Shown: positions 1 to 64,000 of the stretch, in pieces
Layout of the letters: each line of letters begins with the position of its first letter
How positions within the stretch are numbered: the first letter of the stretch is position 1
Assembly (NCBI GenBank): GCA_963575745.1
Contig: CAUYUJ010001425.1
Location: 170,902-234,901 of the forward strand
Length of the DNA stretch: 64,000 nt
Source: Prorocentrum cordatum
Taxonomy: Eukaryota > Sar > Dinophyceae > Prorocentrales > Prorocentraceae
Direction: 5' to 3'
The notes under the pieces: generated by a model
What the model saw: only the letters and a program-made list of their open reading frames with translations
Told to the model about the DNA's origin: nothing
Database searches by the model: none
Made by a program: the position numbers and the translations under genes

Positions 1-440
1 CCCGATTCTGCAAGCCCCCCGAGAACCCCCGGGGCATCGATTTTGCAAGTCCCCGGAGACCCCAAGAGGCCCCGATTGTGCAAGCCCCTGGAGGCCCCCC
101 ATGGCGTTGATTTTGCAAGTCCCCAGTTTTGCAAAATCCTCGGAGGCCGCTCGCAAGTCCCAGACGCCGCTTGCAAATCCTCGAAGCTCGTTGCAAGTCC
201 CTGGAGGTTCCCCGGGGCCCTGATTTTGCAAGTCCCCCAAAGCCTGTTCGCAGGTACCCGGAGTCCTGGCCCTGATTTTGCAAATCCCCGACGCACTTTG
301 CAAGTCCCGGACGCGAGTTTGCAAGTCCCCGAGGCCATGTAGCAAGTCCTGGAAGCCGTTTTGCAAGTCCCAAATGCCATTTTGCACCTTCCAAAAGCCA
401 CTTTGCAAGTCCTGGAAGCCAGTTTGCAAGTCCCGGGGGC
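1..440. repeat. degenerate minisatellite built on a TTTGCAAGTCCC core
   Basis: The core TTTGCAAGTCCC (or TTGCAAGTCCC) recurs about a dozen times at irregular spacing of roughly 20-40 bp, separated by C/G-rich filler such as GGAGGCCCC. The open frames that cross it give low-complexity peptides rich in Cys-Lys-Ser or Leu-Gln-Val-Pro and are repeat artefacts. Confidence 0.8.
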
Positions 441-530
441 GTTCCTCCTTCCTCCTCCTCCTCTTCCTCCTCCTCCTCCTCCTCCTCCTCCACCTCCTCC
501 TCCTCCTCCTCCTCCTCCTGCTCCTTCCTC
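441..530. repeat. (CCT)n microsatellite
   Basis: Imperfect CCT trinucleotide run with a few T and A interruptions. It continues directly from the minisatellite to its left. Confidence 0.9.
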
Positions 531-689
531 CGTCTCGTCCTCTCCGTTCCCGCCCACGCTTCCCTTGGAGCGGCAGCGAAGGGCGCGGCGCCTGCTCGCC
601 ACGTCGCCGTTCGCCTCCTTGTCCTGCTCACCGATCCTTGTCCTGTTCCTCCCCCCTTCTCCGTGGCGAACTGGGCGGAACTGGAGCAA

Positions 690-835
690 AACGCATTGCG
701 AACCGGGCCGAACCAGACGGCACTCCTCACACCGACAAACCGACCCGAACCGAACCAAAGAATTCCGACACCGAACCGAACCGAACCGAACCGGACGCAC
801 TTCGGAACCGAACCGAACCGAACCAAACCAGACCC
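690..835. repeat. (CGAAC)n pentanucleotide array
   Basis: Repeats of CCGAA/CGAAC, clearest between about 765 and 830, with decayed units upstream (AACCGGGCCGAACC and similar). Confidence 0.85.
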
Positions 836-1149
836 TTCCTGGTTAAGCAGACCTACACTAAGGAATGTACTTATGATGTATCCGTATGCGCGCGCGTGAG
901 GCGGGCCCGCCTGGCTGGCCGGCGCGCGCGATTTTGTTTGAGTAACTATCGCAGCTGCGGAGACAATCCCTCCGCATGATCCATGCTCTACCTACACTCT
1001 GCAAAGAGTGGAGGGCTGTAGAGGTAGGCGACAAGAGGGTTAGTAATGACTATTTCCCTCGGTGGAACAAAACCTTTGTAGTGGCCTATGAAGGAAGAGC
1101 CTGGAAGGAGGGTTTACTGCAACATCGTTGATGGGTCTTGGGTTTAGAT
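836..1149. other. no gene seen
   Basis: No coding stretch is recognised. Between about 887 and 931 there is a GC-rich inverted arrangement: CGCGCGCG arms flank the palindrome GGCGGGCCCGCC. Confidence 0.5.
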
Positions 1150-1625
1150 TTGTCCTCCTCCTCCTCCTCCTCCTCCTCCTCCTCCTGGTTCTCTCCTCAT
1201 CCTCCTCCTCCTCCTCCTCATCCTCCTCCTCCTCCTCCCCCTCCCCCTCCCTCTCCTCCCTCTCCTCCCTCTCCTCCCTCTCCTCCCTCTCCTCTCTCTC
1301 CTCCCTCTCCTCCCTCTCCTCCTCTCCTCCTCCTCCTCCTCCTCCTCCTCCTCCTCCGCCTCCGCCTCCGCCTCCGCCTCCTCCCTCCTCCTCCTCCTCC
1401 GCCTCCGCCTCCGCCTCCGCCTCCGCCTCCACACCTCCACCTCCACCTCCACGTCCTCCTCCTCCTCCCTCCTCCTCCCCTCCTCCTCCTCCTCCTCCTC
1501 CTCCTCCTCCTCCTCTTCCTCATCCTCCTCCCACTCCTCCCTCTCCTCCTCCTCCCTCTCCTCCTCCACTTCGTCGTCCTCCTCCTCCTCCTCCTCCTCC
1601 TCCTCCTCCTCCTCCTCCCCCTCCT
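1150..1625. repeat. compound (TCC)n microsatellite
   Basis: Nearly 480 bp of TCC/CTC triplets with variant blocks TCCCTC, GCCTCC and ACCTCC, each internally homogenised. The long Ser-, Pro-, Leu-, Gly-, Arg- and Glu-rich open frames here are artefacts of the repeat. Confidence 0.95.
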
Positions 1626-1692
1626 TCGCCTGTCCGGCGCGGCAGGCAGAGCGCGCGGCGGCTAGACTGACGCAGAAGTCGCCGATCGTTGC

Positions 1693-2298
1693 GTGCAATG
1701 CGCCCCAGCCGCCTTCCTCTGCCGCGGCCTCGTGCCCGCGGAAGCAATTCGCTTGCCTGTCGGGCATGTCCCGGGGCCAAGAGGGCGCCCCGACGCATGG
1801 TGGCAGCGGCCGAACCGCCCGCGGCTCGCCGGACTGGTGGCCACCGATGCTGTCTTTTTTGCACTGCAGCACGCGGACCTGGCCGAGCAGGGTGTGCTGC
1901 TGCTGGTGGGCAACGAAGCAGTGGTCCGAGGCTTGCGCCGTCTTCGAAGTGCTGTGGCAGACTGCGCAGCTGGAGAGGCATCTGACCTCTGGCTCCGGAT
2001 CGCACGGCTCGCCGTCCTAGCCCTGGACAAGTGGTACGTCGTCTGGGTCCCGAGCCACACCGACGACCTGGAGCCAGCGAAGGCCGAGCGCCGGCTTCGA
2101 CGCGCCCGCCAGCAAGCCTGCTGGGCCGAGGCACGGCTGCAGGCTAACGCGGACGCTGACACCGCTGCCGAGCGCGGCCTGGAAGGCCACGCGCTCCCAG
2201 CGGCCACAGTGCGCCGTGTCAGGGACATCGACCAGAAGGTCGGTACGGTCCTCAGCCACATGGCAGCGACTGTGGCCGGGGAAGCAGGAAAAGGCTAA
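1693..2298 (+). pseudogene. LINE (non-LTR retrotransposon) RNase H domain fragment
   Basis: An open frame of 201 codons whose part from about residue 50 resembles the RNase H region at the C-terminus of dinoflagellate LINE polyproteins. Visible features are a region reading GNEAVVRGLRRL, then DLWLRIARL, then the strand VVWVPSHTDD, and a late segment with ANADADTAAERGLEGH. The WVPSH motif and a following Asp-rich helix are typical of RNase H; the Asp expected before GNEAVV is not visible (VGN), so the active site looks damaged. No reverse transcriptase precedes it. A CCT array abuts it upstream and another lies shortly downstream, so this is an orphan fragment. The residues before about 50 do not resemble the family and the Met is probably not meaningful. 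Confidence 0.55.
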
Positions 2299-2434
2299 GC
2301 GCAGCGGCTGGGTCTGCGCTCTCTTTTCCTTTCCCGCCCCCCCTTTCCCCCCTTGTCCCTTCCCCGACGTCCTGAACGGGCTGTGCGAAAGCACCAGACC
2401 GCGTGAACTTGAGCTTTGCCTTTGCCTTTGCCCT

Positions 2435-2715
2435 TGCCTCCTCCTCCTCCTCCTCCTCCTCCTCCTCCTGGTCCTCCTCCTCCTCCTCCTCCTCCTCCTC
2501 CTCCTCCTCCTCCTCCTCCCCCTCCTCCTACTTCTCCTACTCCTCCCCTTTCTCCCCCTCCTCGCCCTCCTCCTCCTCCTCGCCCGCCTCCTCCTCCTCC
2601 TCCTCCGCCTCCTCCTCCTCCTCGCCCTTGTCCTCCTTCCTCCTCCTCTTCCCCCTCCCCCTTCCTCCTCCTTTTCCTTTTCCTCCTCCTCCTCCTCCTC
2701 CTCCTCCTCCGCGTG
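2435..2715. repeat. (CCT)n compound microsatellite
   Basis: CCT triplets with TTC, GCC and CCC variants. Open frames across it encode poly-Leu, poly-Ser, poly-Pro, poly-Arg or poly-Gly and are not treated as genes. Confidence 0.95.
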
Positions 2716-3184
2716 TCGGCGTCGCGCCAAGGGGGGGAGTGAGAGGGGGCAGGCATTTCGGAAGCCCCCGCGCATGCTGAACGGCGCCCTGCGGTTTGGG
2801 GAAAGGATCAGACAGCTTCTCAGAAGGCGGAGGCCTTCTCAGGCCCGCCCCCTCCCCCTCCCCCAACCCCCTCTACATAGGCGCGCCGTCGTCATGCGCC
2901 CCCCATCCGCTGGCCTCGTCTCGCTCAGGGTTGGCGCCCTTGGGCATCGAGAACTTGGAGGCGGCCTCCTGCAACCACTTTTTGGAGAAGCTCTTCCGCC
3001 GGTCCTGTCCCCGGACGAGGTGAGGGGCAATATTGAAAGGACGAAAGGAGAAAAGTTGGAGAACAACATGTACTCTCGTCGAGGTATGCGCTTCGCAATG
3101 AGCTGCATTGCAATTGAAACGCGATGTTCTCGATTGGAAGACGCCCCTATGATGACTGATCGATCATTGGCATTGTCGACTCGT
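2716..3184. other. no gene seen
   Basis: GC-rich single-copy-looking sequence between two large microsatellites. Nothing recognisable is encoded on either strand. Confidence 0.5.
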
Positions 3185-3413
3185 CGACCAAACTACACTC
3201 ATCACGACAGTCTTCACAATAATCATCACCAACAATTTCTTCAGCATCCTCATCATCATCTTCCTTGTCGCCAACATAATCATCATGATCATCATGATCA
3301 GCATCAGCATCATCATCATCATCACCACTACCACCACCACCACCACCACCACAATCATCATGCTCCTTGTCGTCGTCATCACCACAACCGCCAACAACAT
3401 CATCATCATCACC

Positions 3414-3461
<48 letters not shown>

Positions 3462-3505
3462 GTCATCATCATCATCGTCATCATCATCATAATCAGCATC
3501 ATCAG

Positions 3506-3573
<68 letters not shown>

Positions 3574-3775
3574 CCACCATCATCATCATCCTTATCATCA
3601 TCAGCAGCAGCAGCATCATCATCATCATCCCCATCATCGTAGTGATCATCCCCATCATCATCATGATCAGCAGCATCATCATATTCTTCATCATCAACAG
3701 CATCGTCATGATCATCATCATCATCAGCAGCATCACCACCACCATTATCATCAGCATCCTTACAGAAACCACCAT
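3185..3775. repeat. (ATC)n microsatellite, imperfect
   Basis: About 590 bp of CAT/ATC triplets with CAC, CAG and CGT variants. Poly-His, poly-Ile, poly-Asp and poly-Met frames result from it. Confidence 0.95.
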
Positions 3776-4770
3776 GATTATGCTTGCCATCACTCACACA
3801 GGAGAGGCAGGAGCACGCGAGAGAGGAAGGACGAAGAGGGAGGTGAGGGGTAGAGAGGATAGGGGACAGAGAGGAAGGAGGCGGGGCGCACGGGGGGGAG
3901 GAAGGGGAGCGGGCAGAGACGGCGACCGAAGAATCAAGCCACACTCATCCGAAGTCTGGATGTTTTCGGCACGTGGCCCCTGAAAGCCCCAACACTTTCC
4001 TCGACGCCGGCGTTTCAGCCCGAATCGTTCCTTGTTGGCGGCTGCGGGGCCGCGCGAGACCCTTTCCGGACGGCGAGGACGGCCAAAGACCTTCTCTTCG
4101 TCCCCCAGACTCCACGGTTGGCCCCCTCCGCCCGCCTCTCCGCCTGCAGCTCGGGCTCGCGAGGAGCGCAAGCCACGACCCGCCCGCGCCCAGCCGTACG
4201 AGCATGTCTGGGGCCGTCGGCGCCCGTGCCCGTGCCCACGCGCAGGGCGCCGCCTCGCCTCGACCTCCGCGCCCTCGCCTCGCCTCCCACCCGTGCTCCC
4301 CTGCCGTCCACCGCCGCACCTCGCCGCGCACATCGCCTCGGCCACGACTCGCGGCCGCATCGCCGTGCAGCCACGCTGACCTGCCGCGCGTCGCCTCCGA
4401 GCCCTTTCCGTGCCCCCTACCTGGTCCCTCTCCGAGGGTATAAGGACCGAGGGAGACACAAATCCCACCAGCCCTCTGGGCGGAGGTGGCTTAGAGCCGT
4501 TCTTCAACTATCCCCAGTCTTCCAATTCGGGGAAAGGTTTATCATTGTTCCCTGTTAGTGGAAAACCCCCTCCCCCAGGCAACCGGCAGCCAACCAGGAC
4601 TAATGCCAACACCCACCCCATCCCTGTCAAAAAGCATACGAAGCACACGTTGGGGCAAAATCTTCGGTCATGCTCGTGAGCCCCGCGAGCACTTTGTATT
4701 GTTTTTTTTCTGGGCGGGCAACTGCATAAGAGGGCAGATCCGCAACTCCGAATGGCTGACAATGGAGATG
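3776..4770. other. no gene seen
   Basis: GA-rich to about 3930, then GC-rich. Overlapping open frames of 120-240 codons occur on both strands but show no conserved motif and the composition of non-coding GC-rich DNA. The segment at 4460-4505 recurs elsewhere in the window. Confidence 0.4.
4460..4505 (+). repeat. dispersed repeat segment, copy A
   Basis: About 46 bp beginning AAATCCCACCAGC and containing CTCTGGGCG-AGGTGG. It is closely similar to 35773-35818, in the same orientation. Confidence 0.6.
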
Positions 4771-7700
4771 ATATCATTCTTTGACGAGTAAGACAATCAC
4801 AATGAGGCCCATGCTTTCTGAAACCTGAACGACGTGTCGGATGGCAATGCAGGGTCGATTGCTGGCGCAGAAAGCTAGCAAATCTCTGTTTGCACGACTC
4901 GCAGCACAGACGCTGAAAGATGCGGGGCTTGTCGTCGATGAAGCGGTTGTCCGCATACCGCTAAACATCGCGCAAATTTGCCATGTGGGCGGTGACAGCA
5001 CATGTTGAAGTCAGGGGGCGGACTGACCGATCCTGGCCCTCTTTGGGGTGATATTTCCACGCTGATTCGCAGCGAGGTGACTCGATTAATCGAACGATGC
5101 TGGGCTGCCAAAGTATACCCAAATATTGTCGTCTTGGACGCAGCTGTTCTGTGCGTGGGACTCAGACATCCACCCCAACGCCAATCGCCACTTCTATGAT
5201 CGAGGTGAAACATGCGTGAGCCCCGAAGGGGAACAGATGACGGCGCCCCGTAAGCTCGCAGACTACATCCCGAAGACAAGTAGACTCGCCGCCTACTTCT
5301 ACGCACAGCTCCTCGGTGGCTCCGCTGCCGTGGGCGGGCAGCCACAACCTGGACTGCGCAAAGAAGCGACCTGGCATAGACTGGGCGGATTGAAGTGAAA
5401 CGAGAGCACAGATTCCCGTTTCTACCCTCACCGCCAGGCCCTTTTCGGATACATTGCGAGATGGGGAATTCCCGTATGTCCCCGGCGTGGAAATATCGCA
5501 TTTATCGACTGAGTTTCGGGAAAACTTGGCAAAAGAGAAAACATGGGTTCTGGACAAGAAAGAACATTTACCTTTCCTCGCAAGACTGACTCAAGTGCTA
5601 ATCCCGGACATGCCTGCCGCTGGCGTAGAGCGCTGCCACTGCCGGAATGACGTGGCAATGAGACACGCTGTGGACAGCGCGTGGATGGAGCACGCGGGTA
5701 CAGCACCGGCCGAGTCTGCCGAGCACTCAACCATGGCAAGAGATACTGGATCGGACACGATCTCCCTGCCGGGAGATGGGAACGATGAACGCGGAAATAG
5801 AACAGTGGGAACTGATCGCCAGGCCGATTGGGGCACGAATTCCCCCGCGGAAGGGCCAGAGACACGGGCAGAGGCGGTCGAGGATGATGTCCGCCTCCAA
5901 CGCCGACTAAACATGACATATGTTTCTCTTGGCAACCAATCGGAAGCTGAAAGGATGGCCACGGTACCTGCCATAAGGGATCAACCCGAAACAAGTCAGT
6001 AGCGATGACTACATTTACGATTGGCCGCCACGTCAGAGATGGCAACGGACGGCTTGGCACGATGGGCCCCCGCGGCCACAGAAGCGCGAAAGCGAGATCA
6101 CCCGCGCAGCAACACGAATTGCTGGCCAAGGGAATCCTATGACGCACAAATGAGGGATTCAGTGAACCTGAGCCGAGGGGGCCTATGTTGATTCAGTTAC
6201 GACTCCAGAGAATATGCGCACACTGAGACAACCGACCTCAACTAAAGCACCCTGGCCAAGTAGTTGCTAAGCCGCGCAAAACGGAAGACTCCGAAGCCCG
6301 AACTGGATTACATAGTACCACTCTAGGTTCAGATGTTGGCTCTCAAGAGAGATCGCAAGGCTGGAGTCGATGATGCCTCATGCACGGGCAGATTGGGCTG
6401 GTCCAGCGCCGCTGTGAAAAGCTTCCTCGACAAACGCTGCTGCGCGAGAATGGCCCCCCCCTTCTTCGTCGCAGATGCTAAGCAGAAAGAGGTCCGAGAC
6501 AAAGACTGGCGGCATTTCGCGCATGGGACACCTGTTCACACTGTTGGAACCATTGTCGAAGGCCACATGCTCCTGCGATCCACGCGGCGGCGGGATCCTG
6601 CGAAACCGCGCAGGGGTCGACAGTTGCTACGAGATCCACGACCCCCCTGGCCAGCATCTGGACCACGCAATGGCGGGGGAAATCTTCGCGGATGGAATAT
6701 GGTGGACAACGAAGATCATCTTCTCCAGCCCGCCAGAACATGCGAAGTCCATCAAAAGCCCGGGCGCAAAGCTGCGGGCGCGCCACGCAGGTGCAAGACA
6801 GGCTGCACTAATGGAATTACGCCCCCACGCGTGGACCCCTGCCGCGCTGCACGACTCAGGCCCGGCATGGGCGCTACTCCGGCACCTGGCCCCCCCCGGA
6901 GAGGCAATGGAAACAGACTTTAAGCTCGAACGAGAGCGGAGGCAGGAATAATGCGACGCGGTTCGCGCTGCGCGGGCAGCGTGGGCACCAGGGCTGGGAC
7001 CAGACTCGAACAAAGAACTGTTCGAACAACCACTCAGATCGTTCCAGGCCCAGAGCGCGAGATAGTATGAATCAGACTGCGTGGAAATCAGCGCGCCGTC
7101 CGTAAGCTTCACCCTCCTGTTGCGATGGGCCCGCCGACGACGATCAAGGACAAGCGCGCCCTGCGCCTCGCGATAGCAAATGAGGAGCATGGATCTGGGG
7201 CGCGCTGCCCCGCATCGCAGAAACCGAATTTTGGGACAATGCCGGCGCTGCCAAGGATGATGATAATGTTTCGCATGGGCCCGCGCCCAACCCGACGACC
7301 TCTGGCTCGGCTGGCTGGCGAGGTGGAGAGGACCAAAGAATGCCAGAAACTGCCTACATATTCGTTTATTGAAGTAGGTGCTCTTTCGGACGCTGACGAA
7401 AAAGATGGCGCAAAACGCCGAACTGACTATAGAGTTCGAAGAAAGAGAAGGGGCAGCCGATGCTGAGATAGCGGAAGCACAAAAGATAATGACGCAGAGC
7501 ACCGACTGGAACAAAATATTCGAGCAAGAGAAAGGGCAGCCGACGCTAGCACATCGGAAACACAAAAGAAAATACACGAAATCAAAGGAAGAGAAAGAGC
7601 AAACAAAATCGCAGCTCAGGGAAAGGACGTGAGTTTCGACATAGCGAGACCCCCCGCAGAGTCTGGGGCCCTCCCTCAGACAGCACAAGCCGCAATGTCG

Positions 7701-10700
7701 ACGGGGCTATCATTTAAGGCGCCACCCCCAGGCAATGGGAATCCAACGCAACCTCCAAACGCGACGGAAACCCACAAAAACGGCACGCCCGATCCAATGC
7801 ATCCCGTCCGTAATAGCGCTTCCGCTGGCTCAGCCGGCAGGGGGCTCCGACTCGGAGCGGGCCCGGGGGCGGTGCACTTGTTCGACCTATGGAACGGGCG
7901 CGCACCTCACTCAGTAGGTTCGATAGCCGATGGTCGCGATAAGTGTAACCATGATCCGAATGCGCCCGAGGTAGCCCGCCCTATCCTGAAATCATTCGTC
8001 TATATGGAACTTGCGATTTCCTCTTGTTCCATTGACCGATCAAACAACGCCATGCCAAATGCGGCCGGCCTTCGGCTCCGCAGGACGGACAGCGACAAAA
8101 CAATGATCGACATGGCGCGGGCGTGGACAAAAAGGTCACACAAATCGAAACTGTCGGACTGGGTTGGAGACCCGCGGAAGTCGTGATTTATATGCAGGAA
8201 AATGCTCCAAGTCAGTGACATGCGGTTCTCGAGAACAAATTCATCGCTGGACTTAGAATCTCCCCAGATGGACTCGAATTTGAACCCTGCGCAACTCCCA
8301 GGACACATGATGTAGACATGGGGGCCTCGGACCCGGGGAATGCACCTGTCCGCGTGGTCGCCGATGCGGGAGTTCCTGCCACCGTCTCAACTGTCGGTGG
8401 ACCGCCCGCTGTCAGCGAGGCAACGTCGGTGTTGCCAGCCCCCGAACTCGCGGACCCCGATGCGACCATGCACGACAACGACAAGTGTGCAGACCTGTTA
8501 TCCGCTACTAGGGTCTTGGGGCACGTCTGCCCTGGCACCTGCCCGCCGCCCCCCGAGAAGACGCGCCCGTCATGGGTGGGAAGCGACGACGATGCTGACG
8601 ACCGCCCCCAGAACACATACTTCGCGACGGCCGCGACGGAAAAGGGGCGCGCAACCTGGAGCGGGAGAAAGGAAAGGTGTTCAGGGGTGATGACAGAACT
8701 ACACGAAAACCCGGTCACATGAAATGCCGAATGGAGTGGGCACATGCCTCGGGGCCAGTTGCAGCATGCATGTTGGCTCTTCGGTTCCCTTCGTTCCAGC
8801 CCCTGCACACCGCGGAGCAATTTCACGAGGGCCCGATCTTCACTATGTCGAAGAACCTTCCATCAGAGGGCCACTCACAGTCGGCGCGATACACCAATGC
8901 CGAATGAGGGTCACACGAGATCTTCGATAATGGATAAAAATACATATTGGAGAAGCTCGAGCGGATTGAAATCGGAATGTCCCAACGCGCAATTGCACGC
9001 GGAGGCGGTGGTAAAATTTTGGGGTTCAAAGGAGTGAGAGAAACGAAGAGGAAACTAAATTAATAGGCGAACACGTAACATACATACTGCGACACTCCAC
9101 ATGCGTCATCACGAATTCTGGAGGATAGTGCCAAAGCTCCTGGGCTGTTCGGCAAAGGATAGAGACAACTAATGCACGCTCCCGCTAGCAACGCACGCAT
9201 TGTCGACACTTCTTCATGACGCCGTTCTAACCCTGGGAGCCGCACAAGAAAACACAGGATACGACAAGGCCAACATTATCGCTAACTCTGGAATTACTTA
9301 TATGCTTCCATCATGGGCGCTGCTATGGCCCATGCTGACCAGAGCCAACCAAGGACACAATGTCCCGAAAATTGATATAGAACGGAAGCATGTACCATTC
9401 GATTATCACAACATGTCCCAGAAACATGGCATTTTGTTACACGTCACTGCAAGGACGCGAATGGGAAAATATGCATACTGGAATGGGAGCAATGGTTTGT
9501 TGAATTGCCGACTACAACGTCACTAGGTTCCTTCCTATCGCCGCCGATGAGATGCACTCTGAAATTGCCCAATCGATCCCCGACTGGCTCAGCCAGTCGG
9601 GGCAGCCAACCAGTTCCGAGACGGAGCTGCTGATTGCAAGCTTCCGCCGTGAAAAAGCAGGATATCAGAAGAACGGAGTCCTTGATTCACCCCTTGCCGG
9701 GGAACTCAAAACTGTTCGCCGACTGCACAGAAAGGAACGGGATGGCATCATGCTCTTCCATGAGAAAAATTCCTATGAAAGCAAACTCCCGATGGACGTT
9801 GACGAGATTCCACATTGGACGGACATTGACGAGATTGCTCTCTGCACCCGCACAGGTAACGACGAAGACGCCCCATTCTCCGCGACCTGGCACAAAATGC
9901 ACGACGACCATTGGCTACAAAAGGAAACCGATTGTTACGCATATAACATCAAAGCTCATCTACAATCAGATAAAACGTTCGCCATCAATTTCGATGGCTC
10001 TCAAAATTAGCGTCCGTGGACAAATGACAGAAATATTTGTATGCGATTGCACGATTTCCGCGCCAGCATGGAGAAATGCCCCCACTGCAACGCGATGGTG
10101 GAACGACGCCCGAACCTCCGCGATTACCACGACAGGGCGACGATGGAGAACATTTATACTTCACAACAAACACGAAACGCATTAAGGTTGGTCGCGGGCC
10201 CAGCTGGAGCCCATCCGAATCAGAGCGACTTGAATCCGCCAATCAAGCGTCTAAAGGAAAAGCAGTCTTCAAAGACTGCGCACACTAACCTGAATCTGCA
10301 CGAGAAGCATCAGAGACAATGGTTCGTCGAGAACCTCAAAAAAGACAAGTCGTTATTTCAGATACGAGCCGCATTTCCGTATCACGGAACCGCTCAAGAG
10401 GAAGTTCATTGCGTGCAATATTTGGAGGGCTGCCAATATCAAAGTATCGCAATGGTGGCCTGTAGTGTGGGAACACCTGGACCCATCAGAGCACCGATGA
10501 AATGCCCACCACTATGTGCGTTCATTTGGGCACATGTACAAGACAGCGTAACTGAGCCAAAAGAAGGGTGGCAATTGTTCCCCCGCCCCCAAGAACTACA
10601 TCGTCTTTTCCGCAAGACGCCGCCAAGGCGGCCGAAGCTGAGCTCACACTCTAACCGATCCTACGGCTCCCTCACCGTGCCCACGAGGTGGACCCCGAGG

Positions 10701-10890
10701 TCCTGTGCCGAGCATGCTGGACAGGCAGTGCCGGGGGCAAACATTTACGCTGACAGCCAAGCGCACAAGCCAGAGCAAGCTTCGACGGGGACGAGCCTAA
10801 AATCGAGGAAAGGCCGGTGCACCCAAAATTGAGAACGCGGCCCGCAAAGGTGGTAACACGCAACGAAAATGTCACGAATCACGGCCCGCA
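4771..10890. other. gene-poor stretch with unassigned open frames
   Basis: About 6 kb of mixed-composition sequence, less GC-extreme than its surroundings, with no microsatellite and no protein I recognise. The longer plus-strand frames are 5454-6002 (182 codons), 6333-6923 (196), 6475-6951 (158), 7629-8186 (185), 9552-10010 (152) and 10041-10832 (263). The last two have a less biased amino-acid make-up than most frames in the window and could be remnants of a gene or old transposon. None carries a catalytic or structural motif I can name. Confidence refers only to the statement that no gene can be assigned. Confidence 0.4.
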
Positions 10891-10951
10891 AATGCGGAAG
10901 TAGGAGGAGGAGGAGGAGGAAGAGGAGGACGAGGAGGAGGAGGGAGAGCAC
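10891..10951. repeat. short (AGG)n tract
   Basis: GAGGAGGAGGAGG run with A and C interruptions. Confidence 0.85.
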
Positions 10952-11574
10952 GCCCTGACAAAAACTCGCGCGTGCGTAGGCCGACGGAGGTAGACGGCAC
11001 CCGCACAATTACCCTCGCGAGCACGAGCGAAACAAAGGTGGAGGAAGGAGGGGAGGACGGGGAGGGGCAGGACAAGGCGAGCAGGGAAGACACAGTCCAG
11101 GAACTTGCGTTGGTTGCTGCAGGGTGTGCGTGGCAATGCCGGCCCGAACCCTGCCGAGCAGGGGCGGGACCAACAGGGCGCGAACACCTGTGTGTTGGGC
11201 GGCCTGAAAAAAAACTACGGAAGGAGGGCAAAGCTGGGAGCAGAGAAGAAACAAGGGGAAGGCGAAGAGCGCTGGCCGCCCATGAAACTCCTCGCCAGGC
11301 CCTCGCGGCATGCATAAGGCTGTTCAGATGGAGATGTAGACGCAATGCCTTTTGCGGTGATGTTCCAGATCACGACCTGGGAGGTGGAAAAGCTCGCCTG
11401 TCGTTGTTCCGGTCGTGTGGCGAGTACGCTGGGGTTGGAGCTGGAGTCGATGCCGGCAGGATCGTCGTGGCAATCTAAACGGTCGCCTCCCTAGACGTGG
11501 GCTTGATATCCGAATCAGAAACCCGAGTCGTGATTGGGGTAGGAGCGGAATTGGTAGCCAGAACAGAAGTCGGA
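10952..11574. other. no gene seen
   Basis: GC-rich sequence leading into the 12-bp minisatellite. No motif is recognised. Confidence 0.4.
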
Positions 11575-12835
11575 TATGGGGTTGGAGATGTAATGGGCGG
11601 CGGCAATGGGGTCGGAACTGGTGACGGAAGCGGTGCTGGCGTCGGAATTGGTGTCGGAGCAGGTGTTGGCAAAGCGGGCGAAACGGGTACTTCAGCTGGA
11701 ATCGGAGCCGCCGTGGTTGTGAGTGACGGCAGTGTCGGAGCTGGAGTCGGAGCCGGCGTCGGGGGTGGAGTCGGAACATGAGTTGGAGCCGGCGTGGGCG
11801 CCAAGTTGGTGCTGGCGTCGGTGCTGGCGTCGGCGCAGGTGTAGGCGCTGGCGTTGGTGCCGGCGTAGGTGCTGGCGTCGGTGCTGGCGTCGGTGCTGGC
11901 GTCGGCGCTAGCGTAGGCGCCAGTGTTCATGCAGGCGTCGGTAGTGGCGTCGGTGCTGGTGTAGGCGCTGGCGTTGGTGCCAGCGTAGACGCCGGCGTTG
12001 GTGCTGGCATTGGTGCCGACGTCGGCGCTGGCGTAGGCGACGGCGTTGGTGCCGGCAGAGGCGCAAGGGTTGATGCTGGCGTCGGCGATGGCGTCGGTGC
12101 CGGCGTAGGCGCCCGCTATGGTGGTGGAGTCGGTGCTGGCATCGGTGCTGGGGTAGGCGCTGGCGTTGGTGCCAACGTAGGCGCCGGCGTTAGTGCTGGC
12201 GACGGTGCTGGCGTCGGCGCTGGTGGAAGCGCTTGCGTTGGTGCCGGCGTAGGCTCCGTCGTTCATGCTGGCGTCTGTGCTGGCGTCGGCGCTGGCGTAG
12301 GCGCCGGCGTAGGTGCGGGCGTCATTGCTAGCCTCGGTGCTGGTGTAGGTGCTGGTGTTGGAACTGGCACAGGCGCAAGCGTTTGTGCTTGCGTCAGTGT
12401 TGGCGTCGGTGCTGGTGCAGGCACAGGCGTTGGAGCCGGCGTAGGCGCAATCACTGAATCTGGCGTCGGTGATGGCGTCGATGTTGGCATAGGCGCCAGC
12501 GGTTGTGCTGGCGTCGGTGTTGGCGTCGGTACTGGTGAGGGTGCCGGCATTGATGCCGGCGTAGGCGCCGGCGTTGGTGCTGGCGTCGGTGCTGGCGTCG
12601 GCGCTGATGTAGGCGCTGGCGTTGGTGCCGGCGTATGTGCAGGAGTTGATGCTGGCGTAGGTGCTGTCGTCGGCGCTGGCGTATGATGCTGGTGCTGGCG
12701 TCGGTGCTGGGGTCGGTGCTGGTGAAGGCGCTGGTTCTTGTGACAGCGCACTTGGTGCTGGCGGTGCTGGCGCCGGTGCTTGTGTAGGCGCTGGCGCTGG
12801 TGCCGTCGTAGGCGTACGCGTACGCCGTCGTGGGC
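11575..12835. repeat. 12-bp minisatellite GGC-GTN-GGN-GCN
   Basis: About 100 tandem units of a dodecamer read on the plus strand as GGC GTN GGN GCN (Gly-Val-Gly-Ala). Variation between units is concentrated at the positions written N: GTT/GTC/GTA, GGT/GGC, GCT/GCC. On the minus strand the same variable bases fall at third positions of an Ala-Pro-Thr-Pro frame. The first 200 bp and the last 150 bp are more diverged. Confidence 0.9.
11778..12686 (+). CDS. hypothetical GVGA-repeat protein frame
   Basis: A 302-codon frame, almost wholly Gly-Val-Gly-Ala repeats with occasional Asp, Ser, His and Thr. It stays open while units vary at silent positions. A related frame lies just upstream at 11497-11781 in another phase (SAGVGIGVGAGVGK), so a frameshift may separate two parts. 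The sequence resembles elastin- or silk-like low-complexity protein; no signal peptide or flanking domain is visible. The minus-strand alternative (Thr-Pro-Ala-Pro, as in some cell-wall or linker proteins) is broken at least twice by TGA where the plus strand reads Val-His-Ala. It may equally be an untranslated minisatellite. Confidence 0.25.
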
Positions 12836-14880
12836 TCCTGGCACTGAAATTCGTGACATATTCGTTGCGTCTTGAAGCTCATGCGGATCCGGTGCAGGAG
12901 TGTTTGGGACATTTCTATATTGGTATTCGCTGCCACTGCGGGAAGACAAGCTCACTGCGGATGGTATGAATCCTCAAACGGCAAAATGGCTGGCAAATGA
13001 CTACGCAGCCAACACGAAACACACGAGGTACGATCGTAACACGCACTTTCTCATGGAACGCGCAATTCTCAACGCAAAGGCCCTAGACCATTTGCCCGCA
13101 GCCCTTTCCGAGAGCTGCGAGAGAGAGGCATGATCGATTGATGGGCCTTGGCCCGAACCGCCCTAATTTCTACACCATCGATCACGCGTGCTCGGACATG
13201 CTTGAGATCTAACTTGAGGCTGGCCCGTAATCATTGCTCTTGAGAACATCGCCAAATATCCGTGGAATGTTTGACGAAGGAGTGGAATTTCATTTTTCGA
13301 AGACCAAGATATCCTCGGAGGTAATTGCTCGTTTCTTCGAGAATATAAGCCGTCGCACCATTTCTGGATCGCCCAGGCGTCCAGATGTTTGCCAAAGATG
13401 GTGTCAACTTGGCGGACAGTTCAGACGCGGCAATTTTGGTGGCGACATCGGGGAGCGAGATAGTGAATGCTGCAACTAAATTCATGAACCAATACACGAT
13501 CATTGAACCAACTCCTGACGGCGACGTTGACCAAGCATACACTGTAGCCAGAATCGCCAAACTTCTGGCTGATCTTTTGGGACAAGAACGTCTAACCTGA
13601 ATTGTTAGATCACAGACTCGTTCGCGTGATGAACGTAATGCGTGAACATATGGTGGAATATGTCATTCAAAGACGACTCGTTGTACATCCATCTAGTATA
13701 CAGTCACTCCTACAAAGTCAGGAGCGATGGAGAGCAAGTTATGCTGGAAACAAGGTTGACCATTGCCCGCAACAAATGAACATAGACTCTGATCAACTTG
13801 ACCAAAATATTACGCACACCATCCGGACATCCAATCTGTTGGAGACGGTAATCGCGGGATTAGGGCTCAGCCTCAAGATCAAAATACGCATGGACCCTTT
13901 GGCCCATCCTGAATGCGATGGCAGACTTTCACAACCAGATCAAGGCAAAGTTATATAGACCGGCCTGATTGAGAAACATGGACAGCAGCATGTGACAATT
14001 GCTGTCGGCATGTTGCACTTACACGGAGACAACGGCATCCCTAATATCGGCTTACCTGGTGATGGGATCCCTGCAAGTCGTCCGACACAGCATACTGGGA
14101 CGGAAGATATGGCAATGGAATCGCCCAATCCAACCGACCGGTGTCCCGAGCCCTTCGTCGAATCCAAGCGAGCCCATTGCGGAGCATATTCCTGACTCAG
14201 TCGAAGGGACTCCAGCAAGGGCCTCGACAGAACTAGAGAGAGACGAGTCGAGGATGACTGGGGGTAGCGACTCAGTTGTTGCTCCCGCACCTGTTACTCC
14301 TAATTGCGTTATGACCTGCTCCGTTGCTCCTCCCGCGCCGCCCGCGCAGGGGTCCACGATGGCTGCCGCCTCCGATGGGCGCTCCCTGGCTGCCGACTCT
14401 GATGGACGTTTCTTGCGCGAGGGAGCGCGGCTGGTGCACTGGCAGAGCACGCAGACGAAGGTGTCGAGGCCGAGGAGCAGCAGCCCGACCGAGGAGCGGA
14501 GGATCGCTGAAGCGGAAGTGCCACCATGGCGAACACAAGTACAAGATCAGAAGATGGAGAGTCGTCCGTCGAGCAGCTACTCGACACGAGATGGTCAGCA
14601 GCGTGGTCAGTACCAGGACCACTAGGATCGTAATTACCTGTATGATGATCATACGCATGTTGGGAAATGGAAATGGAGCAAAAATACACAATGGCGGTCG
14701 TAGAAGACCTACGATGACAATGATGGGAGCTGCACCTCAAGATGCACGAGGTGAAGAAACAAATGCTGATGGAGGCTCAGCTTCCAAGGCACTGCGGGAG
14801 AAGAGCAGGACAAAGCGCCTATACCTGAACTCCCTCGTCTTTTATTGCGCATGAATAATTATCTGTGGGGTACGTCGGCC
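12836..14880. other. no recognised gene; unassigned open frames
   Basis: Moderate-GC sequence with short plus-strand frames at 12900-13133, 13234-13479, 13385-13600 and 13602-13958. The frame at 13385-13600 has balanced composition (region reading SDAAILVATSGSEIV) but matches nothing I recognise. Confidence 0.35.
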
Positions 14881-16117
14881 CGCTCCGACCTTACCCATTG
14901 AGAGGTCCAGCGGGATCGGCACCCCTGCTCCGGCGCTGTAGAACGCTTTTTCTTTTGGGGGTTGGCGCAGGGGGGGGGGGCCAATGTGCCCTGAGGGGTT
15001 CCAGGAAACCGCAGTACTCTCCGAGCTGGGTTGGTGGCATTGGGTCTACGCGGCCCGCCGCGGGGGGAGTAGTGATTGCTCTCTCCGCGTTCGCTCTCTA
15101 TGCCTGCCGCCGCCCGTCGACGCCGCCCCGCAACTACTGCGGCTCAAACCAGGAGAACGCGGCTTCCGCGCGTGCATGGGAAAGAGTAAGGACAGGGGTT
15201 CGCGTCGTAGTCGTTCTCTCTTTTCTTGCTCCTCGACCTTCCTCCTGTACATCCGAATTCTAGCTCAACGGTTCCATCATGAGCCATGAGACCCATAATC
15301 TACCTTTCTCGTTTAACCCCACTTTCGCCAGGAGGAGCGATTCTCTGGCGAATGACTCCTCCCCCTTCTCCCCCTCTTCCTGCCCCTTCCCTCTGGACGG
15401 CCACTGAGCGCGCTTGGACGCTGCAGCAGGGGCAGGGTCCCAGCTCTGCAGGATCTCGCCGAGGAAGGCGCAGGCGCCGCGGTCCCTGTCGTCGACGTTG
15501 TCGAAGATGGCCCCGAAGAGTCTCCTCGCAGGGCGAGGAGACAAACACCCTGGCGTCAGGGGCACGGGTCCTGGAGGAGAGGGCTCCTGGAAATTTGTCG
15601 CCGGCTGCGGGCCCCTGGGACCCTCACCCTGCAGCTCAGAGACCACGTGGTTGTTGCTAACCCATGCTGGTGACCCTCTCCTGTGAAAAGCAGGGATGAC
15701 ACTGGCTGTGGTGCAAGTGCCCAGGACCCAGGAGCACTTTGGGAAACGTACTTTGGTTGGACCGTTCTGCCTGAAACGACTGAGCGGGACTTTGCCGGCG
15801 CAGCACCTAAATGGTAGCAGTCACGCGTGACTCACGTGTGTAAGAAAATGTGGCTAGCAGCAGCACGTATGGCACACTTCTTTCGCGCCTCGATTGGCTC
15901 ACCACAAATGTCATCATGGCAGAACTGCATTGCTTCAGAAGCGCAGTTGCGAGATCATGCGGAACGAAAGGCGACTAATCGATCAGCGAACGTTAACGCC
16001 GCAGAAGACGAGCAGAAAATGCGCCACAGGGGCGCAGATTACCTAGCAGGCGAAGTGATCCACGTCATAGGTCCGCTTGTCGGTTCCTCTCCATCATTCT
16101 CTCCCCCTCTTCTTGGG
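14881..16117. other. no gene seen
   Basis: GC-rich with a short G-run near 14970. Overlapping frames on both strands show no motif. Confidence 0.4.
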
Positions 16118-16290
16118 TGCAACAATAGGGGGGGACCAGCTTCGGGAGGAATGTCGACCTGGAATCGGCGAACTATCGCCGATAGATCGGCGATAGGCCC
16201 ACGATAGCGAATCCGTACGCTCCTGGGCGGGACGGGCTATCAGGCCTCTGTCGGCGATGAATGGCCGATGCGTTCCCCCCTAAGCCTATC
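16118..16290 (+). repeat. dispersed palindromic repeat, copy 1
   Basis: Shares with 19580-19770, 34195-34370 and 34538-34620 a core made of a 9-bp arm ATCGGCGAT, its complement ATCGCCGAT, and the arm again, each separated by 2 bp. In this copy the core lies at about 16171-16206, with the first arm imperfect. The core is followed by GGCCC-CGATAGCGAATCCG and ends near a second CGGCGAT at about 16252. Confidence 0.75.
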
Positions 16291-16387
16291 ACACCCGAAC
16301 GTCGCCCCTGACTTCGGACTTCTACCCCCCTTTATCTTCCCACTCTTCCCCCTCGTCCTCCTCGACTCTCCCTGCTGCCATGCTTGC

Positions 16388-16399
16388 CCTCTCCTCTCT

Positions 16400-16430
<31 letters not shown>

Positions 16431-16461
16431 TTCCCTCTCTCCCTCTCTCTCTCTCTCTCTG
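16388..16461. repeat. (CT)n microsatellite
   Basis: CTCTCT runs interrupted by CCTCTC and TTTCCC. A second, shorter CT run lies at about 16650-16682. Confidence 0.9.
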
Positions 16462-16689
16462 TCCCTGACCCCACCCCCTGAGATCCAACGTCGCGAACAA
16501 AATGCAACATCGTGAAAAAAATGTCGACCAAACCCTGGACCCTTCTCTCTGCGGTATTATTCGACCCAGATCCATCCGTGAGGGCCCCGGGTCCCGAAAC
16601 GAGGCAAAACATCGCCCGCCGCGAAACAAGTGCGACGCCAAGATCTCGGGGCCTTCTCTCTCTCTCTCTCTCTCTCTCTGCTTCTGGAG

Positions 16690-16800
16690 AAACCACGGAC
16701 CTCTCCCGGGGCGAGCTCTGACCAGAATTTCGAAGCGAATCAGGCGGTGGCGGCGAGGGCCTCCCAGGAGGCCCACAAAGGGGGGAGGGGTAGCGGCCCC
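16690..16800 (+). repeat. dispersed repeat segment shared with 34.4 kb
   Basis: GGACCTCTCCCGGGGCG followed by GACCAGAATTTCGAAG and GGTGGCGGCGAGGG matches 34425-34510 with scattered differences. Both translate to a similar peptide (DQNFE...AVA.R..QE), so it may be a fragment of an old coding repeat. Confidence 0.5.
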
Positions 16801-16958
16801 CTGCCGCTGCCGGCTCTCTCCTCCCGGCAGCCCGTGCAGGGCAGGCGGCTCCTCGGCAGCTGCCCGACCAGGCCCATCGCGTCGGGACCAGCCTCGACCG
16901 GCGGGCGGGCCCATCGCGGGCCCCTTCAGCGACCCCCTCAAAGAAGCGCCTCGAGAAG

Positions 16959-17018
16959 GGGAGGAGGAGGAGGAGGAGGAGGAGGAGGAGGAGGAGGAGG
17001 AGGAGGAGGAGGAGGAGG
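16959..17018. repeat. (GGA)n microsatellite
   Basis: Near-perfect GGA run of about 60 bp. Confidence 0.95.
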
Positions 17019-17030
17019 AAGAGAGAGAGG

Positions 17031-18140
17031 AGTGAGCAGGGAACTACGGCGATCCTGTAAGTGATCATGTGGAGCTCATGCATTCTGACACGCCGCACCC
17101 CCATTGCCCAGTGTTGCCCCTCCACGCAGACAGGCGCGATCTCATGGGAAGTGTCTCGAACAAGCTGTGCGAGGCGCGTAGACCCGGTCTGCCAATTCAG
17201 CAACACGCGCGCTTCGCACGCGTAGCCACAGGTGCACCACGGCAGTGACAGGTGGCTCAAGGTTCTGGGGGCGGGCGAGGGACCGTCTGAGAGCGCCGCG
17301 GGACGTGTCGGCTGAGGAAGGCCGAAGGGGTCTCCAGAACTATTCGAAGATGGCCCGAAGACGGCCACACAAGAGAGGCCAGAGAGAACCCCCTCTGGAC
17401 CCAAATCCGTCAAAATGTCGGAAACTCGTTAGGTTGGGGGAGAGTTCTGGAATTCTGAATCGTCAGGACGAAGATGGCTCCCAGAGGGCAAAGCGAGACG
17501 CATTTGAGCGGAGAGGGACCCAAAGGAGCACCAAGATGGGAGTCCCAGGGAGCACCGAGATGGGCTTCCGAGAGCTATGTTGGGAGTTCCCTCAGCTCTG
17601 CGGACGGGCGTGGAGCCAACTGAACAAATCATGGATCACGTCAGAGGGCTCCCGGAACGTCGCGGAGCCTCTGGATGTATGTCGGAGGGGGTCTGTCAAA
17701 AGGTTATCCTTGGAACGGCTTGGGACCGTCTTGGGCCCATCTTGGACCGTGTTGGCGCTTTCTTGTTTAGGACGGGGCTCGAGCTGGATACTTCCTCATA
17801 GTGCATGGCCGCACCTTGAAACTGTGCAACGGCACACTACACGGATGAAATATGGCTGTCAATTGAAATTGCACTTTCCCTGGACCATTCCTTGAACTTT
17901 CAGACTCTTCGTCTTTCCGTTTCTTACGGCACTTACAGCAGAGAGAGTGCTTGGCAGAATCTGTTCAAAACGGAGCTCCCTGCAGTGCAGACACCTGGGG
18001 CGATCGCCTGTTAGGGCGGCACGGCCTGTTGTAAGGGGAAGTACTGCGTGCGGGGACTTAGAATTAGGGAAATTGGGACAGGAGGGTGTGCTGCAGCATC
18101 GTTCGCACACCCTGGGCTTACTCTACTCTTCTCCCTAATC
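17031..18140. other. no gene seen
   Basis: A 216-codon frame (17245-17895, +) crosses this stretch, with short internal near-repeats such as CCAAGATGGGAGTCCC and CCGAGATGGGCTTCC. No known domain. Confidence 0.35.
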
Positions 18141-18143
18141 CTC

Positions 18144-18186
18144 CACCTCCACTCCTCCTCGTCCTCCTCCTCCTCCTCCTCCTCCA
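18144..18186. repeat. (CTC)n tract
   Basis: CTCCTC run beginning CCACCTCCACTCC. Confidence 0.85.
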
Positions 18187-18299
18187 CCCCTTCTCATTAA
18201 AACTAAATCCTCTTTGTCGCACCCCGAGACGTGTCGGTAGGGCGGGCCAGGCGTTTCGCCTGAGACTTCTCATCATTTATGAGCCTGGGATTAAAAAGT

Positions 18300-18635
18300 T
18301 GCAAGAGGTTCACGGCTGAAGGGGGGGTGGTTTTCAAAATGTGGCTCTCGCCTCGCCAACGCGCATATTCGTCTGAAAAGTGTGCAGGAGTTTCTCAGCT
18401 CAAGAGCGGGTGGCTTTCAAAACAAGGCGACGCGGGAGCGGGTGGTCTTCAAAATGTGGTTCTCGCCTCACCACCGCGCACATTCGTCTGTAATAGTGTG
18501 AACGAGCTTCACGGCTGGAGGGCGTTGGCTTTCGCATTACCGCCGCGCACATTCGTCTCACACATGTGCAAGAATTTCACGGCTGGAGGGCGGTTGGTTC
18601 TCAAGATGTGGCTTTCGCCTTAGCGCCGCGCACAT
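18300..18635 (+). repeat. tandem repeat, about 80-100 bp unit, four copies
   Basis: Each unit has TTCAAAATGTGGCTCTCGCC, then CCGCGCACATTCGTCT, then TTCACGGCTGGAGGGCG. The copies are diverged and differ in length. Confidence 0.8.
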
Positions 18636-18689
18636 GGATGCTATTTTCTATCGTTCAAAAAATTGCAAATTTCAGCAGAATCTTATGGT

Positions 18690-18880
18690 CGAGGTCCCAA
18701 GAATGGTGTTCTGGCACGGTTTAGGATTGGCAAGGCGCAACAGTCAAGTTGATTTCCGGTGTGGAAGTCCCAGGGACGGTGTTCTGGCAGGATTCCAGAT
18801 CGTCAGGAGGCAAAAGTAAGGCTGATCTGCGGCGTTGAAGTCAAAGGAATGGTGTTTTGGCACGACTGAGGATTCTCAGA
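18690..18880 (+). repeat. tandem repeat, about 75 bp unit, three copies
   Basis: Units share GAAGTCCCAGGGACGGTGTT, CTGGCACG and a GATTCTCAG-like segment. Diverged, and adjacent to the previous array. Confidence 0.7.
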
Positions 18881-19009
18881 CGGTTGTCTTCCAATGGGGG
18901 GGCGCTTCCAGCTATTGCCATAAATTCTTGAAGGACCTATGGAAAGGAAATTTGAGTCGACGGTATATTGCATCACAGATGATGCGTCTTGGACTCACAC
19001 TGGTCCTCT

Positions 19010-19205
19010 CTTTTCCTCCTGCCCCTCATCCTCCCTCCTCCTCCTCATCCTCCTCCTGCTCCTCTTCCTCCTGCTCCTCCTCGTCCTCCTCCGCCTCCTC
19101 TTCCCTCCTCCTCGTTCTCCCCCTCCTCCTCCTCCTCCTCCTCCCCTCCTCATCCTCCCTCTCTTCCTTCTCTTCCTCCCATTCTTCCTCCTCCTCCTCC
19201 TACGC
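19010..19205. repeat. (CCT)n compound microsatellite
   Basis: CCT/CTC triplets with TTC, GCC and CAT variants. Confidence 0.95.
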
Positions 19206-19579
19206 CCACTCCGAATCATCCTGTCACGTGATCTCGCGCATCGCACCCCGCGGCGCGATCATCGCCTCCCCGCGCCCTCGCGATGCATCCTGGAAGAAGG
19301 GCAGCCACTCCTGCCCAGGCCGCAACGCGCGAAGCACCATCATTTTCGCGCCCCCGCTGGCGACCTGACTCTTGGGCTCCCAGAGAGATCCGGTGACAAA
19401 CCATGCGGTGACAACGGAGTTCCTACGGGCATCACCGCACGGTCCGTCACCACACCGTCTTGGGACCCCGGGGGCCCCAGTCGCCCGACAAATCCTCGGA
19501 GAACGACCCAAGCCCCAAAACCGCGCCGTCACCCCCGATTCCCCACTGACTTAGCACTCGGTGTGGTCACCGCACTGCT

Positions 19580-19770
19580 TGAAGGGCAACGATACAGGGG
19601 GGACTGGCATTGGGGGGGACATCGAGCTGGAATCGGCGATACATCGCCGATAGATCGGCGATAGGCCCCCGATAACGAATCCGCACGTTCCTCGGCGGGG
19701 TAGGGCAATCAGACCCCTATCAGCGATCAATGGACGACTGGAGGTCGATGCACTCACCCCTGGCCCTATG
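19580..19770 (+). repeat. dispersed palindromic repeat, copy 2
   Basis: Best-preserved copy. The triple-arm core (ATCGGCGAT, complement, ATCGGCGAT) is intact at about 19632-19662. It is preceded by GGGGGGGACATCGAGCTGG and followed by CCCCCGATAACGAATCCGCA, with a downstream CCTATCAGCGATCAATGG. Confidence 0.85.
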
Positions 19771-20170
19771 CCTGCCCCCCCCCCTATCGCCACCGATAGC
19801 TTCCCCGTGCCGGCCACCTGCGGGCCGAGGCCCTTGTGCGCGATGCAGTCGGTTAGGCACGCGAGGGCCAGCCTGGCCCTGCGGGCGATGGCGCTGCGGA
19901 GCGCCGGGGCCGTGTCCTGGCGCCGAGCAGACGGGGTGACCCGAGGGGAGGGAGAGGGGAAGGGAGGGGAAGGGATCGGATCGGATCGGCAGTCCGCGAA
20001 AGATCCTAGATGTGGAGACAACAGAGGGGGGAAAGCATCGGAGGTGAGGGGGTGAGATCGAAGTGGGCCGGAGAGCCCCCCTACCGGGAAATCGGTTTCG
20101 GTTTCGTGTTCGTGCGTGCCGTGCGTGCGGGCGAGGCGGAGCTGAGTGGGCGGGCGAGAAAAAAGTCTCC

Positions 20171-20323
20171 TGTGGCTGAGGCGCGGCCAGACCAAATGAT
20201 TCCCTTCCGGCGTCCGGTGGCGCGCGGTGTTCCGCCGGTGTCCCGCTGTGGCTGAGGCGCGGCCAGACCAAATGATTCCCTTCCGGCGTCCGGTGGCGCG
20301 CGGTGCCCCGCCGGTGTCCCGCC
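20171..20323 (+). repeat. direct duplication, about 75 bp, two copies
   Basis: The block starting GTGGCTGAGGCGCGGCCAG and ending CCGCCGGTGTCCCG occurs twice in a row almost unchanged. A short CCGGTGTCCCG run continues after it. Confidence 0.9.
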
Positions 20324-20340
20324 GGTGTCCCGTCGGTGTC

Positions 20341-20392
20341 CCGATGATGACTGTGATGATGATGTCGATGATGTTGATGTTGATGTTGTTGT

Positions 20393-20436
<44 letters not shown>

Positions 20437-20528
20437 ATGGTGATGGTGTCCCAACGATGATGATGATGATGATGATGGTGATGATGATGGTGATGATGAT
20501 GTTGAAGATGTTGATGATGATGCAGTTG

Positions 20529-20597
<69 letters not shown>

Positions 20598-20650
20598 GTG
20601 ATGGTGGTGGTGGTGATGGTAATGGTGGTGATGATGGTGTCCCGATGATC
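20341..20650. repeat. (GAT)n microsatellite
   Basis: GAT/ATG triplets with GGT and GTT variants. Confidence 0.95.
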
Positions 20651-21850
20651 ATGCTGTTGATTCAGCCAGCAACGCATGGACCCCCGCAACCACGGCGAAG
20701 CCCCACTCCTCCTCCACCGACGGCTCCTCGTCGACAGGGCGGACAGCTCAAGGGCTCTGGTGAGGCCGCATCCGGCACGTAGTCCTCGGCGCCGCCGACA
20801 GGCGACTGACCTTCCGCGACCTCTGCGCGGCCGCCAACACCGCCGCACAATATGTTGCCTCGCATCGCGTTCCTTAACGCGTGGCCCTGGGTCTCTTCTG
20901 GACGCGATGGCCTTCCTTGCCGTGCTCTAGCAAACACCTGCAACGCCCGCCCGATATAGTTCGCGGCTGTTCCGTGATTCTCCCACTTCGAATCGTAGAT
21001 CGCGCCCGGCGCCTCGGCGAGGATACATCTGGTCGAGGCGCTGGGAAGTGAATTGCCATCCCCCCTTCTCAGCGAGGTCGACGCCCACGTCGTCCGAGGC
21101 TGAGGGGGAGGCGAAGTCGACGCCCACGTCAGCTGAATATGAACTACAAGGCTGAAGCATTCATGCCGCGGGGCTGCTTCGACAGTCAGGCCCTTCTTCT
21201 GCCGGTGAAGACTTTGCAAGTCTGGTTGAGGCCAGGTCTGCCACCTCGCGGGCCAACCGCACTCTCTAGCTAAGCCTCGAACACTGCCGTGGGAGGCGGT
21301 GGGATAAGCATGGCACCTCGCGCAAGCCGCTATGAAATAGCCACCTGAAGCAACCAAAAAAACAACGCCTCGTGCCATGGAGCCCGGGGGGGTTCAGAAA
21401 GACACCCCCAGGTGGAGGCATTTATTCCCCCCCCCCCCCTTCGACCCCCTCGCACATTTCTGGCAGCGCAAACAGAAAAGCAACGGCGCCCCCTAGATCG
21501 CGCGGGCCCGCGCGCGAGGGGGCCCGGGGGGGCCCTCAGGGGCAGCGGGCGGGGCCGCCTGGGGACAATCCGAGAAGCCTGGGCGAGGCCGCTCTGGAAG
21601 CGCAGCGGCAGCCAAATCACGCGCCGACTCGGAAACGCGCCGGAAGACAAGTCGCTGCAACTTGCCTTCGGAAGCACGGGCGCGAAAGGCTGAACCGAGA
21701 TGCGCGCCTCGTCGGCCTCGTCACTGCCGCCTGGCAACCGGCGCTCACGGGCAGAGACCCCCGCTCCCGGCCGGTCAAAATTAGCCTTCACCAGCGCGGC
21801 CGACTCGAGAGAAACAACATCGCGAGCCAAGCAAGCCCACTCAAAATTAG
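20651..21850. other. no gene seen
   Basis: GC-rich, with C-runs near 21430 and 21865. Near-duplicate pieces GAAGTCGACGCCCACGTC occur around 21080-21130 and AAAATTAGCCTTCACCAGC around 21780-21860. No domain is recognised. Confidence 0.4.
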
Positions 21851-22379
21851 CCTTCACCAGCACCCCCCCCCCGCCCCCCGCGAGAAACCACAGCGCGAGC
21901 CAAGCCAGAGGGCCAATTGAAAATGAGCCGGGCGGCGAAGGGCGCCGGACACCGGTGCGCCACGTCGGCGCGGTCGGAGAAAAAAGCAGAGACCCCTCCT
22001 ACCCCCGCGCCTCCACGGCGCACCTGGCGCACTGAGAGGCGAGGCGGAAGGGCACGAGAGGGCGGGCCCGAACGCCCCGGCATGTCTACGCCCATCGTCC
22101 CCTAGACCCGCTAAAACGATAGCTGGCGCGAGAGAGCTCGCTGACTTCGCGCCGCACCGACGGCCACTGCCATCAGCGCGAATGCTCCCTGCGAGCGCGT
22201 CGCCATCCTGGGGCGGCTCGCCCCAGGATAGGCGCGCCTCGACCTCGTCGTCTTCCCGGGCAGGCCCAGGGATAATGCCCCCCGGGCGGGGGGGGTCGGA
22301 CATTTCCGCGGCGGCGGCGACGCGCTGCAAACTATCAGGCTTCACAAGCCACTCGCGCAAAGAGGCCACGCGCGGACAA

Positions 22380-22936
22380 CGCCAAAAGCGGCGACGCACC
22401 GCATCGCCAGGCTGGCCGCAGAGAGGACAGACGTTGCACACTTGGCATCCTGCATTCTCCGCCCAGACATGCGCCCACCAAGCTTCACATACCAAACTCA
22501 TGATCGAATATTCCCCTTGATTCGAAGACTCGCAATGTCGATGCCGATTGCGGACAACGTGGAATCATTGCCGAAGGCACTCGATCACCGCCCAGCGAGA
22601 GGCGCCCCTATCCAGACTGCGCAGCGAAGCGCCGAGCACCATTTTAATTGCGGCTGGTGGGGCGACTGCGAACTGCACTGCCTCGCCAAAGTCGCCGACG
22701 CAAATCGCAAAGTCAATCATCCGCCAACCTATCCTCTTCAACGAGGGCCTGCGCGCCGAGATGGGCCCCGCGACCTCTCGCCGCGCGGGCTCGGGCTCGG
22801 CGAAAGCAGCATCGCGGCCACCCCGCAGATGGGCCCAGCCCAAAGAGAACGGGCAAGATTTGCCCCGCCAAGCCGAAACCCCCTTCAGCGGACCGCACAA
22901 TAAAAGAAACAACGCCATGCCAAACGGGATCGCCAT
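22380..22936 (-). pseudogene. LINE C-terminal region with zinc-knuckle-like motif
   Basis: Minus frame 22936-22565 has a pattern seen after the reverse transcriptase in dinoflagellate LINEs (WRMIDFAICVGDFGEAVQ, then SLRSLDRGASRW). Just downstream, 22501-22380, comes CNVCPLCGQPGD followed by RRFWRCPRVASLREW: a CX2CX2C cluster and a final Cys where the family usually has CPLCG...HR.W.CP. The His is replaced by Arg here. Confidence 0.5.
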
Positions 22937-23339
22937 GGCAAATCGTCGTATCTGTGAGCGAACGGCCCTGGGCCCCAGGACGAGGGCCCCCCCCGGCCCC
23001 GCGACGAATGTTCAACGGCTAGAAATCAGGAAACCCATGACCTTCAATACCGTACAACACTCCAGGGAGAGCCCCAGTAATGCACGCACGCTGACTATAC
23101 TTCTCAACACTACAACTTCTGTTGGCACGCTCCTTGGTTGACGGCTCAGTCTACCCCGATCCTGCACTTGGCTCCGCGACGAGCGGCGCGACGCATCTAC
23201 CTCGAGCACCGTCAGTCCTAACATTCACCGCGATGTCATATTCAGGTCCAGCATGCGGCCCCAGGAACTCTCGACGGGCTCTAGTGACGCCGCGACTAAA
23301 GCTGACCAGTGCAGCCTTGTCCTTAGAGATCCTGCAGTC

Positions 23340-23834
23340 TCAATATTTGACGATGGCCTGGAAAAACTGAGCAACTGCACTCTGCAAGCCGCCCTCAACT
23401 TCCGCAAGCGAGCCTACCGCCGATACACCAATCACATCAATGCAATGGTCCAGTTGCACATGTTTCGGGAAACTCAAACTCGAACAACCCTCGATCGCGC
23501 ATGCGTTCAAGAGCGACGCGGCGAGGCTGCAGCCTGGGGCGACGCCTTCAACTGCATGGAATGGGCCAGCCAGACAACTAGCCAAGCACACGCAGCGAGC
23601 AGACTTGGAGGCTACGATAGCGAGCTTGAATACGAGAACAGGGAAACCAAATATAACGCAATGCTGCTCCAAGCGGTGAAGGCACACTCCCTCGTAGAAA
23701 TCTGGGCATATCCCAGAGCAGAGCAGCGCTAACCTCATCCGCGGGCACCCCAGCCCCCTCCTTGAAACCAGACAACAGCACCAGCTAAGAGAAGGCCTGC
23801 CCCGCGGCGAAACTGCGCCGGTGGTTGAGCCCAC
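23340..23834 (-). pseudogene. LINE reverse transcriptase core remnant
   Basis: Minus-strand frame with the palm-domain pattern of LINE reverse transcriptases: LHRLEQHCVIFGFP, then FKLAIVASKSARCVCL, then HAVEGVAPGCSLAASLL (the gv.pGcslat motif) and about 25 residues later CIDVIGVSAVGS. This last should be the catalytic YIDD box, so both Tyr and the second Asp are lost. The neighbouring minus frame at 23012-23224 (LECCTVLKVMGFLISSR) is probably the continuation in another phase. Confidence 0.55.
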
Positions 23835-25087
23835 GCCCCTGCGCGAAACAGCGGCGCCATCTGCCCCGCGACCTGTAGAGCGAGCAGTCGAAGCCCACGG
23901 GCCGTCGGCCGCCTGGCGGCTTCATGAGCAGCGCGAGCTGCGCCACTTGGACTTGGACTGGGAGGGCTGAAACAATTTCCATGATGCGCACCATGGAACA
24001 TAACACCTGCACGAATTCATCGCCCATCCAGGATCATGCGTGACAAGGGGCCCATCCAGTCCACAAGCGGCCCTCAGGGCATATGACCTAGAGATGTAAC
24101 GTACAAAATCCACAGACATGAAGGGCAAGGGACCTGCGGCCACTCTGTGGCCACCATGTCAAGGCCGACTGGAGCCCCCCCATACGTCCGAAAAGATCGC
24201 GGCCTGCCCCTCGACCCAGGCCAGGGGGTCCGAAACAGCGACCCCCCCCCCGGAACTGTTCCCAACCCGCGACGGGCCGTCTGGCTCAATGAGCACTCCG
24301 ACCCCCCATCTCGATGTTATAACTGGACCAACTTTTCCACCCCTTAGCGCCCCCCGCCCGGCCTTCGACTGAGAGGGGGCGACGTTGGCGCCCAGCCGCG
24401 CCAACAGGTCAGACAGATGCACGGGCTGGCCCTGCGGCGGGGAACTTGCGACAGGATTAACAATTCAGCTCGGCTGACAACCAGGCCCGAGACCCCGAGA
24501 GGGGCGCGAGTGGGGGCGAGGAAAAGCACGCCCATCGAAGAAGTCATGGCGACCTGCCCCATCGGCAGCGGCGCTAAGCCGGCACCCGCGTCAGACGGCG
24601 GGCCATGCAGCAACGCCACCTCGAGTCTGGGGCCCCTGCGACGCCAGCGCAGGCCAGGCGCGCTTCCTGAACGCGCCATGGAGCCACTCGATGCCAGACA
24701 AGCAGGGGCGGCGGCCATTGCAATAATCAGCCCAACAGGGCGCCCAACGCGACGGGGGCACTGAGCCTCGAGCCCCAAGATACAGGAGGGTAGCATGAGC
24801 AGCATCAACAACCTCGACATCTGCCAGACGGGCCCAGCGACCGCGAAGCCTGGAGAATCCAGCAGACGCCTCGCCGATCGCGCCCCAAGGGGCCAACAAA
24901 CCCACGAGACCCCTAGCCGCGCTGAGGACTTCGCTCCACAGGCGGGGGCCCGCGGAAAGGCCCGAAAAGGCGGGCGCCCGCAACTGGGCGCAGTCTTCAT
25001 CTGGCAAGCCTTGTGGAACAGGGTAACTTGGACAGGGGGGTCGGCCGTAATGCGAAACGCTTCGATCGAGTCCACGACCTGAATAAC

Positions 25088-25089
<2 letters not shown>

Positions 25090-25118
<29 letters not shown>
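25090..25118. repeat. (AT)n microsatellite
   Basis: About 14 uninterrupted TA dinucleotides inside the LINE endonuclease region. Confidence 0.95.
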
Positions 25119-25119
<1 letters not shown>

Positions 25120-25121
<2 letters not shown>

Positions 25122-25790
25122 AGACAACCAGGAATAATTTCACGCATTTTGGCCCCTCAGAAGCACTTCGAGTCGCATCGCCATTAGGAAAAACGACGTC
25201 ACCTAAGCGCTTCTCTGGTAGACCACTCGAGATAATATCAACTCGAGGCATGTTGAAGTCGGCGACAACGACTGCCTCTCTGGCGAGCAGGGTAGAGGCT
25301 GGTCCAATTGCGCTCGAGCTGGCAGCGACGCGATCAGTCGCGCCTTCTGAGCGCTGTCAAAAAGCCGGCGCCGAGAAGAAAGGATGGTCCGCATTCCCTG
25401 ACAAGTGAATTAGATCACCGATCACACGATGGGAGCACACAAAGAAACCTCGTGGATGATGCTAGAATCCGAGACCGGAGCGGGCGAGGAGAGCAACGCC
25501 ACCAGAGCTGCATTCACCTCGCCCAGGACACGCGGGCGCAGACAAAAAACCTTTTTCGAGCTTCTCTGCAGCAGACCCCCGACGCGATATGACGCCCCTG
25601 CGCGGCGATGACGCGCGACTGCGCGTGGGCGAGCCGCTCTTCGCGAGAACCCCAGGAGGTGGCGCTGCAGAATTCTACGCGCAGTGAGCAATCCCCCGGG
25701 TCGAGCCCCTCGCTGACAAAGACCCAGGGCCAGGAAGACAGCCGCAGCGGCACCTCGCTGACGGCGAGACCCAGCGTGAACCAAATTATA
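25120..25790 (-). pseudogene. LINE endonuclease (EEP fold) remnant
   Basis: On the minus strand a start-like segment SATSWGSREERLAHAQ (about 25690-25640) resembles the first strand and helix of LINE endonucleases. Further on, about 25270-25130, a segment with ADFNMPRVDIISSGL, a central VVFPNGDATRS and KCVKLFLVVSD matches the GDFN...SG...T...K.D.FLVS pattern of this family. Different frames are needed to join them. The usual Gly of GDFN reads Ala. Cannot be active as it stands. Confidence 0.5.
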
Positions 25791-25887
25791 TATGAAGTCT
25801 CACTGCGCCGACCTCGCAGATGTGCCGCAGCGGATTTGTGCGTGGATTTCTGCAAATGCAAGACCCCGAAACGGCGAAACAAATCCC

Positions 25888-25916
25888 CCACACAAACACG
25901 CACGCGCGCACGAACA

Positions 25917-25996
<80 letters not shown>

Positions 25997-26000
25997 CACA

Positions 26001-26047
<47 letters not shown>

Positions 26048-26200
26048 ACAGACACAGACACAGACACAGACACAGACACAGACACAGACACAGACACAGA
26101 CACAGACACAGACACAGACACAGACACAGACACAGACACAGACACAGACACAGACACAGACACAGACACAGACACAGACACAGACACAGACACAGACACA

Positions 26201-26236
<36 letters not shown>
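25888..26236. repeat. compound CA-based microsatellite
   Basis: Ordered blocks: (CA)n, (CGCA)n, (CCGACA)n, a long (CAGACA)n block of about 150 bp and a final (CA)n. It lies between the LINE ORF1-like and endonuclease regions. Confidence 0.95.
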
Positions 26237-26237
<1 letters not shown>

Positions 26238-26450
26238 ACGCGCGCCGTCGGGCTGCCTGGCCAGCGAGCGCGGCGGCGGCGGGGGGGCATAGCGCGGCGA
26301 AGCTTGGCATCAGACGCGGCGCCAGAGGTCTCAGGAGCAGCGGACTCGGCAGCTGCAGAAGCGACAGCGCGGCCGCCTGAGTCGGCACGCTTGGGTGCCG
26401 ATGCCGCCACCTCCTGTTCCAGCACCTTCTTCCCCCCCCCCCCCACAAGC

Positions 26451-27113
26451 TCACTTTTTCTTGGCGCGGAGGCTAAGAAATTGAGCGAGCCGCCTTGTCT
26501 TGAAGGCGCCCGCCTCCTCCTGAACTTCACCAATAAAGGCGGCCACGGCAGCGCGAGTGGATTCCTTCAGATCCTGAAATCGGCGATCGGCTTCTTCTTT
26601 CTCCTCCGCTGCCCACTCACATTCGCCGTCAGTCTCGAGCGGGCCGGCGACGCCGACGGGGGCGCCCGCCACCTTGCCCGCGAGAATATCCGGCGCACCA
26701 CGTTGAACCACAGGGCCAGGCCCAGGACGTTCAGCAGCATCAACTGGAGGATGAAACGCGCGCGCGAGAGCGAGGTGAATCGACTCCGCCTTGGCACGCT
26801 CGTCGTTCGCCTCCTGGACCTAGGTCCTCTGGGCGAGGAGTTCACGCTGCCACTTCTCGTAGACAGCGCGCGCCTTTGTAGTTTGGTGCCGCCAGCCGCG
26901 AAGATCATGATATGCTCTGTTGACACGCTGCTGCAGAGGGGCCTCCGCTGGCGCCAACTCCACCTCCCGACCCTGCACGAACGCATCGTAGCACTTGGCG
27001 CCATCCGTGTCCCCCAGCTTCGTGGGGGTAGCAGCCACCGAACTCCCCAGCTCGCGCAGCTCTGATGCCCCAGCGCCTCCACCTCCAAGCGGGGATGACC
27101 CGCCCTCGAACAA
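26451..27113 (-). pseudogene. LINE ORF1-like coiled-coil protein, interrupted
   Basis: Two stretches in the same minus-strand frame (27113-26820 and on to 26451) are separated by a single TAG at 26820-26822. The upstream part has an ELRELG helix and a region with YHDLRGWRHQTTKARAVY. The downstream part is rich in Glu, Lys, Ala and Arg (EEKEEADRRFQDLKESTR), giving heptad-like helices. This is the composition of the coiled-coil protein encoded ahead of the endonuclease in dinoflagellate LINEs. Assignment rests on composition and position, not on a catalytic motif. Confidence 0.45.
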
Positions 27114-27464
27114 CGGGCCACTGCGAAGCGGCAGCGTGGGCTGGGACTTTGGCCACTCGCGCGCCCACCAGCCGTCGCGCGGGGTGGGGTCAGCTTGAGC
27201 AGCCTCGCGATGCTTCCAACGCCACCATTGAGCCGTGTTCGTACAGCATCAGCATTGGCAACAGGTGCCCTAGCCCCTGGTGGCCTCTGGAGCGCGCAAC
27301 GAAGGGTACCCATCTTCATCCCCTTGACCAGACCGACGCGCCCACGAGGCTGGAGGGCGCATCCCAGCAGCACGAGAAGGTCCAACAGTAGGAGCCACGG
27401 TGACGTGATACTTCCTTGCTTTCAACCTCGACGAGTGCTCCCAAACCTGCACGCTGATGGCAGC

Positions 27465-27580
27465 GGCACACTGCCCCGGCGACGTACCCAACCCCTGCGC
27501 AATCCAGGGCAGGAGTAGCTTGGAAGACTTGACGAGAAGGCAGCGACGTGACATGGACGCATATACTTCTGCGAGCGGCA
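27465..27580 (+). repeat. satellite-associated flank repeat, copy 1
   Basis: Contains GGCGACGTACCCAACCCCTG, CGCAAT, GTAGCTTGG, GACGTGACATGG and ACTTCTGCGAGCGGCA. All recur in the same order at 29565-29790, and parts recur reversed at 60240-60435 and 62060-62185. It precedes the 101-bp array. Confidence 0.7.
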
Positions 27581-27724
27581 TTCAAAAGGTTCGAAGGTCC
27601 CCTATCAAGGGTTACACGATGAGTAATTAAGCGAAACCATGAGTCACTGAGCAAGACGCAAGGTCCAAAAGGAGACGGTGGGCAAGGGGCTCGAAACGCC
27701 GGCGGGGCAGCAACAGCATGACAT

Positions 27725-29560
27725 GGCCCCTCAGGGACGGGGAGGTACCGCTCAGATCTGCGCGGTGCTTCGCCCCGCTGGACCCACTAGCAGCCCTCGA
27801 AAAAGGCGAGCCCACCAGCTGCCCTCGGAACTGGCGACAGTTTCGCAAATCGCACCCCCCCGAGGACGGCGAGGTCCCGCTCAGACCCGCGCGGTGCCTC
27901 ACCCCGCTGGACCCACCAGCAGCCTTCGAAAGTGGCGACAGTTTCGCACCGCTCAGATCCGCGCGGTGCCTCACCCCGCTGGACCCAACAGCAGCCATCG
28001 AAAATGGCGACAATTTGGCTGATCGCAGCCCCCCAAGGACGGGGAGGTACCGCTCAGATCTGCGCGGTGCCTCACTCCGCTGGACCCACCAGCAGCCCTC
28101 GAAAGCGGCGACAGTTTCGCAGACCGAGGCCCCCCAGGGACGGGGGAGCACCGCTCAGATCTGCGCGGTGCTTCGCCCCGCTGGACCCACCAGCAGCCCT
28201 CGAAAGTGGCGACAACTTCGCAGATCGCAGCCCCCCAGTGACGGCGAGCTAGCGCTCAGATCTACGCGGTGCCTCACCCCGCTGGACCCACCAGCAGCCC
28301 TCGAAAGTGGCGACGTTTTCGCTGATCGCAGCCCCCCAAGGACGGCGAGGTACCGCTCAGATATGCGCGGTGCCTCACTCCGCTGGACCCACCAGCAGCC
28401 CTCGAAAGTGGCGACAATTTCGCTGATCGCAGCCCCCAGGGACGGCGAGCTACCGCTCAGATATGCGCGGTGCCTCACTCCGCTGGACTCACCAGCAGCC
28501 CTCGAAAGTGGCGACAACTTCGCAGATCGCAACCCCCCCGGGAACGGGGAGGTCCCGCTCAGATCTGCGCGGTGCCTCACCCCGCTGCACCCACCAGCAG
28601 CCCTCGAAAGTGGTGGCAGGTTCGCAGATCGCAGCCCCCCCAGGGACGGGGAGGTCCCGCTCAGATCTGCGCGGTGCCTCACCCCGCTGGACTCACCAGC
28701 AGCCATCGCAAGTGGCGACAACTTCGCTGATCGCAGCCCCCCCAAGGACGGGGAGGTCCCGATCTGATGTGCGCAGTGCCTCACCGAGCCGGACGTACCA
28801 GCAGCCGTCGAAAGTGGCGACGATGTCGCAGATCGCAGCCCCCCAGGGACGGAGAGGCACCGCTCAGATATGCGCGGTGCCTCACTCCGCTGGACGTACC
28901 AGCAGCCCTCGAAAGTGGCGACAATTTGGCTGATCGCAGCCCCTCAGTGAAGGGGAGGTACCGCTGAGATCTGCGCGGTGCCTCACTCCGCTGGACCTGC
29001 CAGCAGCAAAGTGGCGACAGGTTCGCAGATCGCTGTCCCCCAGTGACGGCGAGCTAGCGCTCAGATCTACGCGGTGCCTCACCCCGCTGGACCCACCAGC
29101 AGCCCTCGAAAGTGGCGACGTTTTCGCTGATCGCAGCCCCCCAAGGACGGCGAGGTACCGCTCAGATCTGCGCGGTGCCTCACTCCGCTGGACCCACCAG
29201 CAGCCCTCGAAAGTGGCGACAATTTCGCAGATCGCAGCCCCCCAGGGACGGCGAGCTACCGCTCAGATCTGCGCGGTGCCTCACCCCGCTGGACCCAGCA
29301 GCAGCCCTCGAAAGTTGTGGCAGGTTCGCAGATCGCAGCCCCCCAGGGACGGCGAGGTGCCGCTCAGATCTGCGCGGTGCCTCACTCCGCTGGACCCACC
29401 AGCAGCCCTCGAAAGTGGCGGCAATTTGGCTGATCGCAGCCCCCGAAGGACGGCGAGCTACCGCTCAGATCTGCGCGGTGCCTCACTCCGCTGGACCCAC
29501 CAGCAGCCCTCGAAAGTGGCGACAGGTTCGCAGATCGCAGCCCCCCAGCGACGGCGAAGA
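27725..29560 (+). repeat. 101-bp satellite array, first block
   Basis: About 18 units. Each runs GATCGCAGCCCCCCAGGGAC, GGCGAGGTACCGCTCAGATC, TGCGCGGTGCCTCACTCCGC, TGGACCCACCAGCAGCCCTC, GAAAGTGGCGACAATTTCGC. The period measured between successive ATCGCAGCC is 101 bp, not a multiple of three, so the long open frames across it rotate through the unit and are not evidence of a gene. Units differ at a few recurrent positions (CGCAGATCG versus CGCTGATCG). Confidence 0.95.
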
Positions 29561-29564
29561 GAGG

Positions 29565-29790
29565 GCAGAAGGGAGGAGGCGGGAGGAAGGACGCGCGAGC
29601 AGTGCTCTATTCAAAACGAATGCCCAAACAAGGAGGGTTACGAATACTCAACCAAGGAGGGTTGGAACAAATACCCTGGCGACGTACCCAACCCCTGCGC
29701 AATGCGGGGCATGAATAGCTTGGGAGACGCTATACGGAGGTGATGACGTGACATGGGCGCATAAACTTCTGCGAGCGGCAGTCGTGAGGC
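29565..29790 (+). repeat. satellite-associated flank repeat, copy 2
   Basis: GA-rich lead-in, then GCAGTGCTCTATTCAAAACG, then AAGGAGGGTT, then GGCGACGTACCCAACCCCTG and ACTTCTGCGAGCGGCA. It separates two blocks of the satellite. Confidence 0.75.
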
Positions 29791-31085
29791 TCGCAGCCCC
29801 CCAAAGATTGCGAGGTCCCGCTCAGATCTGCGCGGTGCCTCACTCTGCTGGACTCGTAACCAGCGTTCGAACGTAGCGAAGGTTTCGCTGATCGCAGCCC
29901 CCCAGGGACGGCGACGCCCCGCTCAAATCTGCGCGGTGCCTCACCCGGCCCGACCCACCAGCAGCCCTCGAAAGTGGCGACAACTTCGCAGATCGCAGCC
30001 CCCCAGGGACGGCGAGCTACCGCTCAGATCTGCGCGGCGCCTCACTCCGCTGGAACCACCAGCAGCCCTCGAAAGCGGCGACAGTTTCGCAGATCGCTAT
30101 ACTGCCCCACCAAGCAGCCCTCGAAAGTGGCGACAACTTCGCTGATCGCAGCCCCCCAGGGACGGGGAGGTACCGCTCAAATCTGCGCGGTGCCTAACTC
30201 CGCCGGATCCACCAGCAGCCATCGAAAGTGGCGGCAAGTTTGCTGATCGCAGCCCCCCAGGGACGGCGAGGTCCCGCTCTGATCTGCGCGGTGCCTCACT
30301 CCGCTGGACCCACCAGCAGCCCTCGAAAATGACGACAATTTCGCAGATCGCAGCCCCCCAGGGACGGCGAGCTACCGCTCAGATCTGCGCGGTGCCTCAC
30401 TCCGTTGGACGCACCAGCAGCCCTCGAAAGTGGCGACAGGTTCGCAGATCGCAGCCTCCCAGGGACAGCGAGGTGCCGCTCAGATCTGCGCGGTGCCTCA
30501 CTCCGCTGGACCCACCAGCAGCCCTCGAAAGTGGTGGCAGATTCGCAGATCGCAGCCCTCCAGGGACGGCGAGGTCCCGTTCAGATCTGCGCGGTGCCTC
30601 ACTCCGCTGGACCCACCAGCAGCCCTCGAAAGTGGCGACGTTTTCGCTGATCGCAGCCCCCCAAGGACGGCGAGCTACCGCTCAGATCTGCGCGGTGCCT
30701 CACTCCGCTGGAACCACCAGCAGCCCTCGAAAGTGGCGACAGGTTCGCAGATCGCAGCCCCCCAGTGACGGCGAGGTCCCGCTCAGATCTGCGCGGTGCC
30801 TCACTCCGCTGGACCCGCCAGCAGCCCTCGAAAGCGGCGACAACTTCGCAGATCGCAGCCCCCCAGGGACGGCGAGCTACCGCTCAGATCTGCGCGGTGC
30901 CTCACTCCGCTGGACCCACCAGCAGCCCTCGAAAGTGGCGACAATTTCGCTGATCGCAGCCCCCAAGGATGGCGAGGTCTAATTCTGATCCGCGGTGAAT
31001 GCCCACTCTGCTGGCCTCCCCAGCAGCCCTCGAAAGTGGCGACAGGTTCGCTGATCGCAACCTCCCAGGGATGGCGAGGTCCGCA
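29791..31085 (+). repeat. 101-bp satellite array, second block
   Basis: About 13 further units of the same satellite in the same orientation, with one shortened unit near 30100 and divergent last units (31000-31080). Confidence 0.95.
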
Positions 31086-31215
31086 CAAGGCAAGAGGAGA
31101 CAAGAGGGAAGCGGGAGGAGGAGGGAGGAGGCGGGAGGCGGGAAGAGAAGCACGTTCGAGCAGCTCTAGTCAAAACGAATACCCAACCAAGCAGGGTTGG
31201 GAAAAAGACTGGCCA
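31086..31215 (+). repeat. satellite-associated flank repeat, copy 3
   Basis: GA-rich lead-in, then AGTCAAAACGAATACCCAACCAAGCAGGGTTGGG. It matches the left half of the flank repeat at 29565-29790 and then diverges. Confidence 0.65.
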
Positions 31216-31664
31216 TGCGGGCGCTTGCCCAGAAACCTGAGCCAGAATGGGCTTGGGTGTCATCGAACATATCCTGCGCCAGGCCGGCGTGAAGAAGAGC
31301 GGACCTCTGTGAACTGCAATACAACTGCTTCTGGGCAACGTCACCTCAGCCCGTTGATTCCGCATCTTGAATTCCCGAGGGTCTAGCGTCTCTGCTGTGA
31401 GTGTGCGGTCCTTGGGACCGCCTCCCGCCGACTCCATCGCTTATGGCGAGCCACGTTTGAGCTGTCGATGTTCGCCTCTGCTCCGTGTCTGTGCCCTTGC
31501 TCCGCTACCGATGCTGATCAGCGGCGTCGCCGTCAGCCTCTCGATGGTATCTTCCTGCGGGCCCTGCGCAGTCCCTGGGGGGCGCCCGCGCCTCCCTGAG
31601 CACAACTGTCAGCCAGTGAGCCTACACGGAACGCGGGTGCACGCGGAGGTTGGTGGAGGCTGCA
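31216..31664. other. no gene seen
   Basis: Unassigned sequence between satellite flank and GA-rich tract. Confidence 0.4.
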
Positions 31665-31830
31665 CGTTCAACAGGAGGGGAAGGGAGGGGAAGGGAGGGG
31701 AGGTGAGCGGAGGGGAAAGGAGGGGAAGGGAGAGGAAGGGAGAGCACTGGAGGGGAACGAAGGAGTATAGAGAGAGAGAGGGGGAAGGAGAGAGGGGGGG
31801 TCACAGAGAGGGAGGGGGGCAGAAGCGAGA
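31665..31830. repeat. GGGAAGGGAG-type purine tract
   Basis: Imperfect repeats of GGAAGGGAGG and GGGGAAGG, then GAGAGAGAGG. Strongly strand-asymmetric purine run of about 160 bp. Confidence 0.8.
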
Positions 31831-32013
31831 CGGCAGGCACGTCCGCTGGCCTAGGGGCCGCAGGTCGGCGGAGAGGGGGGCGCCCTTTGCGCCCGGCACG
31901 GCACGAACTGAGCCGCAGGCGCGCCCTGGCCGAGTGTGGATGTGCACAGGGCGGAGCATCGCAGCTGGCTCCAGAGAATGCAGCCATCGCGGTGCCACGA
32001 GGAGCGCTGAATA

Positions 32014-32181
32014 GGGGATGGACAGACCCCCCTTTAGTAAAACGTGGTTTAGTGAAAACGACCTCGGGCCCAAATCTGGCGGGCGAAAGCCTGGAAACTG
32101 ACGGCCACGGCGCCCTCTCGAGAACCGAAAACGGACAATTCACTAATCGACGTGTCACTATTGGGGGTTCTGTCCAGCCCC
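32014..32181. mobile_element. MITE-like element with about 42-bp terminal inverted repeats
   Basis: The left end (32014 onward: GGGGATGGACAGACCCCCCT then TTAGTAAAACGTGG and TTTAGTGA) matches the reverse complement of the right end (32181 backward: GGGGCTGGACAGAACCCCC, AATAGTGACACGTCG, ATTAGTGA) at roughly 34 of 42 positions. The unique middle is about 80 bp. The 168-bp length and absence of coding potential fit a non-autonomous DNA transposon. No clear target-site duplication is visible in the flanks. Confidence 0.6.
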
Positions 32182-32866
32182 GAGTCTTAACTGCATCGGG
32201 AGGAGGAAAGCTCAAGATCGTGGAAGGCGAGGACGGCGATCATGCTAGAGGTACCGGCGATGTCGACCGCGCTGATGGGGCCGATAGCAGTGGTGCCGCT
32301 GGCGATGGTGCCCTCGCGGACACATTTGGGGCTTCCTTGGCAGATATGACTCTGCGGCTGCTGGCCTTCACGCTACCCCTTTGTGGTGCGCAAACTCAGA
32401 TATAGACCGCCAGAAGCCCAGGGAGGAGGCGCTGGGGATTCGCATTTCGGCTCGCTGCGAGCTTCTTACTGAACCATCTCGGTGGTTGCGCCCACCACGC
32501 AAGGCGAGCTGGAGAGGCAAGACAATAAAACAAGCACATAAGAAGGCCTATCCTCCACTCATAGCACATATGTTCGACGTGTCTCTGAAATGCATTGTAT
32601 GACATATGGGTCAACCCCGTTGTGTCTAGTCCGTCAGACTGACGAATTAGAGAGCCGTGATTATCCCGGGTCACCATGTCACTCCCGACGGAAACCGCCA
32701 GAATAACGAGCAACTTCGAACATGACTCAATGCCATCTCCCCCCAAGGAGCAAACGCACCACCAAGCGGCGGGGGCACAGTCCGGCAGAACCAGCACTGA
32801 ACCTGTGGGACCGCAACAATAGTCGAACACTTAGGCAGATCCACCTCCATACGTCGCCGTCCCTTC
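32182..32866. other. no gene seen
   Basis: Nothing recognised on either strand. Confidence 0.4.
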
Positions 32867-32924
32867 TCCCCCTCCTCCTCCTCCTCCTCCTCCTCCTCCT
32901 CCTCCTCCTCCTCCTCCTCCTCCT
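32867..32924. repeat. (CTC)n microsatellite
   Basis: Perfect CTC run of about 57 bp. Confidence 0.95.
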
Positions 32925-33429
32925 CGGATTGCTTTCTTCGTTCCCGAAGAAAGAGCTAGTGGGCCTGCATGGCTGAGCCTGTCATCCTCAGGTGAAAGAA
33001 AAATGGACGGGGACCGCCAGCAAACCTGGATGTATCGGTACGCCAGGCGGGCACGGGGACCACTGGCCCATGCAGACACAATCTTCTGAATAACCTTCTC
33101 GATTCGAAACCGAGCACACGGGAAACCGCAGCGACAGGGCAATCGGGGCAAGGGACACCACCATCATTACTTATTGGTCGAGCCTCGGCAATGCCGCTCA
33201 ATCGTCAAAATCCGCCGATCCGGCGTGTGAGTTTCAAGGAGTCTCAGCTACAGCCTCGAGGCTGAGCCTCAGCCTCTGGGGGGGTTGCCGGGGTGGCTCT
33301 GCCGGGGAAGGGGGGATGGGGGGGAGGGGGGGTGCGAGTTTCCGGCGGATGCGGGGGGGCTGCTTTTACAGAAGGCTCTAATCTCGAGGATGCGCTACAA
33401 GGGTGGCCGCGGCCGCAAAAGTCTCTTAG
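32925..33429. other. no gene seen
   Basis: Contains a short CAGCCTCGAGGCTGAGCCTCAG palindromic patch near 33250 and a G-rich run at 33275-33360. Confidence 0.4.
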
Positions 33430-33895
33430 GACGGTCTACGAAAGTCCCGAGACCCCGAAAGATCGCCCGAACGCCCCCAAGATGGCCCCAAGACGGCCCA
33501 AGAGCCTTCCAAGACGTCTGAAGAGGCCTCCAAGAGGCCTCCCACGAGGGCCCCCAGGCAAAAATCGTTGATTTCCATTGGTTTTTGTTCATGTTTTTGG
33601 GGTTGTCGCTTTTTTCGGCTTTCCGACGCTCCAAGACGGCCCAAGAGGCCCCCCAGACCGCTCGAAGACGGCCCAGGAGGCCCCCAGACAGTCCCAAGAC
33701 GGCCCAAGAGGGCCCCAAGGCGGCCCAAAAGCTACCCAAGACGGCCCAAGAGGCCCCCAAGACGGCCCCAAGAGGACCCAAAAGAGGAACGAAAAGCCGA
33801 AAAAATCTAGCCTTACAGCCCACGAGGCCCCCAGGAGGCCCCAAAAGCCCCCAAGAGGGCCCCCAAAAGCCCCCAAGAAGCCCCCTCGACGCCCT
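33430..33895. repeat. minisatellite AAGACGGCCC / AAGAGGCCCCC
   Basis: Repeats of about 10-20 bp built from AAGACGGCCC and CAAGAGGCCCCC, interrupted at 33566-33630 by a T-rich insert (GGTTTTTGTTCATGTTTTTG). Arg-Pro-Lys-rich frames are artefacts. The same family recurs at 36010-36255. Confidence 0.85.
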
Positions 33896-34194
33896 GACAG
33901 GCTCCTGTGCGAGTGTCTGTGTGTGGTGCGTGTCTGCGAATGTCTGTGCGTGCTAGTGTCTGGCGTGCGCCTAGTGTGTCTCTGTATGTGTGTCTGCCGT
34001 ATGTGCATTTGGTCGTGTGCGTGCGTGAGGTGTCCGCGTAATATGTGTATCCGAGCGACCCGGATCGGCGGCACTGGCCGAAGGCCACTACAATCACAAT
34101 CTGCAGAGAGGGACTGCCTGGGCAGTGAAGGCAGGGTTCGATCGGGAAAAGCGGAGCTTGGCCTCAGCAGGCTGCGTGGACTGAAATGGGAGGG

Positions 34195-34370
34195 AACGAT
34201 CGGGGGGACCGGGCTCAGGGGGGATGAGTCGAGACAGCATAGGCGATGCATCGCCGATAGATCGGCGATACGCACCCCTATAGCGAAACTGCACGCTCAT
34301 GTGCCGGGTGGGCTACCAGGCCACCCACGGCGATGACTGGGCGATTCGGGATCGATGCGCTCCAACCTGA
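34195..34370 (+). repeat. dispersed palindromic repeat, copy 3
   Basis: The triple-arm core at about 34242-34272 reads GGCGATGCATCGCCGATAG then ATCGGCGATAC. It is followed by CACCCCTATAGCGAAACTGC and a distal GGCGATGACTGGGCGAT. Confidence 0.75.
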
Positions 34371-34424
34371 GCGCCTATCCCTCCCGCTAACCGCGGGGGG
34401 ACAGGAAGGTACCGATACCGCTAC

Positions 34425-34510
34425 TCATCGGACCTCTCCTGGGGCGCATGCTGATCAGAACTTCGAGGAGAGTACAGCCGTGGCGACGAGGGTGCACCAG
34501 GAGGAGAACG
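34425..34510 (+). repeat. dispersed repeat segment shared with 16.7 kb
   Basis: GGACCTCTCCTGGGGCG, GATCAGAACTTCGAGG and CCGTGGCGACGAGGGTG match 16690-16800. Confidence 0.5.
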
Positions 34511-34537
34511 GCACCGGCATCTTATCCTTAGGTGAGG

Positions 34538-34620
34538 GGCAACAACAGGGGGCCGGCTCAGGGGGGGAAGCATCGAGCTGAAATCAACGATACATCGCCA
34601 ATAGACGGCGATAGGCGGCA
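34538..34620 (+). repeat. dispersed palindromic repeat, copy 4 (partial, decayed)
   Basis: GGGGGGGAAGCATCGAGCTG followed by ATCAACGATACATCGCC, AATAG and ACGGCGATAGGC: the same core with several substitutions and no distal part. Confidence 0.65.
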
Positions 34621-35150
34621 GACCTCCACGAGGAGCAGCGGCGTCGGTGTCTCTTCCTCCTCCGACCACGTTGCCCCGGCGCCAACCCGACGTCCGCGAG
34701 GGGCCAGCCGGCCGCGGGTCCTCCGGCAGCGACGAGGGCGACAGGGAGCTGGAGAGCCTGTCCAGGACCTCGGCCTGCGGGCGGTTTGGCAGACGGCACG
34801 CAATCGCTTCCATGCGCGAGGTGCGGTCAGAGGAGAACCTCGAGCTCGTCCCCATCTCTAGACTTGCTCGCGTCGGGAAACATGATGACGGCAAATGTTT
34901 GGCCGTTTTCGGTATCGGGGGGCTCTCGCCGGGTCCCGGCACGATCAAAGAACAAGTCGGGATTCTGGCGACCCCGCATTGAAAGGAACAAGACATTTAA
35001 TGTCTGGGCCCCCAAGATTGACAAGCCCGAAAGGGGATGACAGTCCTCAGAATCGACATGGCTCTTCAAGATCAGGGTAGAGATAAGGTGATGCCAAGCA
35101 TATGGGTAGGGATCTGCTTCAGGCTGTTAAGAAGAAATGACACCACCTGG
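34621..35150. other. no gene seen
   Basis: A 191-codon minus frame (34996-34421) and shorter plus frames cross here without a recognisable motif. Confidence 0.35.
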
Positions 35151-35153
35151 GCC

Positions 35154-35200
35154 TGAGCCGAGCGGTTAAGGCAGCAGCGCAGCCCAGGGAGTCCGATCCC
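35154..35200 (+). other. tRNA-like pol III A-box and B-box pair (SINE or tRNA relic)
   Basis: TGAGCCGAGCGGTTAAGG fits the A-box and D-arm of Ser/Leu-type tRNAs. It is followed by AGTCCGATCCCTCC, close to the B-box GWTCRANNC in a T-arm context (GGGAGTCCGATCCCTCC can pair). The distance between boxes is only about 20 bp, too short for an intact Ser/Leu tRNA. No acceptor stem is visible. Confidence 0.35.
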
Positions 35201-35204
35201 TCCT

Positions 35205-35772
35205 CTCGGAGAAGGGAATATGCATGGACGTAGGCTTTCGGAAGTCTGCATTCATGTGTTGAGTCGGCGCAACATCCCCTGGAGACGCTAGCGGCGCCGC
35301 CCCTGACGCGTTTCGCCCGCCAGAGACCAAGGTTTTTTGCCGATCCAAGATATCCGCGTGGAGCTCTAATTTTCTGCAGCGCATGCCACGCACATTTCTC
35401 TCCTACGAGGAGTAGCCAATCGCGCTCTCTTCTGCCTCCGCGTCTTACCGGATACTTGGCTTCCTGTTGCTGCAGCTGTTCCTTCGGGTGGTGCGGCAGT
35501 CATGTTCCACATAATACCAAGTCCTGCCACACCGCCCGTGTCCCTCATTTGTTTCACTCTTATATCCCCCGTCTTGCTTGGCAATGCGCTTGTTTGGCGA
35601 CTTGTCCTTCACAGGATCTGGCTCTGAATTCCGCTGCGATCGGCCCTGGCGGACTCGAGCACGGCGGTGCGCCCTGATCCATGGTCTTACCTGTGTGCAC
35701 GAAGACGTGCACACAGGTAATGATGGTGTCCACTTGTCCACTTGTCCACGTGTCGGCAATGAGGGTTCTGAA
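35205..35772. other. no gene seen
   Basis: Contains a short perfect inverted repeat, ACCTGTGTGCACGAAG / CGTGCACACAGGT, at about 35690-35719. No coding assignment. Confidence 0.4.
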
Positions 35773-35818
35773 AAATCCCACCAGCTCTCTGGGCGTAGGT
35801 GGTTTAGGGCGTTTCCTC
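35773..35818 (+). repeat. dispersed repeat segment, copy B
   Basis: Matches 4460-4505 (AAATCCCACCAGC, CTCTGGGCG, AGGTGG) with a handful of substitutions. Confidence 0.6.
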
Positions 35819-36009
35819 TTCCACCCCTCCCTCTTCCCCTTCTCCCCCATGACCCCCCCCCTGGACCCGAGCGGACCGTATCGAGGGTCGTTGGGGCGTC
35901 CAACCAGCATCGGCGAGGAAACCAAAATCACGGGTTTTACCAAGGTTTGGCCCCATGTGGGCCATTGGGGCGGGGAAGCGAATTCGAGTCCCCCACATCT
36001 TTGATCGAT

Positions 36010-36255
36010 CTCCTCCTAAATGGCCCCGAGAGACCCACAGGAGGCCCCCAGAGGCCCCCAGATGGCCCCACGATGGCTCGAAGATGGCCCCCCAAAAAGG
36101 CCCCCAGGAGGCCCCCAAGAGGACCCTAAGCGGCCCCAAGAGCCCCCCCCGAGACGCCCAGGAGCCCCCCAAGACCGCCAAGAGAAGCCCAAGACGTCCC
36201 AAGAGGCCCCCAAAAAGTGCCAAATTGATATCCCAAGAGGCTCCGAGAGGCATCC
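36010..36255. repeat. minisatellite AAGACGGCCC family, second block
   Basis: CCCCGAGAGACCCACAGGAG, GGCCCCCAGAGG and CAAGAGGCCCCC units, as at 33430-33895. Confidence 0.8.
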
Positions 36256-36276
36256 AAGATACGTTTAGCCTTTTGA

Positions 36277-36337
36277 TTCCCCTCCTCCTCCTCCTCCTCC
36301 TCCTCCTCCTCCTCCTCCTCCTCCTCCTCCTCCTCCT
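36277..36337. repeat. (CTC)n microsatellite
   Basis: Perfect CTC run directly upstream of the ATC array. Confidence 0.95.
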
Positions 36338-36364
36338 GTTACTCTTTCCTCCTCACCCTCATCC

Positions 36365-37112
<748 letters not shown>

Positions 37113-38700
37113 TGTCACCATCAGCATCATCACCCGACCCATTTCCTTCTCCCCACTCCCTCGTCCATCCATCCAGCCTCCTCCTTCTGCTCCCCCCTCC
37201 TTCGCACGGTTCGGCCGTCCACCTCTTTGTTCCTGCGCTTCCTTGATCGCCTCAACTCGCCTGGACATTGTCTCTGGATGGGCTGGCGGGGATATTTTTT
37301 GGCACGCGGGCGCGCGAAGCGAGTCGCACGCCGCGCGGGCAGGGGCAGGCCGCGCCACAAGCTAAGGAAAAAACGAAGTAGCGAGCAACGCCACGCACAG
37401 AGCGGGACGGGGCTCAGCGCGGCTAAAATGGCGCGGACGGCACCGCGCAGTGCCGAACTGGATGCAGATGCAATGGAATAGCGACCCCACGGCGACGATG
37501 CATCAGCGCCACACTTACCCAGGATGTAGCACAGGACCCAGTAGGTCTCAACGAGGTAGAACGGCAGACAGACCAGCAGGAGTAGCGAAAACGCCAAGGA
37601 GACGAACAAGGACGGCGGGCGAATGGCAGTCGTGGGAGAAAACGGCATCCAGGAACCGCGTAGAACGCGCAGAAGAACGCCAACGCGTAGGAGACAAGCA
37701 CCGCGAAGAAGGAACGGAGGACGGGCGGGCCGCGGCCGCTCCGGGACCTCCCGTGGATTTCAACTGCAAGGAGAAAACGGGGCTGGCCGGGCCGCAGACG
37801 CCCCGCGCCTTCCAGCGGGCAGGTCAGAGGCCCCCAGGCGAGGGCAAGCACAGGCAGACTGACTGCACATGCCGAGCAGGGAGAGGGGCCACCTCTCGCC
37901 GACAAGGAGCTGCAGCGCGACCAGATGCAGCACGTTCACGCGCTGGGCTGCCGGCGGGGCAGCTGCAAGCTCTGAGAAAAGGGCCGGGAGTGACGGAACA
38001 AGTGATGATGATGAGCGGCAGCGGATCGCTGCAAATGAACGGAGGACAGAATGGAAGGCGGCGGCAAACCCCAGGAGCAGGCGATGGCTGCAAAAGGATG
38101 GACAGTTGAACCGAGCATAAGAGAATCCCAGGAAACGAGGCGGGGAGTGATGCCAGGCCCAGGAACGCTGCTCCCCCAGGTTTCGCGGCCGCCCTGGAGC
38201 GCGGCTGCAGGCCTGGACCGCGGGCGCCTGTCTCCGCGGCGGGGCATCGCCTTCCATGCCGCTGCCATCGCCGCGCCACAGGCACCGCTCGCGCAGCCGC
38301 TCCCAATTGACCCCGAGGCGCAGCGCGTCGCCCATGGACCGAGCGCCCCCTTTGCGGTGGCGGGAGCAATCCAAGAAGCTGACGCGCGTTTGCTGGTCGC
38401 GCCGGGTCGGGCCGAGCGCCGCGCTGGAGCCCGGCGAGGCACGGTGAGGCGTGCTCGCGGGCGAACGCGCGCCAGGCGCCAGTGTACATATCGCCCCCGG
38501 GTGACTTGGAGTCGCTTGATCTCTCGCATGGGGGGGGCCCGTAGAAGCCCCACTGCGCGCCTTCGATCTTGACTTGAAAAGCTGCTTACCCGCGTCGGGA
38601 TCCAGGGGTTCAGGCCGCTGGCGGATGGCGAACCACCCGCCCCCGTCGGGCGCGGCGGCTCGCTGGTTCCAGGCGTTGCTGCTGCTGCTGATGATGCCGC
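37113..38700. other. no gene seen
   Basis: GC-rich, overlapping frames on both strands (for example 37450-38109, +; 38878-37760, -) with Arg/Ala/Pro-rich composition and no motif. Confidence 0.35.
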
Positions 38701-38710
38701 TGTGCTCGAC

Positions 38711-39078
38711 GCCTGTCGTCTGTCGCCTGTCAGGCCCCGCCAGGGCGTCGACATTGCCCGGCACCAATTTCCGCCCTGCGGGCGGCGAGGGGGCCGGGGG
38801 ATCGCCGGTTCTCGGGGCCAGGCCCGGCGCCCAGCCGCATCCAGGCAGACGGGCCAGCGGCCCTCGTCGCTGGGACACGCACTGTTGCGGGGGAGGGCGG
38901 CGACAGGATGGGGCGCATCCGCCCGCGCGTCGCCGCCGCGGGCTGGGGGGTCAGTCGAGGACGCGCGCGGGCGGGTGGTCGCCTGCTCCTGCTCGTCTGG
39001 CGCCCCCGGCTTCTGTTCCAACGCCTGCTGTCCCCAGGCCGTCGGCGTCGGCGTCGGCGTCGTCGGCGTCGCCGTCGT

Positions 39079-39109
<31 letters not shown>

Positions 39110-39950
39110 GTCGGCGTCGTCGTCGGCGCCGGCGTCGTCGGCCGTCTGCCGCCTGTCAGACCCCGCCAAGCCGTCGACGTTGCCGGGCACCAGGTTCCGC
39201 CCCGCGGGCGGCGAGCGGGCTGGCGGATCGCGGGTTCCCGGGGCCAGGCCCAGTGTCAGGCAGACGCACCAGCGTCGCACGCTGGCCGCAGCGCCGCCGT
39301 TCCCCGGCGCTGACTCGCACTGTTGCAAGGGAGGGCGGCGTCAGGATGGGGCGCGTCCGTCCGCGCATCGCTGCCACGGGGCGAAAGAGTCAATGGAAAT
39401 GCGCGGGCGGGTGGTCGCCTGCCCCTGCTCGCCCGGCGCACCCGGCTTCTGTTCCAACGCCCGCGCTGCCCCCAGGCCGTCGGCGTCGGCGTCGGCGTCG
39501 TCAGCGTCGTCGCCAACGTCGTCGTCGGCTTCGGCGTCGGCGTCGGCGTCAGCGCCGGCGTCGCCGACGGCGTCGGCGTCGTCGGCATTGGCGCCGTCGT
39601 CGTCGGCGGCGGCAGCGGCAGCGTCAGCGTCGGCGCAGGCGTCGGAGTCGGCGTCGGCGTCGGTGTCAATCAGCACGGGTGGCGGCAGGTCTCTGTCGAG
39701 GCACCGGCCGCGCGGGGATGGAGGGTCAATCGAGGACGTGCGCGGGTGGGCGGTCGCCTGCCCCTGCTCGTCCGGCGCCCCTGGCTTCTGCTCCAACGCC
39801 TACTCTGTCCCCAAGCCGTCGGCGTCGGCGTCGGCGTCGTCGGCGCCGCGGTTGTCGTCGTCAGCATCGGCGCCAGCGTCGACGTCAGCGCCAGCGTCGT
39901 CGTCGGCGTCGGCGAGGCGCTGGCGTCGTCGGCGACGGCTTAGTCGGCGG
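38711..39950 (+). repeat. long-unit tandem repeat with nested (GTCGGC)n arrays
   Basis: Two full copies and one partial copy of a unit of about 450-500 bp. Each starts near CTGTCAG.CCCCGCCA, passes GCGTCGACATTGCCCGGCAC, GGCGGGTGGTCGCCTGC and GGCTTCTGTTCCAACGCC, and ends in an array of GTCGGC hexamers of differing length (39040-39140, 39475-39660, 39815-39935). A 577-codon plus frame spans the region, but its Ala/Ser-rich sequence follows the repeat. Confidence 0.8.
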
Positions 39951-40084
39951 GAGGGCAGGCCGCGCTCGCGCAAGGACATCGGGCGACGGCTGACGGCGCC
40001 GAGAGGCCTTGCACGCCCCAAAAACAATGGCTGCACAGCGCCGCCCTCCCCCACCTCCTCCGCATTGGGGCCGCCATCTCCAGA

Positions 40085-40480
40085 TGGGAGTCTGATTGTC
40101 GCAAGTGCCCCGTGCGAATCTCCCCCAGGTAGGCGACTGGCCATCGCGAGCGCCCCGCGTAAATCCCCCAGGCAGGCGACTGATCGTCGCGAAATTACTC
40201 TGGGAAACGGAAGAGCAGGAGGGAGGGGGGCACCATCCCCGAGCAGGCGACTGATCGTCGCAAATGTCATCTGTGAATCGCCCCCAGGGCCCCAGGTAGG
40301 CGACTGATCGTCGTGATCGCCCTGCGCGAATCTTCCCCAGGTAGGCGACCAATCGTCGCGAATTTACTTTGAGAAACGGAGGGGGGAGGGGGGGCCATCA
40401 CCTCCAAGCATATAGGAGACTGATCGTCGCGAATGTTCTCTGTGAATCACCCCCAGGTAGGCGACTGACCGCCTCGTGGC
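40085..40480 (+). repeat. minisatellite with a GCGAC-TGATC-GTCGC hairpin in each unit
   Basis: About seven units of 45-60 bp (some joined by a longer spacer with a G-rich run). Each contains CCCAGGTAGGCGACTGATCG followed by TCGCGAA and ends near GTGAATC. The 15-mer GCGACTGATCGTCGC folds as a 5-bp stem with a 5-nt loop; variants such as GCGACCAATCGTCGC keep the stem. Confidence 0.85.
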
Positions 40481-40499
40481 ACGGGAGGTCTGCGCCAGG

Positions 40500-41068
40500 C
40501 CAACCAGGCCCCGCCGGCCCCGGCGACGCGCTAGGCCCAGCGAGCGGAAAGTGCGTCTCTCCGCCCGGCGGCGCAGAAGGCCAGGAAGAGCCCAGGGCGT
40601 TGGCGCGGACACCGCGCGTGGAGCAGGTCAAGTTGTCATGGCCGAACACGCCGATGATCGCAATCGCGGCCCGGCGAGCGGCGGCGATCAGGGCCGCCCG
40701 CTCTCTCTGCTTCTCGGCAGCGCTGGAAGCCGAAGCCGCCCGTCATGGCACCGTAGCCCGCGGACTGGTCTTGGGGCAGCGCGCCGAGTGCGAGCGCCCA
40801 GTCCACGGCGGGGGCCCTGTCGCCCCGCGCGGAGACAGCCACGCCGCCCTGGAGGGGCGCGCCGATGTCCGCCATCAAGGCCGCGCGACTACGGGCGATG
40901 GGCTGCGCAGGTCGCGCCGAGACTTCCCAGGCTGCCGGCGGACCTCAGGCCAGCCAGAAGCGACAGGTACTTGGGCGGCTTGCCGGTGATGTTGGGCGCG
41001 ACGATGTAGCCCATGGCTGCCATAGTGCTCGCGCGGCAGTGCTTCAGCTCTGTCTGGCGCCTCCTGAG
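40500..41068 (-). pseudogene. light-harvesting chlorophyll a/c-binding protein (LHC), downstream remnant
   Basis: Read on the minus strand from 41068: RLRRRQTELKHCRASTMAAMGYIV, then APNITGKPPKYLSLLAGL. This matches the helix and loop of dinoflagellate/heterokont LHC proteins (RRR.TELKHGR.AM.A..GYI, TGK.PGYLS...GL); ELKH is a chlorophyll-ligand helix. Further down come LMADIGAPLQGGVAVSARGD (LHC: MAIIG.FFQDGLTGSAWGD), PQDQSAGYGAMTGGFGFQ (LHC: SQDQSAGT.AAGDFGF) and a second decayed unit with AAIAIIGVFGHDNLTCS. Frames change several times and part of the first unit (the KVPAAGW region) is missing, so this is a dead gene with at least two LHC units. It abuts the LTR of the copia element; the matching upstream part is at 59012-59640. 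Confidence 0.7.
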
Positions 41069-41070
41069 TC

Positions 41071-41278
41071 TGACATGACTCTGGTAGGTCATATTGCATC
41101 CAATTCCATGTCGAAGGAATACGATATGGGGTGTGGATGGATAAGATAGGCGAACATCGATGTATCGGTCTTTCCAGCACATAGCGAATACCAAGTCAGG
41201 TATCCGGGCAATTAGGGCGCGCGTGCCTTGAGCCATAAGGCAGCGACGCGCAGGCTATACTCCCGAATATCTATAACA
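41071..41278 (-). repeat. 3' LTR of the copia-like element
   Basis: On the sense (minus) strand it begins TGTTATAG and ends GTCATGTCA, giving the usual TG...CA ends. It aligns without gaps to 58803-58984 over 182 bp and more loosely for the last 25 bp. It contains the segment GCCTTATGGCTCAAG (sense). Confidence 0.85.
41227..41241 (-). other. spliced-leader-like segment in the 3' LTR
   Basis: Sense strand GCCTTATGGCTCAAG resembles the 3' part of the dinoflagellate spliced leader, GCCATTTTGGCTCAAG, with one missing A and one T-to-A change. The same 15-mer is in the other LTR. Confidence 0.35.
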
Positions 41279-41744
41279 TCCCCCAAAGAGCTACCCTCAA
41301 AGTCGGGAGGGGAGGAGACGGAGAGTAAAGCCGCGCGGTCGCTAGGCTCTCGACAGACGCGCAACTGTTTGCAAGGAAAACAATACACGCAGTCTGGTCA
41401 ACCACCAGACTGAAAGGCGATATTATTCGCCGGGGAGCTTCCTCGCAAAACTTTTCCACGCATGCACAGGACAGCCCCTTGGATAGACAAGGGCTATCGG
41501 CCCGGCTAGAGGTGCAGGCTATACCCCATCCAGGCAAAAAGTATTAAGGCAAAGAGCCTGAACCAAACTGAGCAGGCTCGCTGCCAAGCGTGAAAAGTAT
41601 GGCTCGTTTCCGAGCAAGCAAGAGGGCGCCTCCATAATAGGCGCCCGTGCTGGCAAATTGGACCGCAGGGGCAGCAAGGATTATCCCAGTGCGACCCTAC
41701 CTAGGAGTTGGGGCCCCTAGGGGGAAAAAAAAACATTAGTAGTA
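41279..41744 (-). other. 3' untranslated part of the copia-like element
   Basis: No coding potential. It holds one perfect hairpin of the element's family (41602-41615) and a decayed one just before it. An A-run lies at about 41726. The sense-strand purine run CTTTGGGGGA at 41279-41288, directly before the LTR, may serve as a polypurine tract. Confidence 0.5.
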
Positions 41745-42258
41745 ACAGTAAAGCTAAGCGAAAGCTAAGCTGCAGCTAAGCTACAGCTAAGCTAAAGCTC
41801 AGCTAAAGCTAAGCTAAAGCTAAAGCTAAGCTAAAGCTAAGCTGAAGCTAAGCTAAAGCTAAGCTAAAGCTAAGCTAACGCTAAGCTAAATATAAGTTAC
41901 AGCTAAGCTAAATATAAGCTTAAGCTAAGCTAAAGCTAAAGCTAGAACTAAGTTAAAGCTAAGCTAAAGCTAAGCTAACGCTAAGCTAACGCTAAGCTGA
42001 TGCTAAGCTAAAGCTAAGCCAACGCTAAACTAAAGCTCAGGTAAAAGCTAGCTAAAGTTAAGCTAAAGCTAAGCTGAAGCTAAGCTAAAACTAAGCTGAA
42101 GTTAAAGATATGCTAAAGCTAAACTAAAGCTGAGCTAAAGTTAAGCTAGAGCTAAGCTAAAGCTAAGCTAAAGCTACGCTAAAGCTAAGCTAAAGCTAAG
42201 GTAAAGCTAAGCTAAAGCTAAAGCTAAAGTTAAAGCTGAAAGCTAAAGCGAAAGCTCC
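41745..42258. repeat. (TAAGCTAAAGC)n satellite in the element's 3' region
   Basis: About 510 bp built from AGCTAA and AGCTA words, mostly an 11-bp unit TAAGCTAAAGC. AGCT, itself a palindrome, recurs every 5-6 bp. It is followed by a 20-bp direct duplication GGGGACTGGGGGAACCGC at 42264-42302. Confidence 0.95.
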
Positions 42259-42354
42259 CATGGGGACTGGGGGAACCGCGGGGCGGGGACTGGGGGAACC
42301 GCCCGGGGCGCTTTGCACTGCCCGGCCCCTTTCAGCTAAGAGAGTAAGAACCCT

Positions 42355-43072
42355 CTAGGCAGAGCCTAGGTAGGGAACAAACGAAAAATGATTCGACTTA
42401 GGCTTGGTTCTGTCCTCAGGGCCCCGAAAAGGAACAACCTGCTTCACGTCATACTTAAATGACTGGGTACCTGACATCACTTCCAGAAGCAGCTCCCGAT
42501 CGATACTCCCCTTTGTGTGACCGTCTGCGGTCATGTCCCTAGTGTCACACCACTGTACGTTATGCACTATACCTATATCAATGAGCTCACCATACCTATC
42601 CCAGCAAAGTACGTTCCGTCGGTATCTTGAGGTCTTTGCTGGATACTGATGTATATACAGACTCAGCGTCTATAGTAAGGGATACTTTGATAGCTAGGCC
42701 TCCAATTTCACGCATATCTCGCAGTTGCCGCGGGGCAAGGGCCCCAGCCTTGAGCTCGTGGAGGGTGATGAGCGTGGGATAGCATTCATCAAGATTACGC
42801 GCAGCTGCAAGTGCCTCAGCGGCATAGCTGGACCTCGCCTGCAGTCGGTTTGACTTGCATAGTCCGTCGCAAAGGTGAACGACGGATTTGTCTTCGGGCG
42901 AATTTCCTCGCCTTAATACGCTAGCCCCACGAATGCCGTTGCCCTTGGTTTCATCGTCCTCCTCCCCGGTGAGTTTCCGATACCCCAAGTCACTACGTAT
43001 GTCTACTTGACTCGTCGGTTTCATCCGAGGGAAGGTGATGCGTTTCGGGCTGCTGATCAGCTTTCGCGTCAC
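42355..43072 (-). pseudogene. copia RNase H domain, frameshifted
   Basis: Minus frame 43072-42596 begins in the connection after reverse transcriptase (MTRKLISSP...) and holds RNase H marks: SDLGYRKLTG (first Asp), SSYAAEALAAARNLDE (Glu helix) and TIDAESVY (Asp). The final CDTRDMTADGHTKG lies in a second frame, 42567-42355. A one-base shift separates them near 42590, and another joins this part to reverse transcriptase near 43080. The coding end at 42355 (terminal PYLGSA) is probably the end of the polyprotein. A near-perfect family hairpin lies at 42898-42911. Confidence 0.75.
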
Positions 43073-43077
43073 AGCAT

Positions 43078-44652
43078 TCAGTCGTCTGACTTGCGAGTTG
43101 GTGGGCTCTGGATCTTCTGGAGAGACACTACATACACTATGAGCCAGACTTGAGTAAGAAGGGCATAGGCGAGAGCTCCTCGCAGGCTAACGAACATGTC
43201 GATGATGAGTTTGGTAGCCTTGGCGTCTGCCGCCGCTCCCGTAAGTTCAGGACGTGTGATAGGACGTAGTTGTTTGATGTATTCGTCCTGGTCCATGGTC
43301 ACATCCCCTTGTTCATAGCTCGTGTAGCGGACGGCGCAGTTAGTGTAAGAATGTTTGTTGAGCTTGCATTTACCAAACACCTTTTCGTCACGTTGTACAT
43401 AACCATCTACGTTTTTCTCTAGGCCTGTCATATTGATATCGTCGACGTGTTTTGCTGTTAATAGATCCTGCCTAAATTCAAATTCGGGATCGTAGCTTGT
43501 CGGTGCAAGGCCTATAGCTCGAGTGGTCGTGAGAAGCTTGAGGGGGAACGCTCTTGGAGCGTCCTTCGTACCGGTTCCTGGCTTCAGGCACCTGAGGCAG
43601 TGTCGGCTTTCATCATAAGAAGAGAAGCCTGGAAGGGTGCGAAACACCTGGGCACTTCCTGGTGGAAGGGCAAAGCAAACCGTGCGAGTCTCCTCGCCGG
43701 TGTCATGAGCAAGTTCCTCATATGTCAGTCCTTTGAGGAAAGCTTTGTCAATGTCCATAGATGCTAAGATCCATCCTGGATGACACGCAGCTTCACTTGC
43801 CAGAGGCCTCTGGGACTGTCGGCGGGCAATTCCCGAGAAGTTTTCTACATCGAAAGTCTCCGTGTCCATTAATCCACGGAGGACAAGTCTAAGACGGATG
43901 GTTCTAACATTATCGGTGCCTACTTTCACAAACTTCCACTTGTATACGCATCTGGATGTCATAATGTTGGAAACTTTTGACAGTTCGTACATATCGAAGC
44001 ATCGGCTGTCAAGCCAAATCTTGAGTTCGGTGTATAAGGCTTCACTACCCTCTTTGGGATGTGCTGCTATGACGGCTTTGGTGAGTAGGTCGTCTTCCTT
44101 GACTACTACAGCACATTTAGCAGCCGATGATACGTATACTCTCATCGTTGCGACCATGTTTGGTTCGAGCTGTGTAAGTTGGGTCTGATCCAGCACGAGA
44201 TTTGCCATTTCTGGCGTAAAACATAACTCGGCATATGGGCCATGTTCATCACTGTCAAGAAAATAGCCCTCGTCAGATGTAGTCGAGCATAAAGAGACGA
44301 GACAAGGCTCATGTTGTTCAGGCTCGTTTCCGAGCGTCTCCGACACAACGGTATCTTCCTCGCCCACTGATGCTGAGACCAAGACACATTGGTCGGGCAG
44401 CATGGTCGTTGGGACGCAGTAGAGACAGTCGTCGACAACCGTCGTGTGATGAAGGTCCATACGCAACTCCTGGTACCACTCCTGCGTCATCATAGCCTCG
44501 ATGTCGTGTTCCTCGCATTTTCTCGTAGATTGTAGACAGGCGACCTTCACTGGGTGATGAAGCACCTGGGGTGTCTGGAGAAGGCCTGTCTCCAGGCTGG
44601 TCAGGTCCTTCAGACGGTGTGTCCAAGTGTTGATACTTGACAAGGTCGTCAT
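43078..44652 (-). pseudogene. copia reverse transcriptase
   Basis: A 524-codon minus frame. From about residue 235 it matches dinoflagellate copia reverse transcriptase: RCVYKWKFVKVG, RLRLVLRGLMD, RQSQRPLASEAACHPGW, motif A ASMDIDKAFLKGL, KPGTGTKDAPRAF, motif C TAKHVDDINMTG and FGKCKLNKHSYTNCAVRY. The catalytic Asp pair sits in HVDD rather than YVDD, which I believe is usual in this family. The first 230 residues are an acidic linker with the hairpin-encoded LGNEP motif (DNA 44322-44335). This is the longest uninterrupted part of the element. Its neighbours on both sides are in other frames. Confidence 0.8.
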
Positions 44653-45877
44653 GAAATCCTAGGGAAGGAGCTTGTGACGTCAGGCCCGAGTGAGTGCTAC
44701 CAGTGATTTGAGAGATGTTCAGGCCGCTGCCTACACACTCGAAGTAGTGGAAGGCTGGGTTAACATCGCTGTCGTAGTGGATCAGTGTAGACCCGGCGGC
44801 GTACTTAACCGAAGGTCGAGTGAGCACGCTCGCGGCCAATGTCACGGCTTCTACGCACTCAACTCGGAAATAGTTTCGCACGAAATACTGTAGTGCTGAG
44901 TGTACGCGCGGGTGGAACTTGCTGTCGTCGGAAAGATTGAGGTTTCCCTTGTAGTCTGGAATGTAGCCAAAGACTTTGGCAGGTTTCCCTGCACCAAGGT
45001 GTGCCACATACGTGAGGACGGTTTGCATGGCCATGTTGTCCATGCCAAGTTCCCTGGTGAGAAGGCATTCAATGTATAGCGTGTGGCGAGCATCATGATA
45101 CATTACAATTGCCTCACGCGATGCTGCCTTGACGACTACGTGTCCACGCTCAAGCACATTACGGATCAAAGGGATCGGGCCATTCCAGCCTCCATGGTCG
45201 TCCTTAGTGGCCGTGGGTCGGCGATAATCAACCAAGTCCCCAGCTGAGTATAGACGAGCACCATCTGGAGCCGTCTTAGCCCTGAGGGCACGATTCGTCT
45301 TCGCTACCGCCGTGGCTTGAGTTATTGCTTCCAGGCTGACTTCCCTCACGCGACGTTCGCGCTCGTGGCCTGACGTCTCGGGGCCCTTGGGGAAGTCAAG
45401 GGTGTCGAGGTCAGGAAGGAAAGAGGGCTGTCGCCCGGTGTGTGCTTGGTACGGCGATACTCCGTTGTAGAACGTGAAAGCGTTATTGGCGAAGATGCAT
45501 TCGGCTAGTACTCTGGTAAATACAATGGGGATGTTGTGCCTGTTCAGCTCTTCCTCGATCATGTGGAGAGTGCCTCTGAGAATGCCACTGCGTGACTCGA
45601 TCGAGGTTGCGTGCTGGCCAGGCGCTCGGATACGCAGTGTCGTACCACTATTCGCCATCATGGCCTTGGCAGTTTCATTATTGAGGGCACCTTCTCCATC
45701 TGAATACAATGCGTTGAAGGGTCCATGATGGGCGATCCAGCAGTAGCGGTAGGCGTCGAGTATGGCGTCCCGTTCTTTGTCTTTTGGCCTGCTGCCAGGC
45801 GAATACATCGGTCCATAATGTGGAATATGGTCCGTTTCTTGTAGAACATGAGATCTACTTCGCTTTCGCCAAGCCAA
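44318..45877 (-). pseudogene. copia integrase core and C-terminal region
   Basis: A 519-codon minus frame. Its start joins, through a one-base shift near 45795, the frame at 46500-45658. The core has SDGEGALNNETAK with the second catalytic Asp. About 33 residues later comes the Glu in HATSIESRSGILRGTLHMIEEEL, then TFYNGVSPYQAHTGRQPSFLPD, all typical of copia integrase (D-D-E). The first catalytic Asp is upstream in the other frame (VDLMFY or IMDRCIR). The C-terminal part has GARLYSAGDLVDYRR and a chromodomain-like patch RHTLYIECLLTREL. Past 44650 the frame overlaps the reverse-transcriptase frame and is probably out of phase. Confidence 0.75.
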
Positions 45878-46500
45878 TTTCCAGTGAGGCTCACGGAAGG
45901 TAGCGCAGACTTACCTGGGCGCTCCCATGCTCTACATTCCCGACAGGTGTCGCAGATTTCTTTTATCAGATTTAGTCGAACATTATCCAAACCTACCTTT
46001 TCTATGATCAGCCTCTTCTTGGGTTCCTTCGCATGATACCACCGTAGGTGCAATTTGCGGAGCTCCTTCTTGACTACATGAGGTTCATAACTACGGAGGT
46101 TTTGCAGACTATGTTGGATGTCAAATCTCGTCCAGTCAGGCAGTCGTGGAGCCCCCGAGCCGGTCGAGGCAAGAAGGTTCCTCGTGGCTCTCCGCAGTCG
46201 GTCTCCTTCGTCAACTGCATCTGGCGGTGGAAGTACACCTTGTAAGCGACCACGGCGGGCCGCTACCTGCGGCGATTCGCCCGAAGACGCGGGGGGCGCG
46301 TTTCTGCTCGAAGACGCGGAAGGCGTGTTTCCACGCTCGGGCGCGTCTCGCAGTATGTCATAACTGCTACCGCCAGATGCAGGATCAGCGTTCCCAAAGG
46401 CGCGCGGTCGCGGTGGCCTGGCGCGAGCACCTTGGCGGCCACCCGATGCCGAAGCTTGGCCCTCACCCGGCTTGGGCAAGGGTTCCCACCAAGCTGGCAC
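45658..46500 (-). pseudogene. copia integrase zinc-binding (HHCC) region and start of core
   Basis: Minus frame with LRKLHLRWYHAKEPKKR followed by ICDTCRECRAWERPGK: an H-X4-H ... C-X2-C arrangement (HHCC zinc site) typical of the pre-integrase domain. Then comes GNWLGESEVDLMFYKK with FHIMDRCIRLAAG carrying the first catalytic Asp. Upstream is a Pro/Arg/Ser-rich linker with a hairpin-encoded RGNTP (DNA 46323-46336). The frame is lost shortly after RLAAG. Confidence 0.75.
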
Positions 46501-46979
46501 AATGCGACCCTCTGGGTCATGTCGAGGTGATTATGAACACCCTTGCTTCTCGTAAGATCCCTCCGGCATGCAGGGCATGGCCAGTACACAGAGATGGAGC
46601 CATGATACTTACACTGTGTAGGATCTCTGTTGCGACTAGGACTGCCCTTTCGGACGTGATCGATACATGCTGGGCACGTGGCCACTTTTGGGATGATATG
46701 GTCACCGATGCGTCTCATACCTTCTCCTGGTTCAGCTTGATCAGGGAGGTCGGCAGGATAAGCATGGGCAGTTCGCGCAGGCGCGTCTCCGCGCGCATGG
46801 TCAATAGCTCTCGCCAGGTAGACGGCTTCCACAAAGGCAGACTGCAGTCGTCGAGTGTATGTTTGTGCCAGTGAAAGCTCCTTGTTGCTGTGCATGCACA
46901 TGCTGGCCGTTAACCTTGAGCCGCTCACATGTTGCCTCGTCGTTGCTGGTGATATCTGTCGGCTTCTTGATATAGTCAC
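46263..46979 (-). pseudogene. copia pol linker with Cys/His cluster
   Basis: Minus frame with VATCPACIDHVRKG, then TQCKYHGSI and WPCPACRRDLTR, a regularly spaced Cys/His set (two CX2C pairs plus CX2H) that would bind zinc. I recall comparable Cys-rich segments before integrase in dinoflagellate copia polyproteins, but cannot name a family. The Arg-rich tail is likely out of frame with the integrase part that follows. Confidence 0.4.
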
Positions 46980-47340
46980 CAGCCGTATCCCTTAAGTCCC
47001 GTCGCACATTGGTCGATGCGTGCGGTCGTAATGTGAAGTCGGTCGGCAAGTTCTTTCCATGGGGGAATATCATCCACCCATGTCCCTGGTCGACACATGT
47101 GGCCTTGTCTAAATTGCCTCCTGAGGAGAGACCTCTCGAGAAGGCAAGCTCTGAAATGCCACCCTCACCTCCACGCAGCTCCAACATATCCACGCAGTTG
47201 TTGTTGCCATAGCATAGAGTAGCCACTATACTAGATATGTCGGCGCGTGTGTCGGGCATAGTGGGGAGGGCAAGGAACAGGTCATATTCCTCGTCAGAGC
47301 TAATCAGCTCGACGGGGACGTCAGTGCTGAAGGTCGCCAT
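46801..47340 (-). pseudogene. methyltransferase-like module remnant in pol
   Basis: Minus frame with DMLELRGGEGGISELAFSRG, then LSSGGNLDKATCVD. The ELRGGEGGIS segment resembles the SAM-binding loop of DNA-methyltransferase-like proteins. Immediately after, another frame reads TWVDDIPPWKELADRL, and the original frame resumes DYIKKPTDITSN. I believe relatives have a longer stretch between these segments, so an internal deletion seems likely. Function is inferred from one motif only. Confidence 0.3.
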
Positions 47341-48252
47341 AAGATCCTGTCCGAGTCCTCACAAGTCGTCGCCGCAATCATCATTTCCATCTTCAACGTG
47401 CTTATTGATGCGGCGAGGCTTGATGCCTGCTTTCTTTTCGGCTTTAAGCCTTCCTTCTGTTTCATACGCGCCTCCGTAGGTAAGACTTGCTCGTCATGTT
47501 CACCGGTCGTTGTGCCCATCGTCGTTGATGAGTGGGTACCTGCAACAATCGCCAGAGTCGGGAGGGGGGAAGGACAGTCATCTATGAAGACGCGTCTAGG
47601 TTTCTTTGGTGAGTGAGCAGGCTCGTTGCCGAGCATGACCAATTCCTCGGGCTGCCAGTACATGCGTGTGCTGATGTTAGCAACCCCTTCGGGTAGCGGT
47701 GCATGCCAATCATATCCCGTCGGTTGATCGGCTATCGCGATATCCTGAATAACCGTGTTGGTATCCAGGTTAATCGTTACACGTCGGATAACATCGGACC
47801 ATGTCGGCCCCCCTATGTTGGTCGACACATAATAGTGTATGTTGTGATCCGTACGTGTGTAGGTATTCAAGTATACCGGCACGTTTCCGTGCGTAGTGTT
47901 GCCTTTCCCCAGGATCCGATCGTTGAGGTAACGAATGAGCGTGATGCGCGTCTGTGCTCTCCGTTCGGCATGTCGAACCGTTTGGCCGTGCCAATCCAAA
48001 CATGGTGTGGTATCACCTGTTTGCACGCACATGCCCATAATTTAGAGCTGATCGGTATTGATGTGGCTACCTGCATATATATATATATATATATATACCA
48101 CTTGGTGTATTGTCTTGAATATTAAATCTACGACCGAAAAGACACAACCGCATCCGTACTACCGTCAACTTAAGATCCTCCAGAGTACCACGTTTTAGAG
48201 ACAACTTCCAACCGTATCCTGGGGGGCCAAACGATATGACAATGATTATCAT
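47304..48252 (-). pseudogene. copia pol, unrecognised module with GPPGYGWK motif, frameshifted
   Basis: In sense order: ISFGPPGYGWKLSL then VRMRLCLFGRRF (48252-48100), an AT microsatellite, then VATSIPISSKLWACACKQ (48070-48010), then NIGGPTWSDVIRRVTINLDT and KKPRRVFIDDCPSPLP (48038-47304). Three frames are needed. Hairpins at 47880-47893 and 47621-47634 encode HGNVP and LGNEP. No enzymatic function is assigned. Confidence 0.4.
48075..48097. repeat. (AT)n microsatellite inside the pol module
   Basis: Eleven AT dinucleotides between codons for PSG and VATS. They encode alternating Tyr-Ile in one phase and shift the frame. Confidence 0.95.
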
Positions 48253-48637
48253 GCGGAGCTTCCTTGCCTTCGTCAGAAGGTTCTGAATGCGCGACCAGTG
48301 TGGGGCTACTCTTTTTACCGGGGGTCCTTACGTACCAGCTGACCCATATTAGAGCGTAGTCCTGACTAATCACCGCGCCCAGATACTCTGCGCCCACAGC
48401 TGTCATGAGCTCGTTGTGGGAAATGCGGTCACAGGTGTATCCTCGGGTGCGGAGGTCAGCGCAAGCTTCTCTCGCATCTTCGATAACGAAAGCTCTTTTC
48501 TTATGGCAGGTTGCCCCGCTGTCCATGTTACCCCCTGGCCTCTCGGCTATCAGGCAAAGGCGACGAGGGGGCAGCGTCGCCCTGCCATCTTCAAGATAAA
48601 GAAGATGCGCTTGCCACATCTGCCAGCATCTCAGCAT
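48170..48637 (-). pseudogene. copia pol, unrecognised segment after protease
   Basis: A 155-codon minus frame with EDAREACADLRTRGYTCD, then GAEYLGAVISQDYALIWVSW and YVRTPGKKSS. It leads into the GPPGYGWK segment in another frame. A near-perfect hairpin (one G-U pair) lies at 48506-48519. Confidence 0.35.
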
Positions 48638-48677
48638 CTCTCAAATGCTGGAGCTCTGCGCTGCAGCGCGCGGTGGC

Positions 48678-50225
48678 CTAAGAGGCGGATTGCTCCGCAA
48701 ACGTGGCCAGCATTAACGGCTTATCCGTCTGCTGCTTCAGGAGGCCCTTCGACCTTGCGTCGTTGACCGTCTGCAGCTCATGATTCGTGTACCCCATCAC
48801 TATATTCCTGCGTGTCCTCGCAGCGTCCATGGGTGCAACTCCGCCATGCTGGGCCAGTGTCCTGGCTACGAAGCAATCGAACGTCTCCAGATCGTCGGTG
48901 TTGTCGCATCTCATCGTCGCCTTGGCGAGTATCGCGAGCAGCCCCTGGGGCAGGCTTCCCTGAAATTGTTGGCGCTCTTGCGCGGGGGATGGCTCGCCCG
49001 TCAGCACCGTCTGGAACGACGTCGTACTCGTGCTTGAGGCGGGTTGCCCCGCGGCTCCGAATCGATCACACCTGATTGACAGATGTCCTGACGGCAACTT
49101 AGTTGTAGGCATGATCTTGGAGCCCTCGGGGAGTTCCATCTTGACCTGTCCCTTTCCAGGGAATATCAGCTTCTCCTGGCCTCGTTCGAGCACAATAATG
49201 GTGCGCTTGTCCTGCAGACTGTCGAGGCCCAGGATAGCAGGCAGGTCCTTGCCGCAGCCCGACACAAGTTTAGTCTTGTACGAGTCGAGCTGGGTCGAGC
49301 CCTGGCACTCGCAGGCAATGCTGAAAGTGCCCACGGCATCGGCTGGGGCCGACCCTTCGCCAACCCCGTTTATGTTAAATCGAGAACGGGGTTCAAACGC
49401 ACAAAGGCGATTATGTGCCTCAGCAGCCTGGGCGAATTTGCGGCTCGTGTTCTCTCCCATTATTTTGATATTCGAGTCCACGTCCATGAGGATCGAAATT
49501 CCACCATCCTCCAGAAACGTCCTGCTCGGCTGCTTGATGCGCACCGTCTCTGATGCGCCGGCTGCGCTGTCTGGCGGGTTTCCCCGCATCTCGGTCGCAC
49601 CTCCTGGCGGGTTTTCCCGCATCTCGGTCGTACCTCCTGGCGGGTTTCTCCGCGTCGTGCTGGCACTTGGCCTTCCTGCGGCCATGCGTGCCAGGTCGAC
49701 GTACTGGAAGTACGACACGTCCTGGGCGTGAACGCTCTGTTCCCCCCGCCAATTAGCATACTCATCGCGTATGCTGGCATACTGTTCACGAGTGGTGCGT
49801 CGTGTCAGCGTCAGGTATGAATGAAGGGCAACGTCTTGTAATCCCTCATTCGTAATGTGATCCCTGTACTGCAACCACTCGTCGAACTCAGTATTCGTGG
49901 CTGAGAGTTCGATGGCCCTGGCTGCTGTTGCCGCCGTCGCCACTGCAGAATCTGAGAGGTCAAACGACTCGCTCTCAGGATTGCCGGCGCCCAGCATGAA
50001 CGCGGTGTGCGCGTTGTCCATCTGGGCCTGGAAGTGGCGAACACGCAGCTCACGAAGCTGTTCAGGGCCCAGTGGCAGCTCGGCCCCACCCCCGCCCTGG
50101 GGCGACATAGGAGGAGCCACCTGCCCGATTCCAGGCTCGCAATGAGTTGGAGGGATCGGCACAGGTGGGGCATTGGGCAGGTTTCCCTGCTGAGGCGCTG
50201 TCATCGGGATAAGTTGGTCGACATA
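48678..50225 (-). pseudogene. copia aspartic protease region
   Basis: Open minus frame continuous in phase with the RING module upstream, separated by a TGA at 50226-50228. It begins with a Pro-rich segment and QQGNLP (hairpin 50177-50190), passes three tandem ENPPGG/RGNPP motifs, then the protease: GISILMDVDSNIKIMGENT, RFNINGVGEG, DLPAILGLDSLQDKR and LPSGHLSIRCDRF. The order (D-x-x-S active-site strand, GVG, PAILGLDSL, SGH) fits the copia-type protease of dinoflagellates. The residue after the catalytic Asp-Val reads Asp where I would expect Gly, a one-base change that would probably inactivate it. Confidence 0.65.
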
Positions 50226-51626
50226 TCACGTCGCCATCGGCGCCCTCACCTCCTCCGGCGGGGCCCCCCGCTGCTGGGGCAGCGCTGCCTGCCTGTCCAG
50301 CGCGCTGGCCGTCATTGCCTCCACCATGCCCCTCAGCCCCCGCAGCTCCCTCGCTGCCCGTTCAGGAGCCTGAGTGACGGAGCCGGCCCATGGGAGCGAC
50401 GACGCTATGATGCCTGGCGCTCGGCAGATATCACGCACAGGTTGCTGAGGATCTCCTTCTCGCTGGTTCGCAACATGGCCCACCGCATTCGAGTTCCAGC
50501 ACTCCTCGTGGAACAGATGGTTGCACCTCTAACGGTAGATGCTCTCCCCAGGCATAACCTCCTCGGGGCATACCGCACAGGTGTCTTCCATCCTAGTATA
50601 GATCTCCACGTCTGCCGCCCTAGGACACACTCGCCTCTGCCGCTCCAGAACTGTTTCAGAGTCCAGGAAGGCAGCTGGAGGATCTCCTGCGGGCGCCTGT
50701 GCCTCCGGCGCTGTGGCAGCCACTGCTGGAGCAGCTGCCGCTGTGGAAGCTGCGGGCGACACAGCTGGCGAGTTTCCTCGCATGGGTGAGCCCCTGCTCC
50801 TCATGACCTCAGGCTCTGCTGCGCGTTCTTGGTCACGTACACTCTGCACCGCCTGCGGGCGTCTGAAACACGCCTGTTGAGTGTGGTGCGTCTGCCTGAT
50901 GTAATCTGGCACTCCCCTACTGCCTGATGATATCAAATGGGCAGTAGGCTAGACGGCCACATCTGGCATCGTCGGCGCATGCATGAATGCCATGTGCGGG
51001 TACATGGACTGGTCGCTGCAGCGCACATTCGTGAGGCTATGAAACTGATCCGCCGTCTCGCGAACAAATCTGTTCGGGACTCTGGACCCGTCTGGGTACA
51101 GTGGCGGACCCATTGGAGCAGGTGCTGGCCTCTGGCCTTGGGCCATGCTCGGATGAGCATTGAAGGCCGGGATAAAGGCTCGTTGCCGAGCAGGGTCGAA
51201 TGGATTCGGGCCCTCCGGCTCCCAAGACCAGGCTGGCCTCCACCTCTGACCGCTCGGGCGGGGCAGGTTGCGGCTCTGCGCCTGTTGCATCGCGGCCGCC
51301 GCCCGTGTGCGGTTGTCATCAGGCACTCCAGTAGCGATGTTACGGTCGGCTAGCGGTTGGTGCTGCGCCGGAGTGCCAGGCAGGTCCCCCCGCAAACTCG
51401 ATGGCGCGCCCGGTGGCATCATGCCCAAAAGAGCTGCACCATGATCAGCTCTGGCCGCAGCAATTCGCCCCATGAGAGTGCCATTCGGGGCAGAACGCCC
51501 AAGAGTCCCGAATGGAGACTGTACTGGCGTTGACGCTACTGGTGTCATGCCCCTCGGCGTGTGCACGCTATTCCGGGCTCCCTGGCATCTGCTCGAATCG
51601 GGCTGGCTCTCCGAAGATGCGGCCAC
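50226..51626 (-). pseudogene. RING-H2 finger module within the copia polyprotein
   Basis: One minus frame runs from 51626 into the protease part, broken by TAG at 50949-50951, TAG at 50529-50531 and TGA at 50226-50228. After a Pro/Ala-rich linker it has DTCAVCPEEVMPGESIYR, the TAG, then RCNHLFHEECWN: CX2C, about 14 residues, then CXHX2HX2C, the RING-H2 spacing. The last pair is degraded: only ICRAPG remains of an expected CPxCRAPG. RING-H2 domains bind zinc and usually recruit ubiquitin-conjugating enzymes. In-frame hairpin RGNSP at 50768-50781; the hairpin at 51178-51191 is read in a different phase. Confidence 0.6.
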
Positions 51627-53090
51627 ATGTTTGCGGGCCCCCCTGCGGCTCGGGCATATCGCTCCTGATTCCGTTGGCGGGCAGGTTTCCCTGCACTGCC
51701 GGGCGGTTGCGTGTCACCATCGCGGACATAGCCCCCTGACCTGCGGCCCAGGGGCCCCGTTGGTAAAGTCTGTCCGCTAGCTGTTCCACCTGCTCAGGAT
51801 TCAGAGCCGCCGCGATCTGATCAAGATCTGAGGTGCTGAGGACCTGCCAAGATATGGCACTAGGCCCTTGGCTTGGAGCACGGCTTGGAGCCGCACTCCC
51901 CGCCTCGCTCTCGTTGATCATGAGGATATGGTGGGTCTCGGGCTGGTTCTCCAGCGCTGCTGGGTGGTAGTGGTCTCCCAGCTCTCTCCGGCAGCAAGCC
52001 GTGGGAGGCCCATCATCCCGCCAGAGAGTCATCCTATACCCAATGCTGGCATTGCCCACCGTCCTCCATTTGCTTGGCGCAGTCATCTCGGTAGTGGAAC
52101 AGCGTGCACGGCGACTGCCCAGGTAGCGTGGGGTCCGCCACTGTTTACCTGTGGAGATCTCCTCCACATAGTTGATATAGCACGGCTCAATGATGCCCTT
52201 GACCCCTTCAGATAGCAACGCGCCGTTGTCGGACCAGCAGAACTCGATTCCGCCCATCAAGGCCTGGTGCCAGTCAATCGAGATGAGGATCTCGGAATCA
52301 GGGTCCCATCCACTCTGCATGTCACGACGCTGAAGCGTTGGAACAAAGTGGATGTGTGAACGACCAGTTCCTTAATTCTTGGTGTTGCGCTCTCTGCGGC
52401 AGGAGAGGCCTATCCCCACGATGCCCTCGAGGGCTGCCCACCGCGCGCCGTGAGTGGCGACATCAGGGCACGGGGCCGGTCTCCCGGCAGGGCTGTCGCG
52501 CAGTACAATGTACTTGTACAACGACCAAGGGGCCTTGAGCGTCCACGAATGCCCCTGCGAAACACGGATGAACAAATCGGCTGTGCCGGAATCTCGCATC
52601 AAGACCTTGACCTGTAACCGCTGCTTCTCCTCTCCGTCCGACTCGCAAACGCGGACGATCGCCATCATGATTGCAGCCATCTGATCGACCGTCCTACCGT
52701 AGAAGGTCTCGGCGATGATGTTGGCATCATCGCACTTCGGGCAGTGCCCGTCGCGCCGCATACCGTCGCTCCAGGGGAACTCGTGCACGAGCTCGCGGAG
52801 GTTGATCCATCCATCGTGGTCATCGAACGCCCTCAGCCCCCACGCTGGATTGTTCGATCTGTCGGGCGCGTGCCTACAGATCTTGCTAAGGCACTTACTG
52901 AGCTGCTTGAGTTTGTAGTTCGTGCTAGGAATGATGTTCTTTTGTCGGCAGCTCGCCATAAGTGCCTCATCAACAGAACGCATCGGTGGAAGCTTCCGTA
53001 GAGCACGTCGATCGTTGATCAACTCCTGGTTCCCGCTCGCGAAGGAGGCATCGCCTGGGCGCGCAACTTGTCTTCTGGCGGGCCCCCCCG
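51568..53090 (-). pseudogene. Tpt1/KptA-type RNA 2'-phosphotransferase module within the copia polyprotein
   Basis: The minus frame from about 53090 to 51568 is broken only by a TAA at 52372-52374. Visible Tpt1/KptA marks in order: KQLSKCLSKICRHAPD (catalytic Arg-His), FDDHDGWINLRELV (winged-helix GW motif), DLFIRVSQGHSW (Arg and QGHS), ATHGARWAALEGIVGIGL, GRSHIHFVP (R-x-H-I-H, just after the stop) and SEILISIDWHQALMGGIEF with WSDNGALLSEG. The four residues of the usual Arg-His-Arg-Arg set are all present. Tpt1 enzymes remove the 2'-phosphate left at RNA splice junctions using NAD+. A tail with QGNLP (hairpin 51681-51694) follows, then a frame change to the RING part. An upstream frameshift near 53050 joins it to the preceding module. 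Confidence 0.75.
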
Positions 53091-54544
53091 CAATGGAGCC
53101 TCTGCCGCTGACGAGGCTGCAGCTCCTGATGATGAGGATGCTGCGGCTGCAGTGCCTGGCGGGTTTCCCGTCGGCGTCTCTCGGCTGGCGCTGCTCCTGA
53201 TCTTAGGCGCCCAGGTACCCCGAGGCAAAACGCCCTCCTCGGACGCCTTGGAGCGCGTCGCCACTGGCGAGGCCGGCGTAGGGGCATACCCTGTACGCTC
53301 GAACGCCTCGGCCTTGCTGGCGATGGAGCCACTCCGGCTAGGCTGGCGCCTGCGGATCTCCAGGGAGTCCTGAGGCTGTTGCCTGGGGTCAGGTCTCTGC
53401 GCAGGCATTGCTAGAGTCGATGACTTCGGCACTCCGGAGAGGGGCCTCCCCATCTGCACATCGAACTCGAGCTCCTCTGAGCGGGTAGAAGGTTTCTTCT
53501 GTCTTTCGCCCGAAGGCGTCCTGTATTCACGAGTCTCGCTGTTAGCTTTCGGGGTCGCCGGTGGCTTCTTTGCTTCGGCTTGCAACTCCAACAGCATTCG
53601 GCGAGTTGCCTCGCGGCTGCGCTCTTCTGCCAACCGCTTGCGATCTGCCTCTGCTGCGACTCGTTGAATGTCCTGCTCGTCGTCGCTCGTCATCTCGCAC
53701 GTTTGAGCCTGACTGGAGACACCAGGCGGGTTTCCCCGCGGAGATCGAGTCTCCTGAGCAGGAGGATCGTTGAGGCGCATGGCCTCGAGACGGCTATTGA
53801 CCGCATCAATTTCCTCTTGGGCCATGGGCACAAGAGGTGGATGACCCTGCTTTGCAGGAGTGCGGCCCCTGTTAGGGCTCAAGACGTCACTGAGGCCGAC
53901 AAGGCAGCCAGGTCTGTGTTCCTGAAACTCCTGCGAGCACGGACCGAAGGCCGCGTTGGGCCTGTAGCGGCGGCGCTCCTCGATGATGGCTCTCAGCTGT
54001 CTCCGCACTGCCTCTTTATCGGGACGTCGAATGTTCGTCGCGAGCTGGTAGCCACCCCGTATGGACCTGCCTTGGGCGTCCCTGTAAATCGGATTGCCCT
54101 GCGCAATGGCAGAGCGCTCGCCCGTTTTGCGCCTAGGGTCATTGCATTCGAGCAACTGACCTCCCCGTCGAGCAGCATGCTCTGATGGAGCTGCCTGCCG
54201 CCATTCACGTGGGAGCCGTCCTTGGGGGTACGGATCGCCCCTAAGACGCGGATGTGAGCGAGACCTCCTGGCCTGTTCATCGGACAGTGCTGCTGACATA
54301 GCGGCGTGGTTTCCTGAGTAGGCGTAGGCAACACATCCTGGACAGGCCGGTCTCCCTGCTGACTGGAGTCAGGCATGATGGGCTCTTGTGCGGATGGTTG
54401 TGCGTCGGACTCGTCTGGGTCGAAGTCCACCTCCTCGTCTTCGCCATTGACGTCCATCATGAGGATGGTGGTCTCGTCCTCGCACAATCCACAGCCGTCT
54501 TCATCTTCAACTTCTGAAGTAGGATTGCCAATGACAAGGGTCAT
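53019..54544 (-). pseudogene. copia polyprotein, charged linker module
   Basis: Two overlapping minus frames (54544-53993 and 54299-53019) that look like one frameshifted sequence. It has an acidic start (DGCGLCEDETTILMMDVNG), a basic segment (REAVRRQLRAIIEERRR-like), an Ala/Glu/Arg helix likely to coil (QRVAAEADRKRLAEERSREA) and a Ser/Ala/Pro tail. Hairpins at 53726-53739, 53078-53091 and a decayed one at 53159-53172 encode RGNPP-like motifs. No family recognised. Confidence 0.4.
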
Positions 54545-55540
54545 TGCCCAGTCGGGACAGGCAGGTTTCCCTGCTGTGGAGGCGTCTGAGCACCGCTAGG
54601 CTGTCCCGGCGTCGGCGGCGCGGCGGTCGGACCAGGCTCGTTGCCGAGCACGGCGGGGGCCTCAGGCTGATCATAGTCATGAGAAGGCTGCCCGATGATG
54701 TTGCGCATGGCAGTATGGTTTGGCTGTAGCCCCACCGCCTGGAGACCCAATCCTGGCGGAGGAGGCGCCTGTTCACGCATCGCGATAGCCCTCTGAAGGG
54801 TTTGGCGCCAGCGCCGCTTTGCATACCATACGCGCCGCTGCACGTCATCAGGGAGCACGCTGTCGATGAGAGTGAAGGCCGCCAGCAGCAAGTCCGAGTC
54901 GTCACAAACATCGGAGTCTTGCAGCATCATGTGGCCGCTCTCAACGCTCTGTTGACTATACGGATACTCTTCAGCCTGAGCGGCATGCATCTGCATGAGG
55001 GTCTGCAGCACCGGACATGGTCCGCACTCACCCGGCGCGAGCATACCAGGCGGCTCGCGAAGATTGCCCGGCACGCCCACGGCGAAGGCCTGAGCCTCCA
55101 GTTCCTCCAATTCGCAATAATTTGGCGGATACACTGGAGTAGGCCCTTTCCCAGGCAAAGGGTCAGATTGCTGTCGAAGGTTGCGCTCGACCTCCGAAGG
55201 TGAGGCCTCGACAGTGACGTCCTCGTCGCTGCTATCGAAAGCCGTGATGTTGTTTGGATTGCCGAACGTCCAGTCAAATAATGAAAGGGGCTGGTTTCCC
55301 AGCGTTCCATTATCCACAGGCGTGAGCTCAATGGCTCCGACGTTGAACCTGCGGAGGTACTCGAAGTAGTACGCGTAGAGCCCGCGGCCGTCGGCTTCGA
55401 TCTCGCCCAGCGTGTCCATGTTGCTAACCCAAGTGAACATATCGTAGCACCCCGCAATTGCGGATAAGTGTGAGGGGGCGGGCGCGGGCGACGCGGGCGT
55501 TGTCGAGCCGGCGGACCTCGTGGCCCCCACCTTCCTTGTC
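54541..55540 (-). pseudogene. copia polyprotein, unrecognised acidic module after Gag
   Basis: Minus frame with YDMFTWVSNMDTLGEIEADG, then YAYYFEYLRRFNVGAIELTP, FDSSDEDVTVEASPSE, CELEELEAQAF and YAKRRWRQTLQRAIAM. It ends QQGNLPVPTGQ at a TGA at 54541. Hairpins lie at 55290-55303, 54636-54649 and 54561-54574. Its upstream end is lost in a CCT array. Confidence 0.4.
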
Positions 55541-55548
55541 GATGGCGT

Positions 55549-55905
55549 TCTCCTCCTCCTCCTCCTCCTCCTCCTCCTCCTCCTCCTCCTCCTCCTCGTC
55601 CTCGTCCTCGTCCTCGTCCTCATCGTCATCGTCATCATCCTCCCCCACCTCGTCCTCCTCCTCTTCCTCCTCCTCCTCTTTTTCCTCGCCCTCCCTCTCC
55701 ACCCCTCGTCCTTTCATCATCGTCCTCCCATTGTCGTCCTCCCCCTCATCGGCCTCCATCATCGTCTTCTCCCCCCCCTCCTCGTCCTCCTCCTCCCCGT
55801 CCTCCCCCTCCTCCCCCTCCTCGCCCCCCTGTTCCTCCTCCTTGTTTTCCACAGTCTCCTTGCATCCTCTCTTCTTCCGCGTTCTCCTCGTCCCCTGTTT
55901 ACTCC
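55549..55905. repeat. (CCT)n compound microsatellite inside the element
   Basis: CTC/CCT triplets with GTC, ATC and TTC variants. It interrupts the polyprotein between Gag and the acidic module. Confidence 0.95.
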
Positions 55906-56094
55906 TCCTGCCTCCCCCTCTTTTCCCGAGAAAACTGCAACGCAATCTGTTGTTCCACTTTATGCTCCCAGCCTTCTCTGATCAAGGCAACTCGCCAAAG
56001 TTGCTGGGCGGGTTGGTGTGGATGCGCGGGGCTTGAAGAGGTCCTTGCGGGCTCAGACGGCATGCAAAAATCCGCCGCCGCGTTTGTGCGGCAT

Positions 56095-56520
56095 TGGTTT
56101 GTACCCTGAACGTGGTTTGGGTCGCGGGTGGGCCGCGGGTTCTCCACCTCCACCTGGAAGGACTGCAAGAGCAGCCCGCCGCAGGCGCCAAACAAATTTG
56201 TTTGCACACTGAACGCGGTTTGGGTCGCGGGTGGGCCGCGGGTTCTCCACCGGGAACGAATGCAAAAGATGCCCGCCGCAGGCGCCGAAAAATGGGGTTT
56301 GCACCCTGAACGTGGTCGCGGGTGGGCCGCGGGCTCTCCACCTGAAACGAATGCAGAAGATGCCCGCCGCAGGCGCCGAAAAATGTGGTTTGTACCTTGA
56401 ACGCGGTTTGGGTCGCGGGTTGGTCGCGAGTTGGTCACGGGGTGGGTCGCGGGCTCTCCACCTGGAAGGAATGCAAAAAGAAACCCGCCGCGGGCGCCGA
56501 AAATGGCGGTTTCTACCTTG
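56095..56520 (+). repeat. tandem repeat of about 95-110 bp, four copies
   Basis: Units share GGTTTGTACCCTGAACGTGG, TTTGGGTCGCGGGTGGGCCG, CGGGTTCTCCACCTGGAA and GCCCGCCGCAGGCGCCGAAA. It lies inside the retroelement between the CCT array and the GTGGGTCGCGG array. Confidence 0.9.
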
Positions 56521-56534
56521 AACGTGGTTTGGGT

Positions 56535-56770
56535 CGAAGGTGGGTCGCGGGTGGGTCGCGGGGAGGGTCGCGGGTGGGTCGCGGGTGGGTCGCGCGGGTG
56601 GGTCGCGGGTGGGTCGCGGGGTGGGCCGTGGGTCGCGGGGTGGGTCGCGGGGTGGGTCGCGGGGTGGGTCGCGGGGTGGGTCGCGGGTGGGTCGCGGGTG
56701 GGTCGCGGGTGGGTCGCGGGGTGGGTCGCGGGTTGGGTCGCGGGTGGGTCGCGGGGCAGGTTGCGGGTGG
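56535..56770 (+). repeat. (GTGGGTCGCGG)n minisatellite
   Basis: About 20 units of 11-12 bp. The unit also occurs inside each copy of the neighbouring 100-bp repeat, from which this array probably expanded. Confidence 0.95.
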
Positions 56771-56780
56771 AACGACGACA

Positions 56781-56795
56781 GCAAACAACAACAAC

Positions 56796-56840
<45 letters not shown>

Positions 56841-56885
56841 CCAACAACAACAACAACAACAACAACAACAAACCACAACAACGAC
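56781..56885. repeat. (CAA)n microsatellite
   Basis: About 100 bp of CAA triplets with single-base breaks. Confidence 0.95.
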
Positions 56886-56929
56886 AACGAGAATCCGCAC
56901 CGCGGAATTCCACTTCAGCCACGCACCCA

Positions 56930-57569
56930 GGGACAGTGAATGACCGTTCGGCCCCCTCACTCTGATATGTTCCACAGCCTCGAACTCTTGGAGGCTAAGA
57001 TACTCAATAGCAGGTTCACTTGAGCCCAAATGGACTTCGGACGTGCTGCCCTTTCCATTCCCTTTGACTGGACAGCCCTTCACAATATGATCTGCGCTGT
57101 CACATCCATGGCACTTCAAGACCTGGCCGTCTCTACCTCGCGGGTTTCCCCGCCCACCTTTGCCTTTGCCTGAGGCTTCCCCACGGCCTTTTCCACAACC
57201 TTTTCCCCCGAACAATATCTCATCATACGGATCATCTAGAAGCCTCTGGAGGAAAGCCGCGATGCCTCGTCCGTTCAACCTTCGGCGGCCCCTTTTGCCC
57301 TTGCCTTTACCTTTGAAGCTCCTCCTTATCCCCCTCCTAACACGACGCACTGGTTTTCTTGTAAACCTCCTCCACCTACGCTTAGCTTGTTGTAGTGACC
57401 AAAATAGATGCTCGGCTCGCTGATTACCACCTTCCATGTGCATGATATCTGACCAGTCTAGTGGTTCGATGCCGTCTGACGATATCGCGTCGGCGTCGGT
57501 GCCTGAGTCGAAGTCGTCGTTTCCTAGGTAGGTGGACGCACCGTCGTTTAGGGGGTCGCTTCTCCCCAT
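56930..57569 (-). pseudogene. Gag C-terminal part with CCHC zinc knuckle
   Basis: Minus frame with LDWSDIMHMEGGNQ, AEHLFWSLQQAKRRWRRFT, KPVRRVRRGIRRSF and KGKGKGKRGRRR (basic tract), then CHGCDSADHIVKGC, a canonical CX2CX4HX4C nucleic-acid-binding knuckle. A hairpin at 57140-57153 encodes RGNPR just before the knuckle. The frame runs into the tandem-repeat block at about 56900, where coding similarity stops. Confidence 0.75.
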
Positions 57570-58117
57570 AGAGAGCGGTGAGGCTGAGGTACTCTAGGAG
57601 GAGGGCTGGTTGCCCAGCTTGGTTGTGATCGACCCCCTGCTAGTAGGGCAGTAGATTCACCCGGATCATCGGCCCAAATGTTTGTGGGCCCGTTGCCGGG
57701 CTGAGCTTCAGAGGTTAAAGTAATATAGAAAGTTCCACTGCCAGTTCCCCTTCCCCTTCCAAACACTGATCCTACGTTGCCAGGAGACCGTTCTGACAAG
57801 TGGCCTATCGAGCGCATTCTCTCACGCAGTTATTCATACTGTTGTTGTGTGCGGGGCATTTGGTGGTTGAGTGGCTGTAAGAGTTGCATGGCTCGCTCGC
57901 TGCCAACGCCTAGGGCGCGGAATAGGATAGTCGTAAGTAGCTGGAAGTTGGGAAGGTCAAAGCCCACTGACTGTGCCTCAAGACGGGCCATTTCGAACCG
58001 GGTAAGGGTTACATCGATTCGTTCTCCGTGAAGCACATGGAAGTCGATGAGCTGTGTGCCGGAGGTGAGTTGGCGCTCATCCTCCAGGCGTTCGAACTTC
58101 ATGCTTAGGAGGAGCAT
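57548..58117 (-). pseudogene. Gag middle part, one in-frame stop
   Basis: Minus frame with KFERLEDERQLTSGTQLIDF, HGERIDVTLTRFEMARLEAQ, then LPNFQLLTTILFRALGV, the capsid-like helices seen in copia Gag. TAA at 57830-57832, then the same frame continues RMRSIGHLSERSPGN. A frame change joins it to the zinc-knuckle part near 57560. Hairpins are at 57605-57618 (off-frame) and 57688-57701 (PGN). Confidence 0.7.
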
Positions 58118-58125
58118 GATGTATG

Positions 58126-58786
58126 TTACTGGGTCGGGTGGACACCGTCGATGTCCGCGCCATAGTTTATGATGTCAGGTGGTACCCTCATGGCGAGTGT
58201 CCTCGCGAGGCCGCCTAAGCCGCGTTGTATGGGGGCTGCTTGGGCTTGTGGTGTCATGCGTCCACTCGTGACGTTTAGCCACGCGTTGACTTCATATACG
58301 TACTCGCGAAAAGGTACGTTGCCTTGAGGGCCCCAGTATGGGCCATGCGTTTGCCCATCGGTGCTATTATCTCCTCGGCGCATGTGTCCGATTGCCGCTC
58401 CCAGCGCAAACCATATAACGGCGACGATAACCAACCCTAGGCTGTGGAGGTATGGGTGGTTATCGGGCGCGTTGCCGCGCTGGGGCGGGGATAGTGGCGC
58501 CTTGTCAAGTCTACGAGGCGCTTTATCTTGCGGGTTTCCCCGCCTGCGCTTCATGTGCTGCGCTTTCGGCTCGTTGCCGAGCGGTTGGTGGTTGCGTAGT
58601 GATGAAGCGTATATGGTACCAATGTTGTTGTCTAGACGTCGTGCCTCTCGTGTTGCTTCTTGCTCTCGAACTGATCCTCGTAAATGTTGGTGGAGTGGTG
58701 GCGCAGGGTAGAGAGTGGTCAGGAGGATCGTGCCCGGTAGCGTGAGGATAAGAAGAGCAAGAGATGACCACGCGAAGGTGCGGCCA
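58126..58786 (-). pseudogene. Gag N-terminal part with two hydrophobic segments
   Basis: Minus frame open from within the LTR (a Met at 58824 lies in the LTR, so the true start is uncertain) to 58126. Hydrophobic stretches LALLILTLPGTILLTTLY and LGLVIVAVIWFALGAAIG could span a membrane, unusual ahead of Gag. Then YVYEVNAWLNVTSGRMTPQA and RGLGGLARTLAMRVPPDIIN match the start of dinoflagellate copia Gag. The stop at 58126 results from a one-base loss: the next frame supplies the expected DPVTY continuation. Hairpins lie at 58569-58582, 58530-58543 and 58467-58480. Confidence 0.6.
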
Positions 58787-58798
58787 GGTCCGCTACCA
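58787..58798 (-). other. primer-binding site (initiator-Met-like tRNA)
   Basis: Sense strand TGGTAGCGGACC starts 4 nt after the 5' LTR end (TTTCA-GACT). It is complementary to a tRNA 3' end ...GGTCCGCTACCA. The T-A before CCA implies the A1-U72 pair characteristic of eukaryotic initiator tRNA-Met, the usual copia primer. No dinoflagellate tRNA was compared. Confidence 0.6.
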
Positions 58799-58802
58799 AG
58801 TC

Positions 58803-59006
58803 TGAAATAACTCTGGTGGGTCATATTGCATCAAATTCCATGTCGAAGGAATACGATATGGGGTGTGGATGGATAAGATAAGAGAAGATCGATGTATCGG
58901 TCTTTCCAGCACATAGCGAATACCAAGTCACGTATCCGGGCTGATAGGGCGCGCGTGCCTTGAGCCATAAGGCAGCGACGCGCAGGCTACACACCGATTA
59001 TTACCC
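58803..59006 (-). repeat. 5' LTR of the copia-like element
   Basis: Direct repeat of 41071-41278. The sense 5' end is diverged (GGGTAATAATCGG where the other copy reads TGTTATAGATATTCGG); the 3' end reads TTATTTCA. The segment from 58803 to 58984 aligns without gaps. Confidence 0.85.
58959..58973 (-). other. spliced-leader-like segment in the 5' LTR
   Basis: Same 15-mer as at 41227-41241, about 35 nt into the sense strand of the LTR. Confidence 0.35.
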
Positions 59007-59011
59007 TTAAA

Positions 59012-59640
59012 GTTCCTGGCGAGGTCCTCCGCGCCGCCGCCCGCCAGGAGCCCGATGGGGTCCCAAAAGTACGCGGGGCCCTATCGTCGCAAATATGGAG
59101 GCGCGGCCGCGACCCCGCGCGGCCCGGCGCCAGCCGGCGAGCTTTCCGAGCCACCATCCGCGGCGAGGCCAGCGGGGCCCAGCCAACGGGGCCCCGCATG
59201 CCCAGCCCGCCCTCGCGCGCGGGCAGCGGGGGGCCGCGCGACGCGCCCTGTCGCCCCAGGCGGGGACAGCCTCGCCGTCGTGGAAGACCCTGCCGATGGT
59301 CGCCATCGTGGCCAGACGACTTCCGGCGATTCCAGCCGCCAGTTTCTTCCGCTCGTCCTCGGCGCCGTGGGCGCCGACACGCGCAAGCCGAAGTCATCCG
59401 CCGCGGCGGCGGCCGCGGGGGCCGCGGCACAGGCGCAGGCCACAGCGGCCGCCGCAGCGGCAGCCGCGACGGCAGCTGCCGCGGAGAGGGCAGCAGCCGC
59501 GGTCGCCGCGCCAGAGGCGCCGGTTGCCGAGCCGGCGGCCGCCGCGGCCGCGGCGGCGGGCGAGACGGCGGCGGCGGCCGCCACAGGAGCGCCAACGGCC
59601 TGGCCCACGCTGGCCGCGCCACTCACTGCAGACTCAAATT
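59012..59640 (-). pseudogene. light-harvesting chlorophyll a/c-binding protein (LHC), upstream remnant
   Basis: Minus strand, in order: a poly-Ala region, ADDFGLRVSAPTAP (LHC: AGDFGFK.LTS.DP), then after a frame change DERKKLAAGIAGSRLATMAT and IGRVFHDGEAVPAWGDRA (LHC: KKLAAE.ANGRLAMMAIIGMFFQDG.TGSAWGDWA). Another shift gives YFWDPIGLLAGGG and EDLARNFK (LHC: GFWDPLGL...ENFK). The next expected residues, RRR.TELKHGR, are found on the far side of the retroelement at 41068. The chlorophyll-ligand helix residues are partly kept (the Glu of ELANGR is lost in this copy). The GC content is much higher than in the retroelement. On the plus strand this region reads as an Ala-rich frame, an artefact. 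Confidence 0.7.
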
Positions 59641-60235
59641 AGACCTCGCCATCCCTGGGGGGCAGCGATCTGCGAAACTGTCGCCACTTTCGAGGGCTGC
59701 TGAGGGGCCCAGCACAGTGGGTACTCAAAGCAGACTCAGATTCGACCTCGCCATCCCTGGGGGGCTGCGATCTGTAAACTGTCGCCACTTTCGAGGCATG
59801 CTGGGGGGCGGCCCAGCACAGTGGGTACCCACCGCAGACTCCGATTCGACCTCGCCATCCCTGGGGGGCTGCGATCTGTGAAACTGTCGCAATTTCCGAG
59901 GCCTGCTGAAAGGCCCAGCGCAGTGGGTACTCACCGCAAACTCAAATGGGACCTCGCCATCCCTGGGGGGCTGCGATCTGTGGAGCTGTCGCCACTTTCG
60001 AAGGCTGCTGAAGGGGCCCAGCACAGTGGGTACCCACACGCAGATTCAAACTAGACGTCGCCATCCCTGGGGGGCTGCGATCTGTGGAACTGTCGCCACT
60101 TTCGAGGCCTGCTGGGGGGCCCAGCACAGTGACGCCACACGCAGATTCAAACTAGACCTCGCCATCCCTGGGGGGCTGCGATCTACGAAACTGTCGCCAC
60201 TTTCGAGGCCCGGTTGCGGGGCCCAGCACAGTGAC
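59641..60235 (-). repeat. 101-bp satellite array, inverted, first block
   Basis: About six units of the 27.7-31.1 kb satellite in reverse orientation: CTCGCCATCCCTGGGGGGCT, GCGATCTG, AAACTGTCGCCACTTTCGAG, GCTGCTG, with a variant arm GGCCCAGCACAGTGGGTAC. It begins immediately after the LHC remnant. Confidence 0.95.
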
Positions 60236-60239
60236 GCCT

Positions 60240-60435
60240 CCCAAATAGCTTACACATCAAGTCGATAGTCCATACAAGTTTCGGCCAACTCTTCGTTTCC
60301 ATTGATACACATGGGTTGGGTACGTCACAGGGAAATTGTTTCCCAACCCTCCTGCGTTGGGTTCTCGTTTTGAATAGAGCACTGCTCGCGCGAACCTTCC
60401 TTCCTTCCTTCCCGTCCCTCTCTCCCCCCCCTGCC
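60240..60435 (-). repeat. satellite-associated flank repeat, copy 4 (inverted)
   Basis: Holds TAGCTTACACATCAA, TTTCGGCCAACTC, GGGTTGGGTACGTCAC, AACCCTCCT and CGTTTTGAATAGAGCACTGC: the reverse complement of elements of the 29565-29790 copy. Confidence 0.7.
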
Positions 60436-61945
60436 TTTGACCTCGCCGTCCCTGGGGGGCTGCGATCTGCTAAGCTGCCGTCACTTCCGAGGGTTGCCGG
60501 GGAGGCCAGCAGACTAGAGGGCACCCACCGCGGATCCAAACGGGACCTCGCCGTCCCTGGGGGGCTGCGATCTGCGGAGCTGTCGCCACTTTGAAGGTTG
60601 CTGGGGAGGCCAGCAGAAAGGGCACCCACCGCTGATCCAAACGGGACCTCGCCGTCCCTGGGGGGCTGCGATCTGTGAAACTGTCGCCACTTTCGAGGGC
60701 TGCTGGGGAGGCCAGCAGAGAAGGCACCCACCGCGGACCCAAACGGGACCTCCCCGTCCCTGGGGGGCTGAGATCCGCGAAACTGTCGCCACATTCGGGA
60801 GCTGCTGGTGGGCCCTGCGGAGTGAGGCGCCGCGCGGACCTGAGCGGGACCTCGCCGTCCCTGGGGGGCTGCGATATGCGAAACTGTCGCCACTTTCGAA
60901 GGCTGTTGGCGGGTCCTGCGGGGCGAGGCACCGCGCGGACCTGAGCGGGACCTCGCCGCCCCTGGGGGGCAGCGATATGCGAAACTGTCGCCACTTTCGA
61001 GGGCTGCTAGTGGGTCCTGCAGAGCGGAGCACCGCGCGGACCTGAGCGGGACCTCGCCGTCCCTGGGGGGCTGCGAACTGCGAAACTGTCGCCGCTTTCG
61101 AGGGCTGCTGAGGGGTCCTGCATAGCGAAGCACCGCGCGGACATGAGCGGGACCTCGCCGTCCCTGGGGGGCTGCGATCTGCGAAACTGTCGCCGCTTTC
61201 GAGGGCTGCTGAGGGGCACAGCACAGTGGGTACTCACCGCAAACTCAAATGCTACCTCGCCATCCTTTGGGGGCTGTGATCTGTGAAACTGTCGCCATTT
61301 TCGAGGGCTGCTGATCGGGCCCAGCACAGTGGGTACTCACCGCAGACTCGAATTAAACCTCGCCATCCCTGGGGGGCTGCGATCCGTGAAACTGTCGCCA
61401 CTTTCGAGGGCTGCTGAGGGGCACAGCACAGTGGGCACTCACCGCAGACTTAGACTAGACCTTGCCAGCCCTGGGGGGCTGCGATCTGTGAAACTGTCGC
61501 CATTTTCGACGGCTGCTGAGGGGCACAGCACAGTCGGTACTCACCGCAGACCCAGATTAGACCTCGCCATCCTTGGGGAGCTGCGATCTGTGAAACTGTC
61601 GTCACTTTCGAGGGCTGCTGAGGGGCACAGCACAGTGGGTACTCACCGCAGACCCAGATTAGACCTTGCCGTCCTTGGGGGGCTGCGATCTGTGAAACTG
61701 TCGTCACTTTCGAGGCCTGCTGAGGGGTCCTGCAGAGCGAGGCACCGCGCGGACATGAGCGGGACCTCGCCGCCCCTGGGGGGCTGCGATCTGTGAAGCT
61801 GTCGCCACTCTCGAGGCCTGCTGAGGGGCACAGCACAATGGGCACTCACCGCAGACTCAAATTAGACCTCGCCATCCCTGGGGGGCTGCGATATGTGAAA
61901 CGGTCGCCACTTTCGAGGGCTGCTGAGGGGCACAGCACAGTGGAC
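60436..61945 (-). repeat. 101-bp satellite array, inverted, second block
   Basis: About 15 units. Those at 60800-61200 and around 61730-61770 have the same variable arm as the first array (GCACCGCGCGGAC.TGAGCGG); the others carry the CACAGCACAGTGGGTACTC arm. The two unit types therefore alternate in blocks. Confidence 0.95.
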
Positions 61946-62059
61946 TTCCCGCACGTGTTTCTATTGCTCTTCGTTCCCGACTCCCCATGTCCTCTTCGAG
62001 CCTGTAGTTGTCGCCCCTCGTTCTTGTATGTTTCTCCTGCGCACCATGCCATAGGCGCG

Positions 62060-62185
62060 TGTCCCAAGTAGCTTACATATCAAACAACGGATCCTGCAAT
62101 TTGATTATCCATACAAGTTTCGGCCAACTCCTCGTTTCCCATGGTACAAATGGGTTGGGTACGTCACAAGGTTTTTTTACCAGGG
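62060..62185 (-). repeat. satellite-associated flank repeat, copy 5 (inverted)
   Basis: TAGCTTACATATCAA, CATACAAGTTTCGGCCAACT, CCTCGTTTCCCATGG and GGGTTGGGTACGTCAC, close to 60240-60435. Confidence 0.7.
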
Positions 62186-63424
62186 AACCTCAGGGGTAAC
62201 GATCCCGGCCCCCCTGGGATAGTGTAAACTCATATTTAGGATGGACATGTGGTCATAATCATGATTGATTTACATACCCGAATGGGGGGCGGATAACGCC
62301 AGGGGGGTAGAGTCTATTCTTCTTTTTTTGAACAGGAGAATCTGCCTGGTACAAAATACGTGGTGCAATCAACGTGGTGCAATCTACGCCGTTCAATATA
62401 TGTTGCAAAAACTGTTTGGGACATTGTACATGGTGCAATATATGTGGTGCGATTCACCTTGTCGAACTCGACCTTGTCAACTCCACTGCTCGCGCAATCA
62501 TCCCACCCACCCACCCGCATTCTGATCTTCAAATCCAATGCGGCGGCGATTGCGGTGATTGCTTGGCGTTGGCTGGAACATCCGTGCAGCCACGCTAAGG
62601 CGCGCAGGCTCGCGAACAAAGCGGCCAGCTTGTCTGGCGCGACAGACGCGGCCGCGGTGGCGCTGACCCGTGCGGAGTTCTCATCGCGTCTCGCGGGCCG
62701 CGACGTCGACAACGGCAGGCATGATGGTGATAGTAGCAGTGCTGGTGACGTGACCATGACGACGGCAAGGCCAATGACGGAGCCGATGCTGATCACACCG
62801 AGGACGATAATGGCGTCAACGTGTCTGCAAACTGGACGGATTTCGACATGCGAACGCGGCCGACGCACGCGAGCGGCCCGCATGGTATTATTTGACCAGG
62901 ATCGTCTCCCCCCAGCACGCGCGCAAAGGCGTTCGAATGCGTTCGACATGCGCGCGCGAGAGCCTGTTTGGTCGCAGTTGATGGACATGATGATCCACCT
63001 GCGGTGTCTGCTGAATTCGTGCACGCGCAGACTTGAAGTGAAAGCTGAAAGCCATGTTTGGGGACCATGTTTAAATGGTTTCCATACCCTCGATGTTGAC
63101 ATCCATACGAAACCTAAGGTTATGGAAACAAATCGGAATGCGCGCGACGACGCGCGCGTCTGCATTCCGTCCCGTATTTCGCAAACAAATCCATGATGCA
63201 AGCGGATGGTTTCTGACAGCCGAATGTGCGCGCATAAATGGCGGGGGCTTGCCTAGGTGGGCTGACAGGATTTATGTTCAGAACGAACGACGGGGCAGAA
63301 TCGTATGTAAACTGCACATCTCCAGAGTGTATCGACAATCCAGGGGGAGATACCAATTCCTTTTTTTGAGGAAGAGAATACAGGATGTGCAACAGATGGT
63401 GTGCATTCAATGTGGCGCACACAA
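62186..63424. other. no gene seen
   Basis: Contains loose repeats of TGGTGCAAT at 62345-62455. A 278-codon plus frame (62360-63196) and a 295-codon minus frame (63201-62314) overlap almost completely and neither carries a motif I recognise. Confidence 0.35.
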
Positions 63425-63640
63425 GTTGGCAACGACGAGGTGGCGACGGGGCGGCGACGCTGGCAACATAGCCGCCAAACCACATAGGCCAAGGCGACGG
63501 GCGGCGACGGGGCGGCGACGGCGACAACATAGCCGCCACACCGGCACACAGATCCAGACGACGGGCGGCGACGAGGCGGCGACGGGGCGGCGACGGCGAT
63601 AGCATAGCCCCCAGACCGCCACACAGGTCCAGCTCCTGAG
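63425..63640 (+). repeat. tandem repeat of about 70 bp, three copies
   Basis: Units contain GGCGACGGGGCGGCGACG, then ACATAGCC and CCGCCACACCGG or similar, followed by GGCGACGG-GC again. Confidence 0.85.
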
Positions 63641-64000
63641 AAAAGATGAAGATAAAACCCCAAGTGCAAGCACTGTTTGGTGAATCAACTGTCGGAGGTT
63701 CGTGCTGATTTCTTGGATCGGCGCTGGGCCCCCCTCACTGGAGCGCAGAGCGCGCCAAGGGCGGCGCTGAAGGCGCCGCCATGGGGCTCCAGCGCAGATC
63801 CGGGGAATCCGCGCCCGACCTCCGAAGTTCTCTATTTATGTGATTCTCTCTTCCCCGATCCCCGCCTCGCTGGCGGGAGGCCCCGCCCTGCGCTCCCCCG
63901 CGGCGGGACGGGGCGGGGCCTGGCGCACGATGCCGGAGCGCACGGCCCCGTGCGCGCACGAGGCGACGGCGGCCTGGATGGAGCGGGGCTCGAAGGCGGG
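63641..64000. other. no gene seen
   Basis: GC-rich, with nothing recognised up to the window end. Confidence 0.4.

Follow-up and report, generated by a model that had tools for sequence, protein, structure and literature searches.

Covarying GNRA hairpins along a Ty1/copia-like LTR retrotransposon of Prorocentrum cordatum, a candidate code for RNA selection

As a short hairpin with a GNRA tetraloop and mutually complementary, varying arms recurs within one part of a Prorocentrum cordatum contig, we were interested in which element carries it, whether its arms change together and what might maintain it. The window, that is the whole 64-kb stretch of DNA analysed, contains on its minus strand (41067..58995) a degenerate copy of a Ty1/copia-like LTR retrotransposon of 17,929 bp, recognised from terminal direct repeats and from the order of reverse transcriptase (RT) and integrase; an earlier note on this DNA had likewise placed the hairpins in one retrotransposon. 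In sense direction, the 5' LTR (58799..58995) and the 3' LTR (41067..41263) align as a pair of 197-nt direct repeats with 93% identity, and TGGTAGCGGACC follows the 5' LTR, where a primer binding site would lie. All further features lie on the minus strand as well. A motif scan detected the CCHC zinc knuckle CHGCDSADHIVKGC (57072..57113), a candidate Gag nucleocapsid, and a Pfam search of its ORF led to no match. The gag-pro region ORF (48681..50225; relatives P0065-P0067, 37-38% identity) contains a protease-like DVDSNIKIMG...LPAILGLD motif, recognised by eye. The integrase (44321..46530) is distributed over two frames (45661-46530 and 44321-45910, the second piece with nine relatives); its HHCC/DDE residues were also spotted by eye, and Pfam searches of the pieces gave no match. 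For the reverse transcriptase ORF (43081..44658), the RVT_2 match (PF07727, E 9.5e-5) is below the Pfam cut-off, and precomputed PF07727 is present in 29 of its 64 relatives, the named ones being from Polarella glacialis (45%) and from Pyramimonas transcriptome entries (56% and 54%). On its RNase H side the RT polyprotein continues in another frame (42599..43186), as located by protein alignment. Relatives of the integrase map upstream of RT, which is the copia-type order, read with the sub-cut-off RVT_2 match. In addition, the element encodes a KptA/Tpt1-like RNA enzyme domain (PF01885, Pfam) and a RING-like gene. Ten long ORFs lying outside the element had no Pfam match above cut-off, an Rfam scan of the 64-kb window gave no family at gathering scores, and at the DNA level no match to the element was confirmed in viral contigs or prokaryote genome contigs.

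With the scaffold GC-NN-G-GNRA-C-NN-GC, and taking all sense-strand matches whatever their pairing, 30 sites were obtained in the element: 27 with perfect Watson-Crick arms, two with one G-U pair and one mismatched. Given as 5' arm and loop, the perfect hairpins are GCTCG with GCAA (58569..58582, 54636..54649, 51178..51191, 47621..47634) or GAAA (44322..44335, and 41602..41615 downstream of the pol ORFs); GCGGG with GAAA (58530..58543, 57140..57153, 53726..53739, and 49574..49587 in a 33-nt tandem triplet) or GCAA (49039..49052); GCGCG with GCAA (58467..58480) or GAGA (46781..46794); GCCCG with GCAA (57688..57701); GCTGG with GCAA (57605..57618) or GAAA (55290..55303); GCAGG with GAAA (54561..54574, 51681..51694, 50177..50190, 44979..44992); GCGAG with GCAA (53601..53614), GAAA (50768..50781) or GAGA (43684..43697, within the conserved RT, its length unchanged); GCCGG with GAGA (52475..52488, within the KptA-like domain); GCACG with GAAA (47879..47892); GCGTG with GAAA (46323..46336); and GCCTG with GAGA (44584..44597). 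The imperfect matches are the G-U variants GCGGG GGGA CCTGC (51380..51393) and GCGGG GCAA CCTGC (48506..48519) and the mismatched GCAGG GAGA CCGGC (54346..54359). The family described in the earlier note is confirmed and is a little stronger than described there, its "about 24" sites being a slight undercount and its ten stems becoming eleven in the 27 GNRA hairpins by the addition of GCCTG.

Beyond these 30, there are eleven sites with a single defect and ten with two. Seven near-consensus sites were added by hand to give a set of 37, and eight further two-defect sites were omitted as likely background. The seven comprise the loop variants GCGAG GACA CTCGC (58193..58206), GCCAG GACA CTGGC (48853..48866), GCCTG GCAG CAGGC (45787..45800) and GCGGG AAAA CCCGC (49607..49620), the closing-pair variant GCGGA GCAA TCCGC (48685..48698), the closing-pair mutant GCGGA GAAA CCCGC (49640..49653), which together with 49607..49620 completes the 33-nt tandem triplet, and the one-defect hairpin GCGAG GAAA TTCGC (42898..42911). 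The series begins close to the 5' LTR and ends close to the 3' LTR, the hairpins following each other at about 0.5 kb on average; 27 consensus sites and their variants share one motif over 17 kb. When any four-base loop was allowed on perfect scaffold arms, 34 hairpins were found within the element on its minus strand, 27 of them with a GNRA loop (GAAA 14, GCAA 9, GAGA 4, GACA 2, and AAAA, AGAA, GCAG, GGGG and GGGC once each); a single AAAA had been noticed before, and GAGA, earlier reported once, occurs four times. The antisense strand of the element has no GNRA scaffold match, and the 46 kb of the window that lie outside the element have no perfect GNRA hairpin on either strand. The earlier statement that nothing of the kind lies elsewhere in the 64 kb holds to this extent and requires amendment for two GNRA scaffolds there, each with one mismatched pair, and for six perfect scaffolds with non-GNRA loops.

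A trailing C follows 24 of the 27 perfect hairpins (P about 1e-10) and in 0/24 forms a sixth pair (P about 8e-4), which sets the stem length at 5 bp; what recurs is a GNRA hairpin of 5 bp plus an unpaired 3' C. Comparison of loops of 3 to 6 showed enrichment over the rest of the window only for loop 4 with stem 5, and stems of six or more were not enriched over it. Testing of paired columns (30 sites, 26 distinct rows, 500 shuffles) led to 99.2% paired cells compared to 77.8% in shuffles, a covariation score of 0.522 compared to 0.092 and 25 double-change cells compared to 7.1, with 0/500 shuffles as high in each case; paired cells and covariation score were also above slid controls. The GNRA loops hence sit on a paired stem whose arms covary, as had been claimed. 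The number of pairs with a double change (493/500) and the number of pair types (225/500) were not above shuffles, because variation is confined to two of the five pairs. Local folding of the 37 sites resulted in a mean pairing probability of 0.64 compared to 0.003 when the 14-mers at these positions were scrambled; values below 0.35 were obtained at 11/37 sites, eight of these at 0.06 or less. In the flanks of the 37 sites, a C is present seven bases 5' in 23/37 and the third base 3' is G in 19/37, counts that are uncorrected for codon phase.

The relatives are protein sequences only, and their hairpin arms were deduced from codons. In their xG[ND]yP peptides the residues matched as required for complementary arms in 13/21 cases compared to 6.4 in shuffles (0/10,000 as high), the remaining 8/21 having no arm match, and when the P requirement was dropped the values were 35/170 and 15.8. 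Since a control in which N/D were exchanged for other residues was also above shuffles (12/115 compared to 5.1, p 0.0003), part of this signal is not specific for GNRA coding. The 64 RT relatives alone have no excess of GN dipeptides (51 observed, 50.7 expected), and 13/51 of their GN sites were arm-matched compared to 7.0 in shuffles (shuffle maximum 15). At 50177..50190 the aligned columns QGNLP (window), RGNTP (P0065) and RGDAP (P0066) imply three different matched stems. At 49039..49052 the window's AGQPA is shared by P0066 and P0067 and replaced by AGKPA in P0065, and at 44979..44992 the window's AGKPA stands opposite AGQPA in P0074. The hairpin at 44584..44597 reads PGDRP in one frame, and the linker in which it lies has RGNTP in P0009 and PGNRI in P0011, but in other columns.

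These alignments also bear on how the hairpins arrived. The site at 43684..43697 is ungapped in 18/18 aligned relatives, the hairpin codons at 48853..48866, 48685..48698 and 49039..49052 are ungapped in 3/3 relatives, and those at 50177..50190 in both relatives reaching that far. Seven relatives align at 44979..44992, six of them ungapped and P0070 one residue short; P0072 has a six-column gap there, followed by unrelated sequence. In the RRG-to-HL stretch around 42898..42911, three of 12 aligned relatives have the nine residues of the window, five are one residue longer, P0019 is three residues shorter and three are longer by many. Judged from these protein alignments, the hairpin at seven alignable sites occupies existing codons and is not an insert. 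A mobile 15-nt palindrome that spreads by itself and entered the element again and again, a self-spreading miniature palindrome as suggested in the earlier note, would preserve the reading frame with its trailing C, and the tandem triplet as a local duplication, the longer GN/GD-bearing inserts of P0003, P0006 and P0012 in the loop after RRG, and extra GD-bearing sequence in P0066 beside 50177-50190 would all fit. Its copies, however, differ in stem, share one orientation and are absent as perfect GNRA hairpins from the adjacent 46 kb, and residues stand opposite the hairpin in aligned relatives at the seven sites with P0072 at 44979-44992 as the sole exception, which makes this origin very unlikely. 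Clean insertions facing empty sites, as known for palindromes of the RPE/REP type, were not seen at these seven sites at the protein level, nor, within the window, a common sequence (there are 11 stems) or spread outside the element. A conserved peptide as the cause was rejected, since the 37 sites use three reading phases (23, 9 and 5, assigned by longest open frame and not all homology-checked), so that no single peptide explains the hairpins, and since arm matching is needless for any peptide.

Palindromes arising by chance or composition from GC-rich coding repeats might be expected in an element of 57% GC, but the dinucleotide-shuffled control proposed in the earlier note gave, in 300 shuffles of the element, a mean of 0.01 perfect sites and a maximum of 1. 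Likewise, two 15-nt hairpin patterns had scattered matches in viral contigs, and in 2.08 Mb from 240 viral loci fetched among the matches listed, counted on both strands, just 11 perfect hairpins occurred besides the fetching one per locus; by these two counts the explanation is refuted, and we give it practically no weight. Were the reverse transcriptase to switch templates inside the hairpin and to keep copying one arm onto the other, the arms would remain matched without the pairing having a function; this would account for compensatory change with few mismatched intermediates (3/30 imperfect) and requires no protein. We consider it unlikely, as the fixed outer GC, the closing G-C, the GNRA loop, the 5-bp length and the 3' C, together with the lack of enrichment for loops of 3, 5 and 6 and for longer stems, are left unexplained. 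GNRA loops are classic docking loops, and docking into tetraloop receptors elsewhere might compact the RNA. For tertiary contacts of this kind the canonical 11-nt GAAA receptor offers no visible support, its halves being few in 17.9 kb (TATGG 16 and CCTAAG 3, raw and uncontrolled counts), and docking needs neither a fixed outer GC nor a 3' C, so that this proposal of the earlier note is highly improbable. The same RNA hairpins may instead be read by another factor, an RNA-binding protein of host or element that has no part in packaging and acts in nuclear export, RNA stability, translation control or silencing evasion. All sequence evidence for an RNA hairpin fits this equally well, and the KptA/Tpt1-like enzyme indicates that RNA-handling functions beyond Gag are present. 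Dozens of copies spread over the full length exceed the usual need, since export or translation elements usually get by with fewer, and we regard this reading as a serious but rather doubtful one.

The explanation to which we would give about an even chance is a cis-acting RNA hairpin that recurs all along the genomic RNA as docking site for a protein of the element, with the Gag nucleocapsid as candidate; Gag or packaging recognition was also among the roles listed in the earlier note. The genomic RNA would carry the standard hairpin 5'-GCNNG-GNRA-CNNGC-C-3' many times over, and selection on the RNA would keep the GC pairs at the outer end, the G-C pair closing the loop, the loop itself as GNRA (GAAA, GCAA or GAGA), the 5-bp length and the unpaired 3' C, the two middle pairs varying freely, but together. 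The protein docking on the hairpins would most likely be the nucleocapsid part of Gag with its zinc knuckle, by which the element's own RNA would be selected and condensed into particles, in the manner of packaging signals dispersed in the RNAs of viruses. The sequences show the hairpins themselves, covariation at the level of the motif, specificity for the element and its sense strand within the window, and corresponding signs in the proteins of relatives. We infer that RNA is the acting molecule, that a protein binds it and that Gag is the binder, counting for the latter the CCHC zinc knuckle encoded upstream; packaging of the RNA is assumed from the LTR-element nature. That about 37 copies of one 15-nt hairpin tile a 17-kb RNA, written into its coding regions by compensated substitutions in any phase as the address for a dedicated hairpin-binding Gag, is a more tentative proposal, which we would place below an even chance.

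A small protein-read hairpin is known from boxB of phage lambda, which is GC-rich, about 15 nt long, has a 5-bp stem and a GNRA-like pentaloop, occurs in few copies and serves in transcription antitermination; size, stem and loop type are alike, and boxB differs by its pentaloop, its few copies and antitermination. Short multi-copy palindromes, some lying in-frame in proteins, are known as Rickettsia palindromic elements and mitochondrial GC clusters, which are inserted as near-identical copies. REP elements are short palindromes with many copies (PMC3733652). In contrast to these palindromes, the copies here have different stems and a single orientation, and protein-level alignments showed no clean empty site. 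In the packaging signals dispersed along the RNAs of ssRNA viruses (MS2, STNV) and along the pregenomic RNA of HBV, many stem-loops of the packaged RNA have a common recognition motif and variable surroundings (PMC6281560), the loop motif in HBV being RGAG (PMC7612645). The likeness lies in many motif-sharing stem-loops spread along an RNA; the scaffold found here is far stricter, being fixed in its length, its outer and closing pairs and its 3' C, it belongs to an LTR retrotransposon, and its protein contact is a proposed one. Ty1/copia elements share the LTRs, RVT_2 and an integrase before RT, with protease-like region and zinc knuckle assigned by motif only, and differ from this element in its 17.9 kb, its extra KptA-like and RING-like genes and its hairpin series. 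According to PMC4974528, yeast Ty1 tolerates internal deletions of up to 5 kb with no significant effect, provided that its proteins come in trans, a tolerance that counts against the packaging reading, and a minimal Ty1 RNA requires only its ends.

Among the best-ranked matches in the open-access literature, no earlier description of the hairpin family was found, nor, among top-ranked matches, a report of an LTR retrotransposon with a dispersed packaging code. To our knowledge, the choice of their own RNA by LTR retrotransposons is poorly known outside yeast and retroviruses. If the more tentative proposal of a dedicated hairpin-binding Gag is true, this element would have such a dispersed code, and its packaging specificity would be readable from sequence alone. 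The near-uniform series of covarying hairpins is an unusually clean candidate for an RNA-selection code, and one that can be counted in every related element.

The element, a Ty1/copia-like retrotransposon of 17,929 bp on the minus strand, holds the hairpin series and has a direct repeat at either end (41067-41263 and 58799-58995; 93% identical), in a window with a GC content of 59.7% and 0 ambiguous bases. In sense order a CCHC zinc knuckle (57072-57113, minus) comes first, and a KptA/Tpt1-like RNA 2'-phosphotransferase domain (PF01885) was detected as two pieces in one frame, separated by an in-frame stop codon (52375-53202 and 51571-52371, minus; E 3.8e-9 and 6.9e-9). This domain is unusual cargo for a retrotransposon, and a literature search for KptA/Tpt1 in retrotransposons gave nothing relevant among the matches listed; one of the hairpins sits within it. 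Next in this order come a RING-like motif C.H.FH..C (50499-50525, minus), the gag-pro ORF (48681-50225, minus), an integrase in two frames (46530-44321, minus), a copia reverse transcriptase (RT; 44658-43081, minus) and its RNase H side in a different frame (43186-42599, minus). The broken frames and the stop codon indicate a dead copy. In P0065, a relative of the gag-pro ORF, RING Pfam domains (PF13639, PF17123, PF13445) precede gag-pro.

Sites were collected as all sense-strand matches to GC..GGNRAC..GC, ignoring pairing. The sense strand of the element gave 30 matches, whereas its antisense strand gave none. Perfect complementarity, as described in the earlier note, held for 27/30 sites and failed for three, two having one G-U pair and one a mismatch. 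The remaining window contained two matches, both with a mismatched pair, so the claim that the family is absent elsewhere in the 64 kb stands for perfect GNRA hairpins. An excess over shuffled sequence was confirmed, as 300 shuffles of the element led to a mean of 0.01 perfect hairpins (maximum 1); without the pairing requirement the average was 0.40 (maximum 3). As an outside control served 240 viral loci (2.08 Mb), each chosen for holding one such hairpin, with 251 perfect hairpins in total, i.e. 11 beyond one per locus, and at most two per strand. Covariation between the arms was analysed for the 30 sites (26 distinct rows), and GC, CG, AU and UA all occur at both middle pairs. The score of 0.522, compared to 0.092 for shuffled and at most 0.077 for slid controls, bears out the proposed covariation at the motif level, the sites being paralogous places in one RNA and not aligned homologues. 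Two of five measures, pairs with double change and number of pair types, were not above shuffles.

A C directly follows 24/27 GNRA hairpins, compared to 29% expected after GC; a preceding G that would extend the stem is absent from all 24 of these (expected 26%; P about 8e-4). Hairpins with a loop of 4 and stems of at least 5 reached 3.97 per kb inside the element vs 2.08 outside, loop 4 being the only one among loops 3 to 6 that was denser inside; stems of at least 6 were not denser (0.92 vs 0.99 outside). Therefore, from the frequent 3' C, the missing sixth pair and the enrichment of loop 4 with stem 5, the unit is a 5-bp stem capped by a GNRA loop, with the 3' C left unpaired. Relaxed rules led to 23 sites with the full GMAA consensus, 11 with one defect (eight in the loop, three in the stem) and 10 with two, the two-defect background being 3 on the antisense strand and, length-scaled, 2 and 5 per strand in the remaining window. 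Some decay since insertion is expected because the LTRs differ by 7%, and the counts would be compatible with an active ancestor bearing about 37 good hairpins. Three tandem 33-nt units (49571-49669) each carry a hairpin or a decayed version, with a GAAA loop, an AAAA loop and an A-C closing mismatch.

Other repeats inside the element, namely an 11-nt tandem array (41705-42244), a CCT/GAG microsatellite (55506-55881) and a GGGTCGCG-type array (56515-56780), are free of hairpins of the GNRA family. Imperfect repeats around AGGCGACTGATCGTCGCGA lie immediately beyond the element (40080-40477, plus strand). Both LTRs contain TGGCTCAAG (sense positions 58967 and 41235), with GTAGCC a short way upstream in the 5' LTR; these correspond to the start and end of the spliced leader of dinoflagellates and may be what is left of a trans-spliced RNA. 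A full spliced-leader match was not found, the best having 6/21 positions mismatched at another place than the LTR sites.

As the relatives are known as protein sequences only, their arms were read from codons. A perfect hairpin read in the phase used most often translates as [LPQHR]-G-[N/D]-x-P, in which the first residue restricts x. Among 76 retrieved relatives, some of them closely similar so that peptide counts are not independent, 13/21 xG[ND]yP peptides matched in their arms (shuffled 6.4; 0/10,000 shuffles as high), and 35/170 when P was not required (shuffled 15.8). Replacing N/D by other residues also gave values above shuffles (12/115 vs 5.1), which may reflect other loops or a general bias. 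All such peptides matched in P0065 (RGNAP, RGNTP, HGNVP) and in P0066, another gag-pro relative (three RGDAP and RGDTP). In the A-x-[KQR]-y-A phase, counted without a control, 10/12 peptides fit a perfect hairpin, among them AGQPA, AGKPA, AGRPA, ARQRA and ARRRA. The 64 RT relatives alone speak against this signal, with no excess of GN (51 vs 50.7) and only 13/51 matched (shuffled 7.0, maximum 15 in 2000).

At 50177-50190 the QGNLP of the window shares columns with P0065 RGNTP and P0066 RGDAP; the DNA of the window gives the arms CAG/CTG, and the codons imply CGT/ACG for P0065 and CGC/GCG for P0066, the loop class being GNAA or GAGA. Similarly, ARQRA of P0066 aligns column-for-column with ARRRA of P0067, also a gag-pro relative, with implied loops GCAA and GAGA. 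At 44979-44992 AGKPA corresponds to AGQPA in the relative P0074, and others have non-hairpin peptides, e.g. AGKAP, PGKTP and VGRPP. PGDRP at 44584-44597 lies in a linker, as do RGNTP and PGNRI of the relatives P0009 and P0011, in differing columns. TGEETR within the conserved RT aligned without gaps in 18/18 relatives (consensus TGEKER). No relative had a five-residue gap opposite a hairpin at the seven sites examined, apart from P0072, which ceases to be alignable at 44992. This argues against the self-spreading palindrome considered earlier and indicates that the hairpins, at least at these seven sites, were written by substitution into pre-existing codons. Linkers do show longer inserts bearing GN/GD.

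Strand bias, GNRA rule, fixed helix length and free middle pairs are the traces that would be expected from a protein reading an RNA hairpin, and the simplest candidate reader would be the element's zinc-knuckle Gag. Double changes that arise by template switching during reverse transcription might contribute to the match between the arms; they leave the fixed positions unexplained. The main alternative to packaging is that the hairpins act in export, stability or translation, and the sequence does not separate the two.

No earlier description of such a hairpin series was found among the matches listed in the literature searched, and the word 'hairpin' does not occur in the main text of PMC5890265, which deals with the capture of genes by retrotransposons of dinoflagellates. 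Packaging-signal-mediated assembly comes closest as a precedent, and the authors of PMC6281560, who describe it, suggest that repurposed Gag-like proteins may use similar mechanisms. According to PMC4974528, minimal Ty1 RNA requires its two ends only, and packaging through a series of internal sites would therefore be a new variant.
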